DNA from: Whalleya microplaca
Lineage: Eukaryota > Ascomycota > Sordariomycetes > Xylariales > Xylariaceae
Length of the DNA stretch: 64,000 nt
Assembly (NCBI GenBank): GCA_022497155.1
Contig: MU385756.1
Coordinates: forward strand, 1-64,000
Reading direction: 5' to 3'
Made by a program: the position numbers and the translations under genes
Shown: piece after piece, positions 1 through 64,000 of the stretch
Position numbering within the stretch: position 1 is the first letter of the stretch
Layout: every line of letters begins with the position of its first letter
The notes under the pieces: generated by a model
What the model was told of the DNA's origin: nothing
Seen by the model: the letters and a program-made list of their open reading frames with translations, nothing else
Database searches by the model: none

Positions 1-1033
1 GAAATTTAAAAACAAGCTATAATAATATAAGTCGAAATAAAATAATATATATTTAATTATTTTAGGATTATTTTTATTTTAATTTTTTTTAGTTCTAAAA
101 AAAGAAAGTATTTTAACCAAATCGCGTAAAAATATTCCGAGATTTCCGAAAGTTTTAATAATAGTAGCGTAAATTAGGTTAATATAAACGAAATATTAAA
201 AGAAAAGTATTATTTCTATAACGAAAAGAATAACTTTAAATAATATAGTTTTACTAATTAATATTTTTATTTTTTTCTGCCAGTATATTTTTTATACCTA
301 ACTAAAAAAAATATCTTAAAATTTAATATATAAATTTAAAAAGTACGTTTAATATTTAATTATTTCGCGATTATTTTATAATTTTTATATACTTATAACT
401 ATTAAGTAATTTTTATTTTTTTAGGGAGGCTTTAAATTATTTTATATTAAAAAATTAAGCAAAAGCGACTCTTTTTTTTCGCTTATAAATAAATAAAATA
501 TAATAAAAATAATAATTAAGTTTATTACTCGCGAATTTTTTTGCTTTTAAAAATATATAAACCTATACTTTTAAAAAAATAACCGCAAGAACGATATTAA
601 TATTAAAAATATATAAAAAGTTACTTAAAAAATAAATCGATTAATAATTATAAATTATTATAAGATTATTTTATAATTATTTTATTATTTTAATTTTTTT
701 AAGGCATTAAATATAAATTTTATTATATATAAAAAGCTAACTAATATATTATTATCGATATTTTATATATAAAACTTTATTAATATAAAAATTATTCCAG
801 GCAAATATTAAATATTATTAATTTTATTATTATTAATAAAAATCGGTTTAAAATATTATAAAATTAGTAGGTTATTTAAATAAAAAAAAAATTATATATA
901 TTTAAACCTACTTATATTTTTTTGCCTAAATTTTTTATATTACTAAAAGAGAAACTTTTTTTATATTATTTATTCCGCTTTATATTTTCCGATATTATAA
1001 TTTAAAAACGATAATTTTTATTACGTTATATAA
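1..1033. other. AT-rich RIP-degraded DNA, left of LTR element
   Basis: This stretch is dominated by A and T, rich in TA dinucleotides and stop codons in all frames, and holds no plausible gene. The composition is the same as inside the neighbouring LTR retrotransposon, so it is probably another RIP-mutated repeat that continues beyond the window. No family could be recognised by eye. Confidence 0.8.
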
Positions 1034-1265
1034 TTTATAGATGGATTATTATAGCTAGAGGCAGGGCTTTAGTATGGGTACTAATTATATATTTATAAAT
1101 AGATAGGGAGAAAAGTTATTTCGGACTATAGAAATTGCTTAGAAAATTTAAGCCGGATATCCCGCCGAGCGGTAACTATTTTGCCGTACCGTTGCCGATT
1201 AACATACGGGAGTACGTAATAATAGGTAGTCCGTACATTATATAAATACGTACTTTCTATAACTA
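1034..1265 (-). repeat. 3' LTR (left copy)
   Basis: This 232-bp copy aligns without gaps to 7710-7941. By hand I count about 36 differences (roughly 84% identity), and all are transitions (A/G or C/T). The best-conserved core is around 1190-1215. It is the 3' LTR because pol runs on the minus strand. Confidence 0.93.
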
Positions 1266-2399
1266 CCCCCTTAAAAAAAAAGAAGGGATATAAGATCCGA
1301 GAGGGGATTAAACCCCGATTTTCCTGCGTTTATAAAATGCTTTCTAGCAAAAGGAGGGATTATTTCGGGTATTTATTTAAACTACTACGTTATCGGGCCT
1401 TTATTTTAATAAATAATAATACAGACTTTTTTATATTTTATTAGGGATCCGTCTTTTTAAATTACCATATACGCGCGTTTTTTACCTTTAGTCCTTTCCG
1501 CGTTTCCGAGCCGCTATCTGCTATCTCGATATAGGTTTATTATTATTAAAGTGGTTTAAATCGAACCGATTTTTTTCTGCCGCCTGCTTTTATAATGCCA
1601 GTTGGGCCGGAGGGCTAACTACTTTTAAGTTATTTATATAAAATTTATTTAGTTTAGCTATAGCGTTTTTAAAGTTCCGAACGGGATATTATTTATTATC
1701 GGTATTTTATCCGATTTACTTAACCTTATATTAAAGCTTATAATAATATAATCGTAATATTAATACTATTTCTATAATCTATTCTTTTTTTACGTCCGGT
1801 TCGATTACTTATCCAGTTAGATTTACAAATTCCTATCCCGGAAAAAAATTATTTAAATACTTTCGCAACCTATCGGCGTAATATAAGCTAAACGTTTTCT
1901 AAATAACTAGAACCTTTAATTGAAATATATTATTTAATAACTACTTCTTTATTTCGAAATATTACTATATTAGCGGAAAGTCGAGTTTATTAAAAAACCG
2001 ATTAATACGTTATAATTGCCGTTTTTTAATAATAAAAACGCAATTGCCTACGTCGAAATCGGGCTCGCGATAATATCTATTCGTTTATTATATTATTCGT
2101 TCTTAGGCTTTAACAATAGCCTCGCGTATAATTATTATATAGTTATATATTTCCCGCACCTAATTTTACGCCTTTTCTTTAAAAAGCCTTTCCCTAAAAG
2201 GAAAGTTTGCCATATTTTTAGCTTCTATTTGTCGTCGCTAATTAAAATAAAATAATATCGGAAACTTTATTTCTATTTCGTAAAAAAATATCCCAATTAA
2301 TTTATACGGTAATATAGCCTATATATAGTTTATTACTAATAGCGCGTTAGACTAATTATTTTATTAATAATTAATAAATAGTTACAAACGTTAGTCGAT

Positions 2400-2545
2400 A
2401 TATACATTCATTATTTCGACCTGTCCCACTATTTTATAATACCTTAATATAATAAATTTAAGCTCGATACCTATTATCTTAAACAACTTATCGGTAAACC
2501 CTGCTATAAATTAAAGCCCGCTATCGCTAACGATATTTTTAGGTA
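2400..2545 (-). pseudogene. Integrase core remnant of the gypsy element
   Basis: Minus-strand translation gives a degraded version of the conserved gypsy integrase stretch: a VSD.G start, then GF..KLFK..GI, then a segment matching the usual STAYHPQTDGQTER.N block, here with GQVEIMN. Stops and RIP-type changes interrupt it. It acts as the main landmark for element family and orientation and has no remaining function. Confidence 0.85.
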
Positions 2546-3949
2546 TCCTAAAAATACGGAAAAGGCTATAATAATATATATAAACGGCATCCCAAATAAT
2601 AGCCTCCCAGATATATACCATTAACTAAGCTTATTTTCCTAATCAGTTAATAATAACGAAAACGTTATTACGTCCTTTCTTATTTTTTAGCATTACCTTA
2701 AAATTTATAACGATATAATTTTATACTCTTTCCGGAACCGGTAATAAATAAAAAAAACTAAAAGTTTTATTACAAAATATTTTAATAAGGCGGCATTCCA
2801 AATAATTTGCAACAAATGTATCGATATTTTAAAATATACCTAGCTACTAATACTATATAATAAAAAGCTTTCGGGTTTTATTTTTTTCCGGATATATTAT
2901 AAATAAGCGGCAATATACCTTCCGTAAAAGCTTAACGCGTAACCTGTCTTTTTCTGATATAATTAATTACGTTTTACGTAATATAAGGCTATTAATATTT
3001 TGCTATAAACCTAAAGGGTTATTACGCACTTTCGCGTAATAAATTTTAAAGTTTGGGTTATCTTTATTTCTTTATAATATCTCGTTAATAAATATCACGT
3101 TAAACCCTTCCGGCAATAAAAACTTTATATCGTTTAAAACTAGGATCTTAAAAAAAAAGTCCACTTTTACGCATATATTATCGACTTATAACTCCTAAAT
3201 TTTAGCCGGGGCTACCAATCGGAATAAGGTTTTATATTTTTAGTCCAACATTTTCGCTTTTTAAATATATAGCAATTTTAGCTTACGTAAAATAACATCG
3301 GCTATTACGTTATCCTTCCTAAATCGATAAATAATCGTAAAGTTATATTCCGCTAATATTTTTAACTAATTTGCCTATCGCAAATTAAAATATTACTTAA
3401 TTCCGAAATACTTTAGAATATAATAATTAGTAATAATAAGAAAAGGGGTAGCTTAGACGCTAATAAGTTCCGCCCGCCAGATTTATAAAACTTAAACTAC
3501 CGTAAGCATTTCTTTATTATATATGCCATAATTTAACTTAACGCTATATATTATTTCCGAATAAAACGCATAAAAGTATTATTTACTATTATCTTTACGT
3601 TATAATAAAACCCCGGCTAATATTCCGTTAAACGTATCTATTTTTACTTTTATATCCCTATTATAGCTAAAATATATTAGCAAAAGGGCGTTAATTAAGT
3701 CGTTTTTTAATTTCTAAAATATAACCTTATAATATTTATTCTAGTTTTACTAGACCTTTATCTTTATTAGTTAAAAAAATAGCTTAACTATTTTACTATA
3801 TTAGGGTATAAACTTTCGGTAGAAATTATAAAAGCCTAAAAATAACTATATTTTTCGCACGCGTTCTAATATAGCCTAATTTTAAACCACTTATACCTTA
3901 GCGAGATTAACGTAAATATTATTAATACTTATTATATATTTTAAAAATT

Positions 3950-4215
3950 TCGTTTAGGTAATATAAAATTCGCATTTTTTAAAATCTATCTAAAAACTTA
4001 CGTCTTTTAATCGCTAAAAAACTTTTTATATATAAATATAATTTTTTTAATAAATTTTAAAAAAATTAAGATATTATTTATATATACGCTACAAAAATCG
4101 TTAAAAAAATCAAATAGCGCGTTATTAATATATCGTTAGAAAATAAAAGGCCCGTTTATAAGCCCGAAAAAAAAAACTTTATATTTATACGCGCCGTACC
4201 GTATCCGGAACGTCG
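3950..4215 (-). pseudogene. Reverse transcriptase core remnant, catalytic DD changed to NN
   Basis: The minus strand reads through the gypsy RT palm region: a segment resembling MPFGLTNAPATFQRYIN (here FFFGLINGPFIFQRYIN), then ALFDF..DF, then YINNILIF at plus 4063-4084 where active elements have Y-V/L-DDILIF. Both catalytic aspartate codons now read AAT (Asn), which a G to A change at the first base of GAT would produce. A following segment matches the K-CEF region. Multiple stops follow. RT activity is lost. Confidence 0.88.
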
Positions 4216-5500
4216 TAAGGTTTTTGTTTTTTAGCCGTATATAGATACGGTAGAAAACCTATCGCACGTTAATTTTAGTAAAAATTTTAGCTTTAGAAAT
4301 TCTCGCTAAAGTTTTTTTAATAAGCGGCAAAAGGTATCTATTCTTTTTTATAAGTGTATTTAACTTCTAATAATTTATATAAAACTATAATCTACCGTTA
4401 GCCTTAAAAATAAATAATATAGGGGCCGCTTAAAAAGTTAAACTAGAAACTATAAATCTTTTACGGAAATTCTTATTAAAATATTTGCGTATTATTTCTA
4501 ATTCGTCTAACGATATTTTATATAAAAAGCTATACCTTAAATTTATAGCTAACTTCCCTTTTTCTTATTTTATTTTATAATTAAAAGTTCGGTTAAATAG
4601 TAAAGTATCTAAGTTAATTTTACTAAAGGTGCGGAATAAATTCCGGTATTTTTTTAAAATAGCTTCCTATACTTTTTTTTTTAAATTTTCCGCTTCTCTT
4701 TTAAAAAAGGCGTCGTTTTTTTTATCCCGTATTAATTGGTCGATTTTATATAATATAGTTATATAAATATAAGTTTTCCGTACTACCCTAAAAAAAGATT
4801 CCGTATTAATAACTATTATATCTATAAGCTTTTATTTATACTAGCCGATTATATTTTTTCGCAATTTATAGGCGCCTTTTATATTATATTTTTACTCGCT
4901 TTTTTTTTTTTTAGCGCGTTTTTTTTGCGGGATAAAAGGTTCGGGAGACCCTAATTCTAAATATATATTCCGGTTTATAAAATCCTGCTATATAGGCTTA
5001 TTAAGCTATTTTCGGGAACGCCGTTAAACAATCTCCTTTAGTCGCTAACCGATAAGTTGCGCCTTAAATTTCGGTTAGGGTTTCGGGTAGCTATATAGTT
5101 TTTCCAGCTTTCGAACTCGCCGACATATAGCCTCCGTAGTCTTCTCGGTAAGTTTATATTTACGTTATATTTTAGTCCTAAAAGCTCGACTATTAACACG
5201 TCGCTTCTCGTTTTTATCTAATGTTTTATTATAATAATTAGCGTTTAACTAAAAGGAGCTATCCCTAAAAAGATTTCCCGTATCCTTTATATTAAGGTCG
5301 TATAAACTTAAGGGGTTATTACGTAATATATTTTCGGGATATATTAATTACCGATACCGATAGTTTATTAATACGTCCTTTCTGGCTAATTAGCCCCGTC
5401 CTAAGATTAAATTATACTTTATATTTATTACAAGAAAAACCTTATCGCGGAATATATAATTATTTATTTATAGATTTAGCCGTAAAGCCTTATTAATTAT

Positions 5501-5692
5501 TTAGACTCCTTTTTTATTATATCCTTTAATATAGCCTAAAATAAATTCCGTAACAACCTTTAAATATAAATATTGTTTTACTTTTTTTACAAAAAATCTA
5601 CTTATTATAATATAAATATTTGCTCCGGTATTACTAAATATATTTTTTATTTTTAATAAAAAGCTATATATTAACAATATATATTTTAACAA
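5501..5692 (-). pseudogene. Retroviral-type aspartic protease remnant
   Basis: A 63-codon minus-strand open stretch contains SNTGANIYIIISRFFVKK. This resembles the D-S/T-GAN.....S..F segment of gypsy proteases with the catalytic Asp changed to Asn. Its place upstream of RT on the minus strand fits the gag-PR-RT-RH-IN order. The call rests on one motif, so it is moderate. Confidence 0.6.
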
Positions 5693-7709
5693 AAGCGGTA
5701 TTCCGCCTAAATAGGCATTTAAAAAGTCCCGGGGAACCTTTACTACCAGATTAACTAAACTAACTTATAATATTTCGGCCTTAGAAATAAAGTCTAATTA
5801 TTTTAAAGTATCGCGTTTCCTAGCTTTTTCTTAATCCGGTTTTCTGCCGGAACTTTTATAACTTCCTCGGGTCAAATAAATTTTATAAAAAAAGCATTAA
5901 TACGGGTAGCTTTATTTATTACAAACTAATTAAAGCGTTAATTAAGGTATAGCGGGTATAGGTAATTAATTTTATTATATTTTTTATTATAATAATTAAA
6001 GTAGCGTTTTTTAAACTTTGCCAGGTCGGTACCGCTATAGAGCGGGAGATATATACGAATATCGGAAGAAATAATTACTATATTACCGAGCTCGTTCGAC
6101 CTTAAGCTAAGAGCCGATTACGGTATATTTCCTCCGGTAATATACTCGTTATAAGTTATTCCCGAAAATTAAGGTTTAGCCGCTAGCTTAATTACTATAG
6201 TTTTAATAGCTCGGATTATGTTACGCGTTTCGTTAGCCATTTAAAAAGTAAATATAATTTCGACGTAATAAATAATATAGCAATTAAAATTATATAATAA
6301 GTTAAAATATTAAACAGCTATTTCAGTCTATAAATAATAAATAAGTCGATTATAGAACTTTTTTTTTTATTTATCGCGATATAGTTATTATTTTTCCGCT
6401 AGCGCGATAAATTTATTTCGGAACTTCTAAAAGTTTTCTAACGTTTTTATCTAAAGCTCGATAAATTTAGCTTTTACTTATCGAACGCTATTAAGGTTAT
6501 ATTATTCTTTCTAAAAGTATTTTATTAATGCCGTAAACGTAATTAGGTAATGCGAGTTAATAAAACAAAAATAAAGCTTTAATTACGTTAATATATATTT
6601 TTAGATATATAATTTAATAGTTGCTATATATATACGATTAGTCGGGAAATAATTAGCGTTAATAAATAATTGATTTTTCTATTTATAATATTATATTTCG
6701 AAAATAATAATATTACGGTTAATCTCGCTATAATAAATAAGAACGTTAACTTTTATTATCTTTTTTTTGCTTATATTAAATTCCGATACGCTTTATCGAA
6801 AGCTTTAAATTAATAGGTTTATAATAACTTAATTAGTCTTGTTTAAACGTATATTAAAATTGTTAATTTAAGTATCGCATTATTCGATTTCCTTTTATAA
6901 GTTTTTAGCTATATTTTTTTAGGCTTTATTTATTTAAAAACCTAATCGGACTAAAGCGTTTGCGTTTAATAAGTAATTTTTCGCTATAAAGTTTATAATT
7001 TAGGTCTGTTAAAAAAAGGCTATAAATATAATGTTACGGAGCCGAATTTTATAAAAAAAAGCGTCGGGATCGGCTAAACACATTTTAAAAAATGCCGATT
7101 TAATAAAAGTTCCGTCCGTTATAAAAAAGGCCTTTTTTTTTGATTTAATAAAGGCTTTAAACGGGAAGGTGGGGCCTTTTCCGCCTTTTATATATACGTT
7201 AGCTATATATAATTCGGTACGCGCCTTAAGGTTATCCAGTAGGGTATTAACAACTAATTAATATATTCCTTTTTTAAATTCCTTATTTTTAACCATTCGC
7301 TTAAAATTTTAAAAAGTCGGGAAGGTATCGTTATTTTTCTTTTTTTCGCGTAATATCTAAGTTATTTAATCGAAATCCTTTAAAATATATTAACGTTTTT
7401 TAACGGCTTAATACCTAAGGGCGGTTTTAGGTTCCTTAAAACAATCGGTCGGCATTACTTTTTATATCTTTTAGGCATTGTACGTAATAGTATTACGCGC
7501 GTAAGCGCGTTCTTAATTGGTAAGCGACATCTTAAAAAGATCTAGCGCCAATCGGGTTAATTAAGTCAGTTATCGGCAGTATATATAGGGGTTATATAAC
7601 TAAAATTATTAATACTAAAACACGTTCTTATAATAGTATTAATTAATCAAATCGGTATTTAGGGAACTTAAGCCTTTTTAAACTATATAATAAATATAAT
7701 CTATTTATA

Positions 7710-7941
7710 TTTATAAATAAATTACTATAGCTAAAGGTAGGGCTTTAATATAAGTATTAATTATATATTTATAAATAAATAGGGAGAAAAGCTATTTCGG
7801 ACTATAGGAATTATTTAAAAAACTTAAGCCGGGTATCCCGCCGGGCGGTAACCATTTTGCCGTGCCGTTACCGATTAACATACGGGAGTATGTAGCAACA
7901 GGTGGTCCGTGCACCACACAGGTACGTACCTTCCGTAACTA
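7710..7941 (-). repeat. 5' LTR (right copy)
   Basis: This 232-bp repeat is the partner of 1034-1265. It keeps more C and G than the left copy at its right end (7890-7935), where the left copy reads A/T. RIP has therefore hit the two copies unequally. Confidence 0.93.
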
Positions 7942-8810
7942 TATAAAATAAAAAAATATCGGTATTATTTGCGACATTTAGGCATTCCGTTTAAATAAAA
8001 TTAAAAATAATATTTATTTTTAATAATCTCGTTTATTAAAACTAGCTAAAATTAAACCTATTATAATTTTAAAATATATTATTAATAAAATAATTATAAA
8101 ATAATCTAATATATTATAACATTTATATTAATAAGGTATATTTATATTTTAGTTTTTACGGCAGCTTTTTTTTTAAAATTACCGGATATAAAGTTATTAT
8201 TCGAATTAAATTAAAGAAGTTTTTAAATATAAATTAAATACTTAATATTTATTTTTTTTATTACGTACTATATTAGTTTCCTTAATTCCCGTTTTTATAA
8301 AAAACTATTTAATTTGATTTAAAAAATATTATAAAAAATTATAAAATAGTTTTATAATAATATCGAAAAACTATTAAATCGTTATTTTTTATTACCTAAA
8401 TATATAAGTAATTAATCCGATAAAAATATTAAAATTATTATTTATAAATTAATTTATTATATTAAAAAACTATTAAATAAGGCGTTTTTTAAAAAATTAA
8501 TATTTTTTATAATATTATTAAAAGAAAACTCGACTTTTATTATAATTAACTATATGTTAAAATTAGAAATATTTAAATTAAGTCGGAAAAATATAAATAA
8601 TAAAAAACTTAATAATTTTTTAGTTTTAGTTTATTAGCCGGAACGTAACTAATTAAATATTAATAAGTTATAATAAAGTTAGTTTTTAATAATATCTAAT
8701 TACTTATAATTATTTTAATATTATTTTATTATATTAAAATTTATTTTTATAAATAGCTATAATACAATTAGTTAATATTTTAATTTTTTACGTAAGACTT
8801 AATAGGACTG
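7942..8810. other. AT-rich RIP-degraded DNA, right of LTR element
   Basis: The segment has long A/T runs, scattered TA dinucleotides and no open frame of useful length. Its composition matches the retrotransposon interior. It is probably a second, unrecognisable RIP-mutated repeat into or beside which the LTR element inserted. Confidence 0.75.
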
Positions 8811-8898
8811 AATTTTTTTCGTAAAAATCTTATAAAAATCCTACGTATTTTTTAACTTATAGGTAGGACTATCGTAAGTAGTCCCATCAATTTTTATT

Positions 8899-8953
8899 AG
8901 TCTTATAGGACTCCCATGGGAAAAAAAAATTCCCATAAGAGTCCTACGGGACT
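8899..8953. repeat. 23-bp inverted repeat (hairpin) at AT-block edge
   Basis: Arms 8899-8921 and 8931-8953 are reverse complements of each other at 18 of 23 positions, and the five mismatches are all transitions. The loop is a 9-nt A/T run. Related GGACT/AGTCC units recur just upstream (8810-8890) and downstream to about 8975. The normal-composition sequence starts right after it. Confidence 0.8.
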
Positions 8954-9063
8954 ATGGGACCAACCCCGTGGGTGGGACTTATACAGGTCTAATCTTGTCT
9001 CCCTGTTTCGCCAATTTCGCAATACCATTATATCATTACTCAGGTAAATCTCTGCCCCAGGCT

Positions 9064-9069
9064 TATAAA
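9064..9069 (+). promoter_or_regulatory. TATA-like box
   Basis: TATAAA lies 88 bp upstream of the proposed start of the small secreted-protein locus at 9152. It is the first such motif in normal-composition DNA after the AT-rich block. Spacing is plausible for a fungal core promoter, but the motif is short and unproven. Confidence 0.3.
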
Positions 9070-9151
9070 CATAGTTTCCTTCCTACTCGCGTCATTGATC
9101 AGGATTTTCTAATGCTTGTTAGGCGAAGTCACTAATCGATATTCCGTAGTC

Positions 9152-9755
9152 ATGGGTCTGTCCCTTGTCAGTATTGTTGTGTGGCTTCTACTAGGTAGCT
9201 AGCAGCAAAATCGCAACCGCATCGCTAGGTAATTTCACCAAGCTGGGTAATGTCACTCAGCTCGGCAAAGTCACTCAAATTGACAATGCTACTCAGCCTG
9301 GCAACGTCACTCAGCCTGGCATGAATCTCTATTACGACTGCGATAATGCTGCGATATGGATGCCATTTGCCACTGTCAACTGTTACTACTTCACAAACTA
9401 CCCGCCAGGTGGTAAGAGACTCCTCGACTATACCATTCAGGTCAGCGGGACTAGCCAAGAACAGGACGGTTGGTGCCAGGGAATACGATGGAGGATCAAG
9501 GACCGTTGCTTTCTCAAGGATTACGATCTTCGGCAGGTCAGCTGTTCCCATGACGACGAGCAAACCAAGGCCTGGGCTTTCAATTATTACACTGGTGAAG
9601 AGAAGCTGTTCTACGGTATCAATCTGGAGCTCTTTATAACGGGCTACGCAACCCAACCCTACTACAAGAAATGCATCACTGATGCTATTCGTTCTGCAAC
9701 TTGTGGGACGGTCCAGTTGGACGACTATTTCTGTTATGAGATGGGGCAATTTTAG
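9152..9755 (+). pseudogene. Frameshifted small secreted cysteine-rich protein with N-x-T repeats
   Basis: ATG at 9152 opens a short frame with a clear signal-peptide profile (basic-poor start, core VSIVVWLLLG) that stops at 9200. From 9195 another frame is open to 9755. Ignoring one base near 9197 joins the two into a product of about 200 residues. After the signal peptide come five hexapeptide repeats (9231-9320), four starting with an N-x-T glycosylation sequon, then a 144-residue Tyr/Trp-rich domain with eight cysteines. I do not recognise the family. The profile (secreted, small, Cys-rich, next to RIP-degraded repeats) resembles candidate effectors, but that is inference. The frameshift could be real decay or a sequence error. 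No intron of usable size explains it. The name and function should stay open. Confidence 0.55.
9231..9320 (+). repeat. Five 18-bp tandem repeats coding N-x-T-Q-x-G units
   Basis: The units start at 9231, 9249, 9267, 9285 and 9303. Translated in the frame that continues to 9755 they read NFTKLG, NVTQLG, KVTQID, NATQPG and NVTQPG. Four of five keep the Asn-x-Thr sequon. The repeat is also free of stops on the minus strand, which creates a long antisense frame. Confidence 0.85.
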
Positions 9756-11991
9756 CCTTGAGTAACTTCAACCATCAGATCTAGCAGTAGTATAGTACCA
9801 TTGTCACCTTCGGCAATGGATAAAATGCAGACACGATGAGTTGCCACCTCTGGGTCTCGCTCTGATGCCGTGGTCAAGATACACATATATCTCTATATCT
9901 ACAGCAACGTAAGAGAGATTTCGAGAGAACGTTAGATTAACATTACCCCCTTCACATGCAGGCGCATTCATCAGTGACTCACCTCGATCACCGTATGTAG
10001 GTATCCATTCTTATGATTCCATAAGCCGCATATGCATATTGCCTTGGTAATTACCTGCCAACCCGCCAGACTGCCGCAGCAGCCGCGCTTCCCTTCCCCC
10101 TCAGATCAAACGTCAGTTCGTCCAAAGAAATCAGATGGATAGGTCAGCATGATGAGCGACATATGTACACCCTCGATTGCATCCATACCCTGCGTAAAGG
10201 CCCACGAGATAGATACCTACCTGCCTGCCTACCATGTCAAGCCATGGAAGTACGGCAGCAGCAGCACTTATATCCCTCAACAATTTCCCGCTCTCACACT
10301 CTACCTACACGTGCTCTACTACCGAACCCAGCAGCCCTAAGTACGTGCCAACCCGGACGTGAAGACACGTAGGAGATCTATGTATCTCACTTTCAACCTC
10401 CCTACCTATCTATCCACCCATCTGCCCATCCGTACATACCTACATACACACCAGCGAACACTTGTACGAATAGCATCGCGACGCGCAGTGGTCTCTCTGC
10501 CTTGTCGTCCATCCATTCATGCAGCAGCGAAATAGTGCGCGGGCAACTTCCAACCCTACGACGCATTACCTAGTGGACCACGCACGCAGGCGCCTCGCCC
10601 TCAGGGGCAAGTCGGCCCCAATCTGCATGCGGGCAGACAGCCCAGTGCAGCCCAGCCCAGCTGCCAGCCCCTCTCCCCGCCGATGGGGGTAACTTGGAGG
10701 TAGGTAAGTACATGTAGGTAGGTAGGTAAGGAAAATAAAATAATTACATATACATATCCTATGCGAATCTTACATATGCGAGGCTACGCACGTATGCATG
10801 CATGCATGCATGCATGTGTGTACGGAAACGGTTCGCGAGGTGGGTGTATGTAATGTCCGCATGTAGGTATGCATTGATGTATGTATGTAGGTAGGTATGT
10901 AGGTCTATATGTATGTATGTACGACGGCGGGGATGTCGACACGTCTCGCCCAGCCCACTCACTCGCCCACTCACCTACCTACTTAGCACCACCCAGCGAG
11001 GCGAGGCGAGGCGCCGCACCGCAACGCACCGCACCGCGCGCCGCTTATTATGTACCCCTCGTGTTGGCGTTGCGAGGCTTGGCGGGCCAAAGCCGACGGT
11101 CTGGTACACCTGAGATTTGGGGGGAGGATAGGGGAGGGGTGAGAAAGGGTGCCTTACATAATAAATCTACGATAAATAACCTGGGGGGTCTAGTCTAGTG
11201 TTCAGGTGTTTTGCGGGCTTTTATTTTTATTTTTTATTTTCTAGATTTTATTTTTACTTTTTTCTCCTCGGTTTGTGCGATATCGCTACGGGTCGTTGCA
11301 GGTGATCTACTTAGCTGACCTTCATGTCTACGTGTTTCGCTTAGACACAACGGTGACACGTGAGCAGAGTGACGTTACAGGGGACGATGCGCATCGTCGG
11401 CTAGGTTAGATGAGATTAGATGATGGGGGTATCTACGGCTGGGTTTCTATTGCTAAGGATATATGTATGATCGATCAGTGGCGCCAAGGTGTATATATGA
11501 TGTCAACATAGAAAAAAACGAAAGGAGAAGAAGAAAAAAAGTTGCCTTCCTTCCGCGATGCAATAAAAGGTCGTACGTAAAAAAAACGAGCGAAAAACCC
11601 ACGACCAAACCAGCCAGCCAACCAACGAGACTAGGTAGGAAAAACCTTTTCCAAGCATGATATCCTATGCACAAAAAAGACCAATCCCTTTCCAACACCG
11701 GTTTCCATATATGCGTGTCGTCATGCAGATCTAGCCAACCCGTCGTGATAAGTTACAAGCCCGAATAATCCACCCAGATCTAGGATATATGATACGCCGT
11801 CGCCATGCTGATACAACAAAAGAGGATAGTGGGGAGACAAAGGAAAGTCCAGCAGTTATGCAGGTCAACGTTATGTTATGGTGCTTCTTCCCTTCTCGGC
11901 GAGAGAACCTTGGGAAGAAGACCAGTCGGTTGCGATATACCATCGCTCGCCAGTGGTCCCAGCTCTTACTAATATGATAATTAACTTCATC
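9756..11991. other. Intergenic, simple-repeat rich
   Basis: No gene is supported. The span contains many TACCTACC/GGTAGGTA tracts, a (CATG)n tract around 10796-10816, GTATGTAT runs around 10860-10920, and a G+C-rich stretch with GAGGCGAGGCG and CGCACCGCAC units at 10995-11045. Open frames here are short and low-complexity. Confidence 0.7.
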
Positions 11992-13161
11992 TCACAGGAA
12001 GTCCCGGCCCGAAGAACGTATAGCAGGCCTCAGATTGCACTGAGGATTGTCCAGTAGAATGTATTCCCGGGGTGTGCGGTCGTGCGGCCACTCCACCCCC
12101 CAGCTGTCAAAAATCGGGTCCTCCGAAAAGGTCGCCGCTTTAACCTCGAAGTCGCTCAGTTCCGCCTCCATGTTGCAGAGGTGTAGGAGTCCAGGCCCGG
12201 CCCACTGGTCGATAAGCTGGGCGATGCGCTGGAAGCCGTTAGTGTGGCCGCCGCATTCCCCGGACTGGAACCCGCACACGATGAACAGGTAGCTGTGGAT
12301 GAGCTCGTGGATGAACGTCGATATGAGCAGCCGCCGGTTGTACTTCCTGTCCTTGAGTATCTGTCGCGATAGGAAGATCAGGGTCTCGTAGCCCGGCGCC
12401 AAGGGCGACTTCCGGAGCGCCGTAGTGCCGACGAGGCTGCTGGAGAGGTCCTTCCAGGCCCAAGTGACGCGGCCCTTCAACCGTCCACGGAAAAAAATCT
12501 CGTTGGCGGCGTAGAATATGCCTTGGAGAGCAACATCATCTATGTCGAATTCGGCATCGCGAGACTTTGGACAGATGAGGCTCCTCAGGATCCGTTCGTG
12601 CTGGGAAAGCCGGCTCCGTCGACGGGTGTCCGAAAGGTCGGCTTCAACTAGCCTCGCTGCAGCGTCGTGATCCTTGTCTTTCGTGTGCGTGGAGTAATTG
12701 ATATCGTGTGGATCAGACGTTCGAACTTTTAAGTGCTCAAATAGCGTATCATGCCGTGCTTCGGCGGAGTAAGAGGAAGACATGACGGGGTTCTGAGATA
12801 TTATCCGGTTCCCAGATGAGTCTCGCCCGGTGGTGTTAGCTTCCTTGATGATGAAGAATGCCGGCGTCAGACTCCGGCCGAAGTCCACGCTCTGGAGAGC
12901 GTCGGGATAGGCGGTGAGCCGGTGACGCTTTAACGGTGGGAGCATGCCGAAGTTGCTCTGTAGGTCCGATAGTTCGGAGTAGCTGGGGCGCCGTTTCCTC
13001 GTCTCGAAGTGCCGACGGTGGTCGCAGTATATGTCGTCAGGAAGAGAAGAGTCGCTTGATGAACGCGACATCTCTGTCCCTCCGACATAGAAACCCGCCA
13101 TCGGACATGCTTGAAAGGATTCTGATTCAGTGTCGAAGGCGAAAGTCGTACGGGGTACCAC
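11992..13161 (-). CDS. SprT-like zinc metalloprotease domain protein
   Basis: Single-exon frame of 389 residues. The C-terminal half carries a SprT-like domain: an I-S-T-FIHELIHSYLF segment around residues 280-295 gives the HExxH zinc/catalytic motif, and GGHTNGF about 15-20 residues later supplies the expected third His. SprT/Spartan relatives cleave DNA-bound proteins or act as chromatin-associated proteases, but this protein lacks recognisable PCNA or ubiquitin-binding motifs, so its substrate is unknown. The first ~190 residues are charged, Ser-rich and probably disordered. Start M1 at 13161 gives the longest frame; M21 (13101) is an alternative. It is transcribed in the same direction as the F-box gene at 15.2-17.3 kb but 2 kb away. 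Confidence 0.82.
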   Translation of the reverse strand: MVPRTTFAFDTESESFQACPMAGFYVGGTEMSRSSSDSSLPDDIYCDHRRHFETRKRRPSYSELSDLQSNFGMLPPLKRHRLTAYPDALQSVDFGRSLTPAFFIIKEANTTGRDSSGNRIISQNPVMSSSYSAEARHDTLFEHLKVRTSDPHDINYSTHTKDKDHDAAARLVEADLSDTRRRSRLSQHERILRSLICPKSRDAEFDIDDVALQGIFYAANEIFFRGRLKGRVTWAWKDLSSSLVGTTALRKSPLAPGYETLIFLSRQILKDRKYNRRLLISTFIHELIHSYLFIVCGFQSGECGGHTNGFQRIAQLIDQWAGPGLLHLCNMEAELSDFEVKAATFSEDPIFDSWGVEWPHDRTPREYILLDNPQCNLRPAIRSSGRDFL

Positions 13162-15213
13162 CCAAAAATGACAAATTCTGGGAGTGAGTGTGCGAAGTGG
13201 ACTTGCGAACCATCACTCAGAGCTCTCTGGATTGTCTCATCCTAAAAACAGAAAGGCTGAAGAGAAGATTGTAATCGACCACAAGTACGTCACAATAATC
13301 AATAGGCACACAGGATGTCCCTTGTAGTAATCGATGCTAAATTGATGACTTGGTGATCGTTAATTAGCGTTAGCCTCACTCTAGGACGTTTTAGCTCGTG
13401 ACGGTAGGACGGTAGTTGGTATGTGGATTGCCTTGAAGGTGGGAGTCTCGGACGAGGCAACGGGAAGAGTCCACTCTTTGAATGATCGCAACCAACGGCT
13501 TCCCGGCTAGCGGAGTTGAAATCTGAAGCAACTCTGGAGTACGTATGGTTTATACGGAGTCTGTGACCGCTACGTGCAACCCTCTCTCCTCGGGCCCACA
13601 AGCTGCTAAGAATCTGCAGACTTGTTAAGGGCCAGATGTAATAAGTGGAGATGCAAGGGAGGATGGCATGTTCAAAAGTTCATCAATGTTCATACATACA
13701 AGTCAGGAGGCTGAATAGGAATTTCCCAGTGGGAAAAGGACTCAAGACAGAAGCACAACACACAACAACGCAACACTGGACGTCTAGGGAAAAGGAGAGC
13801 GGTGAGAGGATAATACGACGGAGATCCGGGAGAGTCCATATGCAGTATGCGGCGCTTACAGGCCCAGCTTCATGCGGATTTGCAGTAGTGCAGTGGCGTA
13901 ACCGGCCTACTGCCTACTACCTGCCAGGCCTACCTCCCTACTGACTTACCTACTACTTACCTACTTGCCTATCGTATAAACGTGTCCGTACGCAGAATGG
14001 CACGTAGGTCATTTCCGGCCCAGCAGGTGTGAGAGAAGGGAAGACAAGATAGGTAGATGGTGGTCATGGCTGGCGCGGTTTGACAACGCAGCAAAAAAGC
14101 AAGAATATAGCGCAACCGATGCAATGCTCTCCTCTCTCTCTCTCTCGGTTAGTATCGTCGCATCCGAGGAGGAATTGGCAAAGTGGCGGAGGGCCCTCGA
14201 CGGCGCGTAATAGACAAACACGATTGATAACAAATTTGGAAATAGGAGACAAGCAGGACCAGGAGACAGGGAGAGAGACAAATCTAGACTCGCGACTCTG
14301 CTTGCTCTGCAGCTGTACAGATGCAGGTGGCGATTGTCAAATGTTGAGCAACGGCGGGAGCGGGAATGCGACTTGTGCATGTGAACATGGGAAGAAGGGG
14401 AGAAGAAGGGCGAGGACGAAATGATTGGATTTCGTTTGTGCGACAATCACTGCTTTTCTTGGGTTCGTGTGTACAGATCTGTACTTTTACGGGCCTAGAA
14501 AAGCCTCCCCTGTCCCGGGTGCTGAGTTGGCTGCTTTTTCATTGGCACAGATGGGGCTCATCTAGTGCCACCCGAGCCCTGATTTGTTGCCTCATATTTA
14601 ATTTTTTTGTCTTTTTGTTGCTTTTGTCTTTTTCCATCTTCGTGTGTTCGCCATTGTTGAGGCTGGCAAGCTGTCAAGCTGGCGAGCTGGCATCGTGCAA
14701 TCCGCTCCTCCAAGGCAAGACTAAAACTGGATGAATCCACTTCCTGCACGAAGGACAAAAAGGATGCCAATGCAATCCGCTTCATATAAGAGGTTGGCAC
14801 TCTACAACCTTACTACATCATTGATATGATGGCATCCTGCCAACAGTCTGCCTGCCTGGTCTCTCTCTCTGTAACGAGGAAATACGCTGCTCGTTCCGTC
14901 TACCCAATGGATCGCTGCAATTTCTGTGTAAAGATAACGCACCACGCCTCAACTTTATGTCGTCCAGCTGTCCGCCTGAATCCAAACTCCGAGGTCGCCG
15001 CCGATCCCCCTCTTACCATCTACGTAGGTACTACTAGGTAGCGAGAAAAAAAAAGAAAGCCATAATGGACCCATTAAGATAGCAAATCATTTCAGCATCT
15101 AAATATAACCGTGATGTCCTTGGTTTTTTTCCCGTTCTGCAATGTTGCTAAAGCGGGCTAAACGGGAAATGAAACATGTATCGATGCAAAGCAGCCTCAT
15201 CTGCAATCAGATG
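13162..15213. other. Intergenic
   Basis: Short frames on both strands overlap each other, are low-complexity and show no recognisable domain. There is a CT repeat around 14130-14150 and GTAG/CTAC tracts near 13910-13970 and 15020-15040. The part next to 13162 is probably the promoter of the SprT-like gene. Nothing else is supported. Confidence 0.6.
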
Positions 15214-17258
15214 CTAGATTCCATTGCGTATGCTGCCAGCCCCAAGGTTTTGCACGAATCGGACCTCGTTAGCCTGTCGTTCTAGGGCTAGCCTCATTCT
15301 CTCGCTGTACATCTGTTGCTCCTGCTCTGTCGCCATCTCTTCTGGCGTCTTGGTACTATCCTCGAAGTCCTCTACTAAGAAGCCCGGCTTAGATGAGAAA
15401 CCAACTAGGCCGAGCTTCTCGCCGGTCCAGAACAGGATATCATCGTTATTGACCGCGAATTCGTCGTCATGTGCTGTCTGTGTAGAAAGGATCTTCCTGG
15501 CTATGTCGTCCGATCCTGGCATCGAGCTGAAAAGCGAGTGTTGTGCCTCACGTTCGGATTTACCAATCTTAAAACGCCGCACTTCAGTTGAACCATCTCT
15601 TTCGACCCACTTCAGGTGGCCCTGGCCGTCCGAGAATACGATCCGCGTGCCATGGTTGATGACTGACAGAAGCTTTGAGCTCGATGCTGACTGACGATTC
15701 TTCGCAGTTGAATTTTGGATGACTCGTGTCTCTGATAGGTCGCCGGGGCCTGTAGACAGGCCATATAACTCAAGAGACCCCTTGGTATTGTACTCACCGC
15801 AGGCTATTAATGTCCGGCCGCCCTCCACATTCTTGGCCTTCTCTACTTGATCTACTGAGAGCTGGAAGCGGCGGCGCAGATCACTATCGAGGCTAGAAAA
15901 GGGGTAAGGAAGTGAGGCAAGGCTACACAGTTTAGCGCCCGAGTGGATTGACCCCCTGATTCCAGACGTCTTGGTTTCTGAAAACATTCGTCTGTCATAG
16001 TGCAATATGTTTGAGAACCGACCTGCTACGAAGATATCATCTGATATTTGGTGCTTCTCTCCCGGGCGTTCGAGATGTAGGATACTCTGCGGTCCTGGCT
16101 GGTTAAGAAAGGCAAATGGAGCTAGGGGCTTCGTGTCTAGGACATAGGAGAATCCCCGATGGCTTTTCCGGTCTACCCTGTCCAATTGAGATCCGTCCCC
16201 CTGCCGGTAATCAAATCTCACCCTGTAATCGTACAAATGCAGCCCATGAAGAGTGCCAACCGACAGAGGAACCGTGGGGTCTGCTGCAGATAATGTAGTA
16301 ATCGACCATTCGAATGGTTGGTCCCTGACGACAGCTAATGTCTTGAGATCGACCTCAATCAGATCTAACATAACAACAGGTCAGTAGGAGCTTTCTAAAT
16401 GTACACGGGATGAACCTACGGCTTTGGACAGCGAACATCGCCCTGTGTCTCTTGCTGTCAACGCTCACACATTCGGTGACACCTGTGTTCATCATCTTAG
16501 AGCGTCTTGAAAGGTCGGTTCCGGGACCGTCAGCACTTAAGATACCAAGGCTACTCTTCGACAGGATCGCGCCCTTCTTGCCTCGAGTGCCTTTGACATC
16601 CCACAAGCAAACTGATCCGTCCTCGAGTGGTGAAACGGCAAAGAGCTCATTCTCACGAGGCTGATACAGCGCAACGCCACCGACATCAATTGGGTCTTTC
16701 AAAGAGCCATTCTGAACCTGGGGCTGCTCAAACCAACTCACGGCAATCGGGCCATTCCTCTGAATATACTCGTTATACCAATTTACACGTTCGTTGGGAA
16801 ACGTCGGATCCCAGTTGGCTGCAATGCGCTTTCGTTCCTCTCGTCTCTTAGCTGTAAGGCGGGACAGGTTCTCGGCTAGGCTCCAATGTAGGTTGATCTG
16901 GTCTTCCAATTCGGGTTCTTGCGCATCTTGTTCGAATGCGCTACTTAGTGTCTGGCCATCTTCGTCAATCCAATCCGCACCCCATCGGTAGAGCTTGATT
17001 CTTTCGCGGACAGCAGAAGCTGACAAGCATCTACTTCTCCATAGGCTGTCATCGCGGCATAATCCGTGGAAGTGTCTAGACAGACTTTGCAGATTCGCAA
17101 TCTCGTGGGCTTCTAAGTCTGACAGGAGAGATCTGTATTAGCTTAAGCCTATTTTGACGGGTTACGAGTGGAGCAATAAACAGAAAAGAGAGCTTACACG
17201 ATAGTACATGGAGGAACAGCTCGTTGGGGAGGTGTTGAAGGCCGATTGGGGAGGCCAT
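15214..17258 (-). CDS. F-box protein with propeller-like C-terminus
   Basis: Three exons on the minus strand: 17258-17198, 17118-16420 and 16364-15214, with introns of 79 and 55 nt (donors GTAAGC and GTAGGT; the second has a CTGAC branch point). The join gives 636 residues. Residues 5-48 form a classical F-box: LPNELFLHVLS, a YLEAHEIANLQSLSR segment across the splice, then a D-x-LWR ending. The rest has short beta-rich units (for example SVCLWDVKG, and VGTLHGLHLYDYR) resembling a degenerate WD40-type propeller. F-box proteins are substrate receptors of SCF ubiquitin ligases binding Skp1, so this is probably one, with unknown targets. An in-frame ATG five codons upstream (17273) is an alternative start. 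Close to the C-terminus is an acidic, Glu/Gln-rich segment. Confidence 0.85.
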
Positions 17259-19949
17259 TTGATCCCGGAGCACTCGGATTGGCGTCCTACAATGAGTGCA
17301 AGAATCCTAGGACTAGAAGTATCATGACGACATTTAAACAATCAGGCAAGGCTCGAGACAAGCAGAGTAAAATGATATGTTATGAATGATCTAGATACAG
17401 ACAGCGACTGGCAGGTGACTGGTGCAGAGACTACCTAGGTAGCAGGGTTTGTAACGAACACGGCACAACAACAAATGGATGTAAATAGAAGGCGAGGTGA
17501 TGCAGGAGAACTAGGATTAGGAGATACGGATTACGGATTACGGATTACGGAGTCGATGGCTGCAGGGCCTTTGTTTTTGGAGATTGAGCTTGGCCATATC
17601 GGGTTTATGATGAAAGTGGCTCTGATTGGTACGTAGCAGCTGCCTAGGTATAGCCGAGTGCGGGGTGCATCGGGGCCAGATCTACATTTGTTGGGTCAGC
17701 CCTGTGCGACGGGCCAGCCAGGAAGGCGGCTCACAGAATATTTTGCACATCCACTAACAATTTTCCGGTATGTGCATGGATACCCGCAACATTTGATGTA
17801 GCTCTCCACTCCGGTAGGCCTTGTGAGGACTTTGGCGCTTGGGCCACCCATATTATACTGTTCGCACATGGATAAATCATTCACATCTGTTAACAGCCTG
17901 CCAGCCTGCTTACCAGGGTCGTAGTACCCACAATCCAACCACAGTACAGAATTGCACTTAAGGTATTTTCAACGACCGCTTGGCCTCTTAACTGACCGTT
18001 TTGGCTCCAAGAGGGCTGGGTTCAAATTGAATGACAGTCATAGCCTATATACCTCCAAGTAGTTCACATGATCATTTTATGGAAAGATCGATGTTAGAGA
18101 CGAGAGATTCCCTAATAGCATACCAAGTACCTATAGTAGGTACCATACGGCAGATGAAGACACAGATCCATAGATAGGTTCCAACTTAACTACTTATACC
18201 GTGATGTCCAGTTCGAATATTGATAACCATATGTGACTTCTCTCGATAGTGAAATAGGCGAGTCAATCGTGGGGATCCAATTCCTTCATGGCCCATGCCA
18301 TGAGCCTAGAGCTCAGTGTCCAAAGGGGCTTCATGTTCCCAGGGGCCAGAAACCTACCTACAAATTGATAAAGAGTCGATACCGTTAGTCCTTACAAAGA
18401 CTACAGCTTGTTCATGATAAATAGATGCATGAAGTACTAGCTTCTTCTTTATTTTGTCAGTCATCTAGGAGGTCAAGCAGCGAGCAAGGCGAGACTGCGC
18501 TCGGGTTCCTCTAGATAATATCAAGAATACGGCATGCGAAAGGACCAAGTCTGTATATAGTACCTTGTCTACGTATGGCAATGACATACAACTTCATCAA
18601 CGTTAATCGTATAGTCTAACAAATCTCCAACGCTATTTCCACAGCCTGTGACCTTGGATCTAACCAGCCAAGTTAGAATTAAACCGATGTCCATCAGGTT
18701 GAACTAGCGAATATCAAGGCTCTCGTAATACAGCATGCCATTTACGTAGAGAGAATATCTGATGATGTTAGAATAGGATGATGGCATTTCTCCGTAATCT
18801 GCATGTCAATAATCATCTGACTGAAGATCCAATGGCGGTTTACTGTAAGGTCTTGTCTGCCATGATCCAATATATACAACTAGCTTAGGGCGTGTTCAAT
18901 GGTGTGTTGCACATTCCATCCCAGAATCGTTGCAGGTTCGAGCTGCTAGACTTCATGACGCCGATATGAGGTCTACGTGAAAGTCATATCTCTTTCTCAT
19001 ATTCTTCAACGCCGTTGGAGTTACATGCATCATCCCCCTTCTACGGCGTGTATCTTAGGTACTTTATTACACTTATAGCACTTTCATGCCTAAATTGTCA
19101 CGCATATACCATAGCTTGCTCACTTCGAGAGTGCCTGAAGAGAAATATAGGAAAGACCGGGTAGGGGAATTTCTATTGGCTGTCGCCGAGGGTTGGCCGT
19201 TGTTTCCCCTCTACCTACCTACCTACCTACCTACCTACCTATCTTCCATTGTGGAACTTGCACCCACATCTTTCAGGAGCCCATGCAAACTCATGCCCGT
19301 CCATTCACCTCCAGAGCTGTGGATTGAGATAGACTTCTCTCAACCTACACACTCGAGTCGCAACTTCTTCTGCAGCTGCTAGCCCGGCCATCAGCTCTCC
19401 GTCGCGATTCCCATACCCATTCCCGTTGCCGTTCTCGTTCTCCTTCGTTCTCGTCCGTTCTCGTCCGTTCTTGTCGCCGCCGACCTTCAACTTCCGTTTC
19501 GCATCCATTGCCGCCGATTCTGAAGTTCCGCCTCCCCTAGTGGCATCGATTCTGTATTTCTCCTTCTGCTATCGGCGATATCGTCTTTGCGCTTCTTCCT
19601 GCCAGATCCCCTGCATCTCTCTTTCTCATCGCCGGCGACCTCGTACATCCCTGACGTTCCCTGCGCATTGTCAATTGCCTGCCAACTAGGCGCTTGCGCG
19701 CGACCCTGCAACGAATGAGCATGTCAACAGCGCCGACAGTTGACAATCTCTCAATCAATTTGATCGTCCCATCCCTTCTTTTGAGAGAGGCTAGCCGTCC
19801 TCTTCTTACTCGGCGACACCTTTAGAGACGCTTGACTGGGTAAGCCTTCCAACTAGACGCATCTGTAACATGTCGCCGATGCCCTCTTGGTGACGCAGAC
19901 GCCGCCCGTCCTTCTTGCTAATTCGCACCTCAGATCATTGTCACCCATC
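17259..19949. other. Intergenic, divergent promoter region
   Basis: This lies between two divergent genes, the F-box gene (-) and the large membrane-tail protein (+). It holds at least three tandem GGATTAC heptamers at 17528-17548, a CTAC tract at 19205-19242 and a long pyrimidine-rich stretch (19400-19700) with TTCTCGTTCTCC-like repeats that is likely 5' UTR or promoter. No gene or RNA is recognised. Confidence 0.6.
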
Positions 19950-22900
19950 ATGGCGGCAAGTCAAATCCACGATGATGGCGACGATCGCTCCTTCGATCTA
20001 GAGTCGTCATCGCATGGATTGTCGAATAAGCCCGCACGAAGTATCACCCCTCGTGGTCCACTCTTCACCAATCTAGATGAAGCCCACAAAAAAATCACAT
20101 CCAAGTTAGGATCTAACAACCCGTTCCGGGACGTATCCAATGGTAGTGTAGACAGCCATGGCGCTTCCCTTAGAGATTTCGGTACTTCGTCATTTGGCAA
20201 GCCCATCATTGGCACATCTGTGCCTCGAGCTCATGATGACGCCTTGCCTGGTCCCCACGCTGAGATTGCTGGGGAGCCATCGACCAAGTTGCGCAGAGTC
20301 TCCTCCGAGTCATCCATGTCTAAGATGACAATGAGACCGTCTGACACAGACACCTCTAATCCCATTAACATTCGTAAACGTACTCATTCTCAGTCCGAAC
20401 CTCAGGACACTTCTGGTAGCACTGTGGACAAGATATACGACCAGTACACAGAAGCTGGTGGCTATCAACTTTCATCCAGTATTGATAGCTCTGCCCATGG
20501 CTACACATTCTCGAATGCGTATCATTCGCATGGATATGATCCCCGATCCCGTGAAGGGGCTGCCACACGATGTGGATTCCGTGGTGAAGAAGCTCATCTG
20601 CGCCACAGGCAAGCTCTCCATGAGGTACGTTTCTTAGCAAGGCTGAACCGAGTAGAAAAGGATGCTAACCTGAAGCAGCGTCGCCTTGAGGCTACTTCCT
20701 CTCCATCAGACGCACCTCAGGATTCTCTCCTTGCTGCGCCCCAGGCTTCTCAGAGAGCTGCTTCGCTCCTCGGACCCAATGACGGAAGCTCCCCCCTTTA
20801 TGCTTCCACTGTGTCCGATTCGCAACACCTACTAGATGCGGATGCACAAGCAGATGAGCTTCGACAGGCACGTCGTCGACCATTGTTTCCGTCGCCACTC
20901 CGGATCTCCGAAAGGCATGGTCAGAGGGATTTGGAATCGCGAAAGCATGAACATTTGTTCGGTGATACCGGTTCTTCTATTGCTGATAACACCAATGAGT
21001 CCAACGATGATCCATTCCAGTATGATGATGGACATTATCAGGCATTCCTGCGTCCCACCAAGGAGAGAGACCTTAGCCAGGCTCTAAGACGATTGAGCAG
21101 AGTTGGCGCAGCTAGCGGAGCGACTTTTGTCAGCTCGGATGCCAGTCCTTGCGACAGAGCAATTGGTAGACCGTCAAACGCGAAGCCAGCGCCTGATATT
21201 CATGCAACAAACTCTCGACGTAAGCGACCTGAAGGAAATATCTTCACTTCATTTGCACGTAAGTCGCCCGAGAAGCAAGTTCGTGACATCAAGGTGGTCA
21301 TCAATCCTAGACCTCAGCTAGATTTAGATGAGGGTGAAGAAGATTACCCAGATAAAGGATTGAGCATGCGGGATGTACCGGCCAGTGACAACAATATGAA
21401 GCTTCCCAGAGACGTCACTGCTGATGGAGACTGGGTGACCGAGGCAACTAGTGAAGCTGGTTTTGGTGAGGGCTTGGCACCGAATCCTCAATTTATCAAA
21501 GCAACTGGAAGCAGTATTGCAGACTTGTCAGATGATGACAACATTGGCCCACAAGGTCGCTTTGGATCGCATGACCATATCCTTCAACATCCAGCTGGAG
21601 AGGCTCAAGCAGAGTCTTACGAGCTGCGGAACCTGAAGGATACACAGCAGCCAATCTTCCTTCCCAAGACAAGAGCCCGCCGACCTGCTGGATTTCCAGA
21701 AAACTCAATGCGGCTATATTCGTCCATCGGAAAGGAGAATGATAATTCTGGTCAGGCACGTCCTCCTCTGCTCCGGCAGTGGTCAAACCCTTTCAGCAAA
21801 GGTGGCAGCGCCCGACGAGCGAATATGGGTGGTCAATTCGGATACAAGCTGGAACGTACCGGACCATCAAAATACGAGTTCCGTGACTCAGCATCATCAT
21901 ACACTCCTGCTATGGCAAGTAACAAAGCTGTCTGCGGCACCGACATTGCTGGCACTTATGCATCCCTGCCCCGTGTGGAGTCGAATGTGAGTTACAGTGA
22001 GGAACCTCCGAATGAAAATGGGCATCTTGAAGCACCGGAGGTTCAACGAACAAAAAGTCACAAAGACAAGCAGGCTGAGTCATCACGAAATGCCCAGGAG
22101 ACGCCACGAAATGGCTACGAAAAGCGACTAGTGGATGAGGCTTACCCAATCAGGTACAACAAGTACAGGCCCAGACCCCTTGAGAGAGCGAAAGATTTCG
22201 TTGCTGGGTTGCCATGTTCATTCAATGGAGAGCCGCTTTCTTCAGCTTCCAAGTTCGAGTTTGAACTGTTGCCGCTTGACCAGGCACAGAAAAAGCACAA
22301 ACAACAACGAGAAAGCGGCGAAACGGATGAGACTGAATCTGCACAGGTCCGATACAAAAGGGCTAAAAGCAATGCGTCAAGTCGAGGCTTTTCGCTGGGT
22401 AGTCCTGTCGACCCCCCTTTGCCGGCTCACACGCGAAATGGCCACCTTGGCCCCGACTTGTCGTCAAACTTCACACCTCCAAACTGGCACTCTCTGAGAT
22501 ATGCCTTTCAAGATTCACCTACACCCTTTTCAGCAACGGGGCAGGATGTACTTTCGCCTATCTCTAACGACAACAGAGCTAATCCGGAAAGCTCGCCGAT
22601 TACCCCTACAACCAACTACACGGCTACGCCCACAACAGCCAGGGGTAAATGGTTTGGACGCGACCAAGCACGATTGCTTCCTACAAGACAGCAGAGTTAC
22701 AGAAATGACACTGGCCATACTGTGCTTCGGAACCGAAATCAGTCACGGGGTGGTAATGCAGCAAACACCTACATTTCGTACAAGGCTCGTTCTCGGCTGA
22801 ACCTCTGGTTCTACATAATGGCTGCTCTGTCAATCCTTCCCTTCTTCGCTGTCCTTGTCCTAACGGGGATATTCGACGACTCTCTAGCTTGGTTCACTCG

Positions 22901-23033
22901 AGGTGAAGTATACCGACTGACTTCCAAACAGAGAAAGATAATCAAGTACATGCTCTTCGGTGAATGTATCCTATACACTGCTTGCATTGCAGCAATCATT
23001 GTATACTATGTCATCAGAAGCAAGGCTACCTAA
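19950..23033 (+). CDS. Large disordered protein with two C-terminal transmembrane helices
   Basis: The product is about 1009 residues after removing a predicted 54-nt intron (20625-20678). Most of it is Ser/Pro/charged, likely disordered. The last ~80 residues hold two hydrophobic helices (around FYIMAALSILPFFAVLVLTGIF and the ILYTACIAAIIVYYVI segment) separated by a basic linker ending in KQRKIIKYM, so it is probably tail-anchored in an internal or plasma membrane. No catalytic domain is visible and I do not recognise a named family. Start 19950 has a good context (ATCATGGC); an upstream in-frame ATG at 19887 would add 21 residues. It converges on the ABC transporter gene, with 1.3 kb between stops. 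Confidence 0.8.
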   Translation: MAASQIHDDGDDRSFDLESSSHGLSNKPARSITPRGPLFTNLDEAHKKITSKLGSNNPFRDVSNGSVDSHGASLRDFGTSSFGKPIIGTSVPRAHDDALPGPHAEIAGEPSTKLRRVSSESSMSKMTMRPSDTDTSNPINIRKRTHSQSEPQDTSGSTVDKIYDQYTEAGGYQLSSSIDSSAHGYTFSNAYHSHGYDPRSREGAATRCGFRGEEAHLRHRQALHEVRFLARLNRVEKDANLKQRRLEATSSPSDAPQDSLLAAPQASQRAASLLGPNDGSSPLYASTVSDSQHLLDADAQADELRQARRRPLFPSPLRISERHGQRDLESRKHEHLFGDTGSSIADNTNESNDDPFQYDDGHYQAFLRPTKERDLSQALRRLSRVGAASGATFVSSDASPCDRAIGRPSNAKPAPDIHATNSRRKRPEGNIFTSFARKSPEKQVRDIKVVINPRPQLDLDEGEEDYPDKGLSMRDVPASDNNMKLPRDVTADGDWVTEATSEAGFGEGLAPNPQFIKATGSSIADLSDDDNIGPQGRFGSHDHILQHPAGEAQAESYELRNLKDTQQPIFLPKTRARRPAGFPENSMRLYSSIGKENDNSGQARPPLLRQWSNPFSKGGSARRANMGGQFGYKLERTGPSKYEFRDSASSYTPAMASNKAVCGTDIAGTYASLPRVESNVSYSEEPPNENGHLEAPEVQRTKSHKDKQAESSRNAQETPRNGYEKRLVDEAYPIRYNKYRPRPLERAKDFVAGLPCSFNGEPLSSASKFEFELLPLDQAQKKHKQQRESGETDETESAQVRYKRAKSNASSRGFSLGSPVDPPLPAHTRNGHLGPDLSSNFTPPNWHSLRYAFQDSPTPFSATGQDVLSPISNDNRANPESSPITPTTNYTATPTTARGKWFGRDQARLLPTRQQSYRNDTGHTVLRNRNQSRGGNAANTYISYKARSRLNLWFYIMAALSILPFFAVLVLTGIFDDSLAWFTRGEVYRLTSKQRKIIKYMLFGECILYTACIAAIIVYYVIRSKAT
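20625..20678 (+). other. In-frame, stop-free 54-nt intron
   Basis: The donor GTACGT, a TGCTAAC branch point 11-17 nt before the end and the CAG acceptor are all canonical. The length is a multiple of three and contains no stop, so the unspliced message would also be translatable, with 18 extra residues. Splicing joins codons GAG and CGT with phase 0. Confidence 0.8.
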
Positions 23034-24335
23034 ACACACAGGAACATAAAATTCTTGGGCCCATGATTAGTCGAGAGAGCTTTTCTGCAACCAAAAGACG
23101 GGCATCCAAGGTTCATAACCATCTCTCAGGCAGTACTCCTTTTTCATTGCACCCGATCTCTTGCCTTGCACCATCACATCACCCCCTCAATCTCTTTTGT
23201 GGTGTTCATTTTCCTTGCAAACTAGGCAACAGAACTAAAGTTTGGCATTTGCAATTCGCATCATCAAATGTGGGAAGCAGAGAATTGCAAAGCTTTACTA
23301 CTACTACTACTACTCATTCACGTACAACCACACATACATTCTGACTTCATATGTTCGACTGTGTGCTCCTAGCTGTCAAAATGTTGACAGCTTCGCACAT
23401 CCATCAATTGATGGTCTTTGCAGTCGCACCCATACCCCTTTCCTTCGTCTTGTCATTTGTCTTGAGTAACAACAATGTCACTTCTAGTGGCCTCAATGAT
23501 TGCATAGTTCCAGAATGCGGGAAGAAACCATCGGGGGTTCTCTCTCCTGTGTTTTGGTTCACCCTTCTGCTCAGAATTCCGGATGATTTCACGAGTTGGT
23601 TCCATTGAACAGGCAAGTCTACAACCCTCGTCACTGTACCGGATTGCAACTTCAGGATGCGTATCATTTGCCACCTCTTGGCCGCATTGGTAAGGGAGGT
23701 TCAGTCACCCGAGCAGGCAGGCAGGCATCTTGATTTCGGTAATTTCATTTCCATGAACGGCATTGCACGACTGATTTTGAGGTTGTGGAAAACGAGAAAA
23801 ACGGAGAACATAAAACGGAGAATGGAAAACGGAACGGAACACGGAAAACTTTGCTCATTTGTTGATATACCCGACGGATCTGGTTTCGTGATGGCTGGAT
23901 GGAAATACAGCTTTGGATGTTCGTCCCTCCCTCGTCCACCCGGATGTAAGGTCGGTCACGTCTAAGTAAGTATTGCGTTACATCTTGGTTTTTCCTCTGG
24001 ATGGCTCTAGGCAACTGGAGACCCTGTACTTAGGATCAACCCCATCTTCGATGGACCGAATTGAATTTCGCGTAGTTTTTGCAACCTGCTTCGTCCCGTC
24101 TTCCCGGGACTTGGTTTAGAGTGAATGTTTCTTCCCAAGTAGAAAATGATACCATGCTTTGAATAATGGGATGGCTGACCTAGGTATATATATATACGAC
24201 TTCTCATAACTCTGCATTACATTACATCATCCCCCTTTGCTTGCTTGCGTACTTGAAGTCATTCTATATGTATATGTTTACCCTCTATCATTCATCCAGG
24301 CAGCTCCTATCTCATGTTCATTACCAAAAATCCCT
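23034..24335. other. Intergenic between convergent genes
   Basis: This contains the 3' regions of two convergent genes. A CTA/ACT repeat occurs at 23296-23316, and an ACGGA/AACGGA repeat at 23795-23850. A TATATATATA run lies at 24185-24194. No gene is supported. Confidence 0.6.
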
Positions 24336-27300
24336 TCATCCTTGCGTCTGCTCCTGCTCGCCGAACACAATCCGCCTCAAACTCTCCCTCTCACCGCTCT
24401 GCTCGCACATCGCCCTAAACAACCCGAATCCCCCTTCTTCCCCATCCTCACCCTCAACCCTGCGCTCCCACAACTCCCTCGGCGAGCCGTACTCAGCGAC
24501 CTTGCCATCGCTGAGCACGAGGATGCGGTCAAAATCCGCAATAGTACTGAGCCGATGCGCGATGACCAGCAACGTGCCGCCGCCGCGCGCGCCGCCGAAC
24601 TCCTCGCGGATGCTGCGCTGGATCAGCGCGTCGGTGCCCATGTCGACGGCGCTGGTCGCCTCGTCCAGCACCATGACCTTGGGGCGCGCGACGAGCGCGC
24701 GCGCCAGGCAGAGCAGCTGCCGCTGGCCCTGCGACAGGTTCAGGCCGCCCTCGGAGATGGGGGAGGTTAGGGAGGCGAAGATGTTCGTGTTCTTCTTCTT
24801 GGCCGCGGTCGTCGGGGTTATCGGGGTGTTGGGGGTAATCGGAGTGTTGGGGTTCGTGGGGATCAGTGTGCTGGAGGAGGACGACGAAGACAGGGAGGAA
24901 GCATTAGGGTTGTTAGGGTCGGAGGAGGGGATCAGGTGCACGCGCGCGAGCGCGTCGAACAGCTCCGCGTCGGTGTGGTTATCGAAGGGGTCGAGGTTCG
25001 AGCGCACGGAGCCGCTGAACAGCACGGGGTCCTGCGGTATGATGGCGAGGCGGCTGCGCAGGTCGTGCAGGCGGATCTTGGCGATGTCGAGCCCGTCGAT
25101 GTGGATGCTGCCCGACTGCGCCTCGAGGAAGCGGAAGAAGGCCAGCGTCAGCGACGACTTGCCCGCCCCCGTGCGCCCCACCACGCCCACGCGCTGGTTG
25201 CGCTCGATCGTGAAGGTCAGGCCCTTGAGCACGGGGGCCAGGTCCGATGCGTAGCTGACTACGAGGTCGTGGACTTCGACTCGCCCTTCGGTCGGCCAGG
25301 CTGCGGGTGGGCGCGCGCCCTCCAGGCTCTCGGTTGGGAGCTCGGTGTACTCTACGATGCGCTCTGCGGCGTTCATCTCGAGCTCGACGTTGGCGTAGTG
25401 GCGGACGGTCCACATTACTAGGCCATGCGTTAGTCTATTACAACATAGCACTTAAGAGAAGGAAGGAACTAGTGTTATCTTTGCACGAAATCCTTATACA
25501 TACCATGACCTGAGAATTCCAGCCCGAAGGCGAGAGCGAACCCAGCCAGCGCGGGGTCGATGTTGGGAACAAGCAGAATGATGATAGCAACGAAGGAAGC
25601 AAAGAAGCTGCCAACAACAGCCATGCGCCATCCCATCCAGCGGTTGAACAGCCACAGGTGCCAGGTCGCCACCGTCCAGTCGTCCAGCTTCTTGTACATA
25701 CGGTCGATGTACGTCTGGCTCTTATCAAACGATCGAATGGTCAACACACCAGTCAACGCCGAGCCGAACTGCTCGAAGACGGGGGACTTGGTAGTGGATT
25801 CGAGACGTTTGACCGGTCTCGCGCCGTGCAGGTACTGACGGGCGTAGAACCAGCAGATCAGGAGGAGCACAGCCGCCAAGGCGATGATGATAGGTGAGAC
25901 GAACAAGCCGGCGACCACCACACCCATCATGTTCAGGAACGAGCCGACCGCATAGCCGCATTGGTAGGCAAGATGCGTGTCAATGGAGTGGAAGTCAGCG
26001 GTGAACCGGTTCAGGATCCGGCCCACGGGCACCGTATCTAGCCACCTAAGAGGCGCCCGGAGGACCATGAAGTTGAGCTTGGCGAACAGCTGTCTCGAGG
26101 CGCGGACGGATCCGCGGAAGAGGTAGAACCACCGGGATGTCGATACGACAGCGTTGGCGATTGCGAGTAGGATGTAGATCCCTAGGTAGAACTCTAGACT
26201 GCCCTGCGACTTGACCGATGGTCGTGTTGTATTGTGCATAGTAGATTGTTGGGCGGTGAACTGGTATGTGTATGCCTCCATTTCGGCCTGGGCCTTGACG
26301 TGATGCTGCTCTTGATAGGATCCTGTCCATTCTCGTAGCCACACTATAGTATCTGGAGTCAGTATTTGTTTTTCGAGACAATTTCACCGAATTGCCTGAA
26401 GAAAGGCACCAACACAACTTATATCCCCTCAAAATATTCGAACGTATTTTGACACGTAAACCGTGCTCACGCACCATGCCAGAGGGGTTACAGAAAATGG
26501 CAGACTCACATGAACGTCCCACAATCAGGACCTGAACCGACAGGAAAATAATAACACAGCCCAGCCAATACAGCTTAGAGCCAGCGAACCGGAGATACGT
26601 CGAGTAGACCTTCCGCTTGATAGCGCCCTCTTCTCTCCCCTCTTCTTCCACAAATTTACGCGCTTTCGCCTTCGACGCGACCTTAGCAAGGGGCTCTCCA
26701 TCGGAGTTATCACCGCCGACCTGCGAAGCCTCCTCCGAGTTGACGGCGGTGTGCTCCTCGTCGTCTCGACTGCTCTCCTGCTGCTGCTGCTGCTGCTCGT
26801 GGCTCTTGATCTGCTGCAGGGTTCCGGCTTCCTCGAGGTCCGAGAGGAGCCCGGCGTTCAGCACGCGGCCCTCGCCCAGCTCGACGAGGTACTTCGTCGT
26901 GGGCTCGCACAGAGCTACGTGGTGGGTAACTAGGATTCTAGTCCGGCCGACACAGAGCTCGCCGTTGAGACATTCCTCGAGGATGTGGCGGCCGACATGG
27001 GCATCTACGGCGCTGAATATGTCGTCTAAGATAAGTAATCCGGCGCGACTGTAAATAGCTCGTGCGAGGCTATAAGAAGCAGGTCAGTAATCAGCCATGA
27101 AATACCCCTAAATACCTAGGATTATAATCACGTCGACGTAACAGCCATATGATAGCCAATCCTCATACCTCCCATGTCTTGATTGATAGTCTGGGGAAAT
27201 CATGACTTACGTAATACGCCACTTCTGTCCACCACTCAAATTAATACCATTGGCCCCAATCTCCGTATTCTCCCCATCAGAGAACATCTCCATATCCTTC

Positions 27301-29903
27301 GTCAGGGCGCAGACCTCAATAGTCTTATTATACCGGTACTGGTCGAAGGGCAGGCCGAACAGGATATTGTCCTTGAGCGTCGCGTTCTCGATCCACGGGA
27401 TCTGGGCCACGTAGGCGATGGCGCCCGGGATGATCCAGTTGCCCTTGTTCGCCTTGCTGTCGTGTCGCTCGTGCAGTCGCGGCGCGCGGGGCACGCTGAT
27501 GGAGCCGCCCAGGATGTCGACTTCGCCCAGGATCGCCGCGAGCATCAGGCTCTTGCCGCTGCCAGTCTTGCCGGATATGACGGAGAGTTCGCCCTTGGGG
27601 AAGGTGACGTTGATGTCGCGTAGGACGAACCGATCGGGGTCCTCATCTTCTTCTTCTTCATCGTTGTTGTTGTTGTTGTTGTTGTCCGAGGGCCACGCAA
27701 TCGACGCGTTGTCGAACGAGACCTCGTCTGCGTCCTTAGTGATCTTAGAGATCTCCGGTCCCCGTAAATACGCATCGATGCGTTTAATCGAGACCCAGGC
27801 GTCCAGGAGATCGGTTGTCAACTCCGGGATAATAGATAGCGTAACCTCGAGCGCCTTGAAAACACCCAAACTGACGAAGGCGACCGAGGGAGCCAGGGAA
27901 CCGTGTAATACGGCGTAGACGGCCAAAGAGACGGCTGCGAGCAGAATCGGACTCGACACCCAGCATCCTATGAGCATGCCGTCGTTCACGAAAGCGCTCC
28001 AGACGCATTTCAGTTCCCGTTCCCGGACCTCGTCAATCTTCTTCTCCCACTGGGGCTCGAGGGCGGAGAATTTGATCTGTCGGATCCCCTGCAGGGCTTC
28101 CGCGACGATTTCCATCTTCTCGTCTCGGACCTTCATCAGTCGATCCTGGGCGTCGGAATAGCGTTTCGAGAAGTACACGTTTATGGGCGTGATGGCGAGC
28201 ATGGTAGAGAAGCCTGCCAGCAAGGCCTTCCATCCCAGGAGGTTTAGGAGGAAGATTAACGAAACAATTAATTTGAACACGCTCTATATTTAACTCATAG
28301 TTAGCAAATACTGCTCTCAAACCAATTGAGAAGTTGTAAGTCATGTCTCCCGGTTTAACTTCAGGGGCATCTCGACTAAGCAAAGTAGCTCCTAGAACCT
28401 GCTGAATGGTAAAAAGGATGTAGAATACATACTCCAGGGCTGCAGTATTCAAAAGTCAGTATTCGCCCATTCTAAACAATCAAGCGGGTAACCCGGGTCA
28501 AAATACGCACAAATAATTATTAAAAGCTGCAAAGTCAGAAACTCGCTTCGCGTCTACACCAATCAGATTTACCGTGCTCTGTTTACTCTTCTTAACCTGC
28601 TCATCTTCATCCTCCTCGACCTCGTCGATTTCGGGCCTATCAGTATTAGAAGAGTCTCCCAGGGGCGCCGAAATATTAGGATCAGCTGCCTCGGAAGCGG
28701 CATTCTTCTTCTTCGCCTCCTTGACATCCTTGCGCCTCATCGACTTCTGGAAGATGAGCGCCGAGAGCTGCGAGCGCACGACGATGCAGAGCTGCGAATA
28801 CGACATCCAGAAGACGTGGGCCTCGACCCACGATTGCGCCAGGATCGCCACGGCGATCCAGATGACCCAGGCCCAGGCCTGGTAGCCGAGGGGCTCGTGG
28901 CCGTGGCGGCGCTCCAGGAGCCGCAGGAGCTGCAGGACGCAGTACTGCGGCGCGAAGTTGAGAATGGCCGAGATGAGCGTCAGGACCCACTGGGAGAGGA
29001 ACGTGAACTTGTGCGCGGCGATGACCGAGATCCAGAGCGGGCCCGTGAGCCCGCGGCACTCCCAATCGGTGGCGACCTCTCGCGCCCGCGTGTAGTGGTC
29101 CGGCCGGGGCAGGTCGACCAGGTCCAGGTTGTTCTTGAGGGCGGCCTTGCGGAGCACGTTGGCGGCCGGCCAGCTCCAGTTGAACCGCGACCACGCGGAC
29201 TCGGTGTAGAGGCGGTCGACGAGCGCGCCGTCGTGGAAGACGTCCGGCCGGCGCGGGATGGACAAGCTGGCGAAGCCGAGACAGACGATGGTGGCGATCT
29301 CCGCGGCGCGCGCGGCGAAAAGGCCGGCCTCGTCGTGTCTCAGCAGGCGGGCCGCGATCTTGTCGTCCTGGAACGCGAGCGTGGCGGCCAGGATTACACA
29401 GGACAGCATGGAATACAGGCCTAGGTCGTAAGCAGCAACCGAGTTCCTGGCAGACGCAATGCAGACGGCCTGCAGAGTCAAGAAAGCCTGTGCAACGCTT
29501 ATTAGCATTACCTATAATAAGATGGTAGAATATGATTGATGGGGGTCCCAGTTTTTATGTGTGTAACATGAAGCTTACTTACCCAGCTTATAACTACCAG
29601 CCAATTCTCTAAGAGAAGCTTATCCTCCGTCTCCAACGTCGACAGAGTCGAAAGCACGGAAACTGCTATCGAGATGCCAAGGCCGGCCACCGAGAAGAGC
29701 AGGATAAATGCCCGGGGCACCTTGGTGCTAAATGCCTTGACGGCCTCCGGTGTGCTTTTACCATCCTCATCTTCGTAGACTGGAGGGGTTGAACCCCGGT
29801 TACGCAGTTGAGTAACAAGGCTCACGACAGCAGGCACCGAGAGTGTGGTAACGATCCCCAGACCGATGGCAGAAGCCACAAGCAGTTCTGTCTGGTCAGA
29901 CAT
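24336..29903 (-). CDS. ABCC-type (MRP) ABC exporter
   Basis: Seven exons: 29903-29583, 29511-28511, 28439-28433, 28283-27211, 27069-26510, 26343-25504 and 25417-24336. Introns are 71, 71, 149, 141, 166 and 86 nt. The join is 4884 nt and encodes 1627 residues. An N-terminal membrane segment (TMD0-like) precedes TMD1-NBD1-TMD2-NBD2, the full MRP layout. NBD1 has Walker A GKTGSGKS (near 680), signature LSGGQK, Walker B LLILDD and a THH switch. NBD2 has Walker A GRTGAGKS (near 1347), signature LSQGQ, Walker B VMVLDE and IAHR. The Asp in place of Glu after Walker B of NBD1, beside a canonical NBD2, is usual for ABCC proteins. Such exporters move conjugates, drugs or bile-acid-like compounds across the vacuole or plasma membrane; the substrate is unknown. 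Odd features are the 7-nt exon 3, a run of Asn then acidic residues before NBD1, and a ~50-residue Ser/Asn/Pro/Thr insert inside NBD2. Confidence 0.93.
28433..28439 (-). other. 7-nt microexon of the ABC transporter gene
   Basis: CCCTGGA on the minus strand is flanked by a CTGCAG acceptor (with a CTGAC branch point upstream) and a GTATGT donor. It completes a Phe codon and adds Pro-Gly. The joined sequence reads NNYFPGSVFKL, matching the usual ABCC link between the VDAKRVSDF segment and the next membrane helix. Without it the frame breaks. Confidence 0.85.
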
Positions 29904-32900
29904 CTTGGCGAGTTGAGTTTGTTCGAGTTAAGCTCGGGGTGCTAAATCGAACTGAGACCTCGAGGTAGACCCCCCCCCCACTCACCAGCGCTCTAATGCA
30001 AACCACCAGTGAGCCAGTGGTGCTGATATTGGAAAGCGAATGACCGATGATAACTCCAAATTTGTTCAATTCAGGTCTAGAGCCATACGAACAAAAAAAG
30101 TATGCAAACAAGCTACCGAGACTACAGCCCGTAGCAGCAAGAAATACACGTAGAGAGCAAGGCGAAAAAAAGTCAGAACAAAGAAATGGGGACGTGCGTT
30201 GCACGTCATTCACTGGAAGTGTGACTGGAATGCGAAATTGCGGAAATCGAGAGCTCTACGCCGTCTAAGTTTGCCTTGTAGGTAGGCCGGTTGACTCATT
30301 GGAACGAAACTACTTACATACTAGCTTCCTTGCAGAGACCTACATGTTATGTATGTAGGAGCCTCCCGGCAGGAGGTTCCTAGACTGATTGTACCGACTT
30401 GGATAGCAGGTCAAATCCGATTCGCCAAAGCCAGATGCCTAATACGCAACCGTCTTTCCATCCGGAAGATGGTCGGTGTGGTTGAGAGCACACGGTGTAG
30501 GGGGGGTTGAACAACGGTAAAGCGACCCAGTAGTAGGAACGCGATGGCGGTTCTAGTGAAGATAGGTGGGGACTGCAAGTCTCCAATTGCTTGCATTAGT
30601 CAAGTCCAGGATTAGAAGGTCGAGCGAGGTGTGGTTGTTTGGGAGGCAGAGAGAGGTTGACATATGCAACAACATATCGCAGGTGTGTGTTAGTACATAT
30701 ATCAAGGCGGCCTGGGGTCCTCATCTATGTGGATTTGACGCACATCCCGCCATTGTAGGACATATGTACTATACACACGGAGTATCTCACTATAGCGAAC
30801 GATAACCGAAGACTTACAGCTGAAATACCACACTTGACAAAGAGCTCATCAGCTTACCTTACCTAACTCAAGATCTTACACACGAAACGATGAATAACTG
30901 CATGTGCCCTGGTGCCGTAATCTTCGGAGATCTTGCAGTGCGGGGGTTGCATGCGAGGTTAGTCCTAGATGCGATATGAAAGAGGCCGGATCCGGAGCTC
31001 ATCCTCAACCGCAGAGTCACAGAAATGGCGGAAGGGGTACAATGATTAACAACAAGGATTCCGAGTCAAAAGACAAACTCCGGCTCAACAGATTCCACGC
31101 TGGTGGTGTTCGATCCCAACGGCGGAGTGACATCCGACGTCGGATAAGTTGGCGGCCAAGTACATACATAGGTAGGTGCTAGGTAGTAGGTAGTATTCAA
31201 CTTCAAGGATTGTGTTCAGCGTGTGCTCGACAGGAATGTAAAAAGTAACTATAGTTTAGCATGTGGATGAGTTCGTGCTCGAATATCGGGTGCCTAGCTT
31301 CTCCAGACTGACAAGCTTAGCAATACTAAATGTATAGTAGTAGGTAGTGACGGAGTCGCAACCGAAGGACAGGGCCAATAATCGAGGACCACTGCCTCCT
31401 TACCTCGAGGCGTTGTGACTGCGTATCTGCAGACGCGGGTAGATTATGGAGATTATGGGCCTCATCACACCGCCTTGTGGTTGGAGGATTGAAGGTGAAT
31501 CCGCAGCTGACTTCAGCATGGGAAAGTAGCATTGCAAAATGACGTGCCGTCACGGCCAGTGAATGGTTGAAGAGGTCGGGTATCCGCCTCGTCCGCATAG
31601 GAGTCCGCATAGGAGGATTTATAAAAGTCGGAACTGACGCCGAAGTAAGCATAATTCGATGTTTCTTATTACAACGAAGGTTTCAGGATACTGGAAAAAG
31701 CTCAATGGGTCTCTTCCATGCACAATTTTTAGCTAATTACACTATGTAGGTACATACTTATAACCGAAACTGTACAGACGTATCATACTGAATTAGGAAC
31801 ATATGTCAGGCAATCATCAATCGAATCGACCGAGTTCTGGTGTAAGCCGCTCTCGGAAAAACATGTTACCGCTTGTAAGCCTTGACAGGCGGGCAGGGCG
31901 AGGTGGTTGGAACATTTTTAAGTTGAAGAGGCAACTAACTACCTAGGCAGCTAGGTAACTAACATATAGGGAGGTTGGTTTTACGGTTTTACGGTAATAC
32001 GGTTATCCTCGAACATGGTTGAGCACAGTTGGCAGTGATGGATGGAGTGATAGTTATCTATCTTCTATCTATGAGCTCGCCTACCTTGGCCAGCTGAGCA
32101 TGCAGCCACATTCACACCATAGGCTGCTTCAACTGTTGTTAAGCGATAAGGCTCTCATAGGCTCTCATAGGCTCTCGTAACGTTGTCGGCTATTATAGGC
32201 AACTTGTCAGATGTGCAATCCATGTGGCTAAAAAGAGGTAGGTTCTTAAGAGTCTAGTGCCAAGCGGTATCAATGCGAACGCTGCAACTATGTAAACCAC
32301 CAAATATAGAACTGGACTAAACCTCTTCTCTTGTCGCTGCCAGTTGAAGCAGCTCGTGAATGGGTTTCGCCTAGTAGAGTAATCAGAACGAGATAGGGGA
32401 TTGCCGTGGGTGGACTCAGGCCTTAACCCAGAGATGTATTTTCACAAACAAAGTTACTATGTAGTAGTAGATGGTATGGAAAATGCATGTGTTTGTAAAT
32501 TGAAGCTAGAAGGATTCCTAGCAATCCTGTGACACGAGAAACAGAGATAAGCTGTAAGTCAGGCAATTCCTCTATTAGTTACATGTAGTAGGTAGTTCAA
32601 CCCTCGAGCATTACATACGCATACTAGGTATGGATCATATACCCCATAAGTATGTACATACTTTGAACGTAAATTAATTGAATTGAGGAATTACTTACTT
32701 AGATAGGGATGCTCAAAAATGCATGTAGGTAATATCACTTGCTGGTAAAAGAGACAGAATGATCATAATATTAGGAGATCATGATAGGGTTGTTTCGCCG
32801 TGATAGACTACATACCTACATCCATCCCATAGTAGATATGTATGTACCTAGGTACATGTAGTATCCATCAAGGAGAAGATGGCCTGAAGATGGAACAATT

Positions 32901-33742
32901 AGGGGGCCTATTATTGGGCGGGGGACACTGGTGGGACGCCTGTAGGACGCCTGTAGGACGCGCTAAAACGCGAAAAAGTCCTTAACGTCGGGTCCTGTAA
33001 GCCATGCCGTACCTGGATACAGTATGTATGTACCTACATGTACCTGGATAACGTACCTAGACCTTAGCAGCTGTGTAAAGTATGTACATGTACATGTAGG
33101 TAATGGGGCAATGGCATGTATGTACATGTACCAATGAATGGCTTGATAACGATTACTTCAATGTTCCTACTAATTTCCAACGAACAAACGGATGATTGAT
33201 TGTCTCTTCAGTTTCCTTCCATCCCTCACAACTCCCAATAACTCTCATCACCAACAACTTGACCCAAAGGCGGTCCGATTAACAACTAACTCCATTGATT
33301 AGCTTGCCTCGTATTTAGGGGTCCATGCAAACCCACCACTAATAAGTCAGTACTAGATTAATATCTTTGACCTCGACCTTGAATTCGACTCCCTCTCATC
33401 AACCCTCACCCTCATCCTCACCCTCACTTCTCACCTTCATGCTGCCGAGTCAGTACCCGAGGCTTTGCACTTTCGAAGCTCCAGTCAGCAACACCCACCA
33501 CCCATTGGCAAAGTTTGTCTCACTCAACCTCGGGCAACAAGCCTTGCCTGTACTGTTACTTATCATCTGACAGCTCAATTAGTTCCCCGCGTCTCCTGTC
33601 ACCTTCCAGAGCGGGCGCTATTTAGAGCAGCCTTGCCTGCCAACAGCTTCGTCCTCGCCATTACGTCCGTCCCCATTACCACCTGATCCCTCCGACTCTC
33701 CCCCTTACTTCCCCCCCATATGTCTCGAGCCAAACCGTCACA
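29904..33742. other. Intergenic, 3.8 kb, divergent
   Basis: This lies between the ABC exporter (-) and CAF-1 (+). No convincing gene is present on either strand. It holds a C9 run at 29971-29979, TTTTACGG repeats near 31980-32000, three AGGCTCTC(A/G)T copies at 32150-32180, an 11-bp CTGTAGGACGC repeat at 32940-32962 and dense TACATGTA/GTATGTAC palindromes at 32830-33130. The last 170 bp before 33743 are pyrimidine-rich and likely carry the CAF-1 promoter and 5' UTR. Confidence 0.6.
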
Positions 33743-36099
33743 ATGAAGCCGACTCCTCATATTGTCAATTTTCATGACAAGAATGCGCCCATTTACTCGG
33801 TTCACTTCGAGCCTCCCCACGGCAAGGGCCGCTTAGCTACGGGAGGCGGGGACAACAATGTTCGCGTATGGAAGGTAGAAAGTGACGGCGAGGATCGCAG
33901 GGTCGACTACCTAGCAACCCTCGCCAAACACAGTCAAGCTGTCAACGTGGTTCGGTGGGCTCCCAAGGGCGAGACACTGGCGTCTGCCGGAGATGACGGG
34001 AATGTGATCCTGTGGGCCCCTAACGAAGGTCACGCCCCGACAAGCAACTTTGGAAACGAGGGTCTGGAAGACAAGGAATCATGGCGAACGAAACATATGT
34101 TTCGACCTACCGGGTCGGAGATATACGATCTAGCTTGGTCTCCGGATGCCACCTACTTCATAATCGGTAGTATGGATAATGTAGCCCGGATATACAATGC
34201 AGGCACAGGTGCGTAGTCGTCTGGTTCCTTTCCAAGTTTCTACACGCCGGTAAACTTACACCCCAAGCAGGTTCCCTGATACGACAAATTGCTGAACATA
34301 GTCATTACGTGCAAGGCGTTGCCTGGGACCCCCTGAACGAGTATATCGCGACTCAATCGTCGGATCGGTCCGTCCACATCTATTCACTCAAGACTAAAGA
34401 CGGTCAGTACACGTTGACTAGTCATGACGAGAAAACGACCAAGATTGCGAGCCATGCCAAGATGGATCTGCCTCCTAGCCGCATCTCGTCAAGCAGTCCT
34501 GCACCACCAGATATGGGATATCGTGCTCAACTTGCAGCTGCCGTCGACACGCCTAGCGCCTCCATTGGATCGCCAGTGCCGTCCACCCCGGGGACACCGC
34601 AATCCGTGCCCCTGCCTATGAACCCTCCGAGCGTTGTCAGTCATAGTAGACGGTCTTCGTTTTCATCAAGACGATCTGCATCTCCTGCGCCGTCATTGCC
34701 TCTGCCTGCGGTAATGCCGATTGAAAAGTCTCCAAAACCCAACTTTAGTATCAGTGCGGGAATGAAGAACGCAAGTCTTTACGCCAACGAGACCCTCACC
34801 TCTTTCTTTAGACGCTTGACTTTCACCCCAGATGGTAGCCTACTTCTGACCCCTGCTGGCCAATACCAAGTGCAACACCAGGCTGAAGGTTCTAAACCTA
34901 CGTATGAAGTTATTAATACCGTCTACATCTATACCCGTGGCGGTATCAACAAACCCCCTATTGCCCATCTTCCCGGCCACAAGAAGCCTTCGGTTGCCAT
35001 CAGATGCTCCCCGGCTATTTATACCCTCAGACAGTCCCCACCAGTCACCAAACATATCACAATCGACACGTCTTCAGCAGAAGAGCCTATTCCAGCTCTT
35101 CCTGAGCCCGTCTCGAGGCCATCCCCGGCTGTGATGGATCCTCCCCCACCCCCAACTTCTGCGGCACCCGAGCCCGAGAAGGCATCCACCCCGTCTAGGT
35201 CCTTGAATTTAGAGACGGGGCCATCGACACCTGGGCCTAAGCCAACATTCGCGCTACCATACCGCATGGTGTATGCTGTGGCGACGCAAGACTCCGTTCT
35301 CCTCTATGATACCCAACAAACCACACCTCTCTGCATCGTTAGTAACCTGCATTTAGCCACATTTACTGACCTTACTTGGTATGACTTATCCACCCCCCCC
35401 TGAAGTATTACAAATATCTAACTAGTCTGTCTGTATAGGTCGAGCGATGGCTTAACGCTTCTAATCTCTTCATCCGATGGTTTCTGCTCAACACTCTCCT
35501 TTACCCCAGGCGAGTTGGGCCAAGAGTACAAAGGCGAGCTAGCAGGCACGAAAAACGCCCCTCCCGCAAGCGCAGGAGGTCCCCCATCAGCCCAGGCAGC
35601 CACCGCCACCACCCCCATACCCACACCCACATCCGCCTTCGCGCCCCCCTCGCCCTTCCCCGGCGGCCACCAGCACCGCAACTCCGCCACCTCGTCCTCC
35701 TTCGCCGCGCCCTCCCCGCCGACGACGGCCTCCTTCGTGGGCAGCGCGCAGCAGCAGCGTCCCTCGTCGCCCGCGCGCTCGAACTCGACGTCCTCGATAG
35801 CGACGCAGGGCTCCGTGATGAACAACCCGCCGCTCATCGGCGGCAGCATCCCGAGCATCGCCGCCACCAACTCCGGCAAGGTCACCGGCGTCCCCATGCC
35901 CATCGCCACGCCGCCCGAGACGCCCGCCCCTTCTGCCCCCGCCAGTAGCAGCAATAACATCGCTGCCGGCGTCAAGCGCGACGCGGCGGCGGAGAACGAG
36001 AAGGATGAGAGTGGTGGTGGTGGTGGTGGTGGTGGTGGTGGGGACAGCCAGCCGAAGAAGCGGAGGATAGCGCCTACGCCCGTCACGGACTCGCGCTAG
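33743..36099 (+). CDS. CAC2: Chromatin assembly factor 1 p60 subunit (WD40)
   Basis: Three exons: 33743-34208, 34271-35378 and 35439-36099 (introns 62 and 60 nt). The join gives 744 residues. WD40 repeats begin at residue ~15 (APIYSVHFEP, then RLATGGGDNNVRVWKV) and continue with HSQAVNVVRWAPKGETLASAGDDG, EIYDLAWSPDATYFIIGSMD and HYVQGVAWDPLNEYIATQSSDR. This series is diagnostic of CAF-1 p60/Cac2. The complex deposits H3-H4 behind replication forks with PCNA, so the protein acts in the nucleus. A Ser/Pro-rich insert (residues ~240-330) sits inside the propeller. The C-terminal tail is Pro/Ala/Ser-rich, has a long Gly run, and ends with a basic KKRR segment, a possible NLS. The start ATG has context GTCACAATG and gives the expected N-terminus. 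The second splice restores a TW-SSDG junction that retention would truncate at 35401. Confidence 0.93.
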
Positions 36100-36586
36100 G
36101 TATCGCGTGTACGTGTACGTAGGTAGGTAGGTCGTAGGGGAGCAATGCGGCTGTATGTAGCAAGGCAAGGCAAGACAAGGCAAGGCAAGGCAAGGCGAGT
36201 GTTTGTTTGTATGGTTGGCTGGTATGGGGAGGAGAGGTGGGTTTTGCGCAAGGGGAGGGGAGAGGGACAAACGAAAATTCATTCGTTGGTTTGGCGGCGT
36301 TATGGATACCTATTGATTGATTGATTGATTGATTGGGCTTGGCACACTACTACTTTCCCGCATACCGCATACCGCATACCGCATACCGCATACCGCATAC
36401 CACACGCACATCGTTCAGTCTATGTAATCCGGTCTGGTCTGTGTTGGATCCGCGGGTAGGTAGATAGGCGGCTGGGAGGCAGATAGGCAGGCAAGGGGAA
36501 GAGAGGAGACGAGAGAGAAGAGAGGAGGAGAGAGGAGAGAAGAGGATAAATAAACGCTGGATCCCTCTCGCGAGTTTATTAGATAA

Positions 36587-36625
<39 letters not shown>

Positions 36626-37425
36626 GTGCTCCTGATGATGAGAGCACGAAGTCAAGTCAATCACTCGGTCAGTCAGTCATTCAGTCGGCTTTGTACCTAT
36701 GATGGAACTCGAGAGTGAGTGAGGCACTAACTAACTAACTAACTAACTATGTACTACGGTGGACGGGCGGGTATTTGGAATTGGGTTCTTCACGGTTTCT
36801 GTGATAGGTGTCTGGTGTTAGGTTCAGGGGAAAGGAAAGGGAAGGGAGGGGGAGGGGAGGGGAGGGAGGATGTGTATGTATGCATATACTGTAGTGGTTA
36901 GGCATGAGATGGGAGTAGAGTAGTCAACTACTTAGGTTAAAGGTGAACAAGTGTTTAGCTTGCTTTTATGTTCTTGGGTTGTCTGTGTTGCCTTGGTTTG
37001 GTGCTGGGTGTGGGTTTGTTGTGTGCTTGAGATGGGAATGGGGCTGGAGTGTGGTTAGGGTGTTAGGAGGTGGGTGGTGGGTGTGAGTAGTAGTGGTGGT
37101 GGCGGTGATGGTTGTAGATTATCGTGAGTGAGTGGTTGATTCGTGCTTTAGAGGTTGAGAGGTGTTGTGTTGTAGTTAAGCAGTTTGGTGTGGCTGTTAG
37201 ATCTGCCTACTGTATGGTACATACATACTTTCGCCTTTGACTTGTGGCGGCTAGGTTCTTAGCACATGCGAAACATGAGAACATCGGCTGGGTTGACTCG
37301 ATTAGACTCGATATGAGTTAAGTTGACCCAAAAGCTTTATTTGGTTCAAATGAATTTATTCACACGTATGTTAACTAGCTGGTGGTTTAAGATGAGTATC
37401 TTGATGTGTAGGCATTCCGTCAACT
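36100..37425. repeat. Microsatellite-rich intergenic stretch
   Basis: No gene is supported. Downstream of CAF-1 there are CAAGG pentamers (36160-36198), ATTG tetramers (36312-36334), six CGCATAC heptamers (36359-36400), AG-rich sequence (36495-36545), ten ACAG units (36587-36626), CTAA tetramers (36727-36748) and a G-rich tract (36825-36872). A G/T-rich strand continues to about 37190. This is the densest cluster of simple repeats in the window. Confidence 0.85.
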
Positions 37426-37684
37426 GTATCTAATTATAATTGCCGTAAAGCAGCACCTCTATAAATATTAAGGGTAATAGTCCGATTAAAAAGCACATAG
37501 GCTAGTATATATATATATATATATATATATTCTCACTCATATTCGCCCTAACCATAAATGTTAAGCCTAATATAATTACACCAAATTACGTTGAAAATTT
37601 GGCGTATCAAAGGTATCAATTGCTAGGCCAGAGTGCCGTGGAGCTATGGCTTAAGGTGCTGCTTTACAGCAGTTAATTAGATAC
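37426..37684. mobile_element. MITE-like element with terminal inverted repeats
   Basis: About 259 bp is bounded by imperfect inverted repeats: 37426-37458 and 37654-37684. An 11-bp outer block (GTATCTAATTA) and a 14-bp inner block (GTAAAGCAGCACCT) match perfectly, with 6-8 diverged bases between. The interior is AT-rich, non-coding and contains a 25-nt TA run (37506-37530). This shape fits a non-autonomous DNA transposon. A target-site duplication is not certain, and the family is not assigned. Confidence 0.65.
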
Positions 37685-38014
37685 TGATATATGTGACTAC
37701 TCAGCTACTAGTGACTATTCTTCATTGAGTTTAACTGTTGTATGTGCTAAGGGATACTATAAGGGCAGTACTATAACCAGGTAATATATAAGAATCTGTG
37801 GATTTTATTGGTATAAACTATCTTGGCAACTATGCCTTGTTGAGTGTCGTGGTAGTCCTGTTAAGGCTATGCAGCTATGTTGGTTGTCGACTCCCTGCGC
37901 CACTGATTCATAGAGCCTCGTCTATCAACCTGCGATATATACAGTGTAGAATGTTGCAACCCAAAACATCACTACCTACCAGATTCCTCGTCATAGGAGA
38001 CACAACTCAACCAC

Positions 38015-39534
38015 ATGGATCCTCTATCAGTAGCTGCATCAGTCGTGGGCCTCCTCGCAGCATAAGGCAAAGTGGCTTCATTGCTACGGTCAGTGGTGTC
38101 AAAGGTGCGCGACGCTCCGAGCCTTGCCCAAAGCCTGGTCTTTGAAGTCGATGCCATCACGGCCGCGCTCGGTTATCTTCAGAGCTATGTCCTCGGAAGA
38201 AAAATTATCACCTCAGACCGAGGGAAGCTTATCCTTCTCGAGCACGTCGTCACTTCAGTGACGGGCTGCGTAATAACTTATTCTGATCTCCAGGCCATCT
38301 TGGATGGTTTGAATATCGACTCGGAGATGGGGCTCTTCGACCGAATCAAATGGGCCCGCAATGAGTCGTCACTCGCTACCATACTGCAAAGGCTCCAAAG
38401 CCACAAGTCATCATTGTCTTTAATGTTAACTATCATGCAGAGGTATGTTCCTTCCTGTCGATGTAAATGAACTGCCTCGCTCAACTAAGGTCTAGTGATG
38501 ATATGCAACAAGTTCATTCATCCACCATCAAACTGCCTGGGCTCATAGAGGAAATCCTTCATAGCCACCAGGACTTAGCATCAAGAATCAGCCGCCTCGA
38601 AAGAGAAGGGTCGGTGGTCTCTAGGCCAGTACATACCATCGACTCTCCAGACGACAAGTCCTCCATTCGATCATCGATAACGACGAAGGCGGCTTCGTTC
38701 CTAAGGTCTAAAGATGTTCCAATCAAATTTGCATTCGAACGAGACCTCGAGATGTCCCGTGTCTACAACAGGAACATGAACATCAGCCGTCAATCGTTGA
38801 CCTCCGTCCCCAGCACGGCGCTACACACCACAGCTCTATCTTTCTTCTCCGACATAAGCTTATCGCAAATCTCACACATCTCCTTCTATGTCTTACCTGT
38901 CTACGCGAATGACCTGAGCAATAGTAATTGTTACGTCTTCGGACAAAACGATAACTTAATCCTCCAGAAGTCACTAGAAGCCGCAAGACCGAAAAAAATC
39001 GATGTCTCAGCCCTCCAGAAGGCACTGAAAGCCGCAAGAAAAACGAAAAAAACTAGACCATCTTTGAAAGTCTCGACGAGAATGAGAGGGGGGGCCTTTA
39101 ACCTCCAGCTACTCAGTATATTTAGACATCTACTGTTACGCCTCCCTCAGTCATCCGACCTGCGTACAGTGGACCAGATCAAACAAAGGCGCTCACATTA
39201 CGTCCGGATATGCTTTATCATACACGATGAACTCATAGACAGTTTCATACAAAAAAAAGTTGGTGTTAATCATACCCGCGAGCAGCATATCCCCTCCCTC
39301 GACGATAATCCTTTCAAATTCACGATGCGGTTACGTAAGCTGTGGCTGAGTGTACAGGGCGAGTCGGGTTCGATTCCTGACAGCGCTATGATCTGGTCGT
39401 TGCTGGCGAGCTGGTTGGTGCGAGGAGACAAGCGGAATCGCGAGTCGGTCGAAAGAACAGGTAAAAAAGAGGAAAAGCAATCTAGCGATGCAAACGTTGA
39501 GCATCCCATTCAACATTATGCGAAGTACAAGTAG
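38015..39534 (+). pseudogene. STAND-type fungal N-terminal domain protein, nonsense at codon 17
   Basis: ATG at 38015 starts the typical MDPLSVAASVVGLLAA N-terminus of fungal STAND/NLR-like and ankyrin proteins (PigL_N-like helical domain), then a TAA at 38063-38065 stops it. The same frame continues at once with GKVASLL and stays open. A 47-nt intron (38443-38489, GTATGT donor) joins to a second exon ending at 39534, about 490 codons in all. Residues ~1-190 form the helical, coiled-coil-like domain; later segments contain an ISFYVLP-type stretch typical of these proteins and a 51-bp tandem duplication. No NACHT or ankyrin part is visible, so a C-terminal effector or repeat domain is absent. 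The stop could derive from CAA by a C to T change. Relatives are linked to heterokaryon incompatibility or non-self recognition, which is inferred for this family. Confidence 0.7.
38961..39050 (+). repeat. 51-bp spaced tandem duplication in STAND-type pseudogene
   Basis: Copies at 38961-38999 and 39012-39050 are spaced 51 bp (17 codons) apart and encode LQKSLEAARPKK and LQKALKAARKTKK. The reading frame is preserved, so the duplication arose in a coding context. Confidence 0.8.
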
Positions 39535-41885
39535 GTCAACGAAGAATTGGGACCTGTTATTCCATCCTCGCAAGGGGAACATCAGCTAGGCTTTGAGAGA
39601 TGACGCCTACGATCCTCCTCAGGACCTAGATAGGTATTGGAAGCGGGTTAGATAAGGCGGCTACCACAGAAGATTTATATACCATGATAATGCCGTGCAT
39701 TCCTAACCGAGCCGCCTGCCTCAACCAAAAAAGCAGCATTGGTCAATGGGTAGGTTTGTCGGCCAGATAAAATCCCCAATGGGGTTTTTCGTAGAGACCT
39801 GGGTTCAAGTCACCGGTGTAGTTCTGACTCATCACCGCTGCGGGCGCTTGACATCCAGTATCGAGCTTTTTTGTTAAATTAAGATAGATAATATATATTT
39901 TTTCTTCTTTTTATTTTTTTTCTCATAAGCCCTTTCTCCTAAGGCCTCCCATAGTACAGATCCGATTCTTACTTTCTCCTAGAACTTAGGAGCCCTGCCT
40001 GCTCTCAATGCAATTGAGCATTACACATCAACCGGAACTAGACGGCGATGAAGTCCCAGCCACCCGGCGCGGTGCGCGGCACGCTTTCGCTCATAATCCT
40101 AGGTATGTAGGGCTGCGTCTTGTTACACGGCAGGACAATTACGCGGCTTTAGACCGCGTTTCGCGGTGTCTCAGAAACACCTAGGCTAAGCAAACTTGCC
40201 CGTATGTCTCGGTAGTCTTTTGTTCCCAGCTGAAAACCTAGCTTTACTAGACGCGAGAAACATGTGTTGTCAAAAGGCCAAGACATTGGTATGCTGTACG
40301 TAGCTTGTCGAGGCTTATATATTGCGACAGATGCAGACGGTCTAGTCCGACGTGAGGTTTGATATGGAGGTGGAATTACCCACAACTGCGCGCAGTGGCT
40401 CCCAATAATCAATATCCGAGGTAGCGAATCAATTCTTATAATTGCAGCCCTTCATGGTAGATTGTACAATACCGTTTCTCATAGTCTGTTCTTGGCAGCA
40501 AACTGGTGCAAACGGCCAGCAGTGCTTCGGGTACCACGGCATTGCTAATCTTCTGCTATTGGCTAGGTATCGAGGGATGATAGGATTTCTGGTGTGTCGA
40601 CTGCAAGCTATTCTATTAAGTGAGACGGGATTGTTATCTTCTGCAAAAGTAAGACCGATGTTTGGGATTGTCTAGGACTCAGCCACAGGCATCTGGCAAC
40701 TCCCGTTTCCTCCGCAGTCACAAATCAGTTCCGTTGCGTTTCGTGACTTCGACAATTGGGCCTATTAGGAGAAGGGCGTTAGGATGATCTGTGATTCTTA
40801 GGAGTTTATTGGCTTTAATTTTATTTGTGCTGCTGACTGATGGGTTCGACATTTGCAGAATCAAGTCACACTTTTGAGCTGACGATACATATGCATACAT
40901 CCATCCATAGGCTAGACAGGTAGGCACTAAAATAGCGTAAGCGTTGATGTTCTTTGTTGCTACTAACATATTGAATCAGCTTACGGAATATTCGAATTAG
41001 GTTCTTAAGTAATATGTCACATACACACATTTCACATAGCCTATTGAATAAAATGTGAGTGTGTGTGTAGGTAGACAGGTAGGCTATGTTTATATAAGTC
41101 CGGATTTAGTTTTAACCCGTTGTCCTAGCTCCCGGAAAAGTCGGCGTCTTGTAAGTGGCCGTCACATGTGTATCCTCGCGATTGATTGCCCGGATAGCGG
41201 CTTTTGAACTTCTCGGATCGTCGGCCAAGATGTCACTACTGCAAGGTACGTACCGCAATTTCTCCATACTACCTACGGTGAGCGCATACTACGCAGTACA
41301 TATATTGAACCTGGCAGAGCTGAATCAGACGTCCGCAGTCAGCTCATATCTGGTCATTTTTTAACCCTCACAACTCACTGCCACCGCCGTCTTGTCGAAT
41401 CATTGATACCATATCCACACAGCCCCAATATCTCATCCCGATATCCATCCCAATTCTTTGAATTCCCACCTCATACATACGTGTAGGTATCGTTATCACC
41501 GCTGTTATGTAATCTGTAAGTGAGGCGCTATACCAGTAGTATACACTAACAAAGCCAAACCCCCGTCCCCGTCCCCGTCCCTCACAATATCAAAGAGTTA
41601 GCGGCGTAGCTTTCTCCATAACATTTCTCCATACTTTGTAATGTTGGTTGGTGCCGGTGAGAAGGAAATGTTGCACTGTTGCGGCTGGCTGGCCCAGTGA
41701 CGCAAGTTTCCCAATAATTTCCCAGATTGTCCGTGTCTAAGTCCGGTGGCTTCGCTTGTGTAGATTAATATGTATAACTAACATGCCTCGCAGTTCCCCC
41801 TAGCCTTTCGGCCTTTTCCATGACTTGTTTATCACCCTCTCTCTCTGGTTGACCAACCTTGCGAGCGAGCGAGCGAGCAAGCACA
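39535..41885. other. Intergenic with a tRNA-like or SINE-like patch
   Basis: No protein gene is supported. A tRNA-like patch is described separately at 39733-39825. There is a T-rich run at 39890-39925, a CCCCGTCC repeat at 41563-41581 and a GAGC repeat at 41865-41878 just before the phospholipase start. The final 400 bp probably hold the phospholipase promoter. Confidence 0.55.
39733..39825 (+). other. tRNA-like patch with A-box and B-box matches
   Basis: TGGTCAATGGG at 39740-39750 fits the polymerase III A-box consensus, and GGTTCAAGTCA at 39802-39812 is close to the B-box. Spacing is 51 nt. The would-be T stem has mismatches and no good acceptor stem forms, so this is not a working tRNA. 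It could be a decayed tRNA or a tRNA-derived SINE head, followed by a T-rich tail. Confidence 0.25.
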
Positions 41886-43862
41886 ATGCATATTTTTCGC
41901 CATTTTCTTCCTTTTCCTCTAGTCTCCCTTCTTTCCGCCGCTCTTGCGTCACCGAGCGGTAGTCATCTCGACCATGACGTTTTTATCGGCTCTCGAGGTG
42001 ATGCAGTGCGACGTGCTGCTCCGGACAACCCGTCCCATGGGTATGCGCCCGCCACTGTAGACTGCCCTCAACAACGCCCAACGATCCGGAATGCCGCGAA
42101 CCTGTCGCAGTCGGAGAGGGACTGGCTGCAGATCCGAAGGCCGAAGACCGTCGACCCCATGGTCGCCTTCTTCAAGAACGCGGGCCTCGACGATTTTGAC
42201 GCTGCAGGGTACATTAACTCGCACTCGCAGAACTTCTCCATTGTCCCCAACATCGGGATAGCTGTGTCCGGTGGCGGGTACCGAGCCCTGATGAATGGTG
42301 CTGGTTTCATTGCTGCTGCAGACAGTCGTGTGCCAGGGTCGACGGACACCGGAGGCATCGGTAATCTCTTGCAGGCTAGCACGTATCTAGCCGGCCTTTC
42401 CGGTGGTGGCTGGTTGGTGGGCTCGATCTACGCCAACAACTTCTCGAGCGTCCAGCAATTACGAGACGGGTACCAGGGTTCGTCGCTTTGGCAGTTCTCC
42501 AACTCCATCTTCCAGGGTCCGAAAGACACCGGCCTCTCGATCCTCAACACCGCCGAGTACTGGAAGGACGTCAACGACCAGATCAGCGACAAGCGAGACG
42601 CCGGCTATGATGTCTCCGTCACCGATCCGTGGGGCCGCGCCCTCTCGTACCAGCTCATCAACGCGCAGGATGGCGGCCCGGCCTACACGTTTTCGTCGAT
42701 CCAGGACTGGGACAGCTTCACCGCCGCCAACGTCCCCATGCCAATCCTGGTGGCCGATGAGCGGGCGCCCAACACGATGATTGTCTCTATGAATTCGACT
42801 GTGTTCGAGTTCAACCCGTGGGAAATGGGCTCATTTGATCCAACGGTGTACGGCTTTGCGCCGACGCGCTACGTCGGCTCCAACTTCACTAATGGCAGCG
42901 TCCCCAGCAACGGGCACTGCGTGCGCGGGTTCGACGCATATAGCTTCGTCATGGGTACTAGTAGCTCGCTCTTTAACGCCTTCCTCCTGCAGAACCTGTC
43001 GTCGCCCGACGTACCGTCTTTCATCACTACCGCCGTCGAGAATATACTGACGGACATCGGTAACGACAACAATGACATCGCCGTCTGGCGCCCTAACCCC
43101 TTCTACGGCTACCACCCGGGCTCTAACGGAAACGCCGACACGCAGCAGCTCTCCCTCGTCGACGGCGGCCTCGACCTGCAGAACATCCCACTGCACCCGC
43201 TGATCCAGCCACCGCGGGCGCTAGACGTGATCTTCGCTGTCGACTCATCTGCAGACACGACGTACAACTGGCCGAACGGAACGGCGCTGCGGGCGACTTA
43301 TGAGCGCAGCCAGGAGGCTATCGCCAACAGGACGACATTCCCAGCGATCCCGGACGCCGAAACGTTCATAAACCTAGGACTGAACGCGCGCCCGACCTTC
43401 TTCGGGTGCAACACGTCGGCGTTCAACACTTCGGCGGCCGCCATCCCGCCGCTGGTCGTCTACGTCCCCAACACGCCCTACACGGCCTGGAGCAACGTGT
43501 CGACCTTCGATCCCTCGTACCCCGCCGATGAGCGTAACAGCATCATCAAGAACGGCTTCAACGTCGCCACGCGGGGAAACGGCACCGCCGGCGACTCCAA
43601 GTGGCCCGCCTGCGTCGCCTGCGCCGTGCTCAGCCGCAGCCTCGAGCGCACGAACACCGCGGTCTCGGCTACGTGCCGCGATTGCTTCAGCCGGTATTGC
43701 TGGAACGGCACCACGGACAGCACGCCCGTGGGCAGCTACGAGCCGACCCCGAGCTTGGAGCTCGACGCGAAGAGCGGCGCCGAACAGCATTCCCTTGTTG
43801 CGGCGGGGAACGCGTTGGTTTGGAGCATGGTTGGATTTGCAGGGTTGGTTCTTGCGTTCTAG
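41886..43862 (+). CDS. Lysophospholipase / phospholipase B, GPI-anchored type
   Basis: Intronless, 658 residues from the ATG at 41886; an in-frame ATG at 41859 would put nine extra residues before the signal peptide. The signal peptide is MHIFRHFLPFPLVSLLSAALAS. The PLA2_B catalytic domain shows the oxyanion segment SGGGYRAL (S128-R133), the nucleophile elbow GLSGGGW (Ser172) and the catalytic Asp in LVDGGLDLQN (Asp426). Family enzymes remove both acyl chains from phospholipids and lysophospholipids, at the cell surface or outside it. Many N-x-S/T sites fit heavy glycosylation. The C-terminus has a short hydrophobic tail ending VGFAGLVLAF after a polar spacer, as for a GPI anchor. Cysteines cluster near residues 580-610 (CVACAVL and CRDCFSRYC). 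No sign of decay was found. Confidence 0.95.
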   Translation: MHIFRHFLPFPLVSLLSAALASPSGSHLDHDVFIGSRGDAVRRAAPDNPSHGYAPATVDCPQQRPTIRNAANLSQSERDWLQIRRPKTVDPMVAFFKNAGLDDFDAAGYINSHSQNFSIVPNIGIAVSGGGYRALMNGAGFIAAADSRVPGSTDTGGIGNLLQASTYLAGLSGGGWLVGSIYANNFSSVQQLRDGYQGSSLWQFSNSIFQGPKDTGLSILNTAEYWKDVNDQISDKRDAGYDVSVTDPWGRALSYQLINAQDGGPAYTFSSIQDWDSFTAANVPMPILVADERAPNTMIVSMNSTVFEFNPWEMGSFDPTVYGFAPTRYVGSNFTNGSVPSNGHCVRGFDAYSFVMGTSSSLFNAFLLQNLSSPDVPSFITTAVENILTDIGNDNNDIAVWRPNPFYGYHPGSNGNADTQQLSLVDGGLDLQNIPLHPLIQPPRALDVIFAVDSSADTTYNWPNGTALRATYERSQEAIANRTTFPAIPDAETFINLGLNARPTFFGCNTSAFNTSAAAIPPLVVYVPNTPYTAWSNVSTFDPSYPADERNSIIKNGFNVATRGNGTAGDSKWPACVACAVLSRSLERTNTAVSATCRDCFSRYCWNGTTDSTPVGSYEPTPSLELDAKSGAEQHSLVAAGNALVWSMVGFAGLVLAF

Positions 43863-44505
43863 ATTAGAAGGAGAGAGCGGTGTAAAGTTATAATAAGAAA
43901 CTGTTCCGTTTTGAAGTAGACATAGATCTAATGGAGAGGATGATGATTCATGATGATGATCTCGTGTAAGGGAAAGCGGAAAGAGGAATTGGAGTATATG
44001 GGATGGGAAGTGGGTTTGAATTCTGCGTAAACTGTCTGGGTTTTGAGGATGAATAGAGTGTGTTGAAGAGCAGATTTTGTCTTTTCGGCAGTAGGGATAG
44101 CAGTCTGAAATTTAGTGGATTTGAATATCTGAATATTTATTTATTCACAGTTTCTGCCTATTTTCAGCGCAAACTTATAACACATGTGAACTCGAGACGA
44201 ACAATTGATGTAAATGCCCAAGAGGGCCTGCGTTCACGGGCAGGCTAGTTGCAAGGATGCAAGTTAGACTGAGTAAAAGACAACGGGTGACCGAAGGTCA
44301 GCTCGTTGTGTCAATGAACTTATGGTGATCACCTATGACTATGAGCCTAACACCAAACCTCGCCTAGCCTCGTACCCTGAGACAGCACTTGTGTCGCGAA
44401 AGCTGAGTTGATAATGAAAGTCAAGGGTACTGATCTCATGATTCCCGTTGCTATCAGCAGCACCAAAAACACACCGGTATTAATTACACTTCATCTCAAT
44501 CAACT

Positions 44506-44679
44506 CTAGACGGAGCCCTTCCGACTCTTCATGTAATAAGTCATGGAACCAATCAACCCCCAACTAACAACAGCCAACCAGTATAAGCGAGTCGTCGCCG
44601 GCTCCGGCTGCGGCTGATCCTATAAGTAAGCATTCACCTAGAGGTGCGGCTGACGGTCTCCCGTTTTGGGAAAGAACAT
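44506..44679 (-). pseudogene. Possible decayed small membrane protein
   Basis: On the minus strand, ATG at 44679 opens a frame of 13 codons, meets TAG, has a second TAG six codons later, and then runs 37 open codons to the stop at 44506. The last part encodes one hydrophobic helix (LYWLAVVSWGLIGSM) followed by a basic tail. Both stops could come from CAG by C to T. The 18 nt between them is too short for an intron. It might also be chance. I do not recognise the protein. Confidence 0.25.
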
Positions 44680-47600
44680 TGCAAAATAAAGTTAACCGGA
44701 TCGGATTCCGCGAAACGGCGCGGGTAGCCCCTAACTACCTAGCTTAGTCGCCGCCGCTCGGACGCGGGTGACTGACAGGGACCTCTAATCCATCAACTTG
44801 GGATTTCTGTCGTTAGCGAGAAACGTCCAATGAGAGCAGTCTTCGCCGCCTGAAAGAGTATATAAACCTGCGTGTTTGACATATGCGTGATCATGTAGAT
44901 ACCGCAGACTGCAGGACCGTACCGTCGCCTAACCTGATTTTTCTAATAAGCGATTAGACTCCATTGCGTCTGCTATGTAGGCACCGCTTCGCGTGCCGCA
45001 GCCCCATGAACGTCATCGATGTAGCTGCAAGCCTGATTTATCTATAACTGAGCACATTGGAGCGCTTATTCATAGCTAGGCGTCCATACGGAAAGTTTTG
45101 TTGCAGGAGCTAGTTATCCGGGGGGCGAAAGGCGCCGGTACATCAAGATTCTGATGAATGGTGATCAGCATATCAAGACGTGGGCAACTATTGGTGTACA
45201 CGGGCAAGGTATTCGAAATGGCCACTCGGTAGGACAAGTGACTTAATAGGACACTTGGCGTGAATATTTCTCGGTCGACAGTGCTTCATGCCTACCGTCC
45301 ACCATGTACGGTGTGGTCATGGTTGCACCCCAAGTAAGCAACGAGAACGGACAACACTCAAGCCAGCTGTCGGCGCGTTCTCGGATTCTTAATGAAAGAA
45401 AATGTCCCGGGTAATATAAGCCGACCCAGCCATCATAATACGCAACCAAGAGCATTGCGATACTCCTGCCTACTATGTCTTGCTATTGTGCCCCGGCTAG
45501 GTACTCTCCCCCTTCAGTCAAGAGGCAGAGGACATAGAACGCGGATCACACAACTACCAAACATAAGGTTGCAATGAAATCGGCATCGAATACAGCCCCA
45601 GATCCATGAGCTCACATCTCATGTTTTGGACATGGCGCTGCGGTTGTTCAACTCGAGTGGCTTAACCGAGGCTTCATTGGAACAACCGCCCAGCTACCGA
45701 TCACGCAGGACGGCATTACACGCAGCCAATAATGTGGCAGAAGACAGCCAATAGTCATTTTCACGTGTCCGGCAGCGGTGGCTAGAATTTTCAATGCATA
45801 GAAGCAAATGCACTTGCGGCCTGTGTTGCTACTGTGATGTATGTATCATGTATTATGTTTCAGTAAACAATAAATACGTAAATAACTTATAAGAGCGCTA
45901 CACCTCAGCCTCAAGGTCGCGACTTGCGTTCGACGTACACGTACGAGACAATATTCACTCGGAATAGATCTAGATTGCTGTGATGAGTGAGCCAAGGCGA
46001 ATTGTAAGACACTCGGGCGAGAGTTTCCAACGATACAGACCTTATCTGAGTCAATATAGAACGAAGGGGCTCGTAGAAGACCGGTTCATTTGCGAAGAAC
46101 CTGGGACCTGTTGAACCTGAGGATGATGATTATATCACCTGTAGTCAGCTTTCAATCTGAGGCTTCGTGGGCCCCCACTCGCTGATATTAGGATCTTGTT
46201 TAGAAAACCGCAGGGAACGGTAGAGATGTGTAATGCGATCCGCATACAACGAGTAGGTAGATCCCTAAAGAGGTGACCAGGTCCTTCTGCATGACGTTTA
46301 ATTGGTATTAGACCGGGGAGTAACATCGTTCTGGTTACCTTTCAGGTGATAGAGACCCAGGGTAAGTTTGGAAAAGATTCACAGTTCGACGGGGGAAGGA
46401 TACTACAGGATTTTGTGCCTATCAAATGGCGTCTATGCCGCTCGGGGGTTCGGTGAGGACGCGCCGAGTGGGCTCCATCCAGTCACCTTCTGCCGACCTT
46501 CCAGAAGCGGTGCAATGGTAGTATGTACATTACCAGGGGGGCCCATAAACTGCGACCGAAGACGCGCCAGGGCTGACGATAGTAGATAGGCTTGTCTGCA
46601 CGCTGCGCTGTGCAGCGACAAGACCCCCGGATTTGCATTTGCCCTCGGCAAATCCGTCAACGCCATTCCCGCCTTGGGGAGGGTTGGCTAAAATTAAAGG
46701 AGGGGGTCACTAGAGAAAAGGAGGAAGTGTCCCGTATCTGACCGAAGGAGACTAGACCCCAGCCACCGAAAGGAACGGGCAGACGGGGGGAGCAGAGGGA
46801 AAAAGGTGAGTACGCAGTATAGGCCTGCACGCGGTCGGTAAGTGGTCAAGTTCGGTCTGATGAGTGGTGACACAGGTGCGCAGCCGAGAGCCCGGAGGCG
46901 TCGAAACAAACATAAAAGACTGGACGAAGGGACAGAGGCGGACGAGAATCAGTAGTCGATCGTGCCTCGAAACCCGACATCAGATGACAGAGAAGATTGC
47001 ATGAGGGTCATATCGGCTGAACGAATCAGTCAAGCCGCGGAGGGGGGGCCAGAATGCATGGGATGATCCAGCGCGTCGTAGACCGAATGAACGAATATGC
47101 AGCATCAGCATATTCGAGACTGTGACGGATTTGCATTTCGCAGCAGCAGCGTCGGATGAGGGCGGCAGACGGGAACAAAACAACAAAACGACCACAAGGG
47201 AATTATTAAACTAGTAAAAAATAAAAAGCATGGGCTACCCGCGCGTAAGGACAGTAAGGACGTACACACGTACGAAGGACGTACGAGGAAAGCAAGAAAG
47301 CAACAAAGATGTACTCTCGATGTTGCATCATGGCTGTACGTGAATATGTACCGTACCGTAAATATGTATTGTTATCCCTAATGTAGGTATGGCTCGCAGC
47401 TGTGCAGACGTGTCTGGTCCTGTCTCGCCTCGCAGCGCCTCGCCTCTTGACCGAAGAGGCCTCGCTGGCACGGTCGACGGGCTGGAGGGGTGGACTGCGC
47501 AGGCGCCGACATTGATTGGATGCCGGTGGGGGACTCAACAAGGGACGGGTTCAGGAATGGATAGGAATGGATGGCAGCACAACTACAACCAATTTGGACC

Positions 47601-48689
47601 ACCACGTGTTTACCTGAGATCCGCCGTAGCCACGGGCAAAAAGAGATTGGGACGATACATGTGCCTCGATTTCTTCACTTGAAGCGCAACCCTCTTTATG
47701 CAAGGCAGCTCTTGCTATTGACTGGATACAGGTTGGCATGGCATGGCATGCCGGTTGGTATTAATGAGGAGTCCAAGTTGTACACACGGAATATATTCCG
47801 TATGTATGTATGTATATGTATATACATAATAATTAACAAGCAAAGATAAAATTACGATTGGGTATTGTATTATTTTTATGTTGACGATAAAAGATGTAAG
47901 AGGGTAAGAGAACAAGGTAGAGGTAGAGGTAGAGGGGAAAGGGAAAATATAAAAATGAAGATGGTGATGGAGATGTTGATGGGGTTGATGATGGGGCGGG
48001 AAGTATGTACATACTCGAAGCACGAGACAAAAGGAGGAGAAAGAAAAGAAAAAGACCTAGGAAACGGAGGATGAGGAGGAGAAGGAAGAGAAAAAAAAAA
48101 TAAAAGATAGTGGGATACTTACATACTGTCGGCCCCGCCCATTCCCAAGACCCAAGCAAAAATAAAAGATGGAAAAGCTATTAAAGTTAAACGTTAGGTT
48201 AGGTAGCCGTAGCTAGTTATTGACGTTAGGTGAGAAAAGGAAAAGGCCGCGCCCCGCACTATAAATCTTTAACAGCAACACCGAGGACTTAAATCCATTC
48301 AACTCTTATTACATGATTATTACCGTTATTATTACATACTATTACATATACCACTACATACTATATTGTTAAAGCCCAAGAGCCAAAACAGGACCCCGTC
48401 CTCTTAAACCTAACCTAGATACTTCCACATAACATATACCTAGTACATGTATACCTGGGGCTAGCTACCACTTGGCTGGGTTAAACTACCTAACTACCTA
48501 CATACACCATACCATACATACCTCGACACTCTGCCTACCTTGCCTATGCTGGGTTAGTTGTATGTATGTGTGTATGTATGTACTGTGCCATAGTGGATCG
48601 CCTTCGACTATACTCGGTCTTGGATCTACCTGACCTACCCACCCCCTTCCAACCTATTCGACTACCTGATTCCTTTCTGCCCTCGCGGC

Positions 48690-48776
48690 ATTTACGCCTT
48701 TACGCTTTTACGCAGTTACGCATTTACACTGGCCTGCCATTACGCTACGTTACGCTAGGTACGCTACGCTACGTAT
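48690..48776. repeat. Degenerate TTACGC hexamer repeats
   Basis: About ten units of the TTACGC/CTACGC type occur with small spacers, 70-160 bp before the proposed start of the zinc-motif gene. The function is unknown; the repeat may sit in its promoter or 5' UTR. Confidence 0.7.
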
Positions 48777-48848
48777 AACATTGCCTTCTCCACCTCAGGT
48801 CAGAACGGAACATCATCAAAATTTCTGGTTGTGTGTAACCGTTAGCTC

Positions 48849-50800
48849 GTGGACGAGCCTCTTCATTGCACCCATTATGAGGTAACCGATCTATTGTGCG
48901 AGTGCCTAAACGACATGCATCCCGCACCAAGTCTAATGGAATCCTTTCCCAAAGACAGCAAGACAGACGATAGAGATAGATCTCAACATGTCTCGCATCA
49001 GCATGATCAGCAGCAACAACAACAGCAGCAGCAGCAGCAGCCGCAACCTCACCAAGCTGCTACACATCCTGACCACGTGCATATAAAGAGTCATCCGGCC
49101 TCTCCAAGCCAGTCCTCACCTCCGGTTAGGAAAGACACAGGTTCTTCTACCTCGACAACTGCTACCGATTCGACGGTGGTCACTAATGTCTCGACTGACA
49201 CCAACGCAACAGCCTACAGTGTAGAATCCTCTCAGTCCATCTTCTCAGTCAAAGATGGTTCCGAGATATCTCACACTCGTCGGGCAAGCCGCCGCCGAAC
49301 CGGGCCTCTGTCCGCCCAGCAGAGAGAAAAAGCTGCGTTGATTAGGAAGCTGGGCGCGTGCGCCGACTGCAGAAGGCGGAGAGTTGCTGTAAGTCACTTA
49401 CCTGCCTCCTTTTCTTCGGCCCCCAAGGGTCTCTAGACTCTGGGCTCATGCTCACATAATCATCACCGAAAAAGTGCCATCCAAACCATCATAATATGAC
49501 TTGGGAAGATGCCATGCGGAAGTATCGGTCGTCTAGCCCATTGCAAGATCTAGCGCCCTTGGCAGGTCGTCCGATCAGCCCCGCGCCGAACCATGTTAGA
49601 TCTCACTTCACTCAGGATCCTCAGGAGATGGAAATCGACTCCCACCCTAATCACACTAATACTCAGACTACTCCAGGACGTGCACCGCTCAGTGAATCAA
49701 GAATTCGGACGCCCTTGCCCTCGGGTCCGCGGCTAGAGAAGCCCATCTCCATGCCACCTCTAGCTGCCGCACCACATCCCTTTCCCCCTTTGCCGAACCC
49801 CGATGCAATCAAAACAGATCTAGAAAATACTGCTGCGAGGGTGCTTTCATCACCCTACCGTAGTCGTTATACCAAGGTCTTTGCACTCCTGATATGTTGG
49901 CAGGACGACGAAGAACCGGGCGTGACGGCCGGCGTGGAAGAACTAGGCCAAGTATTCAATAAATACTATCACTACGAGCTTGAGACCATCAAGATCCCGC
50001 CGTCCGCCTCGGATGGCTGTACTAGCTCGTGGAGGTGGCTCTCGCGGATCATTAACGAATTCACGGATAAAAACGACACTAGGGACGTTCTGAAGATCGT
50101 CTACTACAATGGGTATAGTTACTTGGATGAGCATAGGGAGATGGTTCTGGCAAGGCGAGTTGACCGGACGCCGGCTTAAGGACATCGAAAAATGCTAACT
50201 TTGGGCAGTTCTCGGAGTCGCGAGCAGGCCTCGACTATTCGGTGGAGTGGTATTCAGCAAATTCTAGAGGAAGCTTGCTCAGACACGCTGATAATCATGG
50301 ATGCTGCGTACTATCCATCTTCAAAGATGGTACGCCAAAAGGGGGTGCTGGAGCTAATTGCGGCGTCTACGTCGGAAGACTACTTCAACGTTCTGGATCG
50401 GAGTAGCTTCACCCGGACGCTCGCCGACCAGCTCCGAACGCGAGCCACACAGCGTCTCCCGAACGCCCTCTCGGCAGCCGAACTTCATTCGAAACTCTTA
50501 TCCATCTACCCAAAGATCATCCACGACAAACATCCCGAAAGAGGAGCAGCCATAAGCTTCCTTTCACCACTGCATATGCAGGTGTCTGGGAGCTCGAGGT
50601 TACCTTCGATTACGTTATTACCGCCTCAGCAGCCACGGACGTTCTTCACCCCTGAGAATTCCCGTGGCCCCCAAGTGACTTTCTCGATACGTTTGACTGA
50701 AGAGACTCTCAATCTTGAGAGCTGGGCCGAATGGCTTCGGGTGATGCCGGAAGGCATCAGAGAAGTCAAAGTCGATGGTCCATATAATACGTTTAGGTGA
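48849..50800 (+). CDS. Partial zinc-cluster motif fused to a caspase-like pseudoenzyme domain
   Basis: Three exons: 48849-49388, 49475-50154 and 50209-50800. Intron 1 is 86 nt (GTAAGT-AG). Intron 2 is 54 nt and uses a GC-AG boundary (GCGAGT, branch TGCTAAC). The join gives 603 residues. The N-terminus is Gln/His/Ser-rich with an 11-Gln run. Residues ~146-190 read RRTGPLS..QREKAA..RKLGAC.DCRRRRVACHPNHHN: Cys171, Cys174 and Cys181 with nearby His, a partial Zn2Cys6-like finger followed by MTWEDAMRKY. Residues ~330-470 resemble a caspase p20 fold: a core strand with ALLICW, YYHYELE, LKIVYYNGY where active relatives have GGH, and LIIMDAAYY where they have DCC. His is Tyr394 and Cys is Ala439, so proteolysis is unlikely. 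A DNA- or protein-binding role is inferred. ATGs at 48915 and 48939 are alternative starts. Confidence 0.75.
50155..50208 (+). other. GC-AG intron
   Basis: The intron starts GCGAGT after exon bases AG and ends CAG, with a perfect TGCTAAC branch motif ~14 nt before the acceptor. The nearby GT at 50159 gives the wrong frame. Using GC keeps the frame and the conserved A-S-S-R-S-R-E-Q continuation. Reading straight through would end at a TAA near 50176. Confidence 0.8.
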
Positions 50801-51959
50801 CATTTCGTCCCCAACATCACGTTTTTTTCCCTACTTCCATATACGTCATACTATCACGAGACATGATCGAAACCGAAAACCGAAAAACCCTCCACACCTA
50901 GAAAAAGACCAAGATTCTCTCTCACTATATGTTTCATGCCGATGACGGTCCATCATCTATCATAATGTCTCATTCTCGAAACATCATCTCCCCTTTGTCC
51001 TCCATGTCTTTGAGAAAGAGAGCAGCGTGGGGTCTAGAGGCACACTACCGAGTCTTTTCCAACCTGCATTACGCCACATACACACCCCTTCCTTGACGTT
51101 TGTCTTCCTACGGCATGACATGGAGGAGAATGCCGTAGCAGTGTGATGCCCCTTTACGTTTTACGTCTTAGATAGAGATATTCAGTCCTCGCTGTGTGTC
51201 GGTAGAGGTGAGACACACGGTGTGCGTCGGTGGATTCCCGTAAAATTACAGCCAAGCATCAATGACATCACCCATATATATACCCATTCAATTCCTAATG
51301 GCTTAGTAAACCGAGGATTTCTCGTCCGTCACCCCTCAATCAATACCAAAGTCAGCCGTATAGTCTCTTGATCGCATTGTAAAGGGGTTTTGGATTTTGG
51401 AAGCTGAGTTGATACCCATTTCTTGGCTCGCTTTTGATTCTTCTTTGGGCGTTGGGGTAATTGGTCTGGGGTGAGGGGGTTGGTGACTGGACTGTGCACA
51501 CAATACCAGATGATGAGGAGTTCAATAATACAAATGAAGCTAAAAGCAAATATTGTTAGTCATATTCACATGTTCAGGCTGATCTCCTTTCCTTGGCGGA
51601 CATATAAGTTGCCTAACTGGAGATGAGGAACGCTTGCCGTAGTTGGTAGGTCTGACGACCTAGATACATACATAAGATGACTCGTCACTTAAGGGTAAAG
51701 GTCTCCACGTCTTTGGAGTATAGTATAAGCTATGATAGAGTTGGGTACACTCGCAGATACAGAATGCGAACTTCATCGCATTCTGGCGTGCTAATTGCAT
51801 AGTCTAAGCACGTCCGGACTCACTACCTAGCCTCTCCCGAACTCTCACGAGCCGAACCGCATCACCAAGAGCGAATCGTCCATAATAAACGCCGCCGCCA
51901 GCCAGAAGAACGCCAAAACGAAAAACATGCCTCCTACAGATATAATCCTGACCTTCCTC
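50801..51959. other. Intergenic between convergent genes
   Basis: These are the 3' ends of the zinc-motif gene (+) and the DUF5519 gene (-). No gene, RNA or clear repeat is seen. Short frames here lack any recognisable domain. Confidence 0.6.
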
Positions 51960-52781
51960 CTACTCCGGGACCACGGCCTCCCCCCGCCCATCCAAAACGA
52001 ACCTCACACTCGCGCCCACGACGCTCTTCCAGAACGCAAACTCGCCCTCGTCCCGCGGCGCATACACAAGCACATACCCCCACGGCGCGCCCACGACCCT
52101 GGCCCCGCTGAGCTTATGCCGCTCGGCCCAGCCGGCCTCGATCAGCGCCGCCGCGTCGGCCGGCGAGAGCATGCAGTGCGTGCTGCCCTCGGGGTGCACG
52201 TGCACGAACTCGCCCGGGTTGCCACCCAGGTGGCGCGGCAGCGGCGCTTGCCCGTCGCCCTTGCGCAGCCAGAGGGACGTGTGGCTTGGGCCCTCGAGCA
52301 CGGAGGGCTTGGTCTCGACGAGGCCGGCGTTGGACTGCGCTACGGCTTCCAGGAACGCGTTCTGTGCCTCGATCTGCGCGGGCGAGGCTCGCTGGCTCGT
52401 CTGCCGCTGCGGGGCGACGGGGGTTGGGACCACGGGACGGGATCCCTTTCTCTGCGGTAGGGGAAGGGGCGTGGGAGTGGGAGTGCTGGTGAAGAAGGAG
52501 GTCCGCACCGCGGAGCCGTACAGCGGCTCCAGGTCCTCGGGGCGGTAGGGCGCCGGCACGCGCGTGTCGGAGCGCGCGATCAGGTGCAATGTCGCCTGCG
52601 CGAGCCAGCCGAGGAAGTGGTACGGCACGCCGCCGCGGCCGAGTGCCAGCCACGCCCGGTAATTCTTGTAAGTATAAGTTAGGAGCGGGGCGGTGGCGAG
52701 TGCGGCCGCGGTGCCGATGAGGAGCGGTTTCCGGTGTGCTTGGAGCGTTTCTGGGCGCAGGAAGCGCTGGAGGGTTGCCAT
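51960..52781 (-). CDS. DUF5519/luciferase-domain protein with N-terminal membrane helix
   Basis: Single exon, 273 residues. A hydrophobic helix (residues ~20-38, ALATAPLLTYTY) near the N-terminus is followed by a Pro-rich segment with low complexity (T-P-T-P-T-P and similar). The C-terminal ~110 residues match the fungal DUF5519/luciferase-type domain: LPRHLGGNPGEFVHVHPEGSTHC, LSPADAAALIEAGWAERH and GYVLVYAPRDEGEFAFW. The V-H-V-H-P segment could bind a metal, but no activity is established for this group. The protein is probably membrane-bound with the domain on one side. Codon use is GC-rich relative to its flanks. Start M1 at 52781 is the natural one. Confidence 0.8.
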   Translation of the reverse strand: MATLQRFLRPETLQAHRKPLLIGTAAALATAPLLTYTYKNYRAWLALGRGGVPYHFLGWLAQATLHLIARSDTRVPAPYRPEDLEPLYGSAVRTSFFTSTPTPTPLPLPQRKGSRPVVPTPVAPQRQTSQRASPAQIEAQNAFLEAVAQSNAGLVETKPSVLEGPSHTSLWLRKGDGQAPLPRHLGGNPGEFVHVHPEGSTHCMLSPADAAALIEAGWAERHKLSGARVVGAPWGYVLVYAPRDEGEFAFWKSVVGASVRFVLDGRGEAVVPE

Positions 52782-53563
52782 TGTGGGTGGGTTTGGGTTT
52801 TGGCGCGGTAGACGCTGCCTAGTAGCCTATGCAGTGTAGGGTTGCGTGGTGTGATGTTATACGTGTAAGTGTGGAGAGTGAGTCCGGAGTCCCGTAATTT
52901 CTAGACTCTCGTACGGCGAACCTCTCGGACTAAACTATGAAATTCCTAGGTATGTACGGTAGGTAGTATTATCTCGGTGATGAACCATGAGATGCTTTAT
53001 AAGGACGAGTAAACGCAGTTGAAGTACCTAGTTGGGCTTCTCTCTTTTCTATAACTCCATCCCGTTTCCTATTGTCCCGAAGAAAGCTCGCGGCGCAGTA
53101 GCTGAAAAAAGGGTGGTGTGATGTCAGGTGAGAAATAAGCCGCCTCGGGTTTTGTGCCATATACGACCAAATAGCTAGCAAGAATCCAGCGACAAGTTTA
53201 CAATTATAGTCTCTCGGCGAGCTGACCCCGCGAGCTGACCTAGGACGATCGGAGCTTTTCGTCGGCGTACAACAAGGGACGCGAAGTACCGAAGCCACAA
53301 TTCGAGCAGGGAACAGAGACTAGGATGTATCCGATCCGAGATCCGACTACTCGGAACCAGGTTCCTAGATACCCAACATAGCAACAATTGCTAGATACAT
53401 TACTCATCATCACCGAGCTCAACGCGATTTAACAGCCTTCATTATGTCGTAGATATTTGCAGAATATATACAACCCACAAGATCGCTCAACTCATCTTAA
53501 GTACGAAAACAAAAGCACCTAACAGATGTCCCCATCTAACCGCTCCCTACAACAACCCATCGA
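52782..53563. other. Intergenic
   Basis: This covers the upstream region of the DUF5519 gene and the downstream region of the aspartic protease. No gene is supported; frames present are short and without domains. No notable repeat was seen. Confidence 0.6.
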
Positions 53564-55019
53564 TCACAAAGGTTTACTAGCGAAGCCCAGCTGCTGGTTC
53601 CCGCCGTGAAACACAACGAACTGCGCCTTGAGGAAGATGTCCCCGTAGATAGAAAACGGGAAGCCGGCGGGCGTGGCCTGGATGCCGCCGAAACACGTCG
53701 TGGCATCATCGACGCTGGTGCCGTCCACGGGGGCGAAGTTGATGAAGTCGCCCGGGATCACGGCCGTGTAGCTCCCGATAGTCGCCTTGTAGTCGGGCAG
53801 CGTGGCGGAGCAGGGGAAGACGTAGCCGCCGGCGCCGCGAGCGTCGTTGACAGCGCCCTGAACCTGCGCGTAGTACGCGGCTGCGATCTCTGCGGGTAGC
53901 ATCAGCAGTGTCGTTCCCGTGTCGGCGATGGCCTCGTGGGGCAGAGATTGAGCCGCCCCGTTGCCGATCGCGAACCCCTGCGAGGTGAACTGCCAGAATC
54001 CGGACGTCGTGTTCACGTCCACGAAGCTTATTTGTCCGGTATATTCGGTTGTATCAATGAATCCGAAGTTGTAGTTGCCCGCTAGATTCCGTTAATTGCT
54101 ATCATCTGAATTCAATGTCAGACTTAGTCTTAAGTCAAAACTTACCTTCTGCCTTTCTCAGGTTAGCTGTGAATAAGGGAGTCGCAAGCTCCGTCATTGC
54201 GTTATCGAAGAAAGTCTTCTGCTGCCTGGGTTTAACCGTATTGATGCTGCTAAACGCCAGTCCAACCAGGCCATCCGTATCAGGCCGCTGCGTGAACGAC
54301 ATCGAGACATTACTAGCTGACTCGACCGCTTGGTTCTCGACCTTGACTCCACCAATCGACACCGTATCCAGATAGACATTACCGTTCGAACTGCTGCCAT
54401 CGCCATAACTAATAGCCCATGATGCACCCATCAACAATTGAGCGGTTGAGCTCTGGTCAATGTTGTAGAGAGCCTGGCCCATGACTTGATTTGTTGGCGT
54501 CTCGGAACTGAACACCCATAGATCAGACGAGCCAGTGTCGAAGTCTAGATTCAAAGTTTGTGGCGGAGTGCCGATTTCTACTGGGCATAGATATTCGGAA
54601 TCGAACATCTGAGGAGTTGCCGCCACCTCGCCTGTACGGTGTTAAGCCAAGATTAGAGTACTCAAGGAATGAGAATATGCACCTTGAGGGTCAGCTGTAG
54701 AATTACTTCCACCCCCTCCATTGTTTCCTAAAAGGCCGAGCTCCTCCAATATCTGCTGTATGGTAGAGAGCAAGTCATCGGGAATCGCGGCGCCGAATTT
54801 CGAGTACGCCCTAGCAATAGCCATCGAACCCCGTCCCTTCTTAGCACCGTAGAACTTCTTATTCGGAACCTGATTGATCTTAAATGTCATGCCACCAAGC
54901 GTCGTAATCTCGAAGAGAGGATCGAGGAGCCCGCGCTCTTTCACGGGGCCAGCCGAGGCTAGGTCCGGGCAGCAAAGAAAGGACGCTGCAACAGCAGCGG
55001 TGGTATGTAAGAACTTCAT
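53564..55019 (-). CDS. Secreted pepsin-like aspartic protease
   Basis: Three exons: 55019-54683, 54631-54146 and 54081-53564 (introns 51 and 64 nt). The join gives 446 residues. It has a signal peptide ([17 protein letters not shown]), a basic propeptide to about residue 110 with a Gly-rich linker, and then a pepsin A1 core. Catalytic residues are Asp144 in [10 protein letters not shown] and Asp328 in IADTGTTLL. The flap Tyr is in ISYGDGSSS. The [10 protein letters not shown] segment at the second splice is the usual bilobal linker, which supports that join. The protein is an extracellular acid endopeptidase that would activate itself by propeptide removal. Length fits fungal aspergillopepsin/endothiapepsin relatives, though the propeptide is longer than in these. 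Confidence 0.95.
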
Positions 55020-56430
55020 TGCGAAACCAGCGACTTAAAAGGAGCGACGCGAAGAGAAAAGATATACGATGCCGAGAAATATAATTACGACCGCTATACG
55101 GGTCAAGATGCACAGCAAAAAAAAGATCCGCCCCGGCGAACAAGCAATGAAGAAAATACGGGAGCAAAACGAGGAACAGCGGAACTATCAAAGGAGCGAC
55201 AACAACGGCAATAATGAGAAGAAGCAGCACAGATTACACGGAGAGAGAGATACGGCCTACCGTGGGCTGGGCGGCCTTGCCGCAGTTTATTACCCAGACC
55301 TGCGACATCGTTTCAAGGCGAAGCGGCCAACTGGGCGATCCGAGGCTGCGGAACGCGAAAGGTTGAGCGAAGCCATAATGACCATCCCCAGGATCTTGCA
55401 TCAAAGGTACTACTATCATGGGGGGTCGATATGAGGAAGCTTGCTTTCGACAAGCTTCATCAGGGCTCGCGCACGTTTGGGAGTGCGGCGGAAGAGGAGT
55501 GTTGCGGTCGATCATTCATGCCCAGATTGGTGGTTAGGGGGGTTCATGCAGTGGTTTCGGACAAAAAAGTGAAACCCGCATGTGGGATAAGCCCATGGTC
55601 AGCTTGTGCCTTTAATGAAAGACAGTTATATTGACCCGGCAGCCCGGCAAGATCAAAGGCGCTCCAATTCGATTTATAAGAAAATGAAATGCTCATTTTT
55701 CTTAGAATAATGGAAGTTGAAGTTGAAGTTGAAGGTGACGATGAGTGAGTTAAAGTAATTAGTGTGACAAGTGTCTGTGCGCTATGAAAGGAGTGCCACA
55801 ATCCATCAAGGTACTCATTGAATAAGCTATGTTATACAGTATTACGTACTCATCAATACTCTAAGTTGACCGCCATTTTCGGAACTCATAAGTAAAGAAG
55901 GCCGCTTCTGCCTATGGCTATAGCGATAGGCTGCCTACCTTTGCATTGTTTCGTTCTCTTTGCCAGAGATGGTTCATTTACAGCGACCTAAAACTGTGAC
56001 TGGCTAATTCTAGGTGCATATCTCCTCGACGAGATAATTTCAATCAGACCCCAATGGCAGTGCAGTTTCAATATCTATTCAGTGCATCCTGCATCTATCC
56101 GTTAAGGCTGAGAAATGTTTCACGAGCCAAAGCCATGTGGCAAGGCAGGTACTCAGCTATAGGTCATTCACTAATGATATAAACATAGGGAGTTCAGTAG
56201 ACAGATGAAATTCTCTGTAATAGCTACTACCTAAATATGTAGCTCTAAGGGCTGCACACATGTGGCTGAGCTTCTGTTGTCCCCCGTAACGCCTATGTAC
56301 CGTCGAACGCAACTCGAAATAAGACAAGTGCGTATCAGCCGACTCTATGTGTGAGCAGCAGGTCTATCCCTTATGCACCAACGCCGATGTAATTACTCCC
56401 AACAACTAGCGAGCAGAACAAGGCCCGCTA
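55020..56430. other. Intergenic
   Basis: This is the protease promoter region and the 3' region of the zinc-transporter gene. Short frames overlap on both strands without recognised domains. A (GAAGTT)n-like tract lies at 55711-55735. Nothing else is supported. Confidence 0.6.
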
Positions 56431-58173
56431 TCAGTGATGCTCATGTCCATGGTCATGCTGGTGCTCGTGGCTGTGAGCCGTCGAGTGACTAGACCGCCGG
56501 GTCGACTCAGCCTTCGAAGCAGCCTTGGAGGGCACGGTGCAGCATCCCTGGCCGACACAGTCATCTACACATTCCAGAAGACAGCCGTCACCTCCGGGTC
56601 GTGGAGATTGCTGTCCGTCAAGCGTAACAGAACCATCCTCATGGGTGCAATCCTGGTCTAGGCAAAACTCCGGCTGGATGGTGGCACTGTGGATGCCATA
56701 TGCGTGGAGACACTTCCGAGCCTGTTTGGCGAGCTTCATGTACTTCTCTCCTCCTTCGTCTGTGATAGGAAACGCGATTTGGATGTGCATGGAAGCAACG
56801 ATCTTCGTGTCAGAAAGTTGCCAGATGTGGACGTGGTGGCAACTGATCACTCCCTCGAGGGCCTGGATGTCATCTTTGATGTCCTGAAGATCAATGTGAT
56901 CCGGGGTGGCCTGTAGGAGAACCTTGGAAGTTGCTTTGGTGAGGGGGATTGTCGTCTTGAGGATGATGAGGGTAATGAACAGCGACACAGCCGGGTCAGC
57001 ATAGATGCGGCCGGGCCAATCGGTGAGCCAGACAATCAGAGCCGTGACAATGACACCAACATTTCCCAGCGCATCACCCAGAACATGAAGAACCATAGCG
57101 TTCATGCCCATATCAGAATGGTTGTGGCCGTGGCTCTGGGCCTTCTTTTTGGATGCCGGCTTGTTGTGGTGGTGCTCTCTGTGAACCCCAGAATCGCGTC
57201 TTGTGCGACGAGAGGTAGACCGTATGGCGTGTACAACCTTCTGTATAGTTCCATTGTCCTTCCCGTTATCCTTGGCGAGCAGATGAGTGTGCTCATCCGC
57301 ATCTGGCTCGTCACGGACCGCAGAATCACTCGTAGAACCGTCTTCGGTGGAGCTCTCGTCCGTCTCGTTTCCGTTACGACCCGATCTGCTATGATCAATG
57401 ATCTCCTGTCTGAAGCTAGCAGGGTGGATGCTGAAGTCGTCGATACTAGCCAAACGACTGTGCTTAAGGCTGCCTGTACGCCGGCGCTCTCGTCCTCTAG
57501 GCGTAGAGCCACGGCTGTTACCTCGCTCGGAGCCCTCCGGTTTTCGGCCGAAGTGGATGTGACCAACATTATCCCGGGAAGATGCAGCTTGTGCTCTCGC
57601 CAATGCGGCCTCAGGGAAGATGTCCGTGATCGGACCATCGTCGTCGACTAGTGTTCGCGTCTCGTTCGCTCTGCCCTCTTCGACTGCAGCAGGATCATCG
57701 TGTTGGTGAACGTGTTCATGGCCATGTTCGTGTTCGCCCTCGTGGGAATGATCGTGTCCGTGACTGTGGCCATGTCCTCCTAGAACAAGGAAGCCAACAA
57801 GATTTGACGCCAATCCGCAACAGCCGACAATGAGGATGAGCTTCGGATTCGAGATTTCCTGAGGCTCGAGGAACCGGGTGAGCGCTTCGAGGATGATGGT
57901 GACACACAGGGCAATCAGGAAAACGGAGTTGTAGGAAGCGCCCAGAATCTCAGACCTAACAAGTCCGTAAGAGAACTGGTTTGTTGTCGCTCTTTTGGCT
58001 GCCTTCACTGCGCACAAGCCGATGATAAGAGAAATGATGTCGTTGAGCATGTGGAATGCGTCGGCCTGAAGAGCCAGGGAGTGGACAACGAGTCCAGATA
58101 CTAGTTCGATCGAGAAGAAGGCGACATCAATGGCCAGCATGATGCTGATCCGGGTGGATTTGGACCACGCCAT
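56431..58173 (-). CDS. ZRC1: Vacuolar-type zinc transporter (CDF/ZnT family)
   Basis: Intronless, 580 residues. The membrane core holds six helices in the order typical of cation diffusion facilitators. The zinc site is visible as ADAFHMLND (His41, Asp45) in TM2 and LHVLGDALGN in TM5. A long His-rich loop (GGHGHSHGHDHSHEGEHEHG and following) lies between TM4 and TM5, then an acidic, Ser/Arg-rich stretch. The C-terminus has another His-rich end (HSHEHQHDHGHEHH) and a Cys-rich block. The profile matches Zrc1/Cot1, which imports zinc into the vacuole in exchange for protons and gives zinc resistance. The His loop is likely to sense or bind zinc. The start at MAWSKSTR fits the family. Confidence 0.93.
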   Translation of the reverse strand: MAWSKSTRISIMLAIDVAFFSIELVSGLVVHSLALQADAFHMLNDIISLIIGLCAVKAAKRATTNQFSYGLVRSEILGASYNSVFLIALCVTIILEALTRFLEPQEISNPKLILIVGCCGLASNLVGFLVLGGHGHSHGHDHSHEGEHEHGHEHVHQHDDPAAVEEGRANETRTLVDDDGPITDIFPEAALARAQAASSRDNVGHIHFGRKPEGSERGNSRGSTPRGRERRRTGSLKHSRLASIDDFSIHPASFRQEIIDHSRSGRNGNETDESSTEDGSTSDSAVRDEPDADEHTHLLAKDNGKDNGTIQKVVHAIRSTSRRTRRDSGVHREHHHNKPASKKKAQSHGHNHSDMGMNAMVLHVLGDALGNVGVIVTALIVWLTDWPGRIYADPAVSLFITLIILKTTIPLTKATSKVLLQATPDHIDLQDIKDDIQALEGVISCHHVHIWQLSDTKIVASMHIQIAFPITDEGGEKYMKLAKQARKCLHAYGIHSATIQPEFCLDQDCTHEDGSVTLDGQQSPRPGGDGCLLECVDDCVGQGCCTVPSKAASKAESTRRSSHSTAHSHEHQHDHGHEHH

Positions 58174-61100
58174 GGTGATTTGTTCTAGGACGCGCTTATC
58201 TGACTTCTCAATGGTCCGAAGTAGGCGAATTTCTTGGATGTTGAAAATGTCAAAAGAATATTATGGCAGTCAACAAGCCCAAATGTCCTAGTGTCCAAAT
58301 GCCCAAATGCCCAAATGCCCAAATGCGCAGTCGGGGTATGGCTTGCACTGGCGCAACGACGGCAAAGACAAAAGAAAATGATCTAGCCTAGCGCAATAAG
58401 CTAATAAGTGACGCCGCCAAAGGCCTTCTATATGTAGATCCTGAGAGTGCTAGCCATCAAATTGCCCCCCGGAACCCCTAGCGTGGCAGCGTGAGCTCAA
58501 GGTGACCAAGACAGCCGGCTGACGCGACGGATAATAGTAGTATTGCCGGGTCAAACAAAAACATTTGCAGAGGAGAGAGGAAAATAGAAAAGTGCAAGAC
58601 GCGAAAAGCGCAAAGGGGTCGACGAGGTCAGATGTTTCGTTTCGGAATTACCTAGATTGTGGAGTTGGTGGCCATCGGCGCAGCGTCACTAGCACTCTTT
58701 GAGTCTTGCAGTCTCGCGCTCGCACCTTTTGGCACGGTCGGTCGGTTCGGAACTGCGTTGATCGGAGTCGTTTGATTCTGATGTTATCTGTGGAGTGGAG
58801 TGGCAGGCCTGGCGCCCAGAGAGAGTGGTGAGTGGTGAGTGGTGAGTGGGCTCGTGAGTGCTGAGTTCGCGCGCGACTTTTTATTTAGATGGTGTAGGGA
58901 TCAGGGGACCTTGGAAGGATGAGTGGAGGCAATGAGATGCAGGTGATGATGCTATCTGATGTGGCTTGAAAGGATCTTGCATCCGGACCAAACGAACGGC
59001 GACCATTGATTGGGTGGCCAAGTAAATAGTCTGCTGTGGCTTGAGCCCCATGTGGCATCCATGTGGCGCTGCGGCAAGTTGAGACGAGGCAAGTATGTAC
59101 CAATTTTATCGCTTTTATCGGTACCACCGAAGGGTAAGTTCTTACCTATTTCATGGGCTCGTACATACTCTCGTACATACGACGAAACGCTTGGAGATTC
59201 ACGGTGTCAGACGGCGAAACCTTTATATTACAACCTGTTGTTGGACAAGGGCATTAACGTCGTGTGCGTTGTGGAATGTCTTTAATAATATCTTCATCTC
59301 TCCTACCAGCTATGTATCCGTATATATACTAGTATTCGAGTCCAATACTGAAAATATGTACATTCCAACCGACCCCGTCTTTTCTCCATCCCCTACTACC
59401 TAACCCCTAACGCGGTCTCTAAAATTAAGATACCTAACTAGGTGCTTAACAAACATACGACGAATTGATGTTTACCACTTTCCCCAGCATGTCTCACTGT
59501 GTCTGCAGGTATTATTGATGAGAGTCGGACTTTCGAACTTACGAATGTCATATGACTAAGCTCGGCCGTATTGGCTTATACACTGTTAGAATTCTGTATA
59601 TTCGCACACCGATTTTTCTCCATGTCATCATCATCATCACATTGAAGGACTTTGTTGATCCCTCGTGTTACTCGATATTATTGCCATTTACCTCCTATTT
59701 CAACAGTTGATGGTAGAGCCTAGAGGTTTGTCTTGCTAGTGTTGGGAAATTATTGGTCACCTTCAAGGCCTTGCTTGAAGAAATCTAATCTGGACACAGA
59801 ATATGATACAGCTAATCCAACAATGAGATATATATCAACACTGATAGGAATTGCCCCCATCTGTATAGATTTATGATTATAATTTATGACCCAGCTGATA
59901 CAGTGCAACTACAAGGCTGAGATCTACCCCATAAGTTCATGCACGGACCATTTCACCCGAACAGATGACGGAAGCTTCACTGCCTTTTTTATTAGTTATA
60001 CTGAAAGGTCTATCTCTGTAAAAGTTTCAATCAGAAGGGTTCGGAGCGGGCTATGTGTCAATCACCTTATAGGAGTCCTATGACTTTTTTCGAAGATGCT
60101 TTAGATAGGTACACTTATACCTACTGACAAATCTTGAGTTTAGCAAGCGTTGCTAATAAACATCGTGTATCAATACCTACCTAGAGACTCCAACTGCGCT
60201 ACTATGGCGGCCGCAGTCTAAGAACTGCCAGACGTCACGCTACCGCCCTCACTAAAGTCAAACGGCTAGTCCAGTCCTCTATCCACAATATCACGTTGTT
60301 GGACTAGTGCTAAATGATAAGCAGGATGATGAACTTAAAAGGGTTTGATCCGATCCTGTCTCGAATCCCATATGTCCGACTATGCTAAGCAGAAGTGTAA
60401 GTCAGGAGAAGGCTAGATAACCATTACTATATTCAAATATCTCCTGGATGTAGAAGCTTAGCGACTCGGACTAGGGAGAAGCAAGAGCGTACACGACTAC
60501 CTCCTTATATCCATCGACGATGGACGGATCAACCTAGACCCAGAGGCGAAAGCCTCATCTACGTTGCAACGCAACCCGAAGCCGAAAGACGTACATAGCA
60601 GTCGCATCTATAGCACAGGGGTCCTGCAAGCATCGTCCGAGTGAGTGCCCCCCGCGGAAGCAGCGGGAGGTAACAGTACGTGTCGTCGACTGGAATGTCG
60701 CATGCTGCCAAGCCCCCAGTGCATGTCGATCTGCGGTTGAAGCTCCCATCTCTCCCGCGCGAACCTGATGCCGGGGGAGTAGAGTGAGAATCGAGATCTA
60801 GAGGTCGACTTGAAGGTCGTTATGAGACAGACGCGATAGGCATAGATGTCCGGGTTCTTGACGTGAGAAACGCGGGGAGTGCGCGGGTTACCTATGTATG
60901 TCATGGGACAGTGGGCTCTCTGGTGATATGAGTCTCTGTTCGTGTTATACCTATCGTTGAGACTGATATAGGTAAACAATGAAACGGACCCTGTGGGGAG
61001 TACGACTCAATTCCCGGCTATTGTTGGGTAGCACGCATATTAGCGAGGCCAGATGCAGTCGGGATTGTTCGTGAAGAGGGGTTCTTCATTCTGAACCCTC

Positions 61101-61678
61101 GATTTCTGTTGGGCAACTTAAAAGGCAGAAAGGAATGGCAGTACAATTATAATCTGCATTGGATATAGTCTGCATTTGACACATTGCGTGCTCTTCAAGG
61201 CTCCTTAGCTGGTTGCCTCTGCGTTAAGCACTATCTCGCCGCCTCACCTACTTGTCTAGGTAGTCACTATTACGCCTCTTCGTTTTTCGAGCCTGTTGCA
61301 TACTCGAAAGTTCAGCAGCCACTTAAAACAAGACGGATCAAGGATTAGACATTCCAAGCGACTCGGCGCGCTGTCGACTATCGGATAGACGCTCCTGGAT
61401 GCCAAAATAGCTTGCTGGTGCGACGAGAGAGCGAAGTGACAATGCCTATGTCCTTTCGGGACTCATGGATGGCATCAACTATAAGCTGGCACGAGATGTA
61501 GGGTGGAGTAGAGCCCGGATTTCCGCAATAAAGTCTCCCCGTGATTTCCCCGAGTTGCCTGAAAGAACGGAAGATAAGTTGTGATTCAACTAACATGCGA
61601 TGGAAGCCGCGGGGTGTCAATGGCGATGGTCAAACCTAGGAGAACCAGAAGGAGCTACAATTAGGGACCTAGCATCAG
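58174..61678. other. Intergenic, 3.5 kb
   Basis: No gene is supported. Upstream of the zinc transporter there are CCCAAATG octamers (58278-58327) and GAGTGGTGAGTG repeats at 58826-58850. Further down there are short low-quality frames and no recognisable repeats. A frame on the minus strand at 60608-60979 was considered and not accepted. Confidence 0.55.
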
Positions 61679-62854
61679 TCACCATCCTGCGGGACAGTAT
61701 ATTGTGGGACTCACGGCAAGGCACAAGAAAATGATCGAGTGGATTTCAATTCCACCGCACAATGCATAACCCCGGATCAAGGCTCGTTGGTAACGCCAGG
61801 CACGAAGAGCTCCTGACATGACCGTCCAGATAGCGCATGCAAAGAAACAAGTCGCCAGTGGTTTTCCAATAAGTGAATAGCCGAAACCGGTGTCCTTCTG
61901 CTGCAGGATGGCCAACTGCGCAAATACGACTCCTGCAAGGGCCAACATTGAGGAAGTTCTCATATAACCCAGGAATGTTCGTTCGACGGCTACATTATGG
62001 CACCAGATGTTAGCCGATGCCAAGAGCATGTAAATTTCTGTATTGAAATCACGTATGATTATCAACATGTTTCTGCATTTCTCATTGGGACGAACGCTTC
62101 AGTCTGCTTTAGTCTGCTTCCGACTGCCTTCGGGAGTGAATTCATATTGGTAAACAGCCTGCCATAGAAATATCAAGGGATGCTGGGTTAAGATTAACGA
62201 AACCACGTGCGCGAGGGAACCGTAAGTACACTAGTACTCCAAGGCCGAACTACCTGCATACGGATAACGGAGCACCGCATGGAGACGGAGTTACATCAAT
62301 CAACGTTCCTCACGTCAAATTCAATGTGACTTTACCCAGGTCAGCTTGGAGTCGCGTATATAACTTCCAAGGATGGCAGGTGTACCCCAGATTTATTCAG
62401 CCACAACTCGTAGGATACTGAAGAGCTGGACTGATTGGCTTACCACGGCTGGAGCATCCGGACCAACCTACAATATGTAGTCTCATTGAAGAACGACTTC
62501 CACAACTCCCATAGCGTAGATAGCTCGTCTCATTGAAACAACGAACGAGGGGTTTACTAGTAAAAATATTGACTCACCAAGATAGTCACGACTAACCTTA
62601 CAGTCGGCGACCAGCGTCACGTGCGTTTCCCAGAATCTCGCTAAAGTGAACCATATACCGCCGTTGGGCTCGGATAAGACTTGTTCACTGTTTGAGCCGG
62701 TCCGACAGGACGGAACAATGGCGCAGGGGGGAAGGTCGATCAATTCTATCCCTGGCTCATCTGCGGAGAGATGTGGACTGCACCGGGTTCGTGGTTGTTC
62801 GAGACCGCCGTGTGATTGACCGTCACATTCACGGGGCTCGGTTTCGGATGGCAT
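61679..62854 (-). CDS. DUF202 membrane protein with long intron
   Basis: Two exons: 62854-62578 and 61989-61679, joined across a 588-nt intron (GTGAGT donor, CTAAC branch point, TAG acceptor). The join gives about 195 residues. The first ~90 residues are polar, possibly disordered. The junction reads SRDYLAVERTFLGYMRTS, the conserved fungal DUF202 segment that opens the membrane domain. Three hydrophobic helices follow (around LALAGVVFAQLAIL, the TCFFACAIWTVMSGAL segment, and IHSIIFLCLAV). The function of DUF202 proteins is not known. The 3' end is uncertain: a GTGAGT at the IFLCLAV position could be another donor, which would give a different last few residues. The ATG at 62854 (MPSETEP) fits the family better than the in-frame ATG at 63004. 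Confidence 0.72.
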
Positions 62855-64000
62855 TTTGACGTATACTGCCTTGCCTTGTATACTAATAGTAAGCCAATTA
62901 AGCCCCGGCACTAATGCAAAGTTGACAGCCCATCTAACACTTGACTGAGCGCTGGGTTTTGCTGAACCTGCAGGGTTCAGCGATGTACTATATTTCGATA
63001 TCACCCTGAGGCCGGGGTAAGAATGGACAATCGTATGCTTTCTGAACGTCGACCTGTTTTGATACTGACTATTCGGAAGGAGGTAGCCACTAATATCAAG
63101 AGACAGAAAATTAGCGTTTGCCTCCTAACAACGTCTAGAGCAGTCGGATATCGTCGAGGACTAGAATACCATGGTTGTTAGCCAGAGGAACCACGCCCCC
63201 ATCCATTAGACGAGTATCTCTGCAGATACATGTAGCATCAGATATCAAGTCGTCAATGAATGGAAACAGGGTTAACTAGTGTAAGGTTATCACATACTTA
63301 TGTTACTTCAGGATGGCGGAGTGTAGCGGAGTTAGATGAGGAGTTATATAGGCTACGAGATGCCATTGAAATATGAAATGAGGTTGGTTTGAATAATTTC
63401 AAGAAACCCGCAACGATATGACGTGGTTCTTGACGGCCCGCCGAGGAAGTCGGCCCCAAGCTCCAGCTCCAGCTCCAGATTCGGTGCGGATCTCGGGGCG
63501 GCTGTCGTCATTGGATCGTGACTAGTCCCAGTCAACCGGGATATGCTACTACAGTAACATCTAGTTTGAAAATTAGCTCATCAGTGTTAAGCACAAATTG
63601 AACATATCCTTAGCGAGAACCAGCCGTGAGATGCTCTCGCTGCCTCGTTCTGTCTCGAGCTATGGTTGATGGTAAGTGCCTTGGATGACAAGGCAGGGGT
63701 TAATAAGCTTAACTGCAGGGTAATAATTCTGCAGAATGCGGTTCATCTAATCCAGCTATGGAAACCTAGGTTGCATAGTTTCAAGGTGAATATGAAACGA
63801 TGAAACATTCCGCATATGCATGGCGGTACATCGCAGCACAGTACTACGTAGGCACATAAGGTTGTATTCGCCTAATAGAAACCCAATTAATCCATTTTCA
63901 GGTGATGTCGCTTTGCAAGTCCACATGAGACATTCGGCAACCAAGGGATATTGGCTGCTCGGTGTAGAAAATACTTTTTGGACACCTAGGTGTAGCTGTG
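62855..64000. other. Right-end intergenic sequence
   Basis: This includes the likely promoter of the DUF202 gene. No other gene is supported, and no notable repeat was found. Short open frames end without any domain signal. Confidence 0.5.

Follow-up and report, generated by a model that had tools for sequence, protein, structure and literature searches.

A conserved fungal protein combining a zinc-type motif with a predicted caspase fold that lacks the catalytic cysteine, and its homeodomain-rhodanese relatives

Gene structure and surroundings

The assembly of Whalleya microplaca comprises 48.1 Mb in 114 contigs, and the window considered here, a stretch of 64 kb analysed as a whole, corresponds to contig C47. 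Six neighbours in the window were assigned by Pfam and are ordinary genes:

11992-13161: SprT-like protein
24336-25451: ABC transporter
34309-35403: CAF1B/HIR1 propeller
41859-43862: lysophospholipase
51960-52781: luciferase-domain protein
56431-58173: cation-efflux (zinc) transporter

Scans of the 64-kb window for Rfam families (at the gathering threshold) and for tRNAs found nothing. Positions 1-8000 have a G+C content of 24-27% and look like a mutated, repeat-rich stretch; G+C is 41% in the section that follows and 47-57% in 4-kb windows from 12001 onward. A perfect tandem repeat of CCGCATA (6.3 copies) lies at 36358-36401.

The gene under study occupies 48915-50800 on the + strand and, in our splice model, consists of three exons encoding 581 amino acids. 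Its features are as follows:

48915..49388, + strand: exon 1, encoding a low-complexity N-terminus, the conserved basic stretch RRASRRRTGPLSAQQREKAALIRKLGA and, with C149 and C152, the opening half of the zinc motif
49359..49388, + strand: codons C149-A158 (CADCRRRRVA), first part of the zinc motif (splice model)
49389..49474, + strand: intron 1, GT-AG, interrupting the zinc motif between A158 and C159 (splice model)
49475..50154, + strand: exon 2, with the end of the zinc motif, a linker and, starting near 49865 by the fold-search range, the N-terminal half of the caspase fold
49475..49492, + strand: codons C159, H160, P161, N162, H163 and H164, second part of the zinc motif (splice model)
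50114..50116, + strand: codon of Tyr372, in the GYS that aligns with GGH of the homeodomain paralogue, where the catalytic His would stand (alignment)
50155..50208, + strand: intron 2, GC-AG, phase 2 (splice model)
50209..50800, + strand: exon 3, with the rest of the caspase fold (ending near 50563) and the C-terminal module (about 50690-50797)
50303..50308, + strand: codons of Ala417 and Ala418, aligned with D-C-C, Ala418 being at the catalytic Cys position (alignment)
50798, + strand: stop codon, at the end of exon 3

Intron 2 (50155-50208) contains a clear GCTAAC branch-like site. At the protein level, a low-complexity region (residues 1-119) is followed by a segment that holds the basic stretch and GACADCRRRRVACHPNHHNMTWED (residues 120-176), by a caspase-like domain (residues 289-503) and by a short C-terminal module (about residues 546-581) which is also present in a homeodomain paralogue described below. 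The start consensus of 69 orthologues, MHPAPSL, falls at the ATG of the gene; the GTG at 48849, taken as the start in an earlier, sequence-only reading of this DNA, lies upstream of that shared start.

Predicted caspase fold

Pfam, used at E values up to 10, returned one chance match only for the window protein, and so did a phmmer comparison with PDB sequences; Peptidase_C14 (PF00656) was without a match in this protein. The sequence-only reading had proposed a caspase p20-like fold, and structure prediction bears this out: in a structure search, the AlphaFold2 model of an orthologue, for which 69 of 120 homologues were aligned, finds its matches in caspases, paracaspases and metacaspases. 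The caspase-like region of the window protein is thus predicted to adopt the caspase alpha/beta fold. A profile of the 69 orthologues compared with PDB sequences gave no caspase among its matches, so the fold is assigned from the predicted structure, from profile comparison and from motifs.

With E values up to 10 admitted, Pfam detects Peptidase_C14 in two of the 69 orthologues, the better match having E = 0.0089, and an orthologue outside the 69, P0259, passes the Pfam cut-off for this family (23.3 against 21.4 bits). For both the window family and the homeodomain family introduced below, the nearest NCBIfam model is NF047832, the EACC1-associated caspases (E = 6.4e-4 for orthologue P0003 and 2.1e-7 for the homeodomain-family protein P0121, both scoring far under the curated cut-off). 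In the passages of PMC7159879 that concern them, EACC1-associated caspases belong to a bacterial two-gene system with a membrane-spanning partner.

Active-site residues across homologues

Two homologue searches reported 253 and 238 proteins; the best 120 of each were listed, 152 were fetched in total, and with the window protein these form an alignment of 153 rows from which none was dropped. Named rows of both lists are Sordariomycetes, as assigned from organism names. Among the 120 listed of the 253, identity to the query ranges from 54 to 93%, the closest homologue being 93% identical to the window protein.

We found that the cysteine expected of a C14 peptidase is absent from the catalytic position (418) in all 153 rows, which hold Ala (127), Thr (14), Val (5), Pro (4), Ile (2) or Met (1). 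Normal cysteine protease chemistry is therefore excluded at that position and, because the absence is common to every row, loss of the nucleophile is shared across the sampled homologues; local decay was rejected on this ground. The adjacent position 417 is Ala in 97 rows, Ser in 38 and Cys in 18, and Asp416 of the D-x-C motif is conserved throughout (153/153). This aspartate is a residue of the acidic pocket. Passages on pseudo-caspases in PMC6426788 support such a role.

The catalytic histidine position is far more variable, with His in 79 rows, Tyr in 48, Cys in 7, Phe in 6, a gap in 3, Leu, Gly and Gln in two each, and Ser, Asn, Trp and Arg in one each; the window protein has Tyr, and the family is mixed. 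The sequence-only reading held that both catalytic residues were lost. That describes the window protein and most of its own clade, and the orthologue alignment that had been proposed as a check on the universality of the loss shows it to be universal in the sample for the cysteine; for the family, loss of both is not valid because more than half of the rows keep His.

A quick tree of the 153 rows requires at least 12 changes between His and non-His. A clade of 60 rows that contains the window protein has His in three, a gap in three and other letters in 54, and a second clade of 60 rows has His in 58; from the species names, we take the former to be Xylariales and the latter to be Hypocreales and Glomerellales with their kin. 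Since the homeodomain paralogues retain both residues, the simplest reading of these alignments is that Cys was lost first, ahead of the split of the sampled orthologues, and that losses of His followed on more than one occasion. The three His rows within the mostly Tyr clade may be regains, the tree alone being unable to separate gain from loss.

These residue states also bear on a reading in which part of the family would still be enzymes, with residual or changed chemistry drawn from Cys417 or from Ser/Thr at positions 417 and 418. The counts at 417 (Cys 18, Ser 38) and at 418 (Thr 14) lend themselves to this reading, as do the retained histidines and the six of the 18 Cys417 rows that keep His; however, the states form no constant pair, and with Ala-Ala and no His in the window protein an enzyme would be possible only in part of the family. 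We regard this reading as very unlikely, and give residual chemistry at position 417 a small chance.

Pseudo-caspases as a kind are known, and have been described in animals, trypanosomes and bacteria (passages in PMC6426788). According to the same passages, pseudo-orthocaspases and pseudo-metacaspases (the YS and HS variants, and MC4 and MC1 of T. brucei) combine a caspase fold with a lost dyad, as does the window protein, and in YS variants Tyr replaces His while acidic pocket residues are kept, again as in the window protein. The YS and HS variants treated there are prokaryotic or protozoan and carry Ser at the Cys position, whereas the window family mostly carries Ala (127/153); fusion to a zinc motif, found in the window protein, is not mentioned in those passages.

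The zinc-type motif and sequence constraint

N-terminal to the caspase fold, the window protein carries the motif C-x2-C-x6-C-H-x2-H-H. The zinc clusters of fungal Zn2Cys6 proteins begin in a similar way, with C-x2-C-x6-C and basic residues in between. The second half differs, H-x2-HH taking the place of three cysteines, and the resulting set of three Cys and three His is not the six-cysteine binuclear cluster. As there are only three cysteines and Pfam finds no match to PF00172 (Zn2Cys6) in the window protein, we rejected a Zn2Cys6 transcription factor.

The motif is well retained. Of the 153 rows, 146 have Cys at position 149 and 146 have it at position 152, and C159, H160, H163 and H164 are kept in 145, 143, 145 and 143 rows, respectively. 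Fusion of a zinc motif to the caspase-like region, another proposal of the sequence-only reading, is upheld by 139 of the 153 rows, in which this half-cluster motif is kept. The block formed by the basic stretch and the zinc motif is the most conserved of seven regions within the dead family (0.865, compared with 0.707 for the caspase fold), a pattern that a decaying gene is not expected to show.

A decaying gene or an annotation artefact might nonetheless be suspected, given that the reading frame requires one GC-AG intron and that in several public orthologue gene models the zinc motif is disrupted, with the junction of intron 1 misplaced. Conservation already contradicts this: listed homologues are 54-93% identical, the Cys loss is common to all 153 rows, and start, end and zinc motif are conserved. 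We therefore find decay or artefact hardly credible; the gene, retained across many related fungi, is probably a regulator, as judged from sequence conservation. Several homologues bear the public label 'tyrosine-protein phosphatase non-receptor type 6', which we set aside as a probable automatic label because Pfam shows the window protein to be without a phosphatase domain; a literature search with parts of that label found nothing.

Relatives in the same genome

A search of the genome with the caspase region, admitting E values up to 10, finds three other loci:

C1:1515897-1516677: 33% and 31% identity, best E 7e-6, reads GGHA and DCC
C14:144108-144811: 29% and 26% identity, best E 6e-4, reads TGHG and DTC
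C2:853310-853609: 28% identity, E 0.03, reads GGHG and DCC

A phase-2 intron is found at the identical aligned codon in the window gene (intron 2), C1 and C14.

The strongest relative, C1, belongs by sequence to the MoHOX4/pah7/NCU00100 homeodomain-rhodanese transcription factors. Two proteins of the C1 family, P0121 and P0197 (the latter being MGG_06285), have both a homeodomain and a rhodanese domain according to Pfam, which does not report the caspase-like domain of this family. MGG_06285 is MoHOX4, the orthologue of pah7, whose deletion changed the distribution of perithecia as the sole phenotype detected (in the relevant passages of PMC3360767; the word 'caspase' is absent from the main text of that paper). 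The passage of PMC5666362 on the MoHOX4 class gives NCU00100 as the orthologue, reports an influence of the class on conidium size, and names only the rhodanese domain.

Comparison of the window family with the homeodomain family by hhalign gave E = 1.9e-32 over 300 columns, which cover the caspase-like domain and the C-terminal module; the zinc segment of the window protein lies outside them. Among the best 120 of 702 homologues, the dyad of the C1 family is intact (His 121/121, Cys 120/121 with one gap). The MoHOX4/pah7 family thus has a homeodomain, a rhodanese domain and an intact dyad, whereas the window protein has none of these, neither domain being matched by Pfam. The AlphaFold2 model of P0121, whose alignment held 25 of 120 sequences, is poor in the caspase region (most 10-residue blocks in 101-300 fall below 60, the best reaching 69), and homology of this family to the caspase-like domain rests on hhalign and NCBIfam. 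The caspase domain is more conserved in the homeodomain paralogue than in the dead family in all of 20 species pairs chosen via organism name (mean identity 88% to the own-genome copy of the paralogue, compared with 72% to the window protein).

In C14, the caspase-like region is followed by Cys/His repeats which read as C2H2 fingers, although Pfam reaches only E = 0.12. The weak relative on C2 has a kinase-like DUF7580 segment downstream on the same strand (L017 1902-4212, minus), with a match below the cut-off (E = 4.8e-5; 23.6 bits, cut-off 27). Kinase-like domains of the DUF7580 type occur in fungal cell-death-related proteins. The pairing in C2 is possibly a cell-death-type architecture and, as C2 carries DUF7580 and not a DNA-binding domain, pairing of this fold with DNA-binding modules is not general.

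A role for the window protein as a regulator or decoy in a fungal cell-death pathway, of STAND or metacaspase type, had been suggested by the sequence-only reading. Several observations fit such a role: the caspase fold with a lost dyad, the pseudo-metacaspase and c-FLIP precedents (passages in PMC6426788), metacaspase-type genes in the same genome whose D-S-C and D-C-C motifs are intact, and the C2 relative with its intact GGHG and DCC ahead of the DUF7580 segment. Against it, domains of the STAND, HET or death type, NACHT and NB-ARC NTPase domains included, are absent from the window protein according to Pfam at E up to 10, and do not occur among 25 of the 29 Pfam families of the 69 orthologues; PADLOC gave no match for orthologues P0003 and P0259 or for the homeodomain paralogue P0121; and the strongest relative in the genome belongs to a family of developmental transcription factors. 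We reject the idea that the window protein is itself a STAND protein, and consider the wider suggestion, which keeps weak backing from the C2 relative, quite unlikely.

Alternatively, the pseudo-caspase may act as a scaffold alone, a platform for protein assembly like the N-terminal domain of Raptor, unrelated to the homeodomain paralogue and to transcription. Weak Pfam matches to the Raptor N-terminal caspase-like domain in one of the 69 orthologues (E = 0.043) and in the C2H2 paralogue on C14 (E = 0.027) agree with this, and so does the absence of the cysteine from all 153 rows. A scaffold would account neither for the strong conservation of the segment with the basic stretch and zinc motif nor for the DNA-binding-type modules on two of the three own-genome relatives, and we think it unlikely, if plausible.

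Favoured interpretation

Those two relatives with DNA-binding-type domains suggest a nuclear protein, and the invariant aspartate points to a former substrate cleft that may have kept its capacity to bind. Together with the loss of the cysteine, they lead us to favour, tentatively and with somewhat more doubt than belief, a conserved nuclear pseudo-protease in which the caspase fold binds rather than cuts, the zinc segment serves as an anchor and the homeodomain paralogue is the candidate partner. The predicted fold, Cys loss, conservation and paralogy are established; the binding of zinc and of peptide, the nuclear location and the choice of partner are what we infer.

In this proposed mechanism, the nucleophile of the caspase-like domain would have gone before the sampled orthologues diverged, and the dead domain is joined to a short basic zinc segment, in effect half of a Zn2Cys6-like cluster completed by histidines. 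The gene is a paralogue of the MoHOX4/pah7/NCU00100 family, whose caspase-like domain retains the His-Cys dyad. Whereas the zinc and basic segment would tether the protein to DNA or to a chromatin partner, the dead caspase fold, whose Asp persists beside the former active site, would serve to bind, without cleavage, a protein or peptide. The pair formed by c-FLIP and caspase-8 is the model for the candidate partner, the homeodomain-caspase paralogue. c-FLIP(L) is an inactive caspase-8 homologue of animals, and the partner of the fungal protein is putative; in the c-FLIP(L) comparison, we take chain B to be caspase-8 from its numbering, so that there is no match to c-FLIP itself. Protease activity of the paralogue is likewise putative, read from the dyad only.

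This interpretation needs to be treated cautiously, as several observations count against it: the motif is incomplete as a Zn2Cys6 cluster and PF00172 is unmatched; the caspase region of the paralogue is predicted with low confidence; the C2 relative carries a kinase-like segment in place of a DNA-binding domain; a binding-only role leaves unexplained the 79 His rows, three of them within the Tyr clade; and Cys417 occurs in 18 rows, six of these with His.

A broader possibility, which we consider rather unlikely, is a family of caspase-fold proteins in filamentous ascomycetes, some of them tied to DNA-binding modules, with the window gene as its dead member, which would control the homeodomain-caspase member in the nucleus, through pairing or through competition for substrate peptide. 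If true, this would amount to a c-FLIP-like switch within a transcriptional system of fungal development.

Searches of the open-access literature, in part at the level of titles and abstracts, brought up no fungal caspase-like pseudoenzyme or pseudocaspase among the papers listed, the one paper on caspase-like pseudoenzymes being cyanobacterial, and nothing was found there on homeobox or homeodomain together with caspase in fungi. As far as these searches reach, a fungal pseudo-caspase with a half zinc cluster, sister to homeodomain-caspase proteins, is undescribed. The comparison also reveals an intact-dyad caspase-like domain inside a known family of developmental transcription factors; if the domain of the paralogue is active, a single fungal protein would combine proteolysis and transcription, and the dead paralogue would offer a natural control.
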